This document shows positions 1 through 64,000 of a DNA stretch of 64,000 nucleotides, in pieces. A program made the translations under genes and the position numbers. This DNA is from Candidatus Kuenenia stuttgartensis. Its GTDB lineage: Bacteria > Planctomycetota > Planctomycetia > Planctomycetales > Planctomycetaceae. Location: the NCBI GenBank assembly GCA_945861865.1, contig CAMAWN010000008.1, positions 1-64,000 of the forward strand. The letters run 5' to 3'. Every line of letters begins with the position of its first letter. The stretch's first letter is position 1. A model generated the notes under the pieces. The model saw nothing but the letters and a program-made list of their open reading frames with translations. It was not told the origin of the DNA and searched no databases.

Positions 1-2
1 TC

Positions 3-128
3 GCTGACATGCTCGGCACGCTCCGTCGGCTCAGCGTCCGACAACAGGTTTTGACCTTGGCCCTCGCAGGACCAGGGTCTCGAAAAATCCAACAACTCCT
101 AGAAAACGCGGTGGCCTTGGCCACCTAA
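3..128 (+). CDS. C-terminal end of an unidentified gene, cut by the window start
   Basis: An open frame enters from the left edge and ends at TAA 126-128, giving about 41 residues rich in Leu, Gln and Ala, ending in QQLLENAVALAT. The stop lies only 17 bases before the convergent permease stop. The short tail gives no reliable family. Its style would fit the end of a transposase, but that is a guess. It could also be a chance open frame. Confidence 0.3.
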   Translation, partial: ADMLGTLRRLSVRQQVLTLALAGPGSRKIQQLLENAVALAT

Positions 129-144
129 AGTGCAAAAGTCGAAC

Positions 145-1608
145 TCAGACATTTCGCTGGGCGGTCAGTTCTTCCGGCGCGGCCGTCGCCAGCCGTGTGC
201 GGGCGTAACCGAAGAAGTAGATCAGCCCAATCGCGTACATCGTCAGCGTCAGCCACAGCACGACCGGTTCGTTCAGCCAACCGTAGACCAGCGCGGCGAA
301 CAAGCTCATCACGATGACGGCGGCCGGCAGGAACGGATACAGCGGCACCTTGTACGGCCGAGGCATGTGCGGCTCTTTCGCTCGCAGAATGAAAAGGCAG
401 ATCATCGACAGGATGTACCAGATCAGCGCGGTGAGATTGCAGGTTAGCACCGCGATCAGCACGGCGGCCTCGTTGAAGTAGCCCCAGATCACGAAGCCGG
501 CGACGACCAAACTCCAGACACCGATCGACACGTCCGGAGTGCGTCGCACCGGATGCACATGGCCGAGGATCGACGGCAAATAGCCCGCTCGCCCCATCGC
601 GAACGATTGCCGGCTGACGGCGAAGAGCATCCCGTTGTAGCTGGCCACCATCCCGCAAATCGCCAGCACCGAGAACGCGATCAAGTGCGGCGAGTGCGAC
701 GCATCGGGCCAGACCTCGCGATAAACCATTGGCAGCGGAAACAGAACCAATGGGTCGCCCGTTTTCTTGTAGTCGTTCCCCGCAGTGACGGCGAAGAACC
801 ATGTCAGCACGACCAACACGATCAACGTGATCTGCGCGTAGGTCAGCCCGCGTGGAATTGAACGGTGCGGCTCGTGAGCCTCCTCGGCCGCCAGCGCGAC
901 CGACTCGATAATGACCAGCCACCAGATGGCATAGGGGATCGCTTTGAGCACGCCTCCCCAGCCGTCCGTCAGCAGCGGTTCGGTGAAGATGCGTTCGATC
1001 TTCACGCCGGGAATGCACGCGATCCAAAACCAGACGAGTGCGATGATCGCTCCGTAGGTCATCCACTCCATGACCTTGGCCTGCTCTTTCGCGCCAATCC
1101 ATTGCAGGACCGCGAACAGCGCCACGGTGATCAGGGCCGCTGCCGTCGTGACCTTGCCGGCAGGTAAACCGTCCATCAGTAGATTCAAAATGAAATAGAC
1201 ATAGCCGCCCGTCGCGATCGCCGTGCCGATCGTCGCGAACAGACTTTCGAGAAACATCGACCAGCCCATCACGAAACCGAGCCACGGCCCGACCGCTCGG
1301 CGACCATAGGCCAACGGCCCGCCGGCGAAAGGCATCGCGACGGACAACTCCGAAAGAGCCAAAACCCAGGCCATGTACAACACGCACACAAACAACGACG
1401 CGATCAACATCCCCGTTGGCCCGGCGACTCCCAGGCCGCCGTTCCAGCCGAAGTATTCGCCGGTGATGACCGCTCCGACGCCGAGCGCCCAAATCTGTGC
1501 CGTCCCCATCGGCTTCTTCAGCGAATGCTCGTCGAGATATTTCTTTTCGTCCGGCCGCAGAGCCGCCGCATCAATGATCGCGTTTGGGTCCGGCAGGGAT
1601 TCGCTCAT
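145..1608 (-). CDS. APC-superfamily permease, ethanolamine-permease-like; candidate methylamine or amine importer
   Basis: A 487-residue integral membrane protein with about 12 hydrophobic segments. The stretch GEYFGWN near residue 50 and the ELSVAMPFAGGPLAYGRRA region are typical of the ethanolamine/amino-acid branch of the APC superfamily. The EEAHEPHRSIPRG loop near the middle is the usual conserved APC loop. I chose the ATG at 1606-1608 (MSESLPDPNA), because the upstream extension is basic and not membrane-like. The gene is divergent from the N-methylglutamate pathway operon with about 136 bp between start codons, so they may share a control region. By context it may import methylamine, ethanolamine or a methylated amino compound. 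The family is clear, the substrate is inferred. Confidence 0.82.
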   Translation of the reverse strand: MSESLPDPNAIIDAAALRPDEKKYLDEHSLKKPMGTAQIWALGVGAVITGEYFGWNGGLGVAGPTGMLIASLFVCVLYMAWVLALSELSVAMPFAGGPLAYGRRAVGPWLGFVMGWSMFLESLFATIGTAIATGGYVYFILNLLMDGLPAGKVTTAAALITVALFAVLQWIGAKEQAKVMEWMTYGAIIALVWFWIACIPGVKIERIFTEPLLTDGWGGVLKAIPYAIWWLVIIESVALAAEEAHEPHRSIPRGLTYAQITLIVLVVLTWFFAVTAGNDYKKTGDPLVLFPLPMVYREVWPDASHSPHLIAFSVLAICGMVASYNGMLFAVSRQSFAMGRAGYLPSILGHVHPVRRTPDVSIGVWSLVVAGFVIWGYFNEAAVLIAVLTCNLTALIWYILSMICLFILRAKEPHMPRPYKVPLYPFLPAAVIVMSLFAALVYGWLNEPVVLWLTLTMYAIGLIYFFGYARTRLATAAPEELTAQRNV

Positions 1609-1744
1609 GAGTCGCCTCGCGTTGCGGGGATTTCGCGTGGCCATCACACACGGCGCGGTCTCGTGTTTCAAGTGCGTGGAATCCCGGCCGATGTGGTTTT
1701 AGACTGCGGCCCACTCTTAGGGATCGCAACGCGCGGAGTCATAC

Positions 1745-2656
1745 ATGTGCGGCATCGTGGGGTTTCTGGCCAAGAAGCCGGAGTTTGTGCAATCGCTCGG
1801 TGAGCATGTCGTGCCGATGCTCACCTGCATGGGTGATCGCGGCCCCGATTCCGCTGGCTTGGCGGTTTTCGGTGAGCCGGTTGAATCGTCGCTGCGGCGT
1901 TTCAGCCTGTACGCCCCCGACCGCCGCTTCGACTGGAGTGCTTTCGAGCAGCAACTCGCCACTCGCATTGGCGGACAGATCGAATTGAACGCTTTAGAAA
2001 ACCATGCGGTGCTGATCGGCTCGGTCGAACCGGTGCGTCTCAAAGCGTGGTTGACCGAAACGCATCCCGCGCTGCACCTGCTTTCGACCGGCCGAGCGAT
2101 CGACGTTTACAAAGACGAAGGGCATCCGTCCGACATCGCTCGGCGATACCAATTCACTCAGTTCAGAGGAACTCACGCGGTCGGGCACACACGCATGGCA
2201 ACGGAATCGGCCGTGTCTCCGGCGCACGCTCACCCTTTCACGGCGGGCGAGGATTTTTGTCTGGTCCACAACGGCTCGCTGTCGAACCCGTACAGCGTGC
2301 GCCGCAAGCTGGAGAAAAAGGGGATCCGCTTTGAAACCGACAACGACACCGAAGCCGCTTGCCGGTTCCTCGAATGGCGGATGAGCGAAGGGGATCAACT
2401 GGAAACGGCGATTCAAAAAGGCTTCGAGGAACTCGACGGCTTCTTCACGTTGCTGATGGCAACCGCCGACAAGCTAATCCTGGTTCGCGATCCGTTCGCT
2501 TGCAAACCGGCCGTCGCCGTCGAAACCGATGAGTACGTCGCCATCTCGTCCGAGTACCGCGCTCTTGCCCACCTGCCCGGCGTGAAAAACGCTCGCATCT
2601 TTGAACCTGTTCCGGAACAGATCTACTCATGGACCGTGTCATCCCCCTCGACCTGA
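1745..2656 (+). CDS. mgsA: N-methylglutamate synthase subunit A (class II glutamine amidotransferase)
   Basis: 303 residues. Cys2 after the initiator Met (MCGIVGF) is the N-terminal nucleophile of class II glutamine amidotransferases. GDRGPDSAGLAVFG and GHTRMATESAVSPAHAHPF are the expected substrate-pocket motifs. The protein is the amidotransferase domain alone, without a synthase or phosphoribosyltransferase domain, which fits MgsA/GlxB. A GGAG ribosome-binding site lies about 6 bases before the ATG. It opens an operon in which mgsB overlaps it by 28 bp. In methylotrophs MgsABC makes N-methylglutamate from methylamine or gamma-glutamylmethylamide and glutamate. Alternative: the rhizobial glxBCD set of the same architecture, but the adjacent gmaS and mgd genes favour the NMG pathway. 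Confidence 0.88.
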   Translation: MCGIVGFLAKKPEFVQSLGEHVVPMLTCMGDRGPDSAGLAVFGEPVESSLRRFSLYAPDRRFDWSAFEQQLATRIGGQIELNALENHAVLIGSVEPVRLKAWLTETHPALHLLSTGRAIDVYKDEGHPSDIARRYQFTQFRGTHAVGHTRMATESAVSPAHAHPFTAGEDFCLVHNGSLSNPYSVRRKLEKKGIRFETDNDTEAACRFLEWRMSEGDQLETAIQKGFEELDGFFTLLMATADKLILVRDPFACKPAVAVETDEYVAISSEYRALAHLPGVKNARIFEPVPEQIYSWTVSSPST

Positions 2657-3321
2657 CCCGCCTGACCGTGCGCGAACTGAATCACTTTCTGCACCACGAC
2701 CTGCCAACCGGCGACGCGGTGCGAGTGGAGATTCTCAATCCGAACGGCATGCACAACCTCGCCGTTGGTTTGGATGCGCCCGCTGAGATCGACATCCTCG
2801 GTCACGCCGGCTACTTCATCGCCGGCATGAACAAGCGAGCCAACGTGACGGTCCACGGCAACGTCGGCTGGAGCGTCGCCGAAAACATCATGTCCGGCAC
2901 CGTCCGCGTGAAAGGCTGCGCGTCCGAATGCGCCGGAGCCTCCGGCCACGGCGGCCTGCTGGTCATCGAAGAGGACGCCTCGTCCCGCTGCGGCATCTCG
3001 CTGAAAGGCTGCGACATCGTCGTCGGCGGCAGCGTCGGCCACATGTCCGCCTTCATGGCTCAAGCCGGAACGCTCGTCGTCTGCGGCGACGCCGGCGGCA
3101 GCCTCGGCGACTCGCTGTACGAAGCCACGATCTACGTTGGCGGAAAGATTCACAGCCTCGGAGCCGACGCGCAGGAAGAACCAATGACCGCCGCCGACAT
3201 GGCTCGTGTCAGTGATCTGCTGACGAAAGCCGGCATCGCACGCGATCTGAAATCGTTCAAGCGAGTCGCCTCCAAACGATCCCTCTACCACTGGCACGCC
3301 GACGCGGGACAAGAGTATTGA
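2629..3321 (+). CDS. mgsB: N-methylglutamate synthase subunit B (GltB C-terminal GXGXG-domain homologue)
   Basis: 230 residues matching the right-handed beta-helix (GXGXG) domain found at the C-terminus of glutamate synthase large subunits, here a separate protein. Repeated turns such as GNVGWSVAENIMSGTVRVKG and GAGASGHGG-like glycine steps give the pattern. The start at 2629 lies inside the end of mgsA (28 bp overlap), and mgsC begins one base after the stop, so translation is probably coupled. It would scaffold the complex between the amidotransferase MgsA and the FMN/Fe-S subunit MgsC. Confidence 0.87.
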   Translation: MDRVIPLDLTRLTVRELNHFLHHDLPTGDAVRVEILNPNGMHNLAVGLDAPAEIDILGHAGYFIAGMNKRANVTVHGNVGWSVAENIMSGTVRVKGCASECAGASGHGGLLVIEEDASSRCGISLKGCDIVVGGSVGHMSAFMAQAGTLVVCGDAGGSLGDSLYEATIYVGGKIHSLGADAQEEPMTAADMARVSDLLTKAGIARDLKSFKRVASKRSLYHWHADAGQEY

Positions 3322-3322
3322 A

Positions 3323-4660
3323 ATGACCGATCCGATTCATCGCGAAGAAAGCTTCACCTTCGACCGGCATGTCCTGGAGTACATCCAGCAAGCCGCCGAG
3401 CACGGGCTGTACGACATCCGTGGCCTCGGAGCCAAACGCAAGCTGCCGACGTTCGACGATCTCGTCTTTCTCACGGCCAGCGCGTCGCGATACCCGCTCG
3501 AAGGCTATCGTGAGAAGTGCGTCTCGAAGACGGTGCTCGGCACTCGCTTCGCCAAGAAGCCGGTTGAACTCGAAACGCCCGTCACGATTGCCGGCATGAG
3601 CTTCGGAGCACTTTCGGCCAACGTCAAAGAAGCACTCGGCCGAGCCGCGACGGAGATCGGCACATCGACGACCACTGGCGACGGCGGCATGACTCCCGAG
3701 GAACGGCAATCGTCGAAGACACTCGTCTATCAATGCCTGCCGTCGCGATACGGATTCAATCCGGACGACCTTCGCAAGGCCAACGCGATCGAACTAGTCC
3801 TCGGCCAAGGTGCGAAACCCGGCGGCGGCGGCATGTTGCTCGGCCAGAAAGTCAGCGAACGAGTCGCCGGCATGAGAACGCTTCCGGCCGGCATCGACCA
3901 ACGCTCGGCCTGCCGGCATCCCGACTGGACTGGCCCCGATGATCTGACGATCAAGATCAACGAACTCCGCGAGATCACCGACTGGCAAGTCCCGATCTAT
4001 GTGAAGATGGGAGCCACGCGAGTCCGCGAAGACGTGAAGCTGGCGGTCAAAGCCGGAGCCGACGTCGTCGTCATCGACGGAATGCAGGGCGGAACGGCCG
4101 CGACTCAGCAATGCTTCATCGAACACGCCGGCATCCCAACACTCGCCGCATTGCCGCTCGCCGTGCAAGCTCTTGAAGAGATGGACGTCTTCGGCACCGT
4201 GCAGCTCATCATCTCTGGCGGCATCCGCTCCGGAGCCGACGTCGCCAAAGCCCTCGCTCTCGGAGCCGACGCCGTCGCGATCGGACAAGCGGTGCTGATG
4301 GCTCTCGGCTGCAACAGTCCGACGTACACTCACGACGGCGAACGCATCGACGCGACCGACGACTATGCGAAACTCGGCACGGCTCCCGGCTATTGCCATC
4401 ACTGTCACACCGGCCGCTGCCCCGTCGGCATCACGACGCAGCTTCCCGAACTCGAATCCCGCATGACGCCCGAATGGGGAGCCAAGCGGCTAAAGAATTA
4501 CCTGCAAGTGCTGACGATGGAGCTGACCACGCTCGCCCGAGCCTGCGGCAAATCCAACGTGCATCATCTGGAACGCGAAGACCTCGTCGCCCTGACGATC
4601 GAAGCCGCCGCGATGGCGAAAGTGCCGCTCGCCGGAACGAATTGGATTCCGGGACAATAA
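3323..4660 (+). CDS. mgsC: N-methylglutamate synthase subunit C (FMN/Fe-S glutamate-synthase-like)
   Basis: 445 residues equivalent to the FMN-binding central/synthase domain of glutamate synthase. GMSFGALSANVKEALGRAA and the GGGGMLLGQKVS loop belong to the FMN barrel. GYCHHCHTGRCPVGI near residue 360 is the cysteine cluster that binds the [3Fe-4S] centre in this family. With MgsA and MgsB it reconstitutes, as three polypeptides, the domains of a GltB-like enzyme. gmaS starts 13 bases downstream. The full-length bifunctional GltB is encoded separately at 36.4 kb, so the two systems are distinct. Confidence 0.9.
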   Translation: MTDPIHREESFTFDRHVLEYIQQAAEHGLYDIRGLGAKRKLPTFDDLVFLTASASRYPLEGYREKCVSKTVLGTRFAKKPVELETPVTIAGMSFGALSANVKEALGRAATEIGTSTTTGDGGMTPEERQSSKTLVYQCLPSRYGFNPDDLRKANAIELVLGQGAKPGGGGMLLGQKVSERVAGMRTLPAGIDQRSACRHPDWTGPDDLTIKINELREITDWQVPIYVKMGATRVREDVKLAVKAGADVVVIDGMQGGTAATQQCFIEHAGIPTLAALPLAVQALEEMDVFGTVQLIISGGIRSGADVAKALALGADAVAIGQAVLMALGCNSPTYTHDGERIDATDDYAKLGTAPGYCHHCHTGRCPVGITTQLPELESRMTPEWGAKRLKNYLQVLTMELTTLARACGKSNVHHLEREDLVALTIEAAAMAKVPLAGTNWIPGQ

Positions 4661-4673
4661 CTTTGGAGTCACC

Positions 4674-6032
4674 ATGAACGACCGCAATGTTCTGCGCAAG
4701 CGTCTCGAACAGGACAAGATTGAATTCCTCCTCGTCCAATTCGTGGACATCCACGGCGCGGCGAAAGGCAAGATGGTCCCGGTGTCGTATCTCGACGACG
4801 CGCTAGACATCGGAGCGGGCTTCGCCGGCGCGGCGATGTGGGGCATCGGACAGGGGCCGCATGGGCATGATGTGATGGCTCGGATTGATCCGGCCACTTG
4901 TACTCCGCTGGCGTGGATGCCGAATACGGCTCGGTTCGCCTCGAATCTATTTGTGGACAATCAGCCGCATCCGTTTTGCTCGCGGACCAATTTGCAGCGA
5001 GTGTTGAACGAGGCCAAGGCGAAGGGTTTCGTGTTCAACGTCGGCATGGAACCGGAGCACTTTCTGGTGCAACGCAACTGCGACGGTTCGATCCGGCCGT
5101 GGGATCCGGTCGGTGTCGATACGTTGGAAAAACCGTGTTACGACTACCGCTCGATGTCCGCCGCGATGGGCTATCTGCAAGACGTGACGACGGCGCTCAA
5201 TCAACTCGGCTGGGGCGCGTACCAGGTCGATCACGAGGACGCGAACGGGCAGTACGAAGTCAATTTTAATTACGCCGACGCCCTCGTCACCGCCGACCGA
5301 GTCACCTTCTTCCGCATGTTGAGCACCGAGATCGCCAAGAAGTACGGAGCGATCGTCACGCACATGCCCAAGCCGTTCTCCGACCGTACCGGCAGCGGCC
5401 TGCACGTCCATTTTCATCTGGCCGATGCGGAGTCAGGCAAGAATGTTTGCCTCGATCACTCCGACCCGCGCGGTCTCGGCTTGTCGAAGCTGGCGTATCA
5501 CTTCCTCGGCGGAGTCATCCAGCACGCACGAGCGATCTGCGCGGTCACCAGTCCGACAGTCAACTGCTACAAGCGGCTGCAAGTCGGAGCGGGTTTGACC
5601 TCCAGCCGTTCGGGCTTCAACTGGACTCCGGCGTTCGCCAGCTACGGCGACAACAACCGCACGCAAATGATCCGAGTCGCCGGCCCCGGCCACTGCGAAG
5701 ACCGCACCGTCTCCGCCGGCTGCAATCCGTACCTGGCGTTGGCCGCGTTTCTGGCCGCCGGACTGGACGGCATCGAAAACAAACTCGATCCGGGCGAACC
5801 GAACCTCGGCAACCTGTATCAACGCACGCTCGCCGACATCCGCGACTCCGGCATCAAACTGCTCCCGCAATCGCTGAACGAAGCGGTCGAAGAACTTCGC
5901 AACGACGCCGTGGTGAAGTCCGCGTTGGGAGTCATCGCCGACGACTTCATCGACCTGAAATCCCGCGAATGGCAGAGCTTCCACAAGCAAGTGTCGCCGT
6001 GGGAAATCGAGCAGTATTTGACGTCGCTGTGA
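4674..6032 (+). CDS. gmaS: Gamma-glutamylmethylamide synthetase (glutamine synthetase family)
   Basis: 452 residues of the glutamine synthetase fold, group III/GlnT-like. GMEPEHFLVQ (near residue 122) and QYEVNFNYADAL carry the metal-binding glutamates. RTGSGLHVHFHL is the ATP/glutamate-site histidine motif, and NCYKRLQ and GCNPYLALAA are further signatures. A GGAG site lies shortly before the ATG. In NMG-pathway bacteria this enzyme condenses methylamine and glutamate with ATP. Sequence alone cannot fully separate it from a true glutamine synthetase or glutamate-polyamine ligase; its position between mgsC and the mgd genes decides the call. Confidence 0.87.
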   Translation: MNDRNVLRKRLEQDKIEFLLVQFVDIHGAAKGKMVPVSYLDDALDIGAGFAGAAMWGIGQGPHGHDVMARIDPATCTPLAWMPNTARFASNLFVDNQPHPFCSRTNLQRVLNEAKAKGFVFNVGMEPEHFLVQRNCDGSIRPWDPVGVDTLEKPCYDYRSMSAAMGYLQDVTTALNQLGWGAYQVDHEDANGQYEVNFNYADALVTADRVTFFRMLSTEIAKKYGAIVTHMPKPFSDRTGSGLHVHFHLADAESGKNVCLDHSDPRGLGLSKLAYHFLGGVIQHARAICAVTSPTVNCYKRLQVGAGLTSSRSGFNWTPAFASYGDNNRTQMIRVAGPGHCEDRTVSAGCNPYLALAAFLAAGLDGIENKLDPGEPNLGNLYQRTLADIRDSGIKLLPQSLNEAVEELRNDAVVKSALGVIADDFIDLKSREWQSFHKQVSPWEIEQYLTSL

Positions 6033-6126
6033 TGGGATGACAGAGGAACGCTAATCGACGCTATTCTGCACGCACCAGAATTCGCGATGATTCGTGTTCC
6101 AGCTTCTTTTGACTTCGGAGATTCAG

Positions 6127-6402
6127 ATGTCATTTGAAATCGACTGCCCGAACTGCGGGTGCCGGCCCGTGTGGGAGTATCACTACGGCGGGACGCCTCG
6201 CCAGCGGCCGGATGGCTCGGCGACCGAGCGGCAATGGGCGGAGTATCTCTACAACCGGCCGAACGTCGCCGGGGAGCAGACCGAGTGGTGGTATCACCGC
6301 TCCGCCTGCAAGCTGTGGTTCCTCGTTCGCCGAGACACTCGGACGAACCAAGTGCTGACAACCAAGCGGTTCGCTCCGCAAGAGGAGGCGTCGGGTGGCT
6401 GA
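6127..6402 (+). CDS. mgdB: N-methylglutamate dehydrogenase delta subunit (SoxD-like)
   Basis: 91 residues, the usual size of the sarcosine oxidase delta subunit. CPNCGC at residues 6-11 and H plus C in YHRSACKLW form the C-x2-C...H-x3-C zinc site known for this family. GGAG at 6117-6120 precedes the ATG at 6127; an upstream in-frame ATG at 6094 lacks this support. Its stop overlaps the GTG start of mgdC by 8 bp, showing co-translation. It probably caps the alpha/beta core of the heterotetramer. Confidence 0.88.
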   Translation: MSFEIDCPNCGCRPVWEYHYGGTPRQRPDGSATERQWAEYLYNRPNVAGEQTEWWYHRSACKLWFLVRRDTRTNQVLTTKRFAPQEEASGG

Positions 6403-9208
6403 GGATCACGGCAGCATCGAGTTTGAATTCGACGGACATCGCGTGCGCGCCGAGTCCGGTCAGACGGTCGCCGGCGCGCTGCATGCCGCGGGCGAGCACA
6501 TCATCTCGCGGAGCTTCAAATATCACCGGCCGCGCGGGCTGTTGTGCATGTCGGGCCGCTGTCCGAATTGCATTTGCACGGTCGATGGCACTCCGAACGT
6601 CCGCATCTGCACGCAGGCCGCGAAGCCGGGCATGGTCGTGAAGTCGCAGAATGCGTGGCCGTCTGTGAAGTTCGACCTGCTCCGCATCTTCGACAAGCTG
6701 CACCGCTTCATGCCGGTCGGGTTTTACTACAAGCGCATGTACAAGCCGCGCTGGATGTGGCCGGTCTGGGAGAAAATTATCCGCCGCATTGCCGGCCTCG
6801 GCACAATCAACCGCGAGCACGGCGCGGAAGGCGTGTACGACAAACAGAATCTCTTCACCGACGTCGCCGTGATCGGCGGCGGCCTCGCGGGATTGAATGC
6901 GGCGCTCGCGGCCGCCGACGCGGGAGTGACCGTCACGCTCATCGACGAACAACCGGCACTCGGCGGACATTTGCGGCATGATCCGGAACTTGTGGAACCG
7001 ATTAGTGACTTGATCCGCCGTGTGTCCGAACATCCGGCGATCACCGTGATCTCCTCGGCCGGCGTCTTCGGCTGCTACGAGGGAAACTATCTCGGCATTC
7101 AGCAAGGTCAGCGGATGATCCGGCTTCGCGCCGCTCAGGTGATCGTCGCGACGGGCTGCTGGGAGCGGCCGCTGATCTTCGAGAACAACGACTTGCCCGG
7201 CGTCATGCTGGCGAGTGGCGTGCAGCGGTTGCTGCATCTCGATCATTGTCAGTTCCCCGGCGAAGCGGTTGTTGTCACCGACAATGCTCAGGGCTATCGA
7301 GTCGCGAAGCAGCTCAAAGCCGCAGGTACGCGTGTCTCGGCAATTATCGATGTGCGAGACAATCCCTCGGAGACAGCCGACGGCATCCGCACGTTTCGCG
7401 GCCACACGATCATCTCGGCCAGCGGTTCGCGGCATGTGAATGGCGCGGTCATCGCGCCGCTCGCTGGACATCCACGGCAGTCGATTTCATGCCGCTGGAT
7501 CGTACAGGCGGTGGGATTTACTCCCGCGAATTCGCTGCTGTACCAGAACGGCTGCAAGCTGCGATACGACGAGTCGCTCGATCAGGCGGCCGTGATCCAA
7601 CACGCTCCGGCGATGCATTCGGCCGGCACGGTGAATGGCCTGCACGATCCACGCGATGCTGCATCGGACGGACAACGTGCAGGGTTGGCTGCGGCCGAAG
7701 CTCTGTGCTCTCCGTGCCTCAGTGTTTCAAACCCGTCGGTGGAAACCGCATTGGAAACACAGAGTCACAGAGGGGAGACAGCACCCATGTGCCATTACGT
7801 TTCCCCATCCGATGCGAAGAAAAAGTTCGTCTGCCTGTGCGAGGATGTCACCGAGAAGGACATCTGCGACGCGATCGACGAAGGCTACTCGAACATCGAG
7901 ACGTTGAAGCGGTATTCGACGGTCAGCATGGGGCCGTGTCAGGGGAAGATGTGCCAATCGGCGTCGATTGCGATTTGTGCTCGGCACAACGGGCAGTCGA
8001 TCGCGGAGACCGGCGTCACGACCGCTCGGCCGCCGGAGCAGCCGTTGCCGTTGGGTGTGCTCGCCGGGCGGACGTTGCATTTCTCGCTGATCCGTCGCAC
8101 GCCGATGCACGCCTGGCACGAGCAGGCCGGGGCCAAGATGGGAGACGCCGGCAATTGGAAACGTCCACAGGTTTATTCGTCGGTTCCACAGGAATACGAA
8201 GCGGTGCGGCAACGAGCCGGACTGATTGACGTCTCGACGCTCGGCAAGATTGAGTTGCGCGGTGCGGACGTCGTCCAGTTTCTGGAATTCATCTACCCAA
8301 ATCGGTTCGCGAACTTGAAGCTCGGCCGCGTGCGGTACGGAGTGATCTGCGATGACGCGGGTATTTTGTTGGACGACGGCACGATCGCGCGGTTGGGAGA
8401 CGACCGATTCTTTCTGACGACCACAACCGGCAACGCGGATGCGATTGATAGTTGGTTCCGCTGGTGGCTGGCGGCTCGACCGGAGTGGGATGTGCGGATG
8501 ACGAACGTGTCGGCCAGTTACGCCGCGATGAACCTCGCCGGTCCGCGCAGTCGCGAGGTTTTGAAGAAGCTGACCGACGCGGACCTCTCATCCGACGCGA
8601 TGCCGTATCTCGCCGCCAGCGAATGCACGATCGCGGGCGTGTCGGTCATCGTGCTGCGAATCGGGTTCGTCGGCGAACTCGGCTACGAGATTCACGTCCC
8701 CAGCCAATTTGGATTGCACGTCTGGGAAGCGATCCTCGAAGCGGGCCGCGAGTTCTCGATCGCACCGTTCGGCCTCGAAGCTCAGCGAGTGCTGCGGTTG
8801 GAGAAGAAACATCTGCTGCCTGGGATCGACACCGACGCGCTCTCGAACCCGCTGGAAGCGGACCTGCCGTGGATCGTGAAGCTCGACAAGGCGGATTTCA
8901 TCGGCAAGGAATCGCTGGCTCGTGCTCAGCAACGCGGTGATCGCAACAAGCTGATCGGCTTTCGATTGTCGGAACCGGTCGTGCCGGACCTCGCGTCACT
9001 GGTGCTCTGCGACGGCAAGCTCGGCGGACGGATCACGTCTTGCGGTTATTCACCGGCAGTGGGCGGGACGATCGGGTTGGCCTGGGTTCCGGCCAATCTC
9101 GCTGGCAACGGGCAGACGATTCAGATTCAAGTCAATGGGCGAACGATCCCGGCGGTTGTGCAGGACGAACCGTTCTACGATCCCAGCGGAGCGAAGTTGA
9201 AATCATGA
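6395..9208 (+). CDS. mgdC: N-methylglutamate dehydrogenase alpha subunit (SoxA-like) with retained Fe-S cysteine motifs
   Basis: 937 residues from a GTG start. Domains in order: N-terminal [2Fe-2S]-type domain (C51-x4-C56-x2-C59-x12-C72); an FAD/NAD Rossmann domain with GGGLAGLNAALAAADAG near residue 160; a BFD-like A3 domain near residue 478 with CLCEDV and GPCQGKMC; and a C-terminal aminomethyltransferase (GcvT-like) domain pair that binds tetrahydrofolate. In the sarcosine oxidase alpha subunits I know, these cysteine sets are largely lost; here both are present, suggesting Fe-S clusters and an electron acceptor other than oxygen. Bases 7701-7776 encode an extra segment between the FAD and A3 domains derived from an inverted repeat. 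Its stop overlaps the mgdD start (ATGA). Confidence 0.85.
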   Translation: MAEDHGSIEFEFDGHRVRAESGQTVAGALHAAGEHIISRSFKYHRPRGLLCMSGRCPNCICTVDGTPNVRICTQAAKPGMVVKSQNAWPSVKFDLLRIFDKLHRFMPVGFYYKRMYKPRWMWPVWEKIIRRIAGLGTINREHGAEGVYDKQNLFTDVAVIGGGLAGLNAALAAADAGVTVTLIDEQPALGGHLRHDPELVEPISDLIRRVSEHPAITVISSAGVFGCYEGNYLGIQQGQRMIRLRAAQVIVATGCWERPLIFENNDLPGVMLASGVQRLLHLDHCQFPGEAVVVTDNAQGYRVAKQLKAAGTRVSAIIDVRDNPSETADGIRTFRGHTIISASGSRHVNGAVIAPLAGHPRQSISCRWIVQAVGFTPANSLLYQNGCKLRYDESLDQAAVIQHAPAMHSAGTVNGLHDPRDAASDGQRAGLAAAEALCSPCLSVSNPSVETALETQSHRGETAPMCHYVSPSDAKKKFVCLCEDVTEKDICDAIDEGYSNIETLKRYSTVSMGPCQGKMCQSASIAICARHNGQSIAETGVTTARPPEQPLPLGVLAGRTLHFSLIRRTPMHAWHEQAGAKMGDAGNWKRPQVYSSVPQEYEAVRQRAGLIDVSTLGKIELRGADVVQFLEFIYPNRFANLKLGRVRYGVICDDAGILLDDGTIARLGDDRFFLTTTTGNADAIDSWFRWWLAARPEWDVRMTNVSASYAAMNLAGPRSREVLKKLTDADLSSDAMPYLAASECTIAGVSVIVLRIGFVGELGYEIHVPSQFGLHVWEAILEAGREFSIAPFGLEAQRVLRLEKKHLLPGIDTDALSNPLEADLPWIVKLDKADFIGKESLARAQQRGDRNKLIGFRLSEPVVPDLASLVLCDGKLGGRITSCGYSPAVGGTIGLAWVPANLAGNGQTIQIQVNGRTIPAVVQDEPFYDPSGAKLKS
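7701..7776. repeat. Imperfect inverted repeat inside mgdC, in frame
   Basis: The left arm (7701-7728, CTCTGTGCTCTCCGTGCCTC then AGTGTTTC) and right arm (7753-7776, GAAACACAGAGTCACAGAG then GGGAG) are partly complementary and rich in CTCTGTG/CACAGAG words. The frame stays open across the element, which encodes a Ser/Glu/Thr-rich linker between the FAD and BFD-like domains. It looks like intergenic repeat material captured by a gene. Confidence 0.55.
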
Positions 9209-9807
9209 CACCGCCAATTGCTCGTGGACCGCTGCTCGAACGACATCGCCATTTGGAGGCGACTGTCGACGTGCTCGATGGTTGGCAAGTTGCTGTGCGA
9301 TATCCGCCGCCGCCAGATCGAACGGGCAACGCGCTGGTCGATCTGTCGCATGTGCCGACGTTTGAGGTCAACGGATCGGAGACAGACGCGACACTGGTTT
9401 CGCTTTGCGGAGCCGAAGTGCCGTTGCGAACGATTCACAGCGGCGATGACCGGCATGTCTACCGTCTGGCTCCGAGCCGTGCGATCGTGTTTGGCAATGT
9501 CTCGCCGAGCACCGGTGCGATTGATGTCACCGGCGGTTGGACGTCACTCGCTTTGATCGGGCCAGATGCGGAGCGGATTCTAAACAAGGTCACGGCGGTC
9601 GATCTGCGCGAGCGGACTCTGCAGATGAACTCGTGTTGCCAGGGGCCGATCTTTGGAGTCAACACGCTGTTCGGCCGGTTCGCAGATCGGTTTGAATTGC
9701 ATGTGTGCAGCGATTCGGTGGAGTTCTTTTGGGATGTCTTGATGGATGCGGGCGCGGAGTTTGGCTTGCGTCCGGCGGGCATCGAGTGGATGAGTGGTCG
9801 CGGCTGA
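9205..9807 (+). CDS. mgdD: N-methylglutamate dehydrogenase gamma subunit (SoxG-like)
   Basis: 200 residues, the typical size of the sarcosine oxidase gamma subunit. The ATG overlaps the mgdC stop in an ATGA arrangement. The second half (SLALIGPDAERILNKVTAVDLR, then an aminomethyltransferase-like fold with FADRFELHV and a late FGLRPAGIEW) resembles a degenerate GcvT domain, as known for SoxG. It is assigned mainly by position between alpha and beta subunits and by size. Confidence 0.8.
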   Translation: MTPPIARGPLLERHRHLEATVDVLDGWQVAVRYPPPPDRTGNALVDLSHVPTFEVNGSETDATLVSLCGAEVPLRTIHSGDDRHVYRLAPSRAIVFGNVSPSTGAIDVTGGWTSLALIGPDAERILNKVTAVDLRERTLQMNSCCQGPIFGVNTLFGRFADRFELHVCSDSVEFFWDVLMDAGAEFGLRPAGIEWMSGRG

Positions 9808-9886
9808 CAAACGGTATCTCGGCGGTCGGCCGGATGCCGATCACTGACAGCCGTGATTCCGTTTTTCGAGGATGATGAGGACCGGC

Positions 9887-11086
9887 ATGGTTGCACAGCG
9901 AATGTGGCAAGAGCATGAACTCAAAGACCAGTACGACGTCGTCATTATCGGCGGCGGCGTGCATGGGTTGGCGACGGCGTACTATCTGACGCAGATGGGC
10001 GTGCGGAACATCGCGGTGCTGGAGGCGAAGTACGTTGGCTTCGGCGGGTCGGGGCGGAACACGGCGATTGTGCGCTCGAATTATCGCACGCCGGAGGGGA
10101 TCGCGTTCTACGACTTGTCGGTCAAGCTGTACGAGCAGTTGGCGGCGGATCTCGAATTCAACGTCATGTTCTCGCAGCACGGGCATCTCACGCTGGCCCA
10201 CAACGAGCGAGGCGTGACCGGTCTCACGGAGCGGGCCAACACGAACCAACTGATGGGAGTGAACTCGCGAATCATCTTCCCGGAAGAGATTCAGCGGATC
10301 GTGCCCGACTTGAACGTCTTCGGACACAGCCGCTTCCCGATTCAGGCGGCGTTGTATCACCCGCCCGGCGGCATCATCCGGCACGACGCGGTCGTGTGGG
10401 CGTTCGCTCGCGGAGTCGATCGGGGCGGCGGGCATGTCCATCAGAAGACCGAAGTCACCGGCATCGAAGTTCAGAACGGGCAGGTCGAGGCGGTCGTCAC
10501 CAATCGCGGGCGGATCAAGACCAAGACGGTGCTCAACGCGACAGCCGGCTACGCGGGATTGATCAGCCGCATGGTCGGACTCGAAATCCCGATCGAGACG
10601 CATCCGCTGCAAGCGGCGGTGACCGAACCGCTCAAGCCATTTTTGAATTCGGTGATCGTCTCTTCGACCCTTCACGTTTACGTTTCGCAAACCGATCGCG
10701 GTGAACTGGTGCTCGGAGCCGAGGTCGATGACCACGCCAGCTACTCGCTGCGCGGCACGTTGTCGTTTCTCGAAGGGGCAGCAACGCATTTGTTGGAGTT
10801 GTTCCCGCACCTCGCGAATGTGAAAATCCTGCGGCAGTGGGCGGGACTGTGCGACATGACGCCCGATTACTCGCCAATCATGGGCGGGACGCCGGACGTC
10901 AAAGGCTTTTTGATGACCGTTGGCTGGGGCACCTACGGATTCAAGGCCGGCCCGGCGTCGGGCTATTTGATGGCCGAGTTGATCGCGTCAGGCAAGACAC
11001 CGCCGAAGCTCGAACCGTTTGGGTTGACGCGGTTCTACGAAGACCGGCTCGTGGGCGAAAAAGCCGCTGCGTCGGTTTCGCACTGA
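9887..11086 (+). CDS. mgdA: N-methylglutamate dehydrogenase beta subunit (SoxB-like FAD oxidoreductase)
   Basis: 399 residues of the DAO family. The N-terminal dinucleotide-binding motif VVIIGGGVHGLATAYYL is followed by GFGGSGRNTAIVRSNY, as in sarcosine oxidase beta subunits. A late WAGLCDMTPDYSPIMG and GWGTYGFKAGPASGYLMAE complete the FAD site. The ATG at 9887 has GAGG 6 bases upstream; an ATG at 9872 would add five residues. In known NMG clusters the beta gene usually leads (mgdA first); here it is last, about 80 bp after mgdD. It should oxidise the N-methyl group of N-methylglutamate at a flavin shared with the alpha subunit. Confidence 0.87.
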   Translation: MVAQRMWQEHELKDQYDVVIIGGGVHGLATAYYLTQMGVRNIAVLEAKYVGFGGSGRNTAIVRSNYRTPEGIAFYDLSVKLYEQLAADLEFNVMFSQHGHLTLAHNERGVTGLTERANTNQLMGVNSRIIFPEEIQRIVPDLNVFGHSRFPIQAALYHPPGGIIRHDAVVWAFARGVDRGGGHVHQKTEVTGIEVQNGQVEAVVTNRGRIKTKTVLNATAGYAGLISRMVGLEIPIETHPLQAAVTEPLKPFLNSVIVSSTLHVYVSQTDRGELVLGAEVDDHASYSLRGTLSFLEGAATHLLELFPHLANVKILRQWAGLCDMTPDYSPIMGGTPDVKGFLMTVGWGTYGFKAGPASGYLMAELIASGKTPPKLEPFGLTRFYEDRLVGEKAAASVSH

Positions 11087-11110
11087 GCCACCATCGAACG
11101 ACGCTGAACG

Positions 11111-13054
11111 CTATTTCTCGACGATCTCCAGCACGACGAAGCTGTCGCCACCGTCTTCGAGGTTGCCGCTGGCCGAGGTGATGATCAGGGGCACGACATG
11201 TCGACCGGGTGGCAATCGTTCGGCCACTTGGAATTGCAACTCGACGCGAGCAGTTGCGTTCTCTGGAATCGAGATCTCGTGCGACCACGGTGACGTGCTT
11301 GAGCCGTGATCAAGCCGAAGCCGCAACGTCTCAGGCTGAGGCAACGGGTTGTCGATGAGCACGGTTGTCTTGGCGATCTCGCCGGCCGATGCGCGGATGA
11401 GCAGCGGTTCGACTTGGATGCGGCTGGGATTCCAATCGCGGCGGAAGCGGCCAGAGGGAGAGATCGCATCGGCGGCTTTCGCGGCGGCTTGGCCCCAGGC
11501 GACTCGACGACGAAAATCTTCGGCGTTGAAGACAAACGCTCCGCCGTGTTCGGCGAGCACCCAATCGGGTTTCGCATCGAGCACCGCTTGAGCGCTCTTG
11601 GCGTACAGGTCCGGCCAGCCGCGATTGCGTCCCGACCAACCTCCGCTGCCGGAGAATTGGTCGGCGTGGAAAAAGTTGTCGCCCGTGAAGAAACAGGTTC
11701 GGCCGTCGATCGTCGTTTGCAGTCCCATCGTGAAATACGTTTGGCCGGGGAAGTGTCGCACGGCGAACGAGAATTCACGCCAGGTTGCGGTCTCGTTCGC
11801 CTTCAGCCAGCGGTCGGTACGGATCGAGCGCGCATCGAGTCCGAAGGCGGTGACTCGGAACGGTTCGGCCATCGGTCGGGCGACGTCTTCGAGCGTCCAG
11901 ACCTCGAACGACTCGCGATTCGGTAATTGATGCAGACCGACGTAGTGGTCGTTGTGCGCATGGCTGATCAGCACGACCTCAATGGGGCCGAGTTGTTCGT
12001 CGCGCTGCAAGCGGAGGATTTGATCGGCGAGCGTCGTTCCGAACGGATCGAAGACCGCGATCGGCCCGGCTTCCGAGCGGAGCACGAACGTGTTGCCGGT
12101 CAGAAACAGATGCGGCGAGAGTTTGGTCCACGGCTTCTCGCCAGCGGTCGCGACCTGCTCCTTGGCCAAGAACTCGTACTGCGGTTCCGCACCGAGATGC
12201 TGCTTGCTGAACCGCTCGAAGCTCTTCAGGAATCCAGCTTCGTCGACGAGCTTCGCGGTCTCTTCGAGAGCGACGACGATGCCCTCTCGCAACACCGGCC
12301 CGTGTTCCGGGCAGAGCATTCGCGGGCGATGTGTCGCCAATTTGCGGAGCGATTCGGCAGCGGACTTGAGGCCAGTGTCCGTCCAATGATCCCAGTCGGT
12401 TGTGTACGGCGACCACAGTTTGCCGCGCGTTGTGAACGCATCGCCGCAGAAGATGATCTCGTCCGCGTTGTCGGTTTGTTCGGAGCGACGTTTCGCGGCG
12501 AAGGCGACGTGATCGCGGCTGTGGCCGGGGGCCGCGAGAACGGTCAATCGCCAGCCGCGCCACTCGATCGTCTGTTCGTCTTCGAGCGAGCACTCGACCT
12601 CGTCGATGCCCTGCGGATGGACGAGGTAATTGAAAGCGTTGAAGGTTCGGTCTCGCAAACCGGGTTCTTTGCCGGCGACGAGTTCCGGAAGGCAGGCACT
12701 CCAAAAGCGCTTCACGCCGTCGCGGCTCAACCATTCGGCCGATGCCTTCGGAGCCTGCACAGACACGCCGGCAGCAATCAGCTCGCGAGTCAGTGCACTC
12801 GTGTCGCGGTGATGATGCGTCAGCAAGCAAAGTTCGACCTTGGTTTTCAACTCGCGCCAGTCCATGCCACGTGCGGCTCCGATGAGCAACGCGGCATCGC
12901 CATCAATCAGCGCGTATCCGCAGGGCAACCCGGTCGATTGCCAGACTCCCGGCGCGATCTCGCGCCAGTGCGAGTTGCTCGGTTCACCGCGCACCAGCCA
13001 GACGGTCGCGAGCAACAGGCTCACACAGAACGTCGCGGCGAGCAGCTTGCGCAT
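11111..13054 (-). CDS. Exported protein with two metallo-beta-lactamase-fold domains
   Basis: 647 residues starting with a Sec-type signal peptide (MRKLLAATFCVSLLLATVWL). The first MBL domain has LLTHHHRDTSAL near residue 80, that is HxHxD followed by Thr instead of the second His. The second has VLISHAHNDHYVGL near residue 360 with a complete HxHxDH. A beta-rich C-terminal domain follows. AGGAG lies 7 bases before the start. The tandem arrangement suggests one catalytic and one altered domain. The gene is convergent with the NMG operon and 57 bp upstream of prpC; no functional link is evident. Substrate unknown. Confidence 0.8.
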   Translation of the reverse strand: MRKLLAATFCVSLLLATVWLVRGEPSNSHWREIAPGVWQSTGLPCGYALIDGDAALLIGAARGMDWRELKTKVELCLLTHHHRDTSALTRELIAAGVSVQAPKASAEWLSRDGVKRFWSACLPELVAGKEPGLRDRTFNAFNYLVHPQGIDEVECSLEDEQTIEWRGWRLTVLAAPGHSRDHVAFAAKRRSEQTDNADEIIFCGDAFTTRGKLWSPYTTDWDHWTDTGLKSAAESLRKLATHRPRMLCPEHGPVLREGIVVALEETAKLVDEAGFLKSFERFSKQHLGAEPQYEFLAKEQVATAGEKPWTKLSPHLFLTGNTFVLRSEAGPIAVFDPFGTTLADQILRLQRDEQLGPIEVVLISHAHNDHYVGLHQLPNRESFEVWTLEDVARPMAEPFRVTAFGLDARSIRTDRWLKANETATWREFSFAVRHFPGQTYFTMGLQTTIDGRTCFFTGDNFFHADQFSGSGGWSGRNRGWPDLYAKSAQAVLDAKPDWVLAEHGGAFVFNAEDFRRRVAWGQAAAKAADAISPSGRFRRDWNPSRIQVEPLLIRASAGEIAKTTVLIDNPLPQPETLRLRLDHGSSTSPWSHEISIPENATARVELQFQVAERLPPGRHVVPLIITSASGNLEDGGDSFVVLEIVEK

Positions 13055-13073
13055 CCTCGATCTCCTTCGGCGC

Positions 13074-14195
13074 TCAGCGCTGCGCGATCGGGCGAAACGC
13101 GCGAGTCGCCGGCCCGATGTAGTCGGCCGTCGGGCGGATCAGGCGATTGTCGGCTCGTTGTTCGATGACGTGCGCCGCCCAGCCGGCGGTGCGGGCGAAG
13201 ACGAACAGCGGGGTGAACAGTGGCGTTGGGATGTCCAAGAACCGATAGGCCGACGCGGCATAAAAATCGAGATTCGGAAACAGTTTCTTTTCGCATCGCA
13301 AGACTTGTTCGATGCGTTCCGAAACGGCGAACAGTCGCGTGTCACCAGCAGCCAGAGATAAGCGTCGGCTCCATTCCTTGATGACGTCGGAGCGCGGGTC
13401 GCGGTCTCGATAGACGCGATGGCCGAACCCCATGATTTTTTCTTTGCGGCTCAGAGCGGCGAGCACACCTTGTTCGGCTTGATCGGGATCGGCGAAGCGT
13501 TCGATGAGTTCCATCGCTTGTTCGTTGGCTCCGCCGTGCAGCGAGCCTCGCAGCGTTCCGATGCCCGAAGTGATCGCCGAATAGAAATCGGACAGCGTCG
13601 AAGCGGTGACTCGCGCGGCGAACGTCGAGGCATTGAATTCGTGCTCGGCGTAGAGCGTGAACGACGCATCCAACGCTCGGCAATGCTCGGCGGCGGGGTG
13701 AACTCCGTGCAGCAGGTGCAGGAAGTGACCGGCCATCGTCGGTTCCGGCGATTCCGTGTCGATGCGGTTTCCCGACCGGGCGAAGTGGTGCCAGTACGCC
13801 AGCGCCGACGGAAAGATCGCCAGTAACCGCTCGGCGACGCGATACTGATCGGCAGCGGATTGTTCGGGTTCCAGACAGCCGAGCGCCGAGCAGGCCGTTC
13901 GCAACACGTCCATCGGGTGAGCCGACTCCGGCAGTTGTGCGAGTACCGCTTTCAACTGCGCGGGCAGCCCACGCTGCGATTGCAGACGAGCCAAGAACTC
14001 GTCCAGTTCGTGCTGGTTCGGTAGTTCGCCGTACAGCAGCAACCAGGCCACTTCTTCAAAGATTGCGTGTTCCGCGAGGTCTTCGATCGAGTACCCGCGA
14101 TAGGTCAGTCCCGCGCCTTCTTTGCCGACAGTGCTCAGAGCCGTCTGGCCGGCGACGATCCCTTCGAGGCCGGTGGACTTGGTCGAGTTGCTCAT
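13074..14195 (-). CDS. prpC: 2-methylcitrate synthase / citrate synthase
   Basis: 373 residues from the ATG at 14193-14195, preceded by GGAG; a longer start at 14240 would overlap prpB and lacks family similarity. Signatures are LTYRGYSIEDLAEHA near residue 28, GSLHGGANEQAMELI, GFGHRVYRDRDPRSDVIKEW (the catalytic His region) and a C-terminal RPTADYIGP. The short bacterial form of about 370-390 residues is typical for methylcitrate synthases. prpB lies directly upstream on the same strand and prpD is divergent, which supports propionyl-CoA as the substrate. A dual role as a TCA citrate synthase is possible. Confidence 0.87.
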   Translation of the reverse strand: MSNSTKSTGLEGIVAGQTALSTVGKEGAGLTYRGYSIEDLAEHAIFEEVAWLLLYGELPNQHELDEFLARLQSQRGLPAQLKAVLAQLPESAHPMDVLRTACSALGCLEPEQSAADQYRVAERLLAIFPSALAYWHHFARSGNRIDTESPEPTMAGHFLHLLHGVHPAAEHCRALDASFTLYAEHEFNASTFAARVTASTLSDFYSAITSGIGTLRGSLHGGANEQAMELIERFADPDQAEQGVLAALSRKEKIMGFGHRVYRDRDPRSDVIKEWSRRLSLAAGDTRLFAVSERIEQVLRCEKKLFPNLDFYAASAYRFLDIPTPLFTPLFVFARTAGWAAHVIEQRADNRLIRPTADYIGPATRAFRPIAQR

Positions 14196-14229
14196 GGTCG
14201 TTCTCCAGGATGCGGGCGGCGTTTGATTG

Positions 14230-15078
14230 CTACTCGACACGATAATTTAAGACATCGTACAGCTCGGCACGCGATTGCAACTGGTGGATCAGGTCGCGTT
14301 GCGTGCCACATTGTCGCAGCGTTGCGTAGGTCATCACCGCCGCGGCACTCATCGCGCGGAATGCAGTCAGCGGGTACAGAGCCAGCCGCACGCCGGCTTC
14401 TCGCAACTCGTCGAGCGTGAAGAGTGGTGTCTTGCCGAACTCGGTCAGGTTCGCCAACACAGGCACCGACACCGCCGAAGTGAATTGGCGATATTCGTCC
14501 AGCGTTGTCAGAGCCTCGGCGAAGACCATGTCGGCTCCGGCGGTGACGTACTGACCCGCGCGGTCGATCGCGGCCGGCAGCCCCTCGACCGCCGCGGCGT
14601 CGGTGCGAGCCATCACGACGAAGCCAGGATCGGTGCGCGCATCGATCGCGGCTTTCACGCGATCGACCATCTCACCGGCCGAGACCAATTGTTTGCCGGG
14701 AAGATGTCCGCAGCGTTTGCGATCGACTTGGTCTTCGAGATGAATGGCCGCGACGCCGATGCGGATCATCTCGCGCACGGTCTGAGCCATGTCGCCGAAC
14801 CCTGTGTCGACATCGACCAGCAGCGGCAACGACGTCGCGCTGATGATGCGACGAGCGTCCTCCACGACATCGGCCAGTGTCGTGATTCCGACGTCGGGGA
14901 CTCCGAACGAAGCATTCGCGACGCCGGCTCCGGAAAGATACAGCGAGCGAAATCCGGCTCGTTCAGCCAGCAACGCGCCGTAAGCGTTGATCGTCCCGAC
15001 GACCTGCAACGGACGTTCGGCATCCACGGCAGCGCGAAAGAGCAGGCCCGGAGAATTGGTGGCGGATGAAGCGTGCAT
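14230..15078 (-). CDS. prpB: Methylisocitrate lyase
   Basis: 282 residues of the isocitrate lyase/PEP mutase family. VDRKRCGHLPGK near residue 115 carries the KRCGH catalytic motif, and LLVDVDTGFGD carries the metal-binding aspartates. It cleaves 2-methylisocitrate to pyruvate and succinate. It lies 34 bp upstream of prpC on the same strand, and its start is 121 bp from that of divergent prpD, so the two promoters probably sit in that gap. Confidence 0.9.
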   Translation of the reverse strand: MHASSATNSPGLLFRAAVDAERPLQVVGTINAYGALLAERAGFRSLYLSGAGVANASFGVPDVGITTLADVVEDARRIISATSLPLLVDVDTGFGDMAQTVREMIRIGVAAIHLEDQVDRKRCGHLPGKQLVSAGEMVDRVKAAIDARTDPGFVVMARTDAAAVEGLPAAIDRAGQYVTAGADMVFAEALTTLDEYRQFTSAVSVPVLANLTEFGKTPLFTLDELREAGVRLALYPLTAFRAMSAAAVMTYATLRQCGTQRDLIHQLQSRAELYDVLNYRVE

Positions 15079-15199
15079 GAGTTACCCAGGACCGTGACCG
15101 ACAAAACGGCTCGCGAGCAGTATATTCCCGCCGCCGCCGAGTAGCGTGCTCGGCGGGCAAATGTCCCTGCCAAAGTTTTCTCTTTCGACAAGACTGACC

Positions 15200-16645
15200 A
15201 TGACCGCGAGTCCTTCTTCGTTCCCCCCGGATGCCTTGCTGGCCGAGATTGCCGACTACGTCACCACCGCGAGAGCCTTCAGTGACGAAGCCCAAGCGAC
15301 CGCGAGGCTGTGTTTAATGGACAGCCTCGGCTGTGCGTTGCTCGCGCTCAATTTCCCCGAATGCACGAAGCTATTGGGGCCAGTTGTGCCGAACGCGGTA
15401 TTGCTCAGCGGTGCGCGCGTCATCGGCACGGATTGGAAACTGGACCCGATGCAGGCGGCGTTCAATCTCGGCACGATGATTCGCTGGCTCGATTACAACG
15501 ACACCTGGCTGGCCGCCGAGTGGGGTCATCCGTCCGACAACTTCGGCGGCATCTTGGCGACGGCCGACTATCTCAGTCGTCAACGTGCCGCCGGTGGCAA
15601 GCCGCCGCTGACCGTGCGCGACGTCCTGTCCGCTGCGATTCAGGCCTATGAAATTCAGGGAGTGCTCGCGTTGGAGAATGCCTTCAACCGAGTCGGTCTC
15701 GATCATGTGATCCTCGTGCGGATCGCGACGACGGCCGTCGTCACGCGGATGCTGGGAGGCTCGCGGCAGCAAGTGCTCGACGCGGTCAGCAATGCGTGGC
15801 TGGATGGCGGAGCGTTGCGAACGTATCGGCATTGGCCGAACACCGGCTCGCGCAAGAGCTGGGCGGCTGGCGATGCGACTCGGCGCGGCGTGCAATTCGC
15901 GCTGTGGACGATGGCCGGAGAGATGGGTTATGCGACCGCGCTTTCGGCGAAGCAGTGGGGCTTTCAGGATGTCGCCATGCGCGGCAAGCCGCTCGTGCTT
16001 GGACGTCCGCTGGACAGTTACGTGATGGAGAATGTCCTTTTCAAAGTTTCGTACCCGGCGGAGTTTCACGCTCAAACGGCAGTCGAAGCGGCAGTCACAT
16101 TGCATCCGCAGGTGCGCGACCGTTGGCCGGACATCGCGAGCATTCGCATCGAGACGCACGAGTCGGCGTTGCGAATCATCAGCAAGACCGGCCCGCTGCG
16201 AAACCCGGCCGATCGCGATCACTGCTTGCAATACATGGTCGCCGTCGCTCTGCGGCGTGGCACACTGATCGCCGAAGACTACGAAGACGTGGCCGCCGCC
16301 GATCCGCTGATCGACCAGCTTCGCGATCGGATGGAAGTCGTCGAGGAACCTCGCTACTCGCGCGAGTACCTCGATCCCGACAAACGCTCGATCGCAAACG
16401 CCATTCAGATCACGTTCGTCGACGGTTCGACGACCGAGCGGGTCGAAGTCGAGTACCCGATCGGCCATCGCCGCCGTCGCTCGGACGCCGTGCCGCTATT
16501 GCGAGACAAGTTTCAGCACAACGCCGAGACTCGCTTTTCACCAGATCGTGTCCACCGACTGCTTGACCTGTTCGCCGAAGCGCATCGGCTCGATGCGTTG
16601 CCGGTTCACGAATTCATCAACTTGTTCGCGGGATCGGGAAAGTAA
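15200..16645 (+). CDS. prpD: 2-methylcitrate dehydratase (MmgE/PrpD family)
   Basis: 481 residues from the ATG at 15200, close to the normal length. Other in-frame starts (15146, 15161) add a Ser/Leu-rich leader without similarity, and no start has a strong ribosome-binding site. Recognisable PrpD stretches are [30 protein letters not shown] and [13 protein letters not shown], followed by [10 protein letters not shown]. It dehydrates 2-methylcitrate in the methylcitrate cycle, with prpC and prpB on the opposite strand. Its stop codon overlaps the left arm of a hairpin. Confidence 0.9.
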
Positions 16646-16681
16646 CCCGAAGCTCTCTCTCTCTCTCTGGCGCTTCGGGTT
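16644..16681 (+). terminator. Palindrome at the prpD stop, possible terminator
   Basis: AACCCGAAGC (16644-16653) pairs perfectly with GCTTCGGGTT (16672-16681), with a loop mostly of CT repeats. There is no run of T after it beyond CGTTTGG, so termination is uncertain. The arm words recur in the larger palindrome at 36309-36408. Confidence 0.5.
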
Positions 16682-16722
16682 CGTTTGGTGGCGGCTACAC
16701 TCCGAGCGGGAGGGCTAGTGAA

Positions 16723-18318
16723 TTGTCCACGCAACGTGATCTGATTCGCGATCTGGAACAGCAGGAACAGCAGCTTCGCGAAGGAGGCCGCGAGGCCGGA
16801 GTCGCTCGGCAGCGCAAGCTCGGTCGGCTGACGGCTCGCGAGCGGATCGCGGAGTTGCTCGATCCCGGTACGCCGTTCCGCGAACTCGGTCTGTGGTCGG
16901 CATGGGGCATGTACTCGGAATGGGGTGACGTGCCGGCGGCCGGAGTGGTCGTCGGACTCGGACACATCAGCGGTCGGCCGTGTGTCGTGATTGCAAACGA
17001 TGCGACAGTCAAAGCCGGAGCGATGTTTCCGCAGTCGGTCAAGAAAGTTTTGCGAGCACAACGCATCGCCGCTCGCTTTCGACTGCCGGTCGTGTACCTC
17101 GTCGATTCGGCGGGCGTGTTCCTGCCTCTGCAAGACGAGGTCTTTCCGGACGAGGACGACTTCGGCCGCATCTTTCGCAACAACGCGGTCCTCTCGGCCG
17201 AAGGCATCCCGCAGTACGCGGCCGTGATGGGCAACTGCGTCGCCGGCGGAGCGTACTTGCCCGTGCTCTGTGACACCGTCGTGATGACCGAAGGGAGTCA
17301 GCTCTTTCTGGCCGGTCCCGCGCTGGTGAAAGCGGCGATCGGACAAGAGGCTGATCCCGAAGAACTCGGCGGCGCGGAGATGCACGCGGCGATCAGCGGC
17401 ACGATCGACTTCCGTGAACCGGACGATCACGCCGCGCTGGTTCGACTGCGACGGTTGCTCGACCTGCTTGCTGACGAGCGCATGAACATTGTCGAAACCG
17501 ACACTGTCCCCGCTCGCGATCCGAGCGAACTTCTCGATCTCGTGCCGACCGACGGTCGCTCCGAATACGACATGCGGCATGTGCTGGAGTGCCTCGTCGA
17601 TCGGGACTCGCTGCAAGAATTCAAACCGGAGTACGGCCAGACGATCGTCGCGGCGTTCGCGAAGATCGGCGGGCACTCGGTCGGGATCGTGGCCAATCAG
17701 CGGACGCGCAGCAAATCGCGCCGCGGCGAACTCGAATACGGCGGCGTGCTGTATCCCGACAGCGCCGAGAAGGCCGCTCGCTTCATCATGGACTGCAACC
17801 AATCCGGCCTGCCGCTGATCTTCCTGCAAGACGTGCAGGGCTTCATGGTCGGCAAACAGGCCGAGCAATCCGGCATCATTCGCGCCGGGGCGAAGCTGGT
17901 GAACGTCGTCAGCAACTCGGTCGTGCCGAAGCTGACTGTTATCGTTGGCGGCTCGTTCGGAGCCGGCAACTACGCACTGTGCGGCAAAGCCTACGATCCA
18001 TGGCTGATCCTCGCCTGGCCGAGTGCTCGCTATGCCGTGATGGGAGCACAACAAGCAGCCGAAACGCTGCTGACGCTGCGAGTCCGCGACGCCGAACGTG
18101 GAGGACGAAAACTCGCCGATTCAGAAGTTGCCGACTTGCGCGATTCGATCCGGCAGAGCTACGAACAACAAACCGACATTCGTTACGGAGCCGCTCGCGG
18201 TTGGGTGGACGCGATCATCTCGCCGGTCGAAACCCGCGCGTGGCTGAAGCTGGCGCTGGATGTGCTGCCAAGCCAGAACGCAAAGCCGCCGTTTCGAACC
18301 GGCGTGTGGCAGGTGTGA
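16723..18318 (+). CDS. Acyl-CoA carboxylase beta subunit (carboxyltransferase)
   Basis: 531 residues starting with TTG; GGGAGG lies 9 bases upstream and no ATG fits. It has the two crotonase-like halves of biotin-dependent carboxyltransferases: KLGRLTARERIAELLD, VYLVDSAGVFLPLQDEVFPD, GNCVAGGAYLPVLCD, then LIFLQDVQGFMVGKQAEQSG and GGSFGAGNYALCGKAYDP. These resemble methylcrotonyl-, geranyl- or propionyl-CoA carboxylases. No biotin carboxylase or biotin carrier gene is in the window, so the alpha subunit must be elsewhere. It heads an operon with an AtuA-like gene, hydratase and dehydrogenase, a set typical of leucine/isovalerate or acyclic terpene breakdown. Confidence 0.88.
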   Translation: MSTQRDLIRDLEQQEQQLREGGREAGVARQRKLGRLTARERIAELLDPGTPFRELGLWSAWGMYSEWGDVPAAGVVVGLGHISGRPCVVIANDATVKAGAMFPQSVKKVLRAQRIAARFRLPVVYLVDSAGVFLPLQDEVFPDEDDFGRIFRNNAVLSAEGIPQYAAVMGNCVAGGAYLPVLCDTVVMTEGSQLFLAGPALVKAAIGQEADPEELGGAEMHAAISGTIDFREPDDHAALVRLRRLLDLLADERMNIVETDTVPARDPSELLDLVPTDGRSEYDMRHVLECLVDRDSLQEFKPEYGQTIVAAFAKIGGHSVGIVANQRTRSKSRRGELEYGGVLYPDSAEKAARFIMDCNQSGLPLIFLQDVQGFMVGKQAEQSGIIRAGAKLVNVVSNSVVPKLTVIVGGSFGAGNYALCGKAYDPWLILAWPSARYAVMGAQQAAETLLTLRVRDAERGGRKLADSEVADLRDSIRQSYEQQTDIRYGAARGWVDAIISPVETRAWLKLALDVLPSQNAKPPFRTGVWQV

Positions 18319-18329
18319 AGGAGTCTGAA

Positions 18330-20105
18330 ATGTCGTCCGTCGTTCGCATCGGCAACGCCCAAGGCTTCTGGGGTGATCGCGGCAGCGCGGCGGCGGAGCT
18401 GTTGGCTCGCGAGCCGGAGCTGGACTACTTGACGCTCGATTATCTGGCCGAAGTGTCGCTGTCGATCATGGCTGTGCAACGAGATCGAGATCCGAATGCG
18501 GGCTTCGCGCGGGACTTCGTCGAGGTCGTGCGATCACTGGCGGATTATTTCAAGAGCGGTGGCCGCTGCCGAATCGTGACGAACGCGGGCGGGCTGAATC
18601 CTCACGATTGCGCGGCGGCGTGCGTCGCAGTCCTCGCTCAAGCGGGATGTCCTCCGCTGACCATCGCTGTGGTGAACGGTGACGACGTGCTGGAGGTGCT
18701 GCGCGCGACGGAAGTGGACGAGACTGCAAATTGCCGATTTGAGAATCTTGATTCGGGTCTGCCGTTGTCCGCTGTGCGAGATCGACTTGTCACGGCGAAT
18801 GCGTACGTCGGTGCAGTTCCGATTGTCGAAGCGTTGCGACTCGGGGCGGACATCGTCATCACTGGCCGGATTGCGGATCCGTCATTAACGGTGGCTCCGT
18901 GTGTGCAGCATTTCGGCTGGTCACTGACCGATTGGGATCGGCTGGCGGGAGCGACCGTTGCCGGGCATTTGATCGAATGCGGCGTGCAAGTCACGGGTGG
19001 CATCTCGACCGATTGGCTGGAGATGCCGGACGCGGCGGACCTCAGTTTTCCGATTGTCGAAGTGGCCGAAGACGGATCGTGCGTCGTCACCAAACCGACG
19101 GAAACCGGTGGCTGCGTCGATGAGCGGACGGTCAAAGAACAGCTCGTCTACGAGATTGGCAATCCGGACGAGTACCTCAGTCCCGATGTCACGGTCTCGT
19201 TTCAATCGCTGACGGTTCAGGACTTGGGTGACGATCGAGTTCGAGTCAGCGGCGCTCGCGGACGACCGGCTCCGCAATCGTTGAAAGTCAGCGCGACGTA
19301 TCGCGACGGCTTCCGAGCGGCCGGGACACTGACGATCTTCGGCCGAAACGCGGTGACTAAAGCTCGCCGCGCTGGCGAGGTCGTGCTGCAACGGGTTCGC
19401 AGCGCGGGTTTCGAGTTGCGGGATTCGTTCATCGAGTGTCTCGGAACCGGCGCGAGCGTGCCCGCTGTGCCGAGCCGCATCGACGAATCGCAGTTTCTCG
19501 AAACCGTCCTGCGAATCGCCGTCGAAGCCGATGATTGCTCGGCAGTCGAATGCTTCGCTCGCGAGCTGATGCCGCTGGTCACCGCCGGTCCGCAAGGGAC
19601 AACTGGCTACGCCGAGGGCCGGCCGCATCCGCATCCAGTCTTCCGATATTGGCCCTGTCTGATCGACCGCGACCGCGTCCATCCTCGCGTCGAATTGGTT
19701 TCTGAGGGAGCCCGTAGGATGGGACCAGCGCCGCGCCGGACCACCGCGATTGTCCCGAATGGTGAGCCGGCGCCGCGCTGGTCCCTCCCAACGGCAGAGC
19801 CGCCGCAGCGACTCGGCGATCTTGCGTACGCGCGGAGCGGCGACAAAGGGACTGGAGCCAACATCGGCGTCGTGGCCCGCACGCCGGAGAACTACGACAT
19901 GCTGCTCGCTCAACTGACCGCCGAGCGCGTCGGCGAATTCTTCGCCTCGATGGGGGTTCTGGAAGTGATCCGCTACGAGTTGCCGAACTTGCACGCACTC
20001 AACTTTGTGGTGAAGGGCATTTTGTCTCGGCCGCTGCGAGTCGATGCCCAAGGCAAGGCGCTCGGCCAAGCGTTGCTGGAGTTGCCTTGGGGAGATCAGC
20101 CATGA
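18330..20105 (+). CDS. AtuA-like protein (DUF1446) with C-terminal AtuA-like domain
   Basis: 591 residues. AAGGAG at 18318-18323 supports the ATG at 18330. The N-terminal part (VRIGNAQGFWGDRGSAAAEL, then DYLTLDYLAEVSLSI and IVTNAGGLNPHDCAAACVAV) is the DUF1446/AtuA family found with acyclic terpene and branched-chain acyl-CoA genes; its biochemical role is not settled. The last about 100 residues (LGDLAYARSGDKGTGANIGV) are the AtuA-like ferredoxin-fold domain, fused as in many homologues. Between them, bases 19711-19790 encode a linker derived from a palindrome. The stop overlaps the next start (ATGA). Confidence 0.85.
   Translation: MSSVVRIGNAQGFWGDRGSAAAELLAREPELDYLTLDYLAEVSLSIMAVQRDRDPNAGFARDFVEVVRSLADYFKSGGRCRIVTNAGGLNPHDCAAACVAVLAQAGCPPLTIAVVNGDDVLEVLRATEVDETANCRFENLDSGLPLSAVRDRLVTANAYVGAVPIVEALRLGADIVITGRIADPSLTVAPCVQHFGWSLTDWDRLAGATVAGHLIECGVQVTGGISTDWLEMPDAADLSFPIVEVAEDGSCVVTKPTETGGCVDERTVKEQLVYEIGNPDEYLSPDVTVSFQSLTVQDLGDDRVRVSGARGRPAPQSLKVSATYRDGFRAAGTLTIFGRNAVTKARRAGEVVLQRVRSAGFELRDSFIECLGTGASVPAVPSRIDESQFLETVLRIAVEADDCSAVECFARELMPLVTAGPQGTTGYAEGRPHPHPVFRYWPCLIDRDRVHPRVELVSEGARRMGPAPRRTTAIVPNGEPAPRWSLPTAEPPQRLGDLAYARSGDKGTGANIGVVARTPENYDMLLAQLTAERVGEFFASMGVLEVIRYELPNLHALNFVVKGILSRPLRVDAQGKALGQALLELPWGDQP
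19721..19785. repeat. Palindromic element inserted in frame in the AtuA-like gene
   Basis: GGGACCAGCGCCGCGCCGG (19721-19739) pairs with CCGGCGCCGCGCTGGTCCC (19767-19785) with one mismatch and a 27-nt loop. The flanks GTAGGAT and TCCC belong to the same motif. The reading frame stays open, giving an Arg/Pro-rich peptide between the two protein domains. Confidence 0.85.
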
Positions 20106-20890
20106 CGACAGCATTCGTTTTTGTCGAACCGCTGGAGCCGGGCGTTTCGATCGTCACCTTGAATCGTCCGGAACGGCGGAACGCGCTGAGCATCGCTCTG
20201 ATGCGTGAGTTGTGTGAGGCGATTCAGAGTCTGGCTGCCGATCCGCGCGAGCGGGTGCTGATTCTGCGCGGTGCGGGACCAGCGTTTTGCGCGGGGTTGG
20301 ATTTGCAGGAGGCGGCAGACCCGCAGTTGATCGAATCGTCCGCCGATTCCGTGAAACGATTACTGAACACGATTCGGGAAACGTCGTTGATCACGATCTG
20401 TGCGGCACATGGGGGTGCAATCGCCGGTGGAGCGGGGGTAATGGCCGCATGCGATCTGGCCGTCGCGGCGGATGATCTCAAGGTCGGTTTTCCGGAAGTG
20501 CGACGCGGATTGGTGCCGGCGTTGGTTTCGACCGTGCTTTGCGGCAAGCTGTGCGACAGCGACGTGCGCGAACTGTTTTTGCTCGGCGAATTGATCTCGG
20601 CGGAGCGAGCGCGTGAGATCGGCCTCGTGCAGCGCGTCGTGCCGGCTTCGGAAGTTCTCGACGAAGCTCAGCGGTTGGCACGGACGATTCTCTTGGGCGG
20701 ACCAGAGTCCGTGCGGCAAACGAAACGACTGCTCAATCTGCACGCGAATGTCGAAGCGGACGAGCGGGTCGAGGAATTCATTGCCTCGCACTTGCAGGCC
20801 CGCCGCAGCGAAGAGGCTCGCGAAGGAGCAGCGGCGTTTCTGGAAAAGCGACCTCTGAGTTGGACTCCGTCAATAGGGACGACACCATGA
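20102..20890 (+). CDS. Enoyl-CoA hydratase/isomerase family protein
   Basis: 262 residues of the crotonase family. VTLNRPERRNALSIALMREL, LRGAGPAFCAGLDLQEA (oxyanion-hole loop) and AHGGAIAGGAGVMAACDLAV (second oxyanion region) are clear. The start at 20102 overlaps the upstream stop by ATGA and the next start does the same. In this operon it probably hydrates an unsaturated acyl-CoA such as methylglutaconyl- or isohexenylglutaconyl-CoA made by the carboxylase. The exact substrate cannot be read from sequence. Confidence 0.87.
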   Translation: MTTAFVFVEPLEPGVSIVTLNRPERRNALSIALMRELCEAIQSLAADPRERVLILRGAGPAFCAGLDLQEAADPQLIESSADSVKRLLNTIRETSLITICAAHGGAIAGGAGVMAACDLAVAADDLKVGFPEVRRGLVPALVSTVLCGKLCDSDVRELFLLGELISAERAREIGLVQRVVPASEVLDEAQRLARTILLGGPESVRQTKRLLNLHANVEADERVEEFIASHLQARRSEEAREGAAAFLEKRPLSWTPSIGTTP

Positions 20891-22662
20891 ACGCGACCAG
20901 TTCGCAAACCGATTTTCGCCAGCAGCGTGAACAGCAAATGAATCAGGCCGAAGAGTTGCTCGCCTCGGTGCCGGAACGGCTCGGCATCGGCAAAGGGCTG
21001 TTCTGGGGCAAGTTCGTCGCCGATTGGATTTTTCCGTACCCGCGACTCTCCGATGCCGAGCAATCGCGAGTCGATCAGTCGTTGTCGGAGCTGACGCAAT
21101 TCTGCGACGAGCATCTCGATGCGGAACGAATCGACCGCGAGGCGGACATCCCGCGTGACGTGATCGACGGGTTGGCGCGGCTCGGCGTGCTGGGGATGAC
21201 GGCTCCGGCCGAAGTCGGCGGTCGCGGCTTCTCGCAGATGGCGTATTGCCGAATCCTCGAAGAGATCGGCGGCCGCTGCAGTGCGACGTCGATCTTCGTC
21301 AACGCGCATCATTCGATCGGCATCCGCGCGCTACTACTGTTCGGCACCGCCGAGCAGAAACGGCGCTGGCTGCCCGAACTCGTGAGCGCTCAGAAGCTCG
21401 CGGCGTTCGCACTCACGGAGCCGGAGGCCGGTTCGGATGCGTCGAATGTGCAAACCTCCGCGACGCCGACCGACGATGGGCACTTCGTGCTCAACGGCGA
21501 GAAGCGATACATCACCAACGGTGCGATCGCCGACGTCCTGACCGTGATGGCTCGCACGCCGAACGCCGGTCGCAGCGGCACATCGGTCACGGCGTTTCTG
21601 GTCACTCCCGACATGCCGGGCTTCCGAGTCGTTGAAGCCCGCATGCCGAAGGTCGGCATTCGCGGGACCGCGACCGCTCGGCTGGCGTTCGAGAACATGC
21701 GCGTCCCGGCCGCCAACATTCTCGGCCCGCTCGGCAAAGGACTAAAAGTCGCGCTGACGGTGCTCGACTTCGGCCGCACGACCTTCGGAGCCTGCTGTAC
21801 CGGCGCGGCGAAGTCGTGTCTGCGTCTCGCGACCGAGCACGCGCGGACGCGGCGTCAGTTCGGCCGCACGCTCGGCGAGTTTGAGCTCGTGCAAAAAAAA
21901 CTCGCTCGCATGGCCGCGTGGACCTACGCGATGGAAGCGATGACGACCATCACCGCCAGCCTGATCGACCGTGGCCTCGAGGACTACATGCTCGAAACCG
22001 CGATGCTGAAGGTCTACAGCACCGAAGTCCTGTGGACGATGGTGAACGACGCGTTTCAAATTCACGGCGGAGCCGCGTACTTCACCGACCGGCCGCTCGA
22101 ACGAATGCTGCGCGACGCCCGCATCAACCAGATCGGCGAAGGGGCGAACGAAGTGCTGACGTCGTTCATCGCGTTGACCGGGCTGCGAGGGCCGGGCCTG
22201 CGATTGAAGAGCGTGGCCGATGCTGCAAAACGCCCGTGGAGCGGCTTGGGAATCATCGGTCGCTTCGTTTCGGATCAAGTCGCGTTTCGCCTGCAAACTC
22301 CGGCGATTTCCGTGCGTTCGCCGCTGTTGCGGCCGGCAGCCGATGACCTCGGTCGCCGTATTCATCGGCTGGGACTCGCCGCGCAGCGAACTTTGTTCCG
22401 GCATCGCGAAGAGGTTTTGGAGCGACAGCTCGACCAGGAACGACTGGCTTGGTCGGCGATGGAGCTGTTCGCATCGGCTTGCGTGCTCAGTCGGATTGAC
22501 TCCGAATTGATTGACTCGCGATTGTCGCCGGACGAGTTGGATCGTCGCGTGAAGACAGCGACCTATTTCCTGTCGATGTCAACCCGGCGAATTGACGACG
22601 AGTTGAAGGCTCTGAAGAACAACGACGACGCGCAGTTGCGAGCCGCCGGAACCGGGCTCTGA
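20887..22662 (+). CDS. Acyl-CoA dehydrogenase with C-terminal extension
   Basis: 591 residues, longer than the usual 380. The core has [18 protein letters not shown] (flavin/substrate loop), [18 protein letters not shown], and [20 protein letters not shown], a typical C-terminal region. About 170 further residues follow and resemble the helical extension of the long (very-long-chain-like) dehydrogenases. ATG overlaps the hydratase stop. It introduces the alpha-beta double bond and passes electrons to ETF, which is not encoded here. Confidence 0.88.
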
Positions 22663-22666
22663 TTCT

Positions 22667-23431
22667 TCACCGCGGCCCCATTCGCATCGCCCCGTCGATT
22701 CGCACGACGGTGCCGTTCAGCATTCGGTTTTCAAAGGCGTGTTCGACGAGCGCCGCGAACTCATCCGGATGTCCGAGACGTGCCGGAAACGGAATCTGCT
22801 CGGCCAGCGATTTACGAACCGCTTCGGGAGCGGCTTGCACCATCGGCGTCTCGAACACGCCGGGAGCGATACTGACGACGCGAATTCCGGAACGGGCCAA
22901 GTCGCGAGCCAGCGGCAACGTCATCGAGGCGACCCCGCCCTTCGAGGCCGAGTACGCCGCTTGCCCGATCTGTCCTTCTTCCGCCGCGACGGACGACGTC
23001 ATGACGATCACGCCTCGCTCGCCATCGAGGCCGGGCGGTTGTTTCGCGATCGCTTCCGCCGCGAGCCGCACGACGTTGAACGTGCCGACCAAGTTGATGT
23101 TGATGACTCGCTGAAACGCTTCAAGCGATGCCGCACCGTTACGGCCGACGGCTCGTTCGGCTTGCAGAATTCCAGCACAGGTGATGGCCCCGTGCAGTCC
23201 GCCGAACTGTTGCTCCGCGAGTGCGACCGCTCGCCGCACATCGGCTTCGGACGTGACATCCGTGGGAGCGAATGCGGCCTGCGATCCGAGCGAATCGGCC
23301 AGCGTCTTTCCCGCTTCGGACAAGTCCGCAATCACGACGTTCGCGCCGTGGCCGACCAATCGCCGCACGCACGCGGCACCCAATCCGGAACTGCCGCCGG
23401 AAATCAGAATCGTGCGGCCAGAGACATCCAT
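22667..23431 (-). CDS. SDR-family 3-hydroxyacyl-CoA dehydrogenase
   Basis: 254 residues of the classical short-chain dehydrogenase family. [19 protein letters not shown] is the NAD-binding glycine motif, VIADLSE has the Asp that favours NAD, and YSASKGGV has the catalytic Tyr and Lys. Overall pattern and length resemble the HSD17B10-type 2-methyl-3-hydroxybutyryl-CoA dehydrogenase. It is convergent with the acyl-CoA dehydrogenase (4 bp apart) and 4 bp downstream of the phosphohexomutase on its own strand. Confidence 0.82.
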
Positions 23432-23435
23432 GTTG

Positions 23436-24785
23436 TTACCTCACGGCTTGGTTGACGATCTCGACCGCTCGCGCGCACAAGGCATGAGCCGTGTCGCTGG
23501 TGGGAGCTTCGGCGATGACGCGGATGATCGGCTCGGTGTTGCTGGCTCGGACTTGCACCCAGCGATCGGGCCAGTCGAGCCGCAAGCCGTCACCTTCTTG
23601 AGCAGTCGCGTCGCCGAACTCGGATCGCAGCGCATCGCACGCCGCGCCGACACGTTCGCGCGGACATTCGAGTTTGCCTTTCACGATCGTGTACTGCGGC
23701 AGCGAGTCGGCCCAAGCCGAGAGTTTGCGGCCACCTGTTGCCAGTCCATTCAGGACGTAGGCAATGGACGCGAAACTGTCGCGGACGAAACCGACTTGCG
23801 GGTCGATGACGCCGCCGTTTCCTTCGCCGCCGAAGACCGCTCCGACTTCGTTCATTTTGGTGACGACGTTCGCCTCGCCGACGTGCGAGCGGAAGAACGG
23901 GCAGCCATGCTTGGCCGCGACGTCGGCGGTGACTCGGCTGGTCGAGCCGTTGACGACGAACGGCCCTTTGCGAGTCGCCAGCACGAAGTCGGCACACAAC
24001 GCGAGTGTCAGTTCCTCGCCGATGTAGCGACCAGTTTCATCGACAATCGCCAGCCGGTCGGCGTCTGGGTCTTGCGCGAAACCGACATCGGCTCCGAGTT
24101 GTTTCACCACGGCACACAGCCCTGTGAGGTTGTCCGCGATCGGCTCCGGCACATGTTCGAAACGCCCATCGGGCGCGCCGCCGAGCACGGTGACATCGCA
24201 GCCGAGCGCATCGAGCAACTGCGGCGTCGCGACTCCGCCGGAACCGTGGTTACAGTCGAGCACAACTTTAAATCGCCGACTCCGAATCGCCGCGACATCG
24301 ACCAGCGAGAGCACTCGCTCGATGTGCGGAGCCGCAGCGTTGCCGAGCACTTCGACCGTGCCGAGTTTCTCCCAGCCGATCAGCTTGAATGACTTGCCGT
24401 TGAGGATGCGGAGCAACTCTTCGCCTTGAGTTGCGTTCAAGACCGCACCCGCGCGCGAGAACGGTTTCAGTCCGTTCCATTGAATCAGATTGTGACTCGC
24501 GGTGATCTGCAGTCCGCCGGCGGCGTTGTGATATCGCACGAGCACTCCGCAGGTCGGCGTCGTCGCGATTCCGGCATCGAGCACCCTGCAACCCGTGGCG
24601 AGCAATCCCGCCACGACCGAGTGCCGGACCATCTCGCCGGTCGAGCGTCCGTCGCGCGAAAGAATGACAGTCCCGCCGTTGGCCAGTGTGCCCAGCGCCA
24701 TCGCGAACTCGACCAGGAACTGCGGATCGAGCCCGTCGCCGATCACACCTCGCAGGCCAGAGATGCTCAGAATCCGTTGGGGCAT
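23436..24785 (-). CDS. Phosphohexomutase (phosphoglucosamine mutase / phosphomannomutase family)
   Basis: 449 residues, the normal length. [14 protein letters not shown] opens the fold, [15 protein letters not shown] near residue 100 holds the catalytic phosphoserine, and [20 protein letters not shown] is the metal/sugar loop. The final [16 protein letters not shown] is the phosphate-binding loop. The sequence is close to the archaeal-type GlmM/ManB group, so glucosamine-, manno- or gluco-phosphate are all possible. GGAG precedes the start. It probably runs into the SDR gene. Confidence 0.87.
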
Positions 24786-24824
24786 GAAGTTCTCCGTGAG
24801 TTTCGTGGCTGCTGAGACAACTCA

Positions 24825-24920
24825 CTGCAAAGTGCAGTGCGAATAGTGCAAAGTGAAAAATACTGGCTACTGTCAAACACTTTGCACTTTGCAGTCTTCA
24901 CTCGGCACTTTGCACTGTGC
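24825..24920. repeat. Inverted GCAAAGTGC repeat cluster between two genes
   Basis: CTGCAAAGTGCAGTGC and AGTGCAAAGTG (24825-24855) are followed about 22 bases later by ACTTTGCACTTTGCAG and GCACTTTGCACTGTGC (24878-24920). The words are the same as in the repeat at 31650-31775. It fills most of the 148-bp gap between sthA and the phosphohexomutase gene. Confidence 0.75.
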
Positions 24921-24933
24921 TCCTCTTCCGTTA

Positions 24934-26337
24934 TCAGAACAGCCGGTTGTAGCCATTCAGCGCCGCGACTCGGTATGCCTCGGCCATCGTTGGATAGTTG
25001 AACGTCGTGTTGATGAAATACATCAGCGAGTTGTTTGGCTTCGGCTGAGCCATGATCGCCTGGCCGATGTGGATGATTTCGCTGGCGTTCGCTCCGAAGC
25101 AGTGAATACCGAGCACCTCCAGCGTCTCTCGGTGGAAGAGGATTTTCAGCATCCCGACTGTTTGGCCGGTGATCTGCGCGCGGGCGATGCTTTTGAAGTG
25201 CGCGTGGCCGACCTCGTAGGGAACTTTGGACTCGGTCAACTCGCGTTCGGTCTTGCCGAGCGAACTGATCTCCGGGCTGGTGAAGATTCCGGTGGGGATG
25301 ACCAGCGACGGAGTCGGCGCGGATTCCTCGCCGAGGATCATCGTGGCGGCGTATCGCCCTTGGTTGTATGCAGCACTCGCCAAGGCCGGCGGGCCGATCA
25401 CGTCGCCGACCGCGTAGATGTGCGGCACTGTCGTTTGCATGTGTTCGTTGACCGGGATGTTGCCGCGCGCGTCGGGTTGTACGCCGATCGCTTCCAGGCC
25501 GAGTCCATCCGAGTTGCCGGTGCGGCCGGCGGCCCACAGCAGCACGTCGGTCTTGAGTTGCTTTCCCGACTTGAGGTGCAGGATGGCACCGTCGTCACAC
25601 GGTTCGACGTGATCGTACTCTTCGCGGTGGCGGATGATGACGCCACGTTCGCGCAGGTGATAACTCAGAGCATCGACGATCTCTTCATCCAAAAAGTCGA
25701 GCAGTCGGTCGCGCGTATCGACCAGGTTCACCTTGATTTCGAGGTTGCGGAACATCGACGCGTACTCGCAGCCAATGATGCCCGCCCCATAAATTGTGAT
25801 CGACTTCACATGAAAGTCGACGTTAAAAATTGTGTCGCTGTCGAAGATGCGCGGATGTTTGAAATCGAGTTCCGGTGGGTGGTACGGCCGAGCTCCCGTC
25901 GCGATGACAAACGATTGTCCGCGGACGATGCAGCGCGAGCCGTCCTCCTCGACGGCTTCGACGGCGTGCTGGTCGAGAAACTTTGCCTGACCGTGGATGA
26001 TCGGGATGTCGTTGCGGTCGTAGAAGGTCGTCCGCATTTTGACTTGCTGGTCGATCACGGACTTGGCCCGCCGCCGCAATTCAGGGATCAGGAAGTTGGC
26101 GGTGATTCCATGCTCGCGGAACAGGACGTTGTTGTTGACCTCGGCCATCTGAAAAATGGCGTGCCGCAGCGTCTTGCTGGGAATCGTGCCGTGATGCGTG
26201 CAGTTGCCGCCGACCGCAGGATCCCGCTCAATGACAGCGACGGAGCGGCCATTCTTGACCGCCTGCATGGCGGCTCCTTCGCCACCTGGGCCGGTGCCGA
26301 TGACCACGACGTCGTATTCACTCGCAAGTTCGGGCAT
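24934..26337 (-). CDS. sthA: Soluble pyridine nucleotide transhydrogenase
   Basis: 467 residues from the ATG at 26335-26337; the upstream extension to 26535 crosses a palindrome and is not coding. [21 protein letters not shown] is the FAD motif. [17 protein letters not shown] has only the first of the two redox cysteines found in other flavoprotein disulfide reductases, which is the hallmark of Sth[16 protein letters not shown] is the NAD(P) site. It exchanges reducing equivalents between NADPH and NAD. Divergent from ruvX. Confidence 0.92.
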
Positions 26338-26424
26338 GGAGATTCGCCAAATCAACTGATAGAAGGATTCACGTTCGACCTTCGGCAGTCTCGCCACTTT
26401 TGCAAATTGAGCAAGGCATGAATG

Positions 26425-26505
26425 TGACGCACGCGGCTCGCGTGCGATGGATGGTCGGAACCAAACGCTCCAAAGGCCATTGTCGCACGCGAGCCGCGTG
26501 CGCCA
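26425..26505. repeat. Palindrome between sthA and ruvX
   Basis: A 23-nt arm at 26425-26447 (TGACGCACGCGGCTCGCGTG then CGA) pairs with 26483-26505 with one mismatch and a 35-nt loop. It lies in the intergenic region of two divergent genes, so it probably sits close to both promoters. Confidence 0.85.
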
Positions 26506-26524
26506 CAGAAGTGTGAGCTGACTC

Positions 26525-26995
26525 GTGACGAACAACAGATCTGTTCCGACTCACGGCACGCTGCTGGGCCTCGATTACGGCACGAAGCGGATCGGCGTCT
26601 CGGTTTCGACCCCCGATCAGTCGATTGCCAGTCCGCTAGAAAACTACACGCGACGCAACCCGGCCGAAGATGCGGCGTTCGTGAATCGACTCGCGGTCGA
26701 ATATCAAGCTGTCGGTTTGGTCGTCGGTCTGCCGGTTCACATGAGCGGCGATGAAGGGACGAAGGCTCGCGAGGCGCGGGCCTTCGGTGAGTGGGCCGGA
26801 AACGCCTGCGGTCTGCCGGTCGTGTTCTGGGACGAACGCTATTCGTCCGCGATGGCCGAGTTGTATCTGCAACAAGCCGAGGTCAGCCTCAAGAAGAAAA
26901 AGCAGCGGCTCGACAAGGTCGCCGCTCAGGTGATGCTGCAAGCGTTTCTCGACAGCGACGACCGAGCCGCCGCTCCTGGACGCTGGCCGAACTGA
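26525..26995 (+). CDS. ruvX: Putative pre-16S rRNA nuclease / Holliday junction resolvase (YqgF/RuvX family)
   Basis: 156 residues from a GTG start. [15 protein letters not shown] carries the first catalytic Asp of the RNase H-like fold, [13 protein letters not shown] is the second signature, [11 protein letters not shown] the third, and [15 protein letters not shown] the C-terminal Asp motif. It acts in 16S rRNA 5-prime maturation in E. coli. The start may be a little later, but the 26525 GTG gives the usual length. Confidence 0.9.
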
Positions 26996-27083
26996 TTGTG
27001 CGGATCGTGCGGGTTGTGCTTGGCGACGACGACCGCCGATGCTCAGTCGGAACTGTGAAGTGCTCCGCTCGACCGGTAGGATT

Positions 27084-27117
27084 CCTGGAGTGCGGTGGCC
27101 CGACATCGCACTCCAGG
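27084..27117. repeat. Short perfect palindrome downstream of ruvX
   Basis: CCTGGAGTGCG (27084-27094) and CGCACTCCAGG (27107-27117) are perfectly complementary with a 12-nt loop. It sits in the 171-bp gap between ruvX and the ATPase gene and could act as a weak terminator. Confidence 0.7.
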
Positions 27118-27166
27118 GAGTTTCCCGCACGGTGGCGATCACAAACGTTTGAACTAGTCGGCCGCG

Positions 27167-30100
27167 ATGCACTACGCGCCTGAATCGCCGCGAGAATTCC
27201 TGCCCGAAGCCGGCGTCAATTCCGCCGGCCGCGCGGAGAATTTCCATTACCGCTCGGCCCCGATTTATCTGCTGACGGCGGCCGTCGGAGTCTTGCTGCT
27301 GGCCGATGTCGCGTTGGGGATCGCCTGGGGAACTGCCGGAGCTTCACCAACCTTCGTGCCGAACGCCGATTGGCAATCGAAGCTGTTAGCGACTCAAACT
27401 TTGTTCGGCTTTCGACTGGCGTTGTTGGCGGCAGTGCTCGGCGGCGCGAGGATTTTGTATCAGACGCTCGACGGTCTGTTGTCTGGCCGAGTTGGCGCGG
27501 ACCTCGCGCTGACGATCGCGTGCCTGGCGGCGATCGTGCTTGGCGAACACACGACTGCTGCGCTGGTCGTGTTCATCGCGCTGTGTGGCGAGAGCATCGA
27601 AGGCTACACGGTCGATCGCGCGCAGCGGGCGATCCGCCGCATCTTTCAATTGTGCCCGCGCACGGCGCGAGTGCTCGTCGGGGATGACGAACAGGAAGTC
27701 CCGCTCGAACAGGTGATCGCGGGCGACTCGGTCGTCGTTCGGCCCGGAGAACGGATTCCGGTGGATGGCGTCGTTGTGGCCGGGCAATCGGCGGTCGATC
27801 AAAGTGCTCTGACAGGCGAGAGCGTGCCGGCCGACAAAGCGGTCGGCGACAACGTCTTTGCCGGAACGCTGAATCAGCTCGGAGCGTTGCAGATCACGGC
27901 CGCTCAAGTCGGCGCGCAAACAACGCTCGCGCAGATTGTCGAGCTGGTCGGCCAAGCCACGCAACGCAAAGCGTCACTCGAACGGACGGCGGATCGGCTG
28001 GCTCGCTGGTTCCTGCCGGTCGTGCTGGGCGTGGCCGCGCTGACACTGATCGGTTGGCGAATCGCCAGCGGTTCGTGGTCCGCCGGATATTTGCCGGCCT
28101 TGAGCGTGTTGGTCGTCGCGTGCCCGTGCCCATTGATTCTGGCGACGCCGAGCGCGGTGATGGCCGCGATGGCGTGGCTCGCGCGAGCGGGAGTTGTCGT
28201 GAAAGGCTCGGTCGCGCTCGAACGCTTGGCGTCGATCGACACGATCGTCTTCGACAAAACTGGCACGCTGACTCGCGGCGAATTGGCGGTTGGGGACATG
28301 CTGTTGTGGGGCAAGTTTTCAACCTGCCCGCCTTCTGAGTCCGTGCAGGTTGAAAACCTGCCCCACGACGAAACCGACTTGCTGCGTCTCGCGGCGATCG
28401 CCGAGAAACGCAGCGAGCATCCGATTGCTCGCGTGCTCGTCCGAGAAGCGGAGGCCCGACACTGCGTCTTCACGGGGGCCGACGAATTGACGGCTCATCC
28501 CGGAGCGGGCGTGATCGCGACTGTGCGAGGCGAACAACTCGGAGTGTGGTCGAACGTGAGACCGGAAATCTCAAATCTCAAATCTCAAATCACGGTCGGC
28601 AACCGACGGTTGATGGCAGAGCAAGGCATCGAAATCCCGGCCGAGTTGGAGCAGCGAGTCGGCGAGTTGGAGCAACAAGGCCAATCGATGTTGCTGATCG
28701 CGCTCGAACAAACGCTGCTCGGCGCGATTGGATTGCGCGACGTCGCGCGATCGGAAACGGAAGCTGTCCTGCAAGAGCTGCGTGACGCCGGCATCCGTCA
28801 GTTCGCGATGCTCACGGGAGACCGGCGTGAATCGGCGGTTCGCATCGCTGAGCAACTCGGCATCGACAACATTCAGGCGGAACTCTTGCCGGCCGACAAA
28901 GCGCGACGGATCGAAGAGTTGCTCGCGGCCGGACATCGAGTCGCGATGGTCGGCGACGGTGTGAACGACGCTCCCGCACTGGCGACGGCAACGGTTGGGC
29001 TGGCGCTCGGCGGAGTCGGCAGTGATCTTGCGGCCGAGGCGGGCGATCTGGTTTTGATGGGCGATCCGTTGCGGCCGTTGCCGGGATTGCTGCGGCTGTC
29101 TCGGCAGTTGGTCCTCGTTATTCGGCAGAGCATCTTCGTGTTTGCGTTCGGCATGAACGCGGTGGGAATGGTGCTCGGCAGTCTGGGTTGGATCAATCCG
29201 GCAGTCGCGGCGGTGTTTCATGAAATTTCGTCGCTGGCCGTGATGTTGAACGCGATGCGGTTGCTATGGTTTGAACGTTGGCACGAGACGCGGCTCGGCC
29301 GATTGTCGAACGGCGCGGCCAACGTCGCCGAATGGTTGGTCGAAAGACTGTCACCGACAAAGCTGGTCTTTGGGTTCCTCGATCACTGGCCGACGCTCGT
29401 CCGCACGACGGCGGCGGTGTTCGGCGTGTGGTGGTGCTGCTCGGGAATCGTGTTGCTCAGCGAAGACGAGCAGGCGGTCGTCACACGGGTTGGTCGGTTC
29501 GAGACGACGCTCTCGGCCGGCTGGCACTGGCGGTGGCCAAGCGGCCTGGAGCGCATCCGCCGTGAGCGAGTGGCTGAGGTCCGCGCCGTTCAAATCGGAT
29601 TCCGGTCTGCTCCGACACCGTTCAAGAGCGATGGGCTGTTCCGCGCTCCAGTCGAATGGATGAGCGAGCACGCCGACACCGACTACGAGCCGGTTGCCCC
29701 CGAATCGTTGACGCTCACCGGCGAGGAAGTGCCGATCGAAGTGACCGGCGAAATCCAATTCCGCATCGGCGATCTGCGGCGGTTCGCGTTCGCATCCTCG
29801 CGGCCGCACGAGACGCTGCGAGCCGTCACGGAGAGCGTGCTCCGCGAGGTCGCGGCGACCGAATCGCTCGACTCTCTGCTGACGAACCGACGGCGCGAGA
29901 TCGAGGCACGCTGTTTGGTCCGCATTCGCGAGCTGATGACGTCGTACGAGATCGGGGTTGAAGTGCTCGACCTCAGCCTGCTCGACATTCATCCGCCGCA
30001 GCAGGTCGTTCCGGCCTATCGGCAGGTGGCCGACTCACTGGAGCAGCGGGAGCAATTCATCAACGAGGCCGAAGGCTACTACGCTCGCAAAGTGTTGAGC

Positions 30101-30571
30101 GCCGCCGGCGAGCAAGCGATCCGCGTGCTGACCGACAGCGTCGATTCCGCCAAGCGACTGCCCGACGCCTCGACCACCGGCGGCGTCACCGGCTGGAAGT
30201 TGGACGACGCTCTGTGGCAAAAACTGACCGCGAACTTCGACTCCGACGAGCGAGTCCTCTCCGGAGAAGCAGCCGCGAAATTGCTGAAGGCTCGCAGCGA
30301 GAAGACTCGCAAAGTCGAAGCCGCTGCCGGCTCGGCTGCTCGCTTCAACAGCGTCGTGAAAGTCTTCGCCGAACAGCCAACGCTGACGGGACTGCATCTG
30401 TATTGGACCACGATGGAGAATGTTCTGGCCGCTCGGCCCCTGCTGATTTTGGACCCGGCTTTGCGAGGCAAATCGCATCTGTGGCTGACCGAACCAGGGC
30501 AATCGCCGATTCGGCTGCCGTCGAGCGACACGCCGTTGCAGCGGTTGGAGATGCCGGAGACAGAGAAGTGA
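27167..30571 (+). CDS. P1B-like P-type ATPase fused to a C-terminal SPFH (HflK-like) domain
   Basis: 1134 residues. The first about 735 are a P-type ATPase: TGES near 215, transmembrane [10 protein letters not shown] near 319, DKTGTLT near 363 (phosphorylated Asp), [12 protein letters not shown] near 594 and [16 protein letters not shown] near 685. There is no N-terminal HMA domain or CxxC. CPC points to a soft metal cation (Cu, Zn or similar) but the TM8 motif does not match a standard class. After one further membrane segment (about 745-765), [14 protein letters not shown] begins an SPFH domain that runs to an HflK-like end. Two repeat-derived insertions lie in the nucleotide-binding region (28306-28366, 28565-28592). 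It heads a run with two SPFH genes and a rhomboid gene. Confidence 0.87.
28306..28366. repeat. Palindromic element in frame within the ATPase gene
   Basis: The 22-nt arm at 28306-28327 (GTGGGGCAAGTTTTCAACCT then GC) pairs with 28345-28366 with one mismatch and a 17-nt loop. It encodes an extra loop just after the phosphorylation motif, in the nucleotide-binding domain. A related but diverged copy lies at 46314-46396. Confidence 0.88.
28565..28592. repeat. AAATCTC tandem repeat in frame within the ATPase gene
   Basis: About three to four copies of AAATCTC run in a row and encode EISNLKSQI between the two conserved nucleotide-domain stretches. Such runs are usually intergenic; here they are coding. 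Confidence 0.7.
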
Positions 30572-30580
30572 CAAGGTGAG

Positions 30581-30622
30581 ATGACCAATGACCAATGACC
30601 AACGACCAATAACCAATGACCA
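30581..30622. repeat. Six heptamer repeats (ATGACCA) at the start of the HflC-like gene
   Basis: Units at 30581, 30588, 30595 and 30616 are exact and those at 30602 and 30609 differ by one base each. The assigned start ATG (30588) is the second unit. Confidence 0.9.
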
Positions 30623-31640
30623 ATCGCAGCCGACGCACTGGCGACGCATGATCGCCGTGATCGTGCTGCTTGCTCTGTTCGCATCCGCCGCGATTAGCTC
30701 AGTCGTGCTGGTTGACGAGACCGAGTTGATCATCGTCGAGCGACTGGGGCACATCTCGGCGGTGTACGACCGGCCGGAGGATCGGGGGCTGCACTTCAAG
30801 TGGCCGTGGCCGATTGGGACGGCTCGGCGATTTGATGCTCGCGTGCAGTTGTTCGATCCGCCGGGGCGTGAGATCTTCACTCGCGACAAAAAGAACGTCA
30901 CGGTTGAGACGTTCGTTTGCTGGCGGATTGGGCAGGGGGCTGCGAATCAGCCGGTCGTCACGTTCTTTCGGTCACTCGGCAGTCACGAGGCGGCGGCGGC
31001 GAGACTCGAAAGCCGGTTGCGGTCGATCGTCGCCACGCGAGTCGGACAGCTTGAGTTGAGCAACCTGCTGCGAGTCGATGATCCTGAAGCCGGGCCGGTG
31101 GGGAATCAAGCGGGAGTGCTCGAAGACCTCTCGCGAGAGATTCGCGAGCAACTGCAACAAGGCCGTGCCGATGGCGAACCGCTGCTCGAACGATTGGGGA
31201 TCGAGATCGTCGATGCGCGGGTCAAGCGGATCAATTTTCCGCTGGGCAATCAGCAAGCCGTCTTCGAACGGATGAAAAGCGAACGCCAAAAGATCGCCGA
31301 CCGCTACCGCAGCGCGGGACTCGCGGCGAGTACCGTCATCCGCAGCCACGCCGACCGGCAACACGCCGAATTGCTTGCGAAGGCAGACGGCGACGCCGAA
31401 CGCATTCGGGGTGAGGCCGAAGCCGAAGCGACTTCGATCCTCAATCAAGCTCACGCCGCCGACCCGGAATTTTACCGCACGATGCGAACGCTCGATGCCT
31501 ACCGGACGATTCTGAACGACAAAACGACTTTGGTTTTGTCGGCTTCGTCGAGTCTGTTGAAGATGCTTTCGGAAGGGGTGCCTGCGGACGCGAAGGCGAG
31601 TGAAGCGAAACCGGCGGCGAATGCGACGGCGGTTCCGTGA
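30588..31640 (+). CDS. SPFH/Band 7 protein, HflC-like
   Basis: 350 residues with one N-terminal membrane segment (IAVIVLLALFASAAISSVVL, about 22-42) followed by an SPFH domain: VDETELIIVERLGHISAVYD, GLHFKWPWPIGTARRFDARV, then a coiled-coil stretch ERMKSERQKIADRYRSAGLA with AEATSILNQAHAADPEFYR and a Pro/Ala tail. This order is typical of HflC, which with HflK modulates the FtsH protease. No ftsH is present here. It starts 16 bp after the ATPase-SPFH gene. The first about 14 residues are encoded by heptamer repeats, so the real start may be the ATG at 30648, although it lacks a ribosome-binding site. Confidence 0.85.
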   Translation: MTNDQRPITNDQSQPTHWRRMIAVIVLLALFASAAISSVVLVDETELIIVERLGHISAVYDRPEDRGLHFKWPWPIGTARRFDARVQLFDPPGREIFTRDKKNVTVETFVCWRIGQGAANQPVVTFFRSLGSHEAAAARLESRLRSIVATRVGQLELSNLLRVDDPEAGPVGNQAGVLEDLSREIREQLQQGRADGEPLLERLGIEIVDARVKRINFPLGNQQAVFERMKSERQKIADRYRSAGLAASTVIRSHADRQHAELLAKADGDAERIRGEAEAEATSILNQAHAADPEFYRTMRTLDAYRTILNDKTTLVLSASSSLLKMLSEGVPADAKASEAKPAANATAVP

Positions 31641-31649
31641 GAATAGGAG

Positions 31650-31775
31650 AGTGCAAAGTGCAGAGTGCAAAGTGCAAAGTGCAGAGTGTGAACAGAGGAC
31701 AGCGAATGATGGCTCAACACCGTCGCGCTGGTCGCCTCACTTTGCACTTTGCACTTTGCACTCTGCACTCCGCAC
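31650..31775. repeat. Large inverted repeat spanning the HflC-like/HflK-like junction
   Basis: GTGCAAAGTGCAGAG words at 31650-31688 are matched by their complement (CACTTTGCACTTTGCACTTT and onward) at 31738-31775. The left half lies at the gene junction and the right half is coding in the HflK-like gene, where it specifies LHFALCTLHSAL at the beginning of the membrane segment. Confidence 0.88.
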
Positions 31776-32734
31776 TGATTCTCGGCATCTATCTGCTGAG
31801 CGGTTTCTTCGTGGTTCGCGGCAACGAAACTGCCGTCGTGCGTCGGTTCGGTGCCACCGTGAAAAACGCGAACGGTGAAGTGCGGTTGTGGCCGAGCGGT
31901 TGGCATTACGATTGTCCGTGGCCGTTCGCGACGGTTGATCGTGTCAATTTGAACGAGATTCGGACGCTGAAGATCGGGGACTTGGAACAGAACGGACCGT
32001 CGCAAACGGGCTTCTTGCGCGACGTCGATCCCGCGCGGCAGGCTCAGTTTTTGAGCGGCGACAAGAACATCCTCAACGTGCAGATCAGCGTCAGCTACCG
32101 CGTGTCGGAGTCCGCCGTCGGTGAATTCTTGTTCGCAGCGGTCTCGCCGGAGCGACGCTTGCGAACGCTTACCGAGTCGGTTCTGGCGGACGCGATGTTG
32201 CTCAGCGGCGTCGATTTCGCGCACACGCTGGGCCGGAACGAACTCCGCGAGCGGATGACGGCGGATTTGCAACGGCTGGCTCGTGAGCAGCGGTTGGGGC
32301 TGACGGTCGATGACGTCACGATTGCAAACGTCTCGCCGCCGCTGCGCGTGAAGGCGGAATTCATTGACGTGATGAATGCTCGCGCTGACAAAGAGACGGC
32401 GATCAATCAAGCGCGAGCGTATTCCGAACAACGCGAGGCCGAAGCTCGCGGGGTGGCTCGGCGCACGACAGACTCGGCCGAAGTCTTCCGCCGTCAATCG
32501 GTCGAAGCCGCGAAAGCCGAGGCGGAGAGTTTTGCGAAACTCATCGCGCAGTTGCGCTCCGAGGAGCAATCCGGCCGCCGGTCGTATTCCGAGGCGCGGC
32601 AACTCGCGATGCGCCGTAAATACCTCGACACGATGGAAGAGGTCTTGCGGAAGGTCGCGGCCAAGGTCGTGCTCGATTCCGGCCAGGCGGTCGACCTGAC
32701 GATCCTGCGCGAGCAGAAGTCGTCTGCGAAATGA
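31706..32734 (+). CDS. SPFH/Band 7 protein, HflK-like
   Basis: 342 residues from the ATG at 31706, which has AGAGGA about 6 bases upstream; a GTG at 31637 would add residues encoded wholly by repeats. One membrane segment (ALILGIYLLSGFFVV) leads to an SPFH domain: RGNETAVVRRFGATV, LWPSGWHYDCPWPFATVDRV and FLSGDKNILNVQISVSYRVS. A long charged helical region (INQARAYSEQREAEARGVAR) ends the protein, as in HflK. Part of the membrane segment comes from an inverted repeat. It probably forms a hetero-oligomeric ring with the preceding HflC-like and ATPase-linked SPFH proteins. Confidence 0.85.
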   Translation: MMAQHRRAGRLTLHFALCTLHSALILGIYLLSGFFVVRGNETAVVRRFGATVKNANGEVRLWPSGWHYDCPWPFATVDRVNLNEIRTLKIGDLEQNGPSQTGFLRDVDPARQAQFLSGDKNILNVQISVSYRVSESAVGEFLFAAVSPERRLRTLTESVLADAMLLSGVDFAHTLGRNELRERMTADLQRLAREQRLGLTVDDVTIANVSPPLRVKAEFIDVMNARADKETAINQARAYSEQREAEARGVARRTTDSAEVFRRQSVEAAKAEAESFAKLIAQLRSEEQSGRRSYSEARQLAMRRKYLDTMEEVLRKVAAKVVLDSGQAVDLTILREQKSSAK

Positions 32735-32824
32735 CGCCGAGTTCGGCGCAGCAGCATCGGCCTACACGCAGTGAGGCGATTGCAGCTACAACTCGCGCCG
32801 CAATTTTGTGAGAAGGGATTCTGC

Positions 32825-34024
32825 ATGTTCGCTGCGTTGAGCCGTGATTTTCGATTCGCTCCTGTAACCTTCAGCCTGCTCGCGGTGTCGGTCGCGTTGT
32901 TCATCGCAGTCGAATTGGCTGGTCCGAAGATCGAAGACCCGAAAGGGGCTCACCATGTCTTTGGCATGGTTGTGGTGCTGCACTTCGGTGGCGACGACGA
33001 GGTTTCGGGGCCGTTCGCTTTGTGGGACGGGCCGTGGTGGCGCTGGCTGCGTATTCCGGCCAGTGCCTTTCATCACGCCAATGTGCTGCACTTGTTCTTC
33101 AATGTCAGCACGTTGTGGGTGCTGGGGCCGCTGCTCGAACGGCGCATGCGGCGAGCGGCGTATCTGGGATTCTGGTTCTTCGCGTCTCTCGTGCCGCTAT
33201 TGCCGGAATACTTTCTGGGGACGACTCCGCTGGGATTGTCGGGAGTCGCCTGCGCGATGTTCGGCTGGTGTTTGATCGAGCGTCAGTTTGATCCTGCCGT
33301 CGCGCGACGTCTTTCGGAGCAGGCGATTCGCAGCTTTTGGATCTTTCTCTTTGCGATGCTGATTTTGACCGCGCTCGATGTGTTGCACATCGCCAATGTG
33401 GCTCACTTCACGGGCGTTGCCTACGGCTGGTTGAATGCACGAGCGTCACACCATCGCACCGGTCGGAGAGCTTGGATCGCCACGCATGCGTTGTTGCCGG
33501 TGGCGATCTACCTCTTGTTGCATCCCTTCTGGAACGCGAACTATCACGCATTGCTGGGGCGTCGCGCGAAGGATTTGTCCGCCGGTGTACGGCACTTTCG
33601 CGAGGCGGTGCGCCGTGATCCGGCACTAGCGCAGGTCTGGTTGAGTCTCGCCGATGAGCGTGCGCGGAACGGAGATTTCTTGGCGGCGTGGCGACTCGTC
33701 ATTGACGGCTTGCGCCACAACCGGTCCAGCAGCGTGTTGACGGACGCGGCTCGCCGAGTTTGGATGATGCTGCCAGCCGATGAGCGGGAGGCTGCTCGAG
33801 AAGTTTTGCAAACTGCGTTTGCGGGAGAGACTTCGGAGTGGTCGGAACGACTGCGATTGGTCGATGCGCCGGCTCCGGTGTCGTTGGACGAACCAGTTGA
33901 TGCCGGACGGTTTCCGCTCGAAGGAGACGCGACCAAGCTTGAAGGACGGCGCGGCCGCAAACGGTCGGTGAAGCCGATCGATCCCGAACAAATCGACAGC
34001 GCGGCAGAAGGTCGCACGCTGTAG
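32825..34024 (+). CDS. Rhomboid-family intramembrane serine protease with C-terminal extension
   Basis: 399 residues from the ATG at 32825 (AAGGGA 6 bases upstream). About six membrane segments. LHLFFNVSTLWVLGPLLE is the usual second-helix motif, TPLGLSGVACAMFGW carries the GxSG catalytic Ser, and HIANVAHFTGVAYGWLNA carries the catalytic His. After about residue 230 comes a cytosolic, TPR-like stretch (HFREAVRRDPALAQVWLSLA) and a charged tail. Its position after the SPFH genes suggests a membrane quality-control module, but it has its own 90-bp leader and may be separately expressed. The stop overlaps a palindrome. Confidence 0.87.
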   Translation: MFAALSRDFRFAPVTFSLLAVSVALFIAVELAGPKIEDPKGAHHVFGMVVVLHFGGDDEVSGPFALWDGPWWRWLRIPASAFHHANVLHLFFNVSTLWVLGPLLERRMRRAAYLGFWFFASLVPLLPEYFLGTTPLGLSGVACAMFGWCLIERQFDPAVARRLSEQAIRSFWIFLFAMLILTALDVLHIANVAHFTGVAYGWLNARASHHRTGRRAWIATHALLPVAIYLLLHPFWNANYHALLGRRAKDLSAGVRHFREAVRRDPALAQVWLSLADERARNGDFLAAWRLVIDGLRHNRSSSVLTDAARRVWMMLPADEREAAREVLQTAFAGETSEWSERLRLVDAPAPVSLDEPVDAGRFPLEGDATKLEGRRGRKRSVKPIDPEQIDSAAEGRTL

Positions 34025-34078
34025 CACGACGCGCGAGCGAGTGATGTCCGTCGGAATCACTCGCTTGCGCGTCGTGCT
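34023..34078. repeat. Palindrome at the rhomboid gene stop
   Basis: A 23-nt arm at 34023-34045 (AGCACGACGCGCGAGCGAGT then GAT) pairs with 34056-34078 with one mismatch and a 10-nt loop. It starts inside the stop codon and lies 16 bp before the convergent gene end, so it may terminate transcription from one or both sides. Confidence 0.88.
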
Positions 34079-34093
34079 GGTTTCGGCCTGTGG

Positions 34094-34594
34094 TCAGGCC
34101 GTGTGCCGGGCCTTGATCGTGTTGAGCGAATCCTGCGTGCGACCGCTCGCTTCACGAGCCTTGGTGATGTTCTCACGGAAGATCTCGGCGTGCGGCAATC
34201 CATCCAACCGCATCACGACGTCACCCTTGGCATTGAGCAGCAGCAAGTCCGAGGCATGGAAGAATTCTTGTCCGGATTGCTGGCGGACTTCGATGTTGGC
34301 GATGTCGCTCAGTTCGATCCGTTGAATCATGCGGCCACCCAGGCCCGTCCAACGCTGGACCGATTTGTTCGTGATCGTGAATCGCTCGCCGGTCACTTTC
34401 TGAACGAAGTACAGCAGCACCCCAATCGGTGCGCCGATCGGCAGCGCCAGCAGGAATCGGATGGGGACGCTGGCCATCAACTGGCCGAGGAATCGACCCA
34501 TTCCCAACGCGGCGATCGAGGGCCACTTGGTCATCAACTGGGTCTCGGAACCGGCTGCCACACCGGCGATCGCTTGCGACTTCAAGTTCGACAT
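34094..34594 (-). CDS. Small membrane protein with PH-like domain, hypothetical
   Basis: 166 residues. A hydrophobic segment (VPIRFLLALPIGAPIGVLLY, about 43-62) is followed by a short domain with FTITNKSVQRWTGLGGRMIQ and IELSDIANIEVRQQSGQEFF, a pattern seen in bacterial PH (YdbS/YdbT-like) domains. It is probably anchored by the one or two hydrophobic segments. Convergent with the rhomboid gene. Function unknown. Confidence 0.7.
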   Translation of the reverse strand: MSNLKSQAIAGVAAGSETQLMTKWPSIAALGMGRFLGQLMASVPIRFLLALPIGAPIGVLLYFVQKVTGERFTITNKSVQRWTGLGGRMIQRIELSDIANIEVRQQSGQEFFHASDLLLLNAKGDVVMRLDGLPHAEIFRENITKAREASGRTQDSLNTIKARHTA

Positions 34595-34620
34595 CTCGTC
34601 ACACTTCCGAAGGATTCAAA

Positions 34621-34688
34621 GTAGCCAATCTCGCCAGAGATTGGGTGAAACTTGTGACAATGCCCCAAGCTCTGGCGAGCTTGGCTAC
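34621..34688. repeat. Palindrome in the gap after the PH-like gene start
   Basis: GTAGCCAATCTCGCCAGAG (34621-34639) pairs with 34670-34688 (CTCTGGCGAGCTTGGCTAC) with one mismatch and a 30-nt loop. It lies in the divergent intergenic region upstream of two small genes. Confidence 0.85.
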
Positions 34689-34846
34689 GACGTCGACGCG
34701 ATCCGAAGGGGCGGGAAGCCTAATGCTCGATCTGCGGGAATTCCAGCAACACTTCGTCGCGCTGCGGACAGCGAGTTGTGCGGTCATCGCCGATGAAATA
34801 GCCTGCGACCGTCGGTCAATTGGTTTCAAAATCGTGAGTCAGTCGT

Positions 34847-35170
34847 ATGCCGATTTCTCGTCGAGGATTTTCGAAATCTGTTGCCGCCGCAGCCGCAGGA
34901 CTGCCGGCCGCAGTGGTCGCGCTGGCCGACGATCCGAAGTCGCCAACCGAGGTTCCCAAGCCCGATCCACTCCGAGTAGAGATGGCCGCCTGGATGGAGT
35001 CGATTCGCGTGCGATACCCCGATCCGAGAATGACTCCAGAAGTGTTGACGTTAATCGCAGGCGATGTGCTCGGCGACATCATGCACTGCCGCCGCGTGAG
35101 TTCGTTTCCGCTGAAAAATTCGGATGCTCCGGCGTTTGCGATGACTGTCTGGAGTTCTCCAAATGCTTGA
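34847..35170 (+). CDS. Small Tat-exported hypothetical protein
   Basis: 107 residues. MPISRRGFSKSVAAAAAGLP has the SRRGF twin-arginine motif and an Ala-rich hydrophobic core, so a folded protein is probably exported through Tat. The remainder is acidic with no recognised domain. It ends before the LysR gene, with about 130 bp between in which I see no gene. Similar small Tat proteins in related bacteria can sit next to secreted enzymes, but none is adjacent here. Confidence 0.65.
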   Translation: MPISRRGFSKSVAAAAAGLPAAVVALADDPKSPTEVPKPDPLRVEMAAWMESIRVRYPDPRMTPEVLTLIAGDVLGDIMHCRRVSSFPLKNSDAPAFAMTVWSSPNA

Positions 35171-35299
35171 GCAGGAACCGGCCAGTTTCTTGACGATCCC
35201 AGAAACGTGGGGTAATTTGCTGCCCTGGAATTATGGGCGGCAGGATGCTGCATTAGTGAAACTGATGTTGCCTCGCGTCCGTGAGCAGGTTGAGTTGTC

Positions 35300-36298
35300 A
35301 TGCCACTGCGTACTGTTGAGCTGTTTTGCGATGTCGTCGCGCTGCGCAGTTTCTCGAAAGCGGCGTCGGAGCGAGATGTCACACAATCGTCGGTCAGCCA
35401 GTCAATCGCGGCGTTGGAAAAGCGGCTGTCCGTGCAACTGATTGATCGTGGCAAACGACCGTTCGAGCTGACTCCTGCCGGAGTGATTTATCACGAAGGT
35501 TGCCGGACGTTGCTCGACGAGTACCGCAAGCTCGAAGACCGAGTTCGCAAGATGGTCAACAAGGTTGTCGGCCGTGTTCGCATCGCGGCGATTTATTCGG
35601 TCGGGCTGTCAGAGATGGATCGGTACGTCGCGCGGTTCCGCGAAGAGTTTCCCGATGTGGAATTGCGGATCGACTACCTGCATCCCGACGAGGTGTACCG
35701 TCGCGTCTCGGCCGACGAGGCGGACTTGGGATTAGTCTCGTTCCCCAAAGAAGGAGGCGAGTTCACGGCTCAGGAATGGCAGCAGCAGCCGATGGTGCTC
35801 GTCGTGCCTCCCGATCACAAATTGGCCGATGAAGGTCGCGAGCAATCTGGCGTTTCGGTACAGGCGTTCGAGGGCGAGGACTTCGTCTGCTTCACCGAGG
35901 GACTGAAGATTCGCCGGCAGATCGACCGCTGGCTCAAGGCCGACAAAGTCGCGGTCAACATCGTCCACTCGTTCGACAACATCGAGAACATCAAACGTGC
36001 CGTCGAGATCGGCTCTGGTGTTTCGATCTTGCCGGAGCCGACTGTGCAGCGCGAAGTCGATGCCGGAACGCTCGTCGCATTGCACCTGAAGGATGTCGCC
36101 TGGCATCGTCCGATTGGCGTGATCCATCGCCGCAACAAGACGCTGTCCACGGCGGCGAGCAAGTTCAAAGAACTGCTCAAGGCACCGGTCGATTCGCTGC
36201 CGCCAGTCGATCGAACGAACGGCCACCACAAAGGCCGCCTGCGAGCGACGCGGGCGACGAAAAGTTCGAAGGTGGCCAGCGCTAGCCCGGTGGGCTAG
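35300..36298 (+). CDS. LysR-family transcriptional regulator
   Basis: 332 residues. Residues 1-60 form the winged helix-turn-helix (LFCDVVALRSFSKAASERDV, TQSSVSQSIAALEKRLSVQL, then LIDRGKRPFELTPAG). A substrate-binding domain of the usual size follows, with a basic C-terminal tail. It lies upstream of and co-directional with gltB, so it may control glutamate synthase or nitrogen genes in the manner of GltC; this is context only. The last codons and the TAG stop sit in a small hairpin CTAGCCC-GGT-GGGCTAG (36282-36298). Confidence 0.88.
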   Translation: MPLRTVELFCDVVALRSFSKAASERDVTQSSVSQSIAALEKRLSVQLIDRGKRPFELTPAGVIYHEGCRTLLDEYRKLEDRVRKMVNKVVGRVRIAAIYSVGLSEMDRYVARFREEFPDVELRIDYLHPDEVYRRVSADEADLGLVSFPKEGGEFTAQEWQQQPMVLVVPPDHKLADEGREQSGVSVQAFEGEDFVCFTEGLKIRRQIDRWLKADKVAVNIVHSFDNIENIKRAVEIGSGVSILPEPTVQREVDAGTLVALHLKDVAWHRPIGVIHRRNKTLSTAASKFKELLKAPVDSLPPVDRTNGHHKGRLRATRATKSSKVASASPVG

Positions 36299-36308
36299 TG
36301 CCTTCGCC

Positions 36309-36408
36309 ACTAACCCGAAGCGCCAGCGAGGGCGAGCGCATCACCGGGTTTCGATGACAAGGTCTGAGTTAATTGAAGCGTCCGCCCTCACGGGCGCTTC
36401 GGGTTAGT
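36309..36408. repeat. Large palindrome between the LysR gene and gltB
   Basis: A 26-nt arm at 36309-36334 (ACTAACCCGAAGCGCCAGCG and onward) pairs with 36383-36408 with two mismatches and a loop of about 48 nt. The arm words match those of the hairpin at 16644-16681. It fills most of the gltB upstream region. Confidence 0.87.
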
Positions 36409-36434
36409 TTGGTTGGAAGACAGAAGGTGATTCG

Positions 36435-41030
<4,596 letters not shown>

Positions 41031-41126
41031 TCACAAACCATCGGCGACTCGTCATTCCACGTGGTCGCAGTGCATTGAAAACATTCAACGAAGACAGCGA
41101 AGTACGACAGAAAGTGAGTGAGTGCG

Positions 41127-42611
41127 ATGGGTAAGCCGACAGGCTTCATGGAGTTCGAACGGCAGTTGCCGGCGGATCGCGATCCAGCATTGCGGATTTT
41201 GGATTGGCGTGAGTTTCATCACCACATGCTCGAGGAAGATCTGCGCAAGCAGGGTGCTCGTTGCATGGATTGCGGAGTACCGTTTTGCCACACGGGCGGC
41301 TTGATTGGCAACATGGCTTCGGGGTGTCCGGTCAACAATCTCATTCCGGAATGGAACGATTTGATCTTTCGCGGTCATTGGCGAGAAGCTCTGGATCGGC
41401 TGCACAAGACGAACAACTTTCCGGAATTCACCGGCCGAGTCTGTCCCGCTCCGTGTGAAGGTTCGTGTGTGCTCGGCATCACTTCGCCAGCGGTCACGAT
41501 CAAGAACATCGAGTGCGCGATCATCGACAAAGGCTTCGACGAAGGCTGGGTGAAGCCGCAAATTCCGACGCAGCGCACCGGCAAGAAAGTCGCGGTCATC
41601 GGATCGGGGCCAGCCGGGCTGGCTGCGGCGCAGCAGCTCAATCGAGCGGGTCACACGGTCACGGTCTACGAACGTGCCGACCGGATCGGCGGACTGCTGA
41701 TGTACGGCATCCCGAACATGAAGCTCGAAAAGTGGGTCGTGCAGCGGCGCGTTAACCTGATGGCCGACGAGGGCGTGAAGTTCGTGACGAGTTGCGAGAT
41801 CGGCAAAGACATCGACGCCGTGCATCTCCGCGAAGAGAACAACGCGATCGTGCTGGCGACCGGAGCGACCAAACCGCGCGATCTGCCGATCTCTGGCCGA
41901 GACCTCAAGGGAGTCCATTTCGCGATGGAGTTCCTGCACGGCAACACGAAGAGTCTGCTGGACTCCGATCTTCGGGACGGCAAGTTCCTCAATGCCGAAG
42001 GGAAGAAAGTTATCGTGATCGGCGGCGGTGACACCGGCAACGACTGTCTCGGCACGTCGATGCGGCAAGTTTGCTCCAGCCTGCTGAACTTTGAAATCGT
42101 CCCGCAACCGCCCGACGAACGGGCCGCCAACAACCCGTGGCCGCAATGGCCGCGCATCTTCCGCATCGATTACGGACACGCCGAGGCCGCCGCCAAATTC
42201 GGCGCCGACCCGCGCACGTTCGCGATCGACACCGTCCGCTTCAACGGCGACGCGAACGGAAATCTCAAATCGCTGACGACTGTCAAAGTTGATTGGTCGA
42301 AGCCGGTCAAAGGCGGCGCGCCGTTCAGCCGAATCGAAGGCTCGGAAGTGGAACTGGAATGCGACCTGGTGTTCCTCGCTCTGGGCTTTCTCGGACCAGA
42401 GACGCTGCTGGCCGATCAGCTTGGGATCGCACTGGACCCGCGCTCGAACTTCAAGGCCGACTACGGCAAGTACGCGACCAGCATCCCCGGCGTCTTCGCT
42501 TCCGGCGACTGCCGCCGTGGACAAAGTCTGATTGTCTGGGCGATCAACGAGGGCCGCGAATGTGCTCGCGAGTGCGACCGATTCCTGATGGGCAGCACGC
42601 AGTTGCCCTGA
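41127..42611 (+). CDS. gltD: Glutamate synthase small subunit
   Basis: 494 residues. I chose the ATG at 41127 ([12 protein letters not shown]), the normal start, over the GTG at 41118. Cysteine groups for the [4Fe-4S] clusters are present ([26 protein letters not shown]). [17 protein letters not shown] is the FAD motif and [15 protein letters not shown] the NADPH motif. It delivers electrons from NADPH to GltB. It follows gltB after 96 bp. Confidence 0.95.
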
Positions 42612-42621
42612 CAAGAAGTCG

Positions 42622-42663
42622 CTGAAGTCGTGAGACTTCAGTTCGGAACTTTCGCGAGTTCCG
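42622..42663 (+). terminator. Two hairpins downstream of gltD
   Basis: CTGAAGTC-GTGA-GACTTCAG (42622-42641) and CGGAACT-TTCGCG-AGTTCCG (42644-42663) are perfect stems with short loops. No long T-run follows, so termination is uncertain. They start 10 bases after the gltD stop. Confidence 0.55.
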
Positions 42664-42820
42664 CTACTGCCAGCGTGGAACTGCTCTAAAAATCGTAGGT
42701 CCGATCGGCTTCAAGGATGTGCCGATTGTCGAGACCGTGGCGCTGCAATTCGCCGGGTGGAGGCCAGCAATCGGATGCGCAAGATGATTGATTCCGGGAG
42801 CTAGGATTTCCGTCGGGATC

Positions 42821-44743
42821 TCATTTGCTGGTCAACCGGAAGGCTCCATCCCAATCGGCCGGTGGCTGGTTGTCGAACTCGGCCATGTGTTCGAGCAAGA
42901 ATCTTGCGGGAGTATCCGTTTCGGCCCGCGGTCGGAGAAATTCGATGGCAGCGGTCCACCGGCCGGCGATGACATGCTCGACGGCCAGTTCGTGAGCAGA
43001 CACGATTGCCGCCGTGAGTTGCGGGCAGTCGCTTTCGGGAGGCAGCAATTCGCTGATTTCGATGGCCGTATTCATGCCCTTGGGCCTCACGCGAGCCAAG
43101 CGACGGACGCGGCCCTCGTCGGGTGGCATCAAGCGGCGGACAAAGTTCGCGGTCGTTTCATCGATGCAAATGCCGACATCGAACATCCGAGTCATCCCCT
43201 CGATGCGCGAGCCTTGATTCACGACCGGGCCGAAGACTCCGATCTTGGCTTGCTGCGAGGTACCGATCTGTCCGGCGATGGCTTGGCCATGCGCGATCCC
43301 CACGCCACACGAGAATCCTTCGAGCAGCCCCTGTTCCTCCAGCGGCAATTTGAAGACTTGCATGATCGTGAGCGCCGCGCGGCAGGCCGAAATCGGACCA
43401 TCGGGAAGCGGTGTCGGCCAGCCCCAGAAGCCGAGTGCAGCATCTCCTTGAAAGTCGGCGATTGATCCGTCAAACGCCAAGATGCCACCGGTCATCGCGG
43501 ACAGAGCGGCTTTGACGCAGTCGAGAAGTTCTTCCAACTTGTCCTGAAGTTGTTCCGACTTGCGGGAGAACCCGCGCACATCGCAGAACAGCACTGTGAT
43601 GTCCCGTCGCGAGGGGACCAGAATGTCTCCGGCTCCACCTTTCTTCGTGAGGTTGGCGATGACTTTCGGCGAGAAGAACGCCGACAATTGTGTGGTGTGC
43701 TCTTGCAGTGTCCGCACCGTGCGAATGGAGCCGATCAACTGTGCGACAAGTTGTGTAAAACGAAGGTCTCCCTTCAGGTCATCCTCGGCGACAAAGTTAT
43801 TTCCATCGCGTCCCCCTTCTCCCGAAACATACAAGCTCCACCCCAAGCACGATGCCGCTGTGATCGGTGCGCAGAACGCCCAGCCCAGAGAACTCGCCAT
43901 GGTGAACTGGGCTCCACCGCTCTCCATTTCTCCGACGATGTGCATCATGCTTTCACCTTGCCGCAACGCCTTCCGAAGCAGCTTGCGGCTGGGCATGAAG
44001 CGGCCTTCAAAATCATCTCGCGTCTGCACGCGCATCATCTTCGGCTTCGGCATGGCCGCATTTGGATCGTCATGACGCTGCATTTCGTGAACGTCGGATT
44101 CATCGAACATCGTGACCGCCACTGCGACAGCGGGCGGAATCGCGTCCAGCAGCATGCGGCACAACATCAGCGCCAAGTCCACATCGGTCTGCGCTTCCGA
44201 GATCATCTCCGGCAGTTTTGAGAGGACTTCCATCTGCCGCTCGGTATCGCCGAACGCCACATTCTTGAGTTCGCTGGCTTGGTACGAGTGTTCTTCAACC
44301 TCGTCCGTGGTGTCATGGGTTTCAAATTCCTCCCTGGGTTCGTCAGTTGCGGTTGGCGACGGCAGTGAAACGGCTGGCTCGTGTTGGAACGCCATCGTCA
44401 TTCCGGTCGTCGCCTCGGACGGAAGCTTTGTCACGGCCACAAAGAAACTGGTCTGCCCAATCTCAAAGGCCTCAGCGTCGTCCACGACGACTTCACGCAG
44501 CATCTTCCCGTCCAGCTTGATCGCGTTCGACGCGCTGGCCAGACAGACGACCGACAGCTTGCCGTCCTGCCAGCACAGGTCGGCGTGCTCACGAGAAATT
44601 GCTCGATCCCAAGTGATTGCCAATCCATTGGCCGGAGCACGTCCCATTCGCAGAGTCTGTCTCTCAACCAATTGCTGCCGAAGTTCCTGTCCGTCCGGAC
44701 CGTTGACGATCAGTTCCGCGACACCTCGTTGCGATTCAGCCAT
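42821..44743 (-). CDS. FHA-GAF-class III adenylate/guanylate cyclase
   Basis: 640 residues. An N-terminal FHA domain (RMGRAPANGLAITWDRAISR, then EHADL) is followed by a GAF-like region (around residues 180-330) and a class III cyclase domain (about 390-560). The latter has VLFCDVRGFS and FQGDAALGFWG, the two metal-binding aspartates, and GVGIAHGQAIAG. The substrate-specifying residues cannot be assigned by eye. No membrane segment, so it is probably cytosolic and responds to a phosphothreonine partner or a small ligand. I prefer the ATG at 44743 (MAESQRG). A 31-bp tandem duplication covers this start. Confidence 0.87.
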   Translation of the reverse strand: MAESQRGVAELIVNGPDGQELRQQLVERQTLRMGRAPANGLAITWDRAISREHADLCWQDGKLSVVCLASASNAIKLDGKMLREVVVDDAEAFEIGQTSFFVAVTKLPSEATTGMTMAFQHEPAVSLPSPTATDEPREEFETHDTTDEVEEHSYQASELKNVAFGDTERQMEVLSKLPEMISEAQTDVDLALMLCRMLLDAIPPAVAVAVTMFDESDVHEMQRHDDPNAAMPKPKMMRVQTRDDFEGRFMPSRKLLRKALRQGESMMHIVGEMESGGAQFTMASSLGWAFCAPITAASCLGWSLYVSGEGGRDGNNFVAEDDLKGDLRFTQLVAQLIGSIRTVRTLQEHTTQLSAFFSPKVIANLTKKGGAGDILVPSRRDITVLFCDVRGFSRKSEQLQDKLEELLDCVKAALSAMTGGILAFDGSIADFQGDAALGFWGWPTPLPDGPISACRAALTIMQVFKLPLEEQGLLEGFSCGVGIAHGQAIAGQIGTSQQAKIGVFGPVVNQGSRIEGMTRMFDVGICIDETTANFVRRLMPPDEGRVRRLARVRPKGMNTAIEISELLPPESDCPQLTAAIVSAHELAVEHVIAGRWTAAIEFLRPRAETDTPARFLLEHMAEFDNQPPADWDGAFRLTSK

Positions 44744-44791
44744 TAAATATGTTCCAGTCATGCGATTCAGCCATTAAATATGTTCCAGTCA
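44730..44791. repeat. Perfect 31-bp tandem duplication at the cyclase gene start
   Basis: Bases 44730-44760 and 44761-44791 are identical. The copy nearer the upstream side also holds an ATG that opens a 12-codon frame whose TGA overlaps the real start codon region. Confidence 0.95.
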
Positions 44792-45136
44792 ATGGATAAG
44801 GTTGTTGGGAAATGAGTCAAAGGCGATCGGCAGGGCAGTTGCAGTGCGTCATCACTCGTCCAGTTCTTCATGCAACGTGGAACTGTCCACCAGAGTTTGC
44901 AGGAAGTCCGAGCGTGATAGCGTGAGCAAAACTGTCGGCGCAACCGTCCTGCATCATCGCGGTGCGGGCCACGTTTTTCAACAGAACGATCTCGTCGAAG
45001 AAGTCGCCGTCACTGAGCACCGACAACCGGTTCGCTGCGCCATCGATGAGTTTGCAGAGTCACCAGAATCTGACCACGGCCAATTAAAGTCGCCGCTCGA
45101 TTTCAAAGCGAGCAAGAACTCGCGCGACGTTCAGTA
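44792..45136. other. Gap without a recognised gene; possible coding remnant
   Basis: The 345 bp between the tyrA end and the cyclase duplication hold no supported gene. On the minus strand the frame from 45059 to the TGA at 44868-44870 is open for about 63 codons (DGDFFDEIVLLKNVARTAMM within it) and looks protein-like, but it has no proper start. It may be the remains of a gene. Otherwise it probably contains the cyclase promoter. Confidence 0.4.
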
Positions 45137-46051
45137 TTACTCGGCGACTCGGCTGACTTTGAGTTGCTCACGAATGGCTTTGCCTTGTTCCCACAGCCGG
45201 CGGATTTCGTTGGCATCACCGCGAATCAACGCCTCGCGGAGCGCGGCGACTTGAGCCGAGAACTCATCCAGGCTGGCGAGCACAGCGTCGCGGTTGTCGA
45301 GCAGAATCGGCACCCAGACGTTGGGATCGCCCGCTGCGATGCGCGTCGTGTCCGCAAATCCGGTTGCCGCGAGTGGACGATTCTCGTCGGCCAGCGTTCG
45401 AGCCAACGCGGATGCGACGACGTGCGGTACATGGCTGGTCTGAGCCAACACGCGGTCGTGAGCGTCGGGCAACATCTCGACGACTGACATGCCGATCGCT
45501 TGCCAGAAGGCGGTCAGTCGAGCGACCTCGTCACGACGAGAAGACTCCGTCGGGGTGACGACGCAGACTCGGCCCTCGAACAAGTCGGCGCGGGAGTGTT
45601 CCCAGCCTTGCTTCTCGGACCCGGCCAGCGGATGCGAGCCGATGAACGTCGCGAAGTTGGGCAGGCCGGCCGATAACTCGCGACAGAGGTGGGCTTTCGT
45701 GCTGCCGACATCGGTGATCAGTGTCCCTGGCCGGCACACAGTGGCGACTTCGCGAACTCCGGCCACGATCAAATTCACCGGGGTCGCGAAGATCAGCAGA
45801 TCGGCCTGTGCGGCGGCGGCGACCAAATCCGTGCTGACGTCATCGAGCACTCGCGCTTCACGAGCTTGTTCCAGTCGAGGAACATTTCTTCCGACGCCGA
45901 TCACTCGGCGGACGATCTCACGTTGCCGAGCCGCCAGCGCGACGGAGCCTCCGAGCAATCCAACTCCGACCACCACCAGAGTGTCGAACCGACAACGACT
46001 CGCACCGAGGATCGGCGCAGCGGCTGTCGAGTTGTTGGATGGCTGGCTCAT
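45137..46051 (-). CDS. tyrA: Prephenate dehydrogenase
   Basis: 304 residues. LVVVGVGLLGGSVALAAR is the NAD(P)-binding glycine motif. TDVGSTKAHL and IGSHPLAGSEKQGWEHSRAD carry conserved substrate-binding positions of the TyrA family, and HVVASALARTL is in the helical dimerisation domain. It has no chorismate mutase or ACT domain, so it is the simple form. It makes 4-hydroxyphenylpyruvate (or arogenate to tyrosine, if the other specificity). Confidence 0.92.
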   Translation of the reverse strand: MSQPSNNSTAAAPILGASRCRFDTLVVVGVGLLGGSVALAARQREIVRRVIGVGRNVPRLEQAREARVLDDVSTDLVAAAAQADLLIFATPVNLIVAGVREVATVCRPGTLITDVGSTKAHLCRELSAGLPNFATFIGSHPLAGSEKQGWEHSRADLFEGRVCVVTPTESSRRDEVARLTAFWQAIGMSVVEMLPDAHDRVLAQTSHVPHVVASALARTLADENRPLAATGFADTTRIAAGDPNVWVPILLDNRDAVLASLDEFSAQVAALREALIRGDANEIRRLWEQGKAIREQLKVSRVAE

Positions 46052-46107
46052 GGCCGGCGGATTCTATTTGCCTCACCGCCGGGTTTCGATGGAGGCCGAT
46101 CTGTTCG

Positions 46108-47352
46108 CTATTTGCGGCGCAGCAACACAGGTTGGACAAAGGCCGGATTCACTTTCGTCCCGGTGCTCTTGGGGCGAGGAGAATTGGCAGTTTCGACCGG
46201 CGCGAATGGGCTGGGCGACATCTCGAAACCGTCGTCGTGGTCGGTCTCGGAGGACTCGTGGACACGACGCAGTTCGGGGTGGCTGAGGTGCGAGCCGCGC
46301 GGGAGTCGTGATTCGTGGGGCAGATTTGCAATCTGCCCGGACAAAGCTTTCTCGGTGGACTTCGAAAGGCCGGACGGGTTGGAAACCTGTCCCACGTTGG
46401 GGGCCGTGACGGATTCGCTGCGCGGGACGACGGAGTGGCCGGAACTGGTGGACGAGGCGAGCTCCACTTCGTCGGACTTCCGGCGAGGCGATGATTTCGA
46501 CTCTGGATTCTGCGAGCGGACGATCGACGGAGACTTCGCATCGGCCAGCAACTCGCCGTTCGGACGTCGCAGCGACGGGCTGCCGGCGATGACCCATTGG
46601 CTCCACTTCGATTCGAGGGATTCGACATTCTCTTCTTCGTAGTGCTTGCGGAGCGAGGCATCCCAGCCGGACTCGTGAGCGTCCTGCATGAAGGCCAGGA
46701 AGCGGCTTTTGCCTCCCTTTTGGACCAGGAAGTCGGCGAGCAAATAACCTTCGGCGTACAGCGTCAGGACATGCTGCATGTTCTTGGGGTACTCGGTGAT
46801 GCTCAACAACTCGCGGAGCGGAATGCGGCGTTTTGATGGCATGACCTCCTCGGCCAACTTCTGTTGCCGACGGCGTTCAGAATCTTCTTCGGAGATCGTC
46901 GCCGCCCCCTCGTCCGCCCAGCGCGGCAGCGGGCGACGGAAATGACAGGCAAAGATCGTGTGGCTGACTTCGTGCGGGATGACGGAATCCAGAATCCGCT
47001 CCAGCGATCCTTGGACGGTCATGTCCCAGCCAAAAACTTCGCCGCCGCCGAAGGAAAAAGTCGTTGCTCCACCGGCCCCGACTTGGCCGACTCGCACGCG
47101 GACTTGGCAGGGCTTGGACCAGTTCGGCAGTGTGTATCCGAGCCATTCGAGCGATAACTCTTCGCGGCAGCGTTCGGCAGTCAACGCGACCTTTTCGGCG
47201 ATCGCAGCGGTCGGAGCTTCGACCTCAAAGTTCGGCGTCACATGCTTCGCGCCGAGTCCGCAGAACAAAACGAACAACCACATCCCCCGACACAGCACCG
47301 CATCCTTGCTGACCATTCCGAGTGATTCCTCATCCTTGAGCATCCCCCTCAA
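46108..47352 (-). CDS. Exported HExxH metallopeptidase-like protein
   Basis: 414 residues. A hydrophobic segment near residues 24-34 (MWLFVLFCGLGAK) suggests a signal peptide or anchor. VIPHEVSHTIFACHF near residue 126 is an HExxH zinc motif and RWADEGAATISEE holds the third ligand Glu, as in peptidase MA-like families. A Ser/Pro-rich C-terminal third is low-complexity and is partly encoded by a palindromic element (46314-46396). Start could be 47352 or the ATG at 47316. Separated from tyrA by 56 bp on the same strand. Target unknown. Confidence 0.75.
   Translation of the reverse strand: MRGMLKDEESLGMVSKDAVLCRGMWLFVLFCGLGAKHVTPNFEVEAPTAAIAEKVALTAERCREELSLEWLGYTLPNWSKPCQVRVRVGQVGAGGATTFSFGGGEVFGWDMTVQGSLERILDSVIPHEVSHTIFACHFRRPLPRWADEGAATISEEDSERRRQQKLAEEVMPSKRRIPLRELLSITEYPKNMQHVLTLYAEGYLLADFLVQKGGKSRFLAFMQDAHESGWDASLRKHYEEENVESLESKWSQWVIAGSPSLRRPNGELLADAKSPSIVRSQNPESKSSPRRKSDEVELASSTSSGHSVVPRSESVTAPNVGQVSNPSGLSKSTEKALSGQIANLPHESRLPRGSHLSHPELRRVHESSETDHDDGFEMSPSPFAPVETANSPRPKSTGTKVNPAFVQPVLLRRK
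46314..46396. repeat. Composite palindromic element in the metallopeptidase-like gene
   Basis: GGGCAGATT-TGC-AATCTGCCC (46318-46338) is a perfect inner hairpin. The outer ends CGTGGG and CCCACG (46391-46396) also pair, with GGTTGGAAACCTGTCC between. It codes in frame for part of the Ser/Asn-rich C-terminal tail. Confidence 0.75.
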
Positions 47353-47763
47353 GTGGAGACTTGCGGCTCAGAGCAAACTGCGGTCCAGCCGTCACGAACA
47401 TTGGTGGCCGGATTCGCGACGACCGGCCGACTCCCAAGCGGCCAAGCAGTTGTGGCAAGTTCCGATCGAAGCTCGCCAACGAGTCACGATCTCGACCAGT
47501 GGCTCACCTTTGAAAAACTTACACGATCCACCGAGCCGTTTTGCAAATTCGGAATTCGTCATGCCATCGGACTTCGGGTGCGCAATCAACCACTTCCGAG
47601 ACCTGTAGCCCAGGCCCTTGTGGCCTGGATGATTGGACAAAACAAGAAGATCGAGCGACCCACGAGAGGTCGGGCTACGGGTTTCGTCTTGTGGATTTTT
47701 TGCGGGGCAACCTAGTATCCGAGGTCGTTGCTCCACTGGGAAAAGTGTTGCCAGGAATCAGGG
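47353..47763. other. Gap between divergent genes with a palindrome
   Basis: About 410 bp. It contains a degenerate palindrome at 47605-47678: outer GTAGCCC/GGGCTAC and inner CCAGGCC/GGCCTGG. On the minus strand a 56-codon frame (47392-47562, MTNSEFAKRLGG...) has several cysteines but no good ribosome-binding site; I leave it as unconfirmed. Promoters of the flanking genes should lie here. Confidence 0.45.
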
Positions 47764-48975
47764 ATGATTCGGCGGCTGGGTCGATTTTTGAAGCCGTTGT
47801 TGCTCGCGATGCTGACGCTCGCGGTGTTGCCCTGCGTCGTTGAATTCTGGCTGCGCTGGCAAGAGTTCCGCATCGGCCGCCCCATTCTTTCCGGCGATTT
47901 GAAAGACGAGTTCGTCGCGCCGTCGTGGTTGACTCATCACCAGCTCAAACCGTCGCGACGGATCTCGATCAAGAATCCCGATACCGGCGAAGTTGTTGAG
48001 ACACAGACCAACAGCTTCGGCTTGCGCGGATCGGAACCCACGCTGCCGAAACCGACCGACTCGATTCGCATCGTGGTGCTGGGGGACGAAACGGTGCTTG
48101 GCTTGGAAGTCGCCGACGAACAGACCTTCGCGGTTCGACTGCAAGAGTTGCTGACGGCCGCGTGGCAGCGGCCAGTCGAGGTCATCAATGCGGCGGTGCC
48201 CGGCGATTGTCCGTTGATTGCGGCTCTGCGATTGAGGCACGAGCTGGCCGCACTGCGACCAGACTTGGTGATTTGTCACTTCGACATGTCGGACGTTGCC
48301 GACGACTATTCGTTGCGGCGACTGACGGTTCTTGGCCGGGGCGATGAACCGTTGGCATGCCCGCATCCGCTGCTCGAAAAGCCGGTCCGCGGAGTTGGGC
48401 AGCAAGTCGGCGATCATTTTTTGGTGGCGCGGTTTGTTCAACGCCAACTCGCGAATCTCTGGCGCACGAAACGCCCCGAAGAAATCACGGACGACATTGG
48501 CCATCCGTTCGGCAAGTACGCCTGGGTCATGGACGATCCGCCGGACTGGTCGCAGCACATTCAACAAGCATTCTCCGCGCTGGCCGATGTCCACAAGTCT
48601 GTGTCGCTGTCGGAAAGCCGATTGTTGATCACGACCTGTCCAACACCTTGGCAAGTCTCGGCACGAGCTAGTTCGGGGCGCGGCGTGCGCGAAGCGTGCG
48701 GCATTCCCGATGACACCGTCTACCAAAGCGAATTGCCGTTCCGTCTGCTGGCCGAGTTCGTCAAGCAGCGCGGGTTGGTCGTCTGCGACTCGTCAGCAGT
48801 GTTCCGAGAGGCCGCCAATTCGGATCAATTATTCCTGAGCAACGCCCCTCGACTTTCCGTCGCCGGCCACGAGTTGTACGCCGCGACGGTGGCTCGATTC
48901 CTCGCAAAAAACAGCCACGCATTGCCTCCACCCACTGCCAACGGCAACGACCCAATAGTCACGGAGCGACGTTGA
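47764..48975 (+). CDS. Membrane-anchored SGNH-hydrolase-like protein lacking the usual Ser
   Basis: 403 residues. A hydrophobic N-terminal segment (about 10-26) anchors it or acts as a signal. VVLGDETVLGLEVADEQTFA is where SGNH hydrolases have GDS; here the position is Glu. NAAVPGDCPLIAALRLR corresponds to the next block and a later half follows the fold, with a DxxH-like region I cannot place. It may be a non-catalytic or differently acting relative of the ALG/GDSL-type proteins. Start is the ATG with AGGA upstream. The next gene is separated by a palindrome. Confidence 0.65.
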   Translation: MIRRLGRFLKPLLLAMLTLAVLPCVVEFWLRWQEFRIGRPILSGDLKDEFVAPSWLTHHQLKPSRRISIKNPDTGEVVETQTNSFGLRGSEPTLPKPTDSIRIVVLGDETVLGLEVADEQTFAVRLQELLTAAWQRPVEVINAAVPGDCPLIAALRLRHELAALRPDLVICHFDMSDVADDYSLRRLTVLGRGDEPLACPHPLLEKPVRGVGQQVGDHFLVARFVQRQLANLWRTKRPEEITDDIGHPFGKYAWVMDDPPDWSQHIQQAFSALADVHKSVSLSESRLLITTCPTPWQVSARASSGRGVREACGIPDDTVYQSELPFRLLAEFVKQRGLVVCDSSAVFREAANSDQLFLSNAPRLSVAGHELYAATVARFLAKNSHALPPPTANGNDPIVTERR

Positions 48976-48994
48976 CAGACGGAGTGGATCGGAC

Positions 48995-49090
48995 CAACGT
49001 AGCAATCACGCTCCTGCGTGATGAGCCGAATGACAATTCGACGTCGAACGCACGATCGGCTCGTCATGCAGGAGCGTGACGGCTACGTTG
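48995..49090. repeat. Palindrome upstream of proA
   Basis: A 33-nt arm at 48995-49027 (CAACGTAGCAATCACGCTCC and onward) pairs with 49058-49090 with four mismatches and a loop of about 30 nt. It ends 29 bases before the proA start. Confidence 0.87.
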
Positions 49091-49119
49091 ACGCCTCCGA
49101 AAACTGTTTCAAAAACAAA

Positions 49120-50379
49120 ATGTCTGACCTGCATCACTACGCATTGACGACTGCTCAAAACGCTCGCGCGGCGTCACGCGCGCTGGTCAGCGTTTCGACC
49201 CAACAGAAGAACGCTTGGTTGAGCCGCTCGGCCGAGTTGCTGCGTGCTCGAACCACCGAGTTGATCGCGGCCAACCAGCAGGACATCGACAAGGCTTCGG
49301 AGTTCGGACTGTCACCCGCCGTGATTGATCGGCTGCGACTGGATGACTCTCGGATTGGAGCAATCGCCGACGCGCTGCTGAATGTGGTCGCTCTGCCTGA
49401 TCCTGTTGGTGAGCTGATCGACAGCACGAATCGACCGAACGGACTGTTGGTCACTCGTGTTCGTGTGCCGTTGGGAGTCGTCTTTTTCATTTACGAATCT
49501 CGTCCGAACGTCACCGTCGATGCCGCGGCACTGTGCGTGAAGAGCGGCAACGCAGTCATCCTGCGCGGCGGCAAAGAAGCGTTTCATAGCAACGCCGCGT
49601 TGCATCGCGTGTTATCCGATGCGCTGCGAGACGCCGGCTTGCCAACCGACGCTGTGCAGCTTGTCTCGACGACGAATCGCGAAGCAGTCGGCCACTTCCT
49701 CAAAATGCGAGAGCTGATTGATCTCACAATTCCGCGTGGCGGAAAATCGCTGATCGAGCGTGTCGCCGCCGAGGCGACGATGCCGGTGATGAAACACTTC
49801 GACGGCGTCTGCCACGTCTTCGTCGATCGGAGTGCCGACCTCGTGATGGCCGAGAAGATCCTCGTGAACAGCAAGTGCCAGCGTCCCGGTGTTTGCAATG
49901 CGGCGGAGACGCTGCTCGTCCATGCGGACGTCGCCAAGACCTTCTTGCCGCGAGCCGCCGAGGCTCTTGGTCAGCGCGGAGTGGAACTGCGTTGCTGTTC
50001 CCGATCGCTGCCGTTCGTGAAAAAAGGAGTGCCGGCCAGCGAACAGGATTTTCGTACCGAGTATCTCGATCTGAAGCTGTCGGTGAAAACGGTGGATTCG
50101 CTCGACGACGCGATCCGGCACATCAACGACTTCGGCTCGCATCACACCGACGCGATCGTCACGAGCGATTCGGCCGCCGCGGAAAAATTCTGCCGCGAAG
50201 TCGATTCTGCCGCGACGCATGTGAATTGCAGCACGCGCTTCAACGACGGCGGCGAGTACGGCCTGGGAGCCGAAATCGGCATCAGCACGGACAAGTATCA
50301 CGCGCGCGGCCCGTGTGGGTTGCGCGAACTGACCAGTTACAAATGGGTCGTCCAAGGGCAAGGACAAATTCGAGGATGA
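49120..50379 (+). CDS. proA: Glutamate-5-semialdehyde dehydrogenase
   Basis: 419 residues, the usual length from the ATG at 49120 ([10 protein letters not shown]); the upstream frame runs through a palindrome. [35 protein letters not shown] and [18 protein letters not shown] (catalytic Cys) are classical. [20 protein letters not shown] and the C-terminal [13 protein letters not shown] are also present. It reduces gamma-glutamyl phosphate in proline synthesis. The stop overlaps the fliM-like start. Confidence 0.96.
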
Positions 50380-51296
50380 ACTCCGAACCCCGACCTCTCA
50401 ATGCCGTGCTGACGCCATCGGAACTGGCGGCGCTGCTTGGCCCTTGCACCGCGCAAGTCATCGAATCGGCACCCGTCGTGGCCGAGACGTCAATCTCGCG
50501 CTGGACTTTGTTCGCCGAGGAATTCGCGCGCCGGTTGACGGGGCGACTACGGCCACTCATTCGGGCGGCGGTGCGAGTGACATTCAATGGCAGTCGCACT
50601 CTCATCGCCGAGTCCCTGACGACGTCGCAGGAAGGTCGGGAAGTTGTCAGTCTTTGGCAATCAGAACGGTCGATGGAACCGCTGGCGGTGGTGCTGTCAG
50701 TCCCGTTGGTGGCAACTTTTGTCGATCGGCTGCTGGGAGGCCGTTCGGCTCCCAACTGCGACGAAACGGACCTTCATCGCCCGTTGACCGAGGTCGATTA
50801 TCGGCTCGCGTCACGTCTGAGCGATGCCATCGCGCGATCGATCAGTGCATCCTCCGAGAGGACTTCGCCGTTGGAGTTGGTCGAATTGCCGGGGTCTGGA
50901 AATTCTGTCGTCGAAGCCTGGTTGCCGGAAAACTCATTGCTGCGACTGTCCTTTGAATTACGTTTCGTGCAAGGGGGCGGATCGCTCGACCTCTTCCTGC
51001 CGATCGAAATGACGGAAGCTCTTGCTGACGTGCCGAACGTCGCGGATTCTTCAACGGAATGTCGGGATCGTCCGCCGCAGCGATCGGTGGTTGTGGCACA
51101 ACTGAGCCAGACTTCACTTTCGCGAAACGATCTGCGATCGCTCGCAGTTGGGGATATTTTGGTAATGCCGGCCAATTCGGACCAATCCGTGCGAGTGTTG
51201 GTCGATGGCCGCCCAGAGTTTGACGGAATCCCCGGAGCCATTGACGGCCGCAAAGCGATCCGATTGACGAATGCGCGTTCGGCAAGGGCCGCATGA
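50376..51296 (+). CDS. fliM: FliM-like flagellar switch protein
   Basis: 306 residues. It starts with an ATGA overlap of proA. The N-terminus has [10 protein letters not shown], then a CheC-like middle ([22 protein letters not shown]) and [20 protein letters not shown], as in FliM. The C-terminal SpoA (FliMN) domain is [20 protein letters not shown] followed by VGDILVMP. Other flagellar genes are not nearby. It should form part of the C-ring that sets rotation direction. The next gene is infC. Confidence 0.72.
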
Positions 51297-51453
51297 CCTC
51301 GGGAAATATCCCTTGAACCGTGAGAATCTCCGAAGATTCCGGCGCTTCTTGACGGACCTGCTGACCGCTACTACAAGTTTCCGGCACTTCAGTGTGAGTC
51401 GATGAGCGGTTCGTCGATTCGCTTGATTGACTCATTTGCCGAGGAACGCTGCA

Positions 51454-51963
51454 ATCGATAACAAGTCCCAGAGGATTAACGAGCAGATTCGGATCACGCC
51501 CATCCGAGTCGTTGATCAAGTCGGTCACATGCACGGCGTCATTCCCACGCTCGATGCATTGCAGTTGGCTCGCGAGGCGGGCCTGGATTTGGTCGAAGTC
51601 AGCCCCAACGAGCGGCCTCCCGTGTGCCGTATCATGGATTTCGGCAAGTTCAAGTACGAACAGAAAAAGAAACACGCCGCCAATACCAAGACGCATCAAA
51701 CGCAGCTCAAAGAAATCCGACTGCGTCCCAAAACAGGCGAGCACGACGTCGAGTTCAAAGTTAAGCAGGCTCGGACGTTTTTGGAGCACAAGGACAAAGT
51801 GAAGGTTAACGTCCAGTTCAAGGGGCGTGAAAACGCTCACCACGAACGAGGACGGGAAGTACTGGACCATTTCGTCGCCGGCTTGGAAGACATCGCCAAG
51901 GTCGAACAATTTGCCAAAATGGACGGTGCCAAGAACATGTCCGTCGTCCTGGCTCCGAAGTAG
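51454..51963 (+). CDS. infC: Translation initiation factor IF-3
   Basis: 169 residues if started at the AUC codon 51454-51456, which has GAGGA 8 bases upstream. An in-frame TTG at 51427 would add nine residues but has no ribosome-binding site. [19 protein letters not shown] is the N-domain and the C-domain begins around [19 protein letters not shown]. It prevents premature subunit joining and checks start codons. The non-canonical start would allow IF-3 to limit its own synthesis. rpmI and rplT follow in the classic order. Confidence 0.92.
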
Positions 51964-52141
51964 TCTGTCCAGCACATCTTGCTTCGGACAGAATTCGGGA
52001 CGCATCCACCACGAAATACAAGCCGGGATCAGTGGAAACGAACGGGGGCGGTCCCTATAGTGCCCCGCTCTTTCGGCCGCCCCGCCTGCGCGGAGGCCGC
52101 AAAACTGTCGATTTTTGGCTCTCGCGACCATCGAGTTTATT
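51964..52141 (+). promoter_or_regulatory. infC-rpmI leader, possible regulatory RNA structure
   Basis: The 178 bp between infC and rpmI contain GC-rich complementary stretches (GGGCGG near 52047 and CCGCCC near 52078; GCCT/AGGC near 52085). In many bacteria this is where L20 represses rpmI and rplT. No strong single structure can be named by eye. Confidence 0.3.
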
Positions 52142-52342
52142 ATGCCGAAGCAGAAAACCCATAAGGGAATCAAGAAGCGTTTCACGGTGACGGCGAAAGG
52201 TAAAGCCAAGCACCGCAACGCGAATCGCGGCCACTTGCTCAGCGGAAAGTCTGGCAAGAGCAAGCGTCAAAACCGCCAGGACGGCGTGCTGGACAACTAC
52301 CAGGCCGACCGCATTATTGAAGCGCTAAGGCCGATTCTGTAA
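52142..52342 (+). CDS. rpmI: 50S ribosomal protein L35
   Basis: 66 residues starting at ATG 52142 with MPKQKTHKGIKKRF, a typical L35 beginning, then KHRNANRGHLLSGKSGKSKR and a short tail. Basic and short as expected. Part of the infC-rpmI-rplT cluster. Confidence 0.95.
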   Translation: MPKQKTHKGIKKRFTVTAKGKAKHRNANRGHLLSGKSGKSKRQNRQDGVLDNYQADRIIEALRPIL

Positions 52343-52402
52343 TTGATCCCAAATTTGGAATTTTCGATTTCAAATCCGCTGATTGCCATTTGAAAGTTAG
52401 CC

Positions 52403-52765
52403 ATGCGTATCAAGTCAGGTTCGATTCGTCACCGCAAGAAGAAGCGGATTTTCAAGGAGGCCGAAGGCCGAGTCGGTGGTCGTCGTCGTCTGTGGCGAAC
52501 AGTGCTCGACGGGATCATCCGAGGTCGCGTTTACGCCTACAAAGGCCGCAAGCTGAAGAAACGCGACATCCGAGCGTTGTGGATCACGCGCTTGAACGCC
52601 GCCTGCATGATGCGCGGTGTGTCGTACTCGCGATTCATTCACGGCTTGAAGCTCGCGAATGTTGAGTTGAACCGCCGCACGCTCAGCGAGTTAGCGATTC
52701 GCGAACCGCAGATTTTTGATGAGATCGTCGCCCTGGTGAAGGGAGCACTCGCGAACGCGGCCTGA
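52403..52765 (+). CDS. rplT: 50S ribosomal protein L20
   Basis: 120 residues. It starts [16 protein letters not shown] rather than the usual MARVKRG, but [19 protein letters not shown] and [20 protein letters not shown] are classical L20 signatures. Assembles early on 23S rRNA and represses its own operon in some bacteria. Sixty bp after rpmI. Confidence 0.95.
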
Positions 52766-52795
52766 ATTTTGGCCGATCGCTGATCGAGAACACTC

Positions 52796-52845
52796 AAGGG
52801 CGAAACCAGCGCTGAGCCGAATTGCTCAACGCCAGTTTCGCCCTT
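52796..52845 (+). promoter_or_regulatory. Long hairpin between rplT and pheS
   Basis: A 22-nt arm at 52796-52817 (AAGGGCGAAACCAGCGCTGA then GC) pairs with 52824-52845 with three mismatches and a 6-nt loop. It ends 15 bases before the pheS ATG. It could be a terminator for the ribosomal genes, an attenuator of pheS, or one more palindromic element. Confidence 0.6.
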
Positions 52846-52860
52846 CTCGTTGGATGTCCC

Positions 52861-53862
52861 ATGGACTTGCTTCAACAGTACGAGGATTTTGCAAACGTCG
52901 CCTTGGCTGCACTCACAGCGGCGCAGGATGCGCCAGCCGTCGAAGCGGTTCGCGTCGAATTCCTTGGCAAGAAGAGCGGTCGAATCAAGGTGTTGCAGGA
53001 CTTGCTTGGCAAGGCGACTCCGGAACAGCGGCCCGTGCTCGGAGCCAAATTCAACGACGTTCGGCAGCGGGTCACGGCCGCACTGGAAGTTCGGCAACAG
53101 GAACTCGCGAAGCCGAAAGCGTCGTTGACGGCGATCGACATTTCGTTGCCGGGTGAGACGATCCGTTTAGGACGACGGCATCCGCTGACGCAAACGATGG
53201 ATGAGTTTCGCGACATCATCGGCCGTATGGGCTTCACCGTCGTCTACGGCCCGGAACTCGAAGACGAATGGCACAACTTCGAGGCACTCAACATTCCGCT
53301 GGATCACCCCGCGCGCGATCCGCTGGAGAATTTTTATCTCGCCGCTGCGAAGACGGCCGCTGGTGGCCCAGTCTTGCTCCGCAGTCAAACCTCGACCGTT
53401 CAAATTCGCGTGATGGAAAAAACGAAGCCGCCGATTCGCATCGTGTCGCTCGGCCGCGTTTATCGGCCCGACACGATCGACGCCACGCATTGCTGCATGT
53501 TCCATCAAATGGAAGGCTTGATGGTCGGCGAAGACGTCACGATGGCGCAGCTCAAAACGACACTGCGGCTGTTCGCGACAACGTATCTCGGCCGAGGCGT
53601 GACGATTCGCTTCCGACCGAGCTTCTTCCCGTTCACCGAGCCGTCCGTCGAAGTTGATATGAGCTGGGGCCAAGGTTGGATGGAAATCGGCGGCGCGGGG
53701 ATGGTTGATCCAAATGTACTCCGCGCGGTCGGCTTCGATCCCGAAAAAGTCAGCGGATTCGCGTTCGGATTCGGCATCGAACGCTTCTGCATGAGACGGC
53801 ACAATATCACCGATATTCGTCGTTTCTACGAGAACGACGTGCGGTTCCTCAGCCAGTTTTGA
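52861..53862 (+). CDS. pheS: Phenylalanyl-tRNA synthetase alpha subunit
   Basis: 333 residues from ATG 52861. The N-terminal helical region ([20 protein letters not shown]) is followed by motif-1 ([20 protein letters not shown]), motif-2 ([14 protein letters not shown]) and motif-3 ([19 protein letters not shown]). The final [11 protein letters not shown] is standard. pheT is not downstream: a VOC-family gene follows, so the beta subunit must lie elsewhere. Confidence 0.95.
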
Positions 53863-53885
53863 GTGCCGTTCTACAGAGACAAGTC

Positions 53886-54293
53886 ATGGCCACTTCCATC
53901 CAAGTGCAGTCGCTCGATCACGTCACAATTGTCGTCAAGGATCTCGACCGATCTCGGCAGTTTTATGTCGATGGCCTGGGTATGCGCGAGGTTCCTCGGC
54001 CAGCCTTCTCGTTTCCAGGGGCTTGGTTTCAAGCCGGTCCGACGCTGATTCACCTGATCGGCGAACATCCCGGTGGATCGCCGGCCGGCAATCCGCTCGC
54101 CGAAGAATTTCGCACGACGCGATCGAACCATTTTGCGTTCTTGGTCGATGACGTCGAGGCCGCCTACGATCGGGCACAAGAACTTGGGATGAAAATTGTT
54201 TCACCGCCAAAATCACGGCCAGATGGTTTCGTGCAAGTCTTTCTGAACGACCCGGATGGGTTTGTGGTCGAGCTGTGCTCGCCTGCGAAATGA
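53886..54293 (+). CDS. VOC-superfamily protein (glyoxalase/dioxygenase fold)
   Basis: 135 residues from ATG 53886. LDHVTIVVKDLDRSRQFYVD is the usual VOC start with a metal-ligand His, followed by SNHFAFLVDDVEAAYDRAQE and FLNDPDGFVVELC with a likely Glu ligand. It may be a lactoylglutathione lyase-like or other enzyme; substrate cannot be deduced. It follows pheS by about 23 bp. Confidence 0.82.
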   Translation: MATSIQVQSLDHVTIVVKDLDRSRQFYVDGLGMREVPRPAFSFPGAWFQAGPTLIHLIGEHPGGSPAGNPLAEEFRTTRSNHFAFLVDDVEAAYDRAQELGMKIVSPPKSRPDGFVQVFLNDPDGFVVELCSPAK

Positions 54294-54488
54294 CTCGGTT
54301 GCCACCAAGGCGGCTCGTTCGGATAATCCGCCCCTGAGTCAATAACGGGGAACCGTGTCACGCGACACACGGCCAGTTCGGCCGAGTTCCCGGCGAAGCT
54401 TTCTTGTGAAAACCTCGCCGCCGCAGAATTGCCGAGTACTCCTGGGCTGCGGACGGTTTGCTTTGACCGCTGATTTTGGAGTTTGCAA

Positions 54489-55532
54489 ATGCCTTTGGTT
54501 CCGATGCGTGTCGTGCTGGATCATGCCGCCGAAAACAACTACGGCGTGGCCGCGTTGAACGTCAACAACATGGAGCAGATCCAAGCGATCATGGAGGCGG
54601 CCAAGGAAACCGACTCACCTGTGATCGTCCAAGCGTCGCGCGGAGCGCGGTCGTACTCACAGGACAATTACTTGCGACACCTGATGCTCGCCGCCGCTGA
54701 GCTTTATCCCGACATCCCGATCGTCATGCACCAGGATCACGGCAACGAACCGGCGACGTGTTACAGCGCGATTCGCAACGGATTCACGTCGGTCATGATG
54801 GATGGCTCGCTAATGCCGGATGCGAAGACTCCCGCGTCCTACGACTACAACGCGAAGGTCACGAAGGAAGTCTGCCTCGTCGCTCACGCGCTCAACGTCT
54901 CGGTCGAAGGCGAAGTCGGCTGCCTCGGCACCGTTGGACAAGAGAAAAAGGAGCCGCCGAAGCCAGTCGCCGAAGCCGTTCACGATGCAGACTTAGAACA
55001 GGAACCCGAACCGGAGATGGCTCACCTGACCGACCCGGAAGAAGCCGAGCGGTTCGTGGCCGAGACGCACGTCGATGCGCTGGCCGTCGCGATCGGCACT
55101 AGCCACGGAGCGTTCAAGTTCAACAAGAAGCCGGACGGTGCCGTGCTCAAGATGGACCTGATCGAAGAGATTCATCGCCGCTTGCCGAACACGCACATCG
55201 TCATGCACGGCAGCTCGTCGGTCCCGCAGGAGTTGACCGACTTGCTCCGCAAATACGGCGGCGACATGAAGCAGTCGTGGGGCGTGCCGGTCGAAGAAAT
55301 TCAACGCGGCATCAAACACGGCGTCCGAAAGATCAACGTCGATACAGACAACCGTATCGCGATGGCCGCGGCCGTCCGGCAGGTGATGATGACCTCGCCC
55401 GACAAGTTTGACCCACGCGATTTCATGAAGCCGGCTCGCGAGGCCATGAAGAAAGTCTGCATCGCCCGTATGGTCGCCTTCGGCCAAGCCGGCAACGCCA
55501 GCAAGATGCGAGCCGCCGGGTTGGTGAAGTAG
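54489..55532 (+). CDS. fba: Class II fructose-bisphosphate aldolase
   Basis: 347 residues. GGAG lies about 7 bases before ATG 54489. [45 protein letters not shown] and [13 protein letters not shown] mark the zinc and phosphate sites of class II enzymes, with MHGSSSVPQ and [10 protein letters not shown] later. It resembles the type found in Calvin-cycle and some glycolytic organisms. It interconverts fructose-1,6-bisphosphate with triose phosphates. A strong terminator follows. Confidence 0.95.
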
Positions 55533-55561
55533 TCCAAGCGGCTCATCGCACCAAACGCATG

Positions 55562-55593
55562 AAAGCCCGGCTGTCTACCAGCCGGGCTTTTTT
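55562..55593 (+). terminator. Intrinsic terminator of fba
   Basis: AAAGCCCGGCTG (55562-55573) and CAGCCGGGCTTT (55579-55590) form a perfect 12-bp stem with a 5-nt loop, followed by TTT. It is 29 bases after the fba stop, the clearest factor-independent terminator in the window. Confidence 0.9.
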
Positions 55594-55819
55594 CGTTGGT
55601 TCTACCTGTTCGGCCGATGGCCATGAGTCGTCCGCAGATCGCCGTAATACCGTTTTTGAGTTCTTGGAAACAAACTCACCACCTTCACCCAGAATTCAGC
55701 GACTGCCAGAGACGTCTGTCGCGGCATCTGTAGAATCCGCGGGAACTAAACCTAAGACGGTCGCCTCTTGGCACGTCCTTTCAGCAGGAAGATTGTCGGC
55801 TCAAACAGCGAGGGTTCCC

Positions 55820-58800
55820 ATGCGATGGTCTCATTGGTTGCGAGCGGTCAGCGTGGCGTTGGTGGTCGGATTGGGGACGGTCGGAGCAAAAACGACACAC
55901 GGCGGTGAGATCAACTTCATCGAAGACTTCGCCCTCGCGCCGGATCGAGCAATCCCGCTCAAGCAGCTCGTGCCGGGGACGGAAGACTTTTATTACTTCC
56001 ACTGCCTGCACGCGCAGCAGGCCGAGCAGTTCGATAAGGTTGAGCCGCTCGTCACGCAGTGGATTCAGAAGGTCGGGCACACGCAGCGCGTCAATGAAAT
56101 CCTTGCGCGGCAGGCGTTGCTGACCTACGACAAGAATCCGCAGAAGACGCTGGAGTTCCTTCGCAACAAGTTGGGGGTGAATTTCGGACATCAGAAAGAA
56201 GAACTCGGAGTCGAACCGAATTTGCCGACGAAGCTCGACCCGAATTGGATCACGCGCGCGACGCTCATCCAGCAAGCTTTGCAGCAGCCGAGTACCGAAG
56301 GCTTCACCGACTCGGCCTTCGACTGGCTGGTCAATCAGAACCTCGACGGCGATCGGCGGCGGCATTTGCTGTCGCGGTTGGCTCGACCGGATTACGCCGG
56401 ACTGACGCAACTGATTGCCGACGACATGAATCATCCGAATTCCGGCGGCTTCGGGCAGTTCGCGATTCACAAGTTGCTGACGCAGGCGCAGCTCGACGAC
56501 ATGCTCAAACGGAAGCCGGACTTGACTCTCAATCACCACTGGGTCATCGCGTCGCTCAGTCGATTGCAGCCGGGGCCGGATGAGGACTGGCAGCACGACA
56601 CGAAAGCCATGGCCGCGTACCTCGACCGAATCATGGCGTTCACCAACAAGCTGCCGCCGATCCAGAATCCACTTCGAGCACAAACGCTGTATCACCGGCT
56701 CTGGTTGGATCGGTCGCTCGGCAAGTTGGACAAGGATCGATTTCTGGCCTACCTGAAACTGCCTCGGCCAGTCGGCTATTTGTCGAAGTCGATGCGCGAG
56801 GGAGAGTCGATCAAGCAACATCCGGCGCATCTGAATCACGACCTGCGGCCGGGGACGTTGCTGCCGCCAATCGTGAATGACGAGCCACTCGTCCGCAGCT
56901 ACCTGCAACATTTCCTGCTCGACGCCGCGAACCCGAAGGAGTTCGAGCCGTTTGTCAACGACATCTATCTCAAGCATCTCTTTGCCGAAACGAAGATCCT
57001 CAACGGGTTGGGCGAGCCAGAGCAATGGGCGGCGATGCTTCCGGCCGAACTCTTCCAGCAACTCAAACAGCGCGTCGAGATTGAGTTCGATCCAACGAAT
57101 CGCACGACGTACTCGGCGGATGAAGTGGTCGCGCTGGACCTGCACGTCAAGAGCGTCGGCACGCTGATCGTGAAGGTGTTCGAGATCAACACCAAGAATT
57201 TCTACCGCGAGCAACTGCGTGAGGTGGACACCGACGTGAACCTCGATGGCCTGGTCGCGAATCGCGAGACGACGCACACCTACAACGACACGTCGTTCCG
57301 CCGAGTCCGCCGCCGCTTCGAATTCCCGGAACTCAAGAAGCCGGGCGTGTACGTCGTCGATTTCATCGGCAACGGACGCAGCAGCCGGGCGCTGATCCGC
57401 AAAGGGAAACTCAAATTCCTGGCGAGGACGGCCCCGACCGGGCAGGTCTTCACCGTGCTCGACGAGAAGAACCAGAAGGTCGATGACTCGAAGATTATGC
57501 TGGGCGGCCACGAGTACGTCGCTGACAAATCCGGCGAGATCACCGTCCCGTTCTCGCATCAGCCGGGACGACAGCCGATCGTGATTGCGCACGGCGAGTT
57601 CGCCTGCCTCGATTACTTCCAGCATGAAGGGGAAGCGTTTGCGCTGTCAGCCGGCATCTTCGTCGATCGCGAATCGTTGCTGAGTCGCAAGAAAGCGACC
57701 GTCATCGTTCGACCGCAGCTCACGCTGAACGGGACGCCGGTCAGCTCGAAGCTGTTGGAGCAGGTCAAACTGCAAATCGTCTCGACCGATCACGACGGTG
57801 TCGCGTCCTCGACGGAGATTCCGAATTTCAAGCTGTTCGAGGACCGCGAATCGACGCACGAGTTTTCTGTCCCGCCGCGCACTCAGTCGCTGAGTTTCCA
57901 GTTGATTGGGCAGGTCAAAGTGCTCAGCACGAACGCGACGATCAACTTGGCCGCGAACGAATCGTTCACGTTCAACGAGATGGACCGGACGGACAAGATC
58001 GAAGATTTGCACTTGGTCCGCACGAGCGCCGGGTACTTCGTCGAACTGCTGGGCAAGACAGGCGAGCCCAAGACGTCGCGGCCGATGCTCGTCGTGTTGA
58101 AGCATCGGGATTTCCGCGATCCGGTGACTCTGTCGTTCAAGTCGGACAAGTCCGGTCGAGTGTCGCTCGGCCAACTTGAGGACATCGTGGCAATCACAGC
58201 GACCGGGCCGGAGGGAACTCAGCACGCTTGGCCGATTCGGCCGGACGAGCATGTCTATTCGCAATCGTTGCACGGCCGAGTCGGCGAAGTGCTGACGTTG
58301 CCGTACTTGCCAAAGCCCAACATAGAACGCATCGCCGGCGCGCTCAATCTCCGAAGCGATCTCTCGCTGCTCGAACTGCGCGGCGATTCGTTTCTCGCCG
58401 ATCGCTTTGAGAACCTGTCGATCAAGAATGGACTCATCACGATCAGCGGGTTGAAGGAAGGGGACTACGACCTGTGGCTGAAGTCGCTGAACCGGCATGT
58501 CCGCATTCGGATCGCTCCCGGCGAAGCGAAGCACGGATATGTGCTCGGCAACGTGCGACAACTCGAAATGCGGCCACTCAAGGCATTGCAGATTGAGAGC
58601 ATCAAGGCGGACGACAAAGCGCTGGTGATTCAGCTCAGCAACGTGAGTAAGTTTGCTCGCGTGCATCTGTTTGCAACACGGTTCGCTCCGGAGTTTCCGG
58701 CGGGGAATCATCTGGCTCGGATCACGCAGGCGGAGCCGTACTCGATTCGCACGTCGCCGGCCGAGTCGGTGTATCTGGCCGGGCGGAACATCGGCGACGA

Positions 58801-61800
58801 GTACCGATACATCATCGACCGCAAGTACGCAAAGAAGTTTCCGGGCAATACGCTTGAGCGGCCGTCGCTGCTGCTCAATCCGTGGGTGCTGCGTTCGACC
58901 GAGACCGGCGAGCAAGTCGCAGCCGGCGGTGACGATTTCGGAGCGAAAGGCGCACCGCCGTCCAGCGAGATGGCACGCGGGGAAGGTCAGGGTGCTGGCC
59001 GGAACGCGAAGCCCGGTGACTTCGCGAATCTCGACTTCCTGGCCGAAGCGTCGGCCGTGTTTGTGAACCTCGTGCCGGACAAGGATGGGAAGATTGTTTT
59101 GAAGCGCGAGTTGTTGGGCAGTCATCAACATCTGCACGTTGTCGCCTGCGATCCGCTCAGCACGACGTGGCGGAGCGTCGCGCTCGACGAGCCGCGCTCG
59201 ACGTTCATCGACCTGCGGCTGGCGAACGGGCTGGATCCGAAGAAGCATTTCACGCAGCAGAAGCGAATCAGTCTGGTCGGGGCCGGGCAGCCGTTCACGT
59301 TGGCGGACATCGCCACGTCGAAGTTCGAGGCGTATGACAGTCTCGCGCGGGTTTATCTGCTGTTCACGACGCTGACGCATGATCCGAAGCTGGCCGAGTT
59401 CTCGTTCCTGCTCAACTGGCCGAAGCTCAAGCCAGAAGAGCAGCGGGAGAAATACTCGAAATATGCCTGCCATGAACTCAATGTGTTCCTGGCGAAGAAG
59501 GATCCGAAATTCTTCAACACGGTCGTGAAGCCGTACCTCGCGAACAAGAAAGACAAAACATTCCTCGACCGCTGGCTGCTGGACGACAAGGTTGATCCGT
59601 TCCTGCAACCGTGGTCTCACGGGCAACTCAACGTGGCCGAGCGAGTCTTCCTGGCCCAACACATCAATGGCGAAGGATCAAAGACCTCGCGGCACATCGA
59701 CGAGCTGTTCAAGTTGCAGCCGCCGAACATCGACCGGTTCTTGTTGCTGTTCGACACGGCGGCCAAGGGGAGTTCGCTGGAGACCGGCGACGACCTCGGT
59801 TTGAAACGGAATCTCAGCGAGAGGCTGAAGGAATCGGAAGTGATGTTCGAGAGCCTTGCGGCGAGCGACAAGCCGGTGGATTCTGCCGCCGCTGGCGGCG
59901 CTGCTCCTGCGGCACCTCCGAAGAGCGGAGCACTTGGAGGATTTGGGATGATGGCGGGCGTACCAGCCGAAGCCAAGAAGTCGGGCAAGCAGCAACTTGA
60001 GCTTCGCGATAAGGCCAAGGAAGAAGCCGGTTCCGAACGATTGCGGCGGGGACTCGCCCGCGATGGCAAGCCGCAGGATGCAAAGGCAAAACGGTTGGGA
60101 GCCTTGGCAGAAAAGAAGGACTCGAATACGAATGGCGTTTTCGATTCCGATTCGGAAGAGTCGAAGCCAGCCGACGAATCCGTGTTCTTCGGTCGCTTCC
60201 GTCGAGAAGAAGTTCGCCAACTTTATCGCAAGATGGACCCCACCAAAGAATGGGCGGAGAACAACTACTACCACCTCGCGATCGCCGAGCAGAACTCCGG
60301 TCTCATCACGGTCAACTCGTTCTGGCGCGACTACGCTCAGCATGATCCGACGAAGCCGTTCCTCAGCACGAACATCGCGGACGCGAGCCGCAATTTTACG
60401 GAGATGCTGCTCGCGCTGGCGGTGCTCGATCTGCCGTTCGAGCCGGCGAAGCATGAATCGAAATTCGATGGTCCGCAGATGACGCTCGCGGCCGGCAGCC
60501 CGATGATCGTCTTCCATGAAGAGGTCAAAGCCGCTCAGCCCGCCGCCGACAAGACGCCGATCCTCGTCAGCCAGAATTTCTTCCGGCACGGCGACCGGCA
60601 TCGCCAGGAAAACGGCGAGCAGATCGACAAGTACGTCGCCGACGAGTTCGTCATTCACACGGTCTATGGCTGCCAGGTGGTCGTCACGAACCCGACGTCC
60701 GCTCGGCAGAAGCTGACCGTGCTGCTGCAAGTGCCGCAAGGAGCGATCCCCGTCGCCAACGGTCAGCCGACCAAGAGCGTGCATGTCGACTTGCAGCCGT
60801 ATCACACGCAGACGTTGGACTACTTCTTCTACTTCCCCGGAGCCGGTCAGTTTCCGCACTTCCCGATTCACGTCGCGAAGAACGGCGAGCTGATCGCGTT
60901 CGCCACGCCGAGCACGTTCAACGTCGTGGACAAGCCGACCAAAATCGACACCGAGAGTTGGGACTACGTCTCGCAATACGCCTCGGCCGAAGACTGCCTG
61001 AAGTTCCTCAACACGCACAACGTCCACAGCCTGAACCTCGACCGCATGGCGTGGCGGATGCACGACGCGAAGTTTTTTGATGCGGCGATCTCGCTGCTGT
61101 CGGCCCGTCATGCGTATCACATGACGCTGTGGTCCTACGGCCTCAAACACAACCACGTTGCTGCGGTCAACGAGTTCCTGCGGCATGCCGACGGCTTGGT
61201 CAACGAACTTGGCGGCCGGCTGGCCAGCACGCTGCTGACGATCAATCCGGTCGAGCGTCGCAGCTACGAGCACCTCGACTACAAGCCGCTGGTCAACGCG
61301 CGCAGTCATCGGCTCGGCCAGCAACGCCAGATTGTCAACGCGAAGTTCAACGAGCAATACCACCGCTCGCTGCGCGAGTTCTCGTACCAGCGCAGCCTGA
61401 CCGACGATGACCTGATGGTCGTGACCTATGACCTGCTGTTGCAGGACCGCATCGAGGAATCGCTGGCGACGTTCGCTCGCGTGAACCCGGAACGGCTGCC
61501 GACTCGCTTGCAGTACGACTACTTCCGTGCGTACCTCGACTTCTTCACCGACAACCCGAAGTTCGCGCGAGCCATCGTCGCCGATTACACCGACTACCCG
61601 GTCGATCGCTGGCGAAATGCGTTCGCCTCGATCAAGGCCCAACTCGACGAGATCGACGGCGCCGGCCCGAAGAAGATCGACACCGAAGACCGCAATCAGG
61701 ACCAAACGCAACTCGCCGCGACCAACCCGAACTTCGATTTCAACGTCGAGGCGAAGCAGCTCACGATCAATCATCAAAACCTCGACGAGGTCAAAGTCCG

Positions 61801-62362
61801 CTACTATCTGATGGACGTCGAGTTGCTCTTCAGCCGCAACCCGTTCGTGCAGCAATTCCGCGGCCAGTTCAGTTTGATTCAACCCAACCGGGTGGACACG
61901 GTGGGTCTCCGCGAACGACAGGTCGCGGCAAACGGCGGATTGGGTTCAGGGCCGGAAGGGGCGAAAGGGACCGAAAAGACGAGTGGTGCGAAGACGGTCG
62001 CGCTGCCGAACGACCTGCACAACAAAAATGTGTTGGTGGAAATCACCGGCGGCGGGCAGACGAAGACGCAGGCGTACTACTCGAATTCGCTGGCCGTGCA
62101 GCTCATCGAGAACTACGGCCAACTGAAGGTCACGCACGCGACGACGAACAAGCCAATCGCGAAGGCGTATGTGAAGGTTTACGCGCAGCGTCCGGACGGC
62201 TCATCGCGGTTCTACAAAGACGGCTACACCGATCTGCGCGGCCGCTTCGATTATTCGAGCCTCAACACGAATGACCTCGACGCGGTGACGAAATTCTCGG
62301 TGCTCGTGATGAGTGATGAGCACGGTGCGATCGTGAAGGAAGCCAACCCGCCGAAGCAATAA
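55820..62362 (+). CDS. Very large exported protein, A2M-like beta domains suspected
   Basis: 2180 residues from ATG 55820; MRWSHWLRAVSVALVVGLGT is a Sec signal peptide, and upstream frame is not coding. An alpha-helical, TPR-like N-terminal part (to about 400) precedes several beta-rich repeats (e.g. YSADEVVALDLHVKSVGTLI near 425; FEFPELKKPGVYVVDFIGNG near 500) that recall MG2-type domains of alpha-2-macroglobulins. A low-complexity Ala/Lys/Asp-rich stretch (about 1350-1460) divides the protein. The last third again mixes beta and helical parts. No thioester (CGEQ) motif or catalytic site was seen. No transmembrane helix at the end. Function unknown. Confidence 0.8.
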   Translation: MRWSHWLRAVSVALVVGLGTVGAKTTHGGEINFIEDFALAPDRAIPLKQLVPGTEDFYYFHCLHAQQAEQFDKVEPLVTQWIQKVGHTQRVNEILARQALLTYDKNPQKTLEFLRNKLGVNFGHQKEELGVEPNLPTKLDPNWITRATLIQQALQQPSTEGFTDSAFDWLVNQNLDGDRRRHLLSRLARPDYAGLTQLIADDMNHPNSGGFGQFAIHKLLTQAQLDDMLKRKPDLTLNHHWVIASLSRLQPGPDEDWQHDTKAMAAYLDRIMAFTNKLPPIQNPLRAQTLYHRLWLDRSLGKLDKDRFLAYLKLPRPVGYLSKSMREGESIKQHPAHLNHDLRPGTLLPPIVNDEPLVRSYLQHFLLDAANPKEFEPFVNDIYLKHLFAETKILNGLGEPEQWAAMLPAELFQQLKQRVEIEFDPTNRTTYSADEVVALDLHVKSVGTLIVKVFEINTKNFYREQLREVDTDVNLDGLVANRETTHTYNDTSFRRVRRRFEFPELKKPGVYVVDFIGNGRSSRALIRKGKLKFLARTAPTGQVFTVLDEKNQKVDDSKIMLGGHEYVADKSGEITVPFSHQPGRQPIVIAHGEFACLDYFQHEGEAFALSAGIFVDRESLLSRKKATVIVRPQLTLNGTPVSSKLLEQVKLQIVSTDHDGVASSTEIPNFKLFEDRESTHEFSVPPRTQSLSFQLIGQVKVLSTNATINLAANESFTFNEMDRTDKIEDLHLVRTSAGYFVELLGKTGEPKTSRPMLVVLKHRDFRDPVTLSFKSDKSGRVSLGQLEDIVAITATGPEGTQHAWPIRPDEHVYSQSLHGRVGEVLTLPYLPKPNIERIAGALNLRSDLSLLELRGDSFLADRFENLSIKNGLITISGLKEGDYDLWLKSLNRHVRIRIAPGEAKHGYVLGNVRQLEMRPLKALQIESIKADDKALVIQLSNVSKFARVHLFATRFAPEFPAGNHLARITQAEPYSIRTSPAESVYLAGRNIGDEYRYIIDRKYAKKFPGNTLERPSLLLNPWVLRSTETGEQVAAGGDDFGAKGAPPSSEMARGEGQGAGRNAKPGDFANLDFLAEASAVFVNLVPDKDGKIVLKRELLGSHQHLHVVACDPLSTTWRSVALDEPRSTFIDLRLANGLDPKKHFTQQKRISLVGAGQPFTLADIATSKFEAYDSLARVYLLFTTLTHDPKLAEFSFLLNWPKLKPEEQREKYSKYACHELNVFLAKKDPKFFNTVVKPYLANKKDKTFLDRWLLDDKVDPFLQPWSHGQLNVAERVFLAQHINGEGSKTSRHIDELFKLQPPNIDRFLLLFDTAAKGSSLETGDDLGLKRNLSERLKESEVMFESLAASDKPVDSAAAGGAAPAAPPKSGALGGFGMMAGVPAEAKKSGKQQLELRDKAKEEAGSERLRRGLARDGKPQDAKAKRLGALAEKKDSNTNGVFDSDSEESKPADESVFFGRFRREEVRQLYRKMDPTKEWAENNYYHLAIAEQNSGLITVNSFWRDYAQHDPTKPFLSTNIADASRNFTEMLLALAVLDLPFEPAKHESKFDGPQMTLAAGSPMIVFHEEVKAAQPAADKTPILVSQNFFRHGDRHRQENGEQIDKYVADEFVIHTVYGCQVVVTNPTSARQKLTVLLQVPQGAIPVANGQPTKSVHVDLQPYHTQTLDYFFYFPGAGQFPHFPIHVAKNGELIAFATPSTFNVVDKPTKIDTESWDYVSQYASAEDCLKFLNTHNVHSLNLDRMAWRMHDAKFFDAAISLLSARHAYHMTLWSYGLKHNHVAAVNEFLRHADGLVNELGGRLASTLLTINPVERRSYEHLDYKPLVNARSHRLGQQRQIVNAKFNEQYHRSLREFSYQRSLTDDDLMVVTYDLLLQDRIEESLATFARVNPERLPTRLQYDYFRAYLDFFTDNPKFARAIVADYTDYPVDRWRNAFASIKAQLDEIDGAGPKKIDTEDRNQDQTQLAATNPNFDFNVEAKQLTINHQNLDEVKVRYYLMDVELLFSRNPFVQQFRGQFSLIQPNRVDTVGLRERQVAANGGLGSGPEGAKGTEKTSGAKTVALPNDLHNKNVLVEITGGGQTKTQAYYSNSLAVQLIENYGQLKVTHATTNKPIAKAYVKVYAQRPDGSSRFYKDGYTDLRGRFDYSSLNTNDLDAVTKFSVLVMSDEHGAIVKEANPPKQ

Positions 62363-62477
62363 ATGTGGTTTCAATTCTGTAGCCACGTTCGCCATCGCTC
62401 GTAGCCCGGATTCGAAAAACTCATAATCGTTGCACTGTCTGATCGAACTACGAGACCGCGCAAACAGGGAGAACGCT

Positions 62478-63032
62478 ATGAAGGTTGTCTTCGGGTTGCT
62501 TTTCATTGGGATTCTGGGGGCCACGGTTGCGGCGCAGCCTGACGCACCAGCGGCGAATCAACCAACCACGGGTACGAATGTGGCCGCCGTACTGCCGGGA
62601 CAGGCGGACTTCGATCGGGAAGTGAAGGCCGCCAGCGAGCAATACGAACGGGCCAAGCTGCGATTCACAGAAGCCACGGAGCGTGCTCGGCTGAATTACA
62701 TCAAGGTTCTGGAGGCCAACTCAAGCGACCTTGTCCCCCACGACGCTCGTGCCGCCGAGTTCGAGAAGGAACTGGCACGAGTCCGGAGCCTGAAATTCCA
62801 CTCTCCGAAATTCGAATACAAGACGTTCGAGTGGGAGCACAACGCAGCACCGGTCAAAATGATTCACAAGGATGAAGGATTCTGCTACCTCGCAGACATC
62901 GGAGGAGCATTCAATGGCGGTGCCGAAGTCGCCCGGGTCTACGTCGGAGACGACGGATTTTGGTATCTGCACGGCAGCACGGGCCAAGGATTCATGGTCG
63001 TTCGGGCGATCGCCGTGAAGATGACTCGTTGA
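62478..63032 (+). CDS. Small exported hypothetical protein
   Basis: 184 residues from ATG 62478 (AGGGAGA upstream). MKVVFGLLFIGILGATVAAQ is a signal peptide. A helical charged segment (EQYERAKLRFTEATERARLN) follows, then a C-terminal beta-rich domain. No known family recognised. After its TGA the same frame continues for 35 codons (63033-63140), see below. It begins about 115 bp after the giant gene. Confidence 0.72.
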   Translation: MKVVFGLLFIGILGATVAAQPDAPAANQPTTGTNVAAVLPGQADFDREVKAASEQYERAKLRFTEATERARLNYIKVLEANSSDLVPHDARAAEFEKELARVRSLKFHSPKFEYKTFEWEHNAAPVKMIHKDEGFCYLADIGGAFNGGAEVARVYVGDDGFWYLHGSTGQGFMVVRAIAVKMTR

Positions 63033-63140
63033 TCAAATGGAAAGCCGTACGACGAAGGCCAGTTCTTGAATGGCAAAAAATCCGGTGTGTGGAAATACTT
63101 CAGTGCGACCGGGAAGATAAGGAGCACGAAGTTGTTTTGA
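63033..63140 (+). pseudogene. MORN-like coding remnant in frame after the stop
   Basis: Immediately after the TGA at 63030-63032, in the same frame, 35 sense codons run to TGA 63138-63140. They read NGKPYDEGQFLNGKKSGVWK then YFSATGKI, close to the MORN_2/YwqK antitoxin-type repeat. It has no start codon of its own. It is probably the 3-prime remnant of a lost gene or a read-through tail. Confidence 0.5.
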
Positions 63141-63161
63141 ATGTCCGTAGCAGGAGTTGTA

Positions 63162-64000
63162 ATGGCGAGTCTTTCTGGTGACGAATCTGGCAGTGGTGCC
63201 GAAGGAAACGTACTCGTCATCGGTGCAGGAGTCAGCGGCCTCACCAGCGCGCTTTGTTTACGGCAAAAGGGATTCGAGGTCACGGTGGTTGCGGACCAGT
63301 TCGCTCCGCGAGTGACGTCCGTCGTCGCCGGAGCCTTGTGGGAATGGCCGCCGGCGGTGTGTGGCCATCATCACGATCAAGTCTCGCTGGATCGGTCCAA
63401 AATCTGGTGCCATCAATCGTACGAGATCTTCGCGGACCTCGCTCGTGATCCGCTGACCGGCGTTTTCCTGAGGCCAGTGACCTTTTACGTTCAGCACCCA
63501 ATCTGTGCGGATGAACGACTTCAGAGGAAGGTGGATGAGCTGAGGAGCAAGGTTCGTGAGTTCAAGCATGATTCGTCCCTGATACGGGACAACGGCGTCA
63601 ACCCACGACTCGGCTTCCAGGACGCATACTCTTACCTCGCTCCCATGATTGATACAGATGCGTACATGCACTGGCTCCTTGGCGAAGCCCAAAAGGCCGG
63701 CTGCCAAATCATCGAGAGTCAGGTGACCGGTAATTTGCGACAGCAGGAGTCGTCGCTGGCGAACCGGTACGGAGTCGAGGCCATTGTCAATTGCACCGGG
63801 TTGGGTGCCAGTGAACTGACAGGCGATTTGGTATCACCGCTCCGAGGCGCGCTCATTCGCCTGCGAAATGACGGAAAGACCTTGCCCAGAATGACTCAGG
63901 CGCACTGCGTTTCCCAAGACGGTTCGGGTGAGGATCGGGGCTTTATCTTCATCGTTCCACGCGGTGAGGACATCCTGCTGCTGGGGGGGCTAGCCGAGCC
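63162..64000 (+). CDS. D-amino-acid-oxidase-like FAD oxidoreductase, cut by window end
   Basis: At least 279 residues from ATG 63162 (AGGAG 5 bases upstream); continues past the right edge. NVLVIGAGVSGLTSALCLRQ is the FAD motif, SVVAGALWEWPP is the second DAO region, and YLAPMIDTDAYMHWLLGEAQ with VNCTGLGASELTGD follow in the right order. This pattern fits D-amino acid oxidase/D-aspartate oxidase relatives. A cofactor-binding GGL near the end lies in the last bases. It has no signal peptide. Confidence 0.85.
   Translation, partial: MASLSGDESGSGAEGNVLVIGAGVSGLTSALCLRQKGFEVTVVADQFAPRVTSVVAGALWEWPPAVCGHHHDQVSLDRSKIWCHQSYEIFADLARDPLTGVFLRPVTFYVQHPICADERLQRKVDELRSKVREFKHDSSLIRDNGVNPRLGFQDAYSYLAPMIDTDAYMHWLLGEAQKAGCQIIESQVTGNLRQQESSLANRYGVEAIVNCTGLGASELTGDLVSPLRGALIRLRNDGKTLPRMTQAHCVSQDGSGEDRGFIFIVPRGEDILLLGGLAE

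Follow-up and report, generated by a model that had tools for sequence, protein, structure and literature searches.

K1, a gene in the 64,000-nucleotide stretch of DNA that was analysed (the window), joins a P1B-type metal ATPase to an HflK-like SPFH domain in a single reading frame and is followed by two further SPFH genes, C and K2 (Table 1). The best reading of this arrangement is that it probably encodes a periplasmic dome of the HflK/C kind with a transition-metal pump as a built-in part.

A metal ATPase fused to an SPFH domain

The K1 frame starts with ATG, contains no internal stop in the ORF call and carries three Pfam domains, namely, E1-E2_ATPase (aa 162-340, E 4e-53), Hydrolase (aa 357-608, E 5e-32), and Band_7/SPFH (aa 765-970, E 4e-20). 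The A, P, and N domain motifs of P1B-type ATPases (TGES, DKTGT, GDGVND) and the CPx of the metal-site helix are present, and the NCBIfam heavy-metal ATPase model TIGR01525 scored 563 bits (cut-off 346). The SPFH half is nearest to HflK in NCBIfam (TIGR01933, 149 bits, slightly below the cut-off of 159.4). ORF call, Pfam, NCBIfam, and hydropathy thus agree with the original prediction of a full P-type ATPase, an extra membrane segment, and a complete SPFH domain in one frame.

Table 1. Coordinates of the K1-C-K2 trio, its motifs, and the neighbouring rhomboid gene in the window
Feature	Position	Strand	Basis or remark
K1, P1B-type metal ATPase and HflK-like SPFH fusion, 1134 aa	27167..30571	+	ORF list, Pfam, NCBIfam
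ATPase half of K1, ~aa 1-700	27167..29266	+	
K1 TGES, aa 216-219	27812-27823	+	
K1 CPC, aa 319-321	28121-28129	+	
K1 DKTGT, aa 363-367	28253-28267	+	
K1 GDGVND, aa 596-601	28952-28969	+	
K1 TM7 Asn, within GMNAVG	29150-29167	+	
K1 TM8 HEISS	29219-29233	+	
Predicted extra hydrophobic helix behind the ATPase, aa 747-765	29405..29461	+	hydropathy; P1B and HflK topology
SPFH (Band_7) domain of K1, aa 765-970	29459..30076	+	followed by HflK-like C-terminal part to aa 1134
C, HflC-like SPFH protein, 350 aa	30588..31640	+	TIGR01932 173.5 bits (cut-off 134.4)
K2, HflK-like SPFH protein, 365 aa	31637..32734	+	TIGR01933 139 bits, below cut-off 159.4
Rhomboid protease, GLSG (33233) and AHFTG (33401)	32771..34024	+	Pfam, motifs

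K1 shares its catalytic motifs and a TIGR01525 score above cut-off with the heavy-metal ATPases CopA, ZntA, and P1B-4. In contrast to these, it combines HEISS in TM8 with an Asn in TM7, extends at its C-terminus into the SPFH domain, and has an N-terminus in which neither Pfam nor NCBIfam reports a metal-binding domain. In an alignment of the TM motifs, CPC, Asn, and H[EQ]xxS were found in 18 of 18 rows of fused ATPases, while the same columns read MALSS in E. coli CopA and DTGAT in ZntA. The P1B subclasses carry the signatures YN/MxxSS for copper, K/DxG for zinc, and SPC/HEGxT for P1B-4, and the TM motifs of the fused ATPases match none of them.

P1B ATPases usually have eight helices. If this holds for K1, the extra helix would be the ninth, and by parity the SPFH domain would lie on the periplasmic side, a placement that also draws on P1B and HflK topology. 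The hydropathy scan of K1 recovered seven of the eight ATPase helices plus one false helix. In all five other K1 proteins counted by hydropathy, the number of helices ahead of the SPFH domain was odd; the count for the K1 of locus L101, with one weak and two spurious peaks, was resolved with the model of L105.

The fusion is genuine and old. It is carried by 34 of the 59 genomes searched (own genome included, hand count), and the full-length frame occurs in further assemblies (e.g., L010, L011, and L012 at 91-92% identity) and in the single-contig genomes G012, G047, and G053. Across the junction (aa 700-770), comparison with five congeners gave a pN/pS of 0.09-0.14, and comparison with a single more distant family member gave 0.46; purifying selection acts across this segment and is strong in the linker. 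A stop or frameshift separating the two halves, named at the outset as an outcome that would undo the proposal, was therefore not what the other assemblies and the in-frame selection revealed.

SPFH partners and other neighbours

The reading frames of C and K2 share 4 bases. Within the trio, the HflK/C-type Band_7 domain of C scored above its NCBIfam cut-off, and those of K1 and K2 scored below theirs. In the tree, C clustered with E. coli HflC and the middle genes of other trios (100/100), and K2 with E. coli HflK and the third genes of other trios (95/92). All trio C genes formed one group at 83/83 and all trio K2 genes at 91/88, neither branch being starred. The trio thus resembles E. coli HflK/HflC in its SPFH domains and C-terminal parts, and its HflC and HflK classes are recovered with the E. 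coli members. By hydropathy, however, E. coli HflK is a single-helix protein that carries no transporter, and the E. coli complex consists of two subunit types, with FtsH as known cargo, where the window system has three.

Both C and K2 were present in 33 of the 34 fusion genomes (hand count), the sole genome lacking the full trio being G025, which is 78% complete. Among genomes without the fusion, an HflC of at least 80 bits was found in 12 of 25, and the association between fusion and partners gave a Fisher p of 1.4e-5 with kinship ignored. The three genes were fully adjacent in 25 fusion genomes, with C alone adjacent in one, contig ends intervening in one, and unlinked genes in six. The six unlinked C genes nevertheless fall inside the C group that belongs to the fusion trio (90/95), and the unlinked K2 genes inside its K2 group (96/91). 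The expectation that the three SPFH genes stay together was hence confirmed, and free variation of the neighbours was not seen for these genes.

The fourth gene encodes both the GxSG serine and the histidine of rhomboid proteases. A homologue lies beside the fusion in four of the five congeners inspected, the fifth locus ending before that point, and in three other lineages inspected the gene after the trio is something else. The rhomboid gene is a genus-level neighbour outside the conserved core. Since it stood beside the fusion only in congeners among the loci examined, the role in the system first suggested for it is not supported. Three FtsH-family genes above cut-off are found elsewhere in the genome and none in the operon, and a scan of nine neighbours of the trio revealed no metal-related gene. 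Similarity in the aligned upstream DNA was found mainly among congeners.

Related trios with other metal transporters

A second kind of transporter-SPFH fusion was found in the same phylum (L086, L087, and L088), with an SO_0444/ArsP_1 permease, assigned in L086 by both Pfam and NCBIfam. As in the window, the metal transporter is the N-terminal module and C and K2 come after the fusion gene, whereas the module itself belongs to a Cu/Zn permease family unrelated to the ATPase. The K1 SPFH domains of the two kinds of fusion are sisters, with 100/91 for both together in a tree from which L089 was left out.

Unfused K1 proteins served to retrieve loci from Proteobacteria, including other Pseudomonas species. 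In all 80 kept loci, K1, C, K2, and a P1B ATPase follow in this order on one strand, with K1 split at L135. The unfused K1 has its own 6-helix N-domain where the window K1 has the ATPase. In 77 of the 80 loci, C carries a His-rich stretch ahead of its first helix. Such a stretch was found in neither K1 nor K2 (0/80 each) nor in canonical HflK/HflC proteins (0/12), and no His-rich tract was found in the window trio.

By published annotation, the PA2439-PA2438-PA2437 (PaFlo5-6-7) and HmtA (PA2435) genes of P. aeruginosa form a Zur-linked cluster of HflK-, HflC-, and HflC-family proteins with a P1B ATPase, which would make it an operon of the K1-C-K2-P1B-ATPase kind. Here the ATPase has a gene of its own, unlike in the window, with PA2436 in between by number. 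A znuA mutant reportedly showed increases of 9.0x for PA2439, 10.6x for PA2438, 14.4x for PA2437, and 5.6x for HmtA (PMC4542158), and Zur was found to bind the PA2439 promoter in a study in which hmtA mRNA was low throughout and not zinc-repressed (PMC8531726). Zinc starvation raised protein levels of the cluster, significantly for part of it (PMC11761036), and HmtA reportedly imports Cu and Zn (PMC8456098). Deletion of PaFlo5-7 had mild phenotypes, with ~20% less biofilm and attenuation in wax-moth larvae; metal stress is not among the conditions in the passages available from this 2026 study, and the word "ATPase" did not turn up when its main text was searched (PMC13086221). The initial statement that no characterised system has this layout therefore holds for the fusion, of which our literature searches found no description, while the unfused HmtA/PaFlo5-7 cluster of the Zur regulon is partly characterised.

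In the free tree, K1 was not one clade, and fused K1 fell closer to K2/HflK than to unfused K1 (starred branch, 98/86). A constrained tree uniting all 31 K1 rows was not rejected (AU p 0.24), so a common origin of fused and unfused K1 is possible. The fused ATPases clustered in a separate clade (99/95 and 99/96), distinct from that of the HmtA type (100/100), and a branch with fused and operonic HmtA-type ATPases on one side reached only 70/60, so the assignment of zinc does not simply carry over from HmtA.

A proposed pump within a dome and competing explanations

K1, C, and K2 would together form an SPFH dome of the HflK/HflC type that sits on the inner membrane at its periplasmic side. The membrane anchor of K1 would be the transition-metal ATPase, making the pump a covalent part of the dome and not a passing guest. 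Cytoplasmic ATP hydrolysis would drive a transition metal, most likely Zn or Cu, across the membrane patch beneath the dome, so that metal would enter or leave via the confined periplasmic space instead of the open periplasm. K2, having no transporter, could lower the number of pumps per ring. As relatives have a separate HmtA-type pump or an SO_0444/ArsP_1 permease in its place, the common function would be the scaffolding of a metal transporter.

The sequences themselves show the fusion, its retention alongside C and K2, the alternative transporter arrangements, and the His-rich tails of relatives; we infer dome assembly, topology, and metal confinement. The parts of this reading differ in strength. 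Pump and SPFH partners are very probably physically associated, and the system in all likelihood handles a transition metal. A closed or partly closed dome is likely, whereas zinc as the principal metal of the window organism is somewhat less likely than not. For direction, we lean slightly toward metal acquisition, given that zinc starvation induces the unfused relative. The idea of a pump in an SPFH ring gains from both the SO_0444/ArsP_1-SPFH fusion and the unfused K1-C-K2-P1B-ATPase operon. A predicted model of an unfused K1 matched HflK/C cage chains best; the AF2 model of the window K1 from single sequence had a pLDDT of 37. Human stomatin domes enclosing AQP1 and UT-B offer a precedent for an SPFH dome over a membrane transporter, although there the dome is a homo-oligomer and the transporter a separate guest, with no metal pump (PMC12407830). 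An eight-helix pump on each K1 may crowd the membrane patch inside a closed ring.

More speculatively, and with somewhat less confidence than in the built-in pump itself, K1 may be a cage subunit with an exchangeable transporter module (a P1B ATPase, an SO_0444/ArsP_1 permease, or a 6-helix adaptor recruiting a separate pump). Such variants would combine with HflC- and HflK-type partners into metal-transport nanocompartments of the inner membrane in at least two phyla, and the cytoplasmic His-rich tails of C would feed or buffer metal at the pump.

Alternatively, the trio could be the lineage's HflK/HflC complex, mainly corralling and regulating FtsH, with metal transport not the purpose of the ring and the ATPase either a privileged client or a lodger kept in check there in its abundance. 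The window genome has no other HflK/HflC above 100 bits, none of 11 congeners has a second strong HflC, and the three FtsH-family genes and the position of fused K1 near K2/HflK fit this explanation, as do two papers in which the P. aeruginosa relatives are taken to modulate or interact with FtsH (PMC11761036, PMC9431628). We nonetheless consider it unlikely: G021, G023, and G041 hold a canonical HflK/HflC pair (HflK 215-250 bits) besides the fusion trio, P. aeruginosa also possesses a separate hflK-hflC operon (PMC13086221), SPFH trios accompany three metal-transporter arrangements, and in the unfused trios C has a His-rich tail.

A flat, flotillin-like microdomain scaffold that clusters pumps laterally, with no closed dome or confined compartment, is a little less probable again. 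A role in organising membrane microdomains is also described for SPFH proteins, and native HflK/C can be open and nautilus-like (PMC13220708); against this, K1, C, and K2 retain HflK/HflC-like SPFH domains and C-terminal parts, and the unfused K1 model fits cage chains best. Far less credible is a chance fusion of two adjacent genes that was simply inherited and couples no functions. A single accident could explain every copy, given that the fused ATPases are one clade, but the second fusion from a different permease family, the unfused four-gene operon in another phylum, the retention of unlinked C and K2 with the fusion, and the selection in the linker all disfavour it. An assembly or frameshift artefact, to which the 351-contig draft of the source genome and the frame break or stop in the G001 and G019 copies might point, is excluded for practical purposes by the same fused frame in many independent assemblies, single-contig genomes included, and by selection over the junction.

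Taken together, the cage-protein trios that accompany other metal transporters in related bacteria suggest that cells build cages around metal pumps. For the question of what bacterial SPFH proteins enclose beyond FtsH, a covalent pump-SPFH fusion names a cargo directly and makes the matter testable. If the transporter module of K1 is indeed exchangeable, the assembly would be a membrane-bound analogue of encapsulin with its cargo covalently in the shell. The fusion may also bear on why HmtA reportedly behaves unlike other P1B ATPases, and the three-SPFH operon of Pseudomonas gains a concrete hypothesis, that of a metal-transport assembly.

The ATPase-SPFH fusion of the window operon

In the window operon, the first SPFH gene (K1) carries all three of its Pfam domains in one frame and is followed by an HflC-like gene (C), a second HflK-like gene (K2) whose start overlaps the end of C by four bases, and a rhomboid gene. 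The ATPase half of K1 belongs to the heavy-metal ATPases of TIGR01525 (NCBIfam, 563 bits, above the cut-off), and the family closest to its SPFH part is HflK (TIGR01933), at 149 bits just below the cut-off of 159.4.

Features of the window operon (nucleotide positions in the window, or residues of K1 where marked aa)
Feature	Position	Strand	Basis or remark
K1, ATPase-SPFH fusion	27167-30571	+	single open frame, 1134 aa
E1-E2_ATPase in K1	aa 162-340		Pfam
HAD hydrolase in K1	aa 357-608		Pfam
Helix between ATPase and SPFH domain of K1	aa 747-765		hydropathy
Band_7 in K1	aa 765-970		Pfam
C (HflC)	30588-31640		TIGR01932, 173.5 bits
K2 (second HflK-like)	31637-32734		TIGR01933, 139 bits
Rhomboid	32771-34024		downstream of K2

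An assembly or frameshift artefact could be ruled out, since the fused frame was found again in many assemblies, including the single-contig genomes G012, G047 and G053, and pN/pS over the junction (aa 700-770) was low, at 0.09-0.14 against five congeneric homologues, within the range of the two flanking domains, and 0.46 against one more distant family member. Together with the shared frame of the Pfam domains, this recurrence and the selection acting across the junction confirmed the single-frame fusion described in the original prediction. Hydropathy called seven of the eight helices expected of the ATPase, plus one false one. The C-terminal end of P1B ATPases is cytoplasmic and HflK, with a single helix, exposes its SPFH domain on the outside, so that the extra helix preceding Band_7 should place the SPFH domain of K1 in the periplasm.

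Hairpin or short repeat tracts lie inside the coding DNA of the operon (28309-28370, 30583-30625, 31655-31690 and 31738-31760). They include a hairpin within the part encoding the ATPase N-domain, a GACCAAT tract where HflC begins and AAAGTGC/ACTTTGC tracts within the first codons of K2, and are of a kind familiar from intergenic DNA. Alignment of the upstream DNA gave no recognisable motif common beyond members of the window organism's genus.

Conservation of the trio and its neighbours

The fused architecture, sought in other genomes, was present in 34 of 59 searched (own included; counted by hand from search listings), a count that includes copies truncated where a contig ends (G008, G011, G023, G030) as well as copies interrupted by a stop or a break in the frame (G001, G019). 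Both partners, HflC and a further HflK, were present in 33 of these 34 genomes, and HflC of at least 80 bits in 12 of the 25 genomes without the fusion; the association of fusion and partners gave a Fisher p of 1.4e-5, in a test that ignores kinship among genomes that are related. By hand count, too, the three genes are adjacent in 25/34. Elsewhere, C alone adjoins the fusion (G051), the contig ends between fusion and partners (G011), or C and K2 are paired at another place in the genome (G012, G036, G038, G043, G047 and G056), and neither partner was found in G025, which is 78% complete. In a tree of 101 SPFH domains, the unlinked C genes group with the C of the fusion trio (90/95) and the unlinked K2 genes with its K2 (96/91); the partners therefore stay even where the operon is broken up, and the expectation that the three SPFH genes remain together was borne out. 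Within Planctomycetota, a search of 294 sampled genomes found the ATPase fusion in at least 10, all of one class (hand count).

A homologue of the rhomboid adjoins the fusion in four of the five congeners inspected, the contig of the fifth ending before that point, and was absent beside the fusion in all loci scanned outside the genus. Other genes follow the trio elsewhere, such as a menaquinone gene (locus L066) or one for a thioredoxin/NHL protein (L068). A specific role for the rhomboid was thus rejected, and its proposed part in quality control found no support. In L071, an S49 peptidase gene (2934-3962, minus strand) lies close downstream of the fused trio, where the window has its rhomboid; it may be that the trio repeatedly has a membrane protease as its neighbour.

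Unfused trios and other metal transporters

The SPFH trio occurs with a fused P1B ATPase, with a fused unrelated permease, or with a six-helix N-domain and a separate ATPase. In the permease-SPFH fusion of L086 (724 aa), which is followed by C and K2, the N-terminal portion was identified as a Cu/Zn permease of SO_0444 type, belonging to ArsP_1 (Pfam E 2e-47; NCBIfam 391 bits, above the cut-off of 300). L087 and L088 were assigned the same fusion by similarity to L086, and at least four phylum-sample genomes carry it (G071, G073, G083 and G154; hand count). The unfused arrangement in the phylum reads ArsP_1 permease, K1 (6+1 helices), C, K2 and P1B ATPase (L083-L085, L094, L096 and L222-L224), and G034 carries both a fused trio (L066, contig C15) and such an unfused operon (L222, C49).

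Other features of these loci were also observed. The K2 proteins of L087 (6131-7975, minus strand) and L088 (3017-4864, plus strand) have 615 aa, with about 295 residues before the SPFH domain that in L087 had no Pfam family match. Frames of 600-860 aa with an SO_0444 permease are numerous in the phylum sample, and some of the long ones may carry another domain than SPFH at the C-terminus. In L083, the stretch upstream of the unfused trio (8040-12889, minus strand) has an ArsP_1 permease, followed by a MoxR-type AAA ATPase and a transglutaminase-like protein. DUF1559 genes adjoin L094, which is from a genome of the same family as the window's; these genes and planctomycete-like repeats point to a Planctomycetota host for the window.

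Outside the phylum, Paraburkholderia, Rhizobium and Burkholderia plasmids carry K1, HflC, an SPFH gene and a P1B ATPase, and L099 has a zinc-type ABC transporter and a PCu(A)C copper chaperone upstream. Genome contigs were searched with seven unfused K1 sequences and the best 80 of 328 relatives were kept, mainly Burkholderia, Paraburkholderia and Pseudomonas. In all 80 of these, K1, C, K2 and the P1B ATPase follow in order on one strand, K1 being split in L135; because only K1 had been used to select the loci, the ATPase at every one of them was not a product of the selection. A His-rich stretch (6 or more His in 20 residues) was found among these best 80 of 328 in 77 C proteins, in no K1 or K2 and in five ATPases. 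It precedes the first hydrophobic helix of C in 77/77 and would thus be cytoplasmic if C has the topology of HflC. In canonical HflK/HflC proteins, of which ten from the phylum and two from E. coli were compared, the maximum was 3 His per 20 residues. Some proteins of the fused lineage have His-rich stretches (13 His in the C of L071, 9 and 6 in the fused K1 of L078 and L073), and the window trio has none at this threshold.

A P. aeruginosa cluster was matched to the unfused loci by annotation, gene order and genus. According to published accounts, PA2439, PA2438 and PA2437, annotated as HflK, HflC and HflC family, and the P1B ATPase HmtA (PA2435) showed increases of 9.0, 10.6, 14.4 and 5.6 fold when znuA was mutated, and a weak Zur site was assigned to the cluster (PMC4542158); the PA2439 promoter was bound by Zur with zinc present, and hmtA mRNA was low throughout, without repression (PMC8531726); and zinc depletion raised protein levels, significantly for PA2438 and PA2439 (PMC11761036). 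This induction, Zur binding and protein rise identify an unfused operon of the K1-C-K2-P1B kind as a zinc-starvation operon. PA2437-2439 are PA14_33110, 33080 and 33070 in PMC9431628, and these are PaFlo7, 6 and 5 in PMC13086221, in whose main text a search for ATPase at word start found none. A review (PMC8456098) calls HmtA an importer of Cu/Zn. As these accounts read, the link of PA2437-2439 to FtsH stems from the names HflK and HflC. No HmtA-SPFH link was found in a literature search that reached few subscription papers. HmtA was reportedly the subject of a 2009 study by Lewinson.

A predicted periplasmic cage and the origin of its pump

In the careful tree of 101 SPFH domains, the C class (100/100) has E. 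coli HflC inside, and the K2 class (95/92) contains canonical HflK along with that of E. coli; in each class, a modestly supported branch (C 83/83, K2 91/88) separates the genes of the trios from the canonical ones. K1 splits into two groups, fused and unfused (92/62). The ATPase-fused K1 is sister to the permease-fused K1 (100/91), and the starred branch (98/86) places fused K1 nearer K2/HflK than unfused K1. Forcing all 31 K1 rows together cost 3.5 log units and was not rejected (AU p 0.24), so that K1 could possibly be a single lineage. A quick tree omitted seven redundant loci (L060, L062, L063, L074, L084, L138 and L142); in it, fused K1 and fused-trio K2 each needed two changes, and L089 stood apart. 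The careful tree omitted 14 more (L059, L061, L065, L069, L081, L085, L088, L090, L092, L093, L132 and the long-branch rows L001, L078 and L089).

All three trio proteins resemble HflK/HflC in both the SPFH domain and the C-terminal part. An AF2 model of unfused K1 (L105 with 33 relatives; mean pLDDT 69.5, most N-domain helices 81-94) best matched, among the Foldseek matches listed, the HflK/C cage chains 7vhq, 9cz2, 9paw and 7wi3, with probability 1.0, target-normalised TM-scores of about 0.5 and, in long alignments, the large rmsd expected of bent helices. The six-helix N-domain had no match of another kind, the 50 matches listed being all SPFH-family or vault. A single-sequence AF2 model of the window fusion (pLDDT 37) was left unused. 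Given the retained domains and the cage matches, we find it fairly probable that a transition-metal pump is built into an HflK/C-like periplasmic dome. K1, C and K2 would form a hetero-oligomer in which the pump would serve as the membrane anchor of K1; metal would be transported by way of a confined compartment of the periplasm, and how many pumps each ring has could be governed by K2, which lacks one.

There is precedent for a dome that covers a transporter, since HflK/C corrals FtsH in cages that may be closed or open (PMC13220708), and AQP1 or UT-B can sit inside a stomatin dome (PMC12407830). In window K1, by contrast, the transporter would be covalently part of the predicted ring, an arrangement for which we found no precedent in a literature search that reached few subscription papers. 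The main rival, in which the trio would be an HflK/C complex that regulates FtsH and has the ATPase for a client, appears unlikely, although the failure of K1 to form one clade raised its standing and lowered a little those of the dome and of the exchangeable-transporter reading given below. Against it, a canonical HflK/HflC pair coexists with the fusion trio in G021, G023 and G041, which also led us to reject that the trio is nothing but canonical HflK/C. In its favour, no second strong HflC was found in the window genome and 11 congeners. Of the original prediction of an SPFH cage holding a metal pump, the cage is thus plausible and better supported than before, and the rhomboid has dropped out. 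That K1 is a kind of cage subunit with an exchangeable built-in transporter is a tentative extension, conceivable but somewhat short of probable.

The fused ATPases form one clade, both in a first tree with 26 fused rows (99/95) and in a reduced tree (99/96) with 18 of those rows, 12/18 operonic and 17/20 other P1B rows, the over-long rows L061, L076, L080 and L089 keeping flanking residues. The operonic, HmtA-type ATPases form a separate clade (100/100), and the branch uniting the two on one side reaches only 70/60. Metal-site motifs differ as well: fused rows have CPC, a TM7 Asn and a TM8 H[EQ]xxS in 18/18, proteobacterial operonic rows CPC, Thr and HNxx[TS] in 7/7, and phylum operonic rows CPG and QNxGE in 4/5, the TM8 His being common to the first two. 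Direct orthology of the window ATPase with HmtA is therefore possible but not supported. Judging from these sequences, either the joining of a P1B ATPase to a trio of this sort took place twice, or a single pump underwent strong divergence after its relocation from fourth position in the operon to the K1 N-terminus. If the joining happened twice, the convergence would itself be an argument that SPFH trios are functionally tied to metal pumps.
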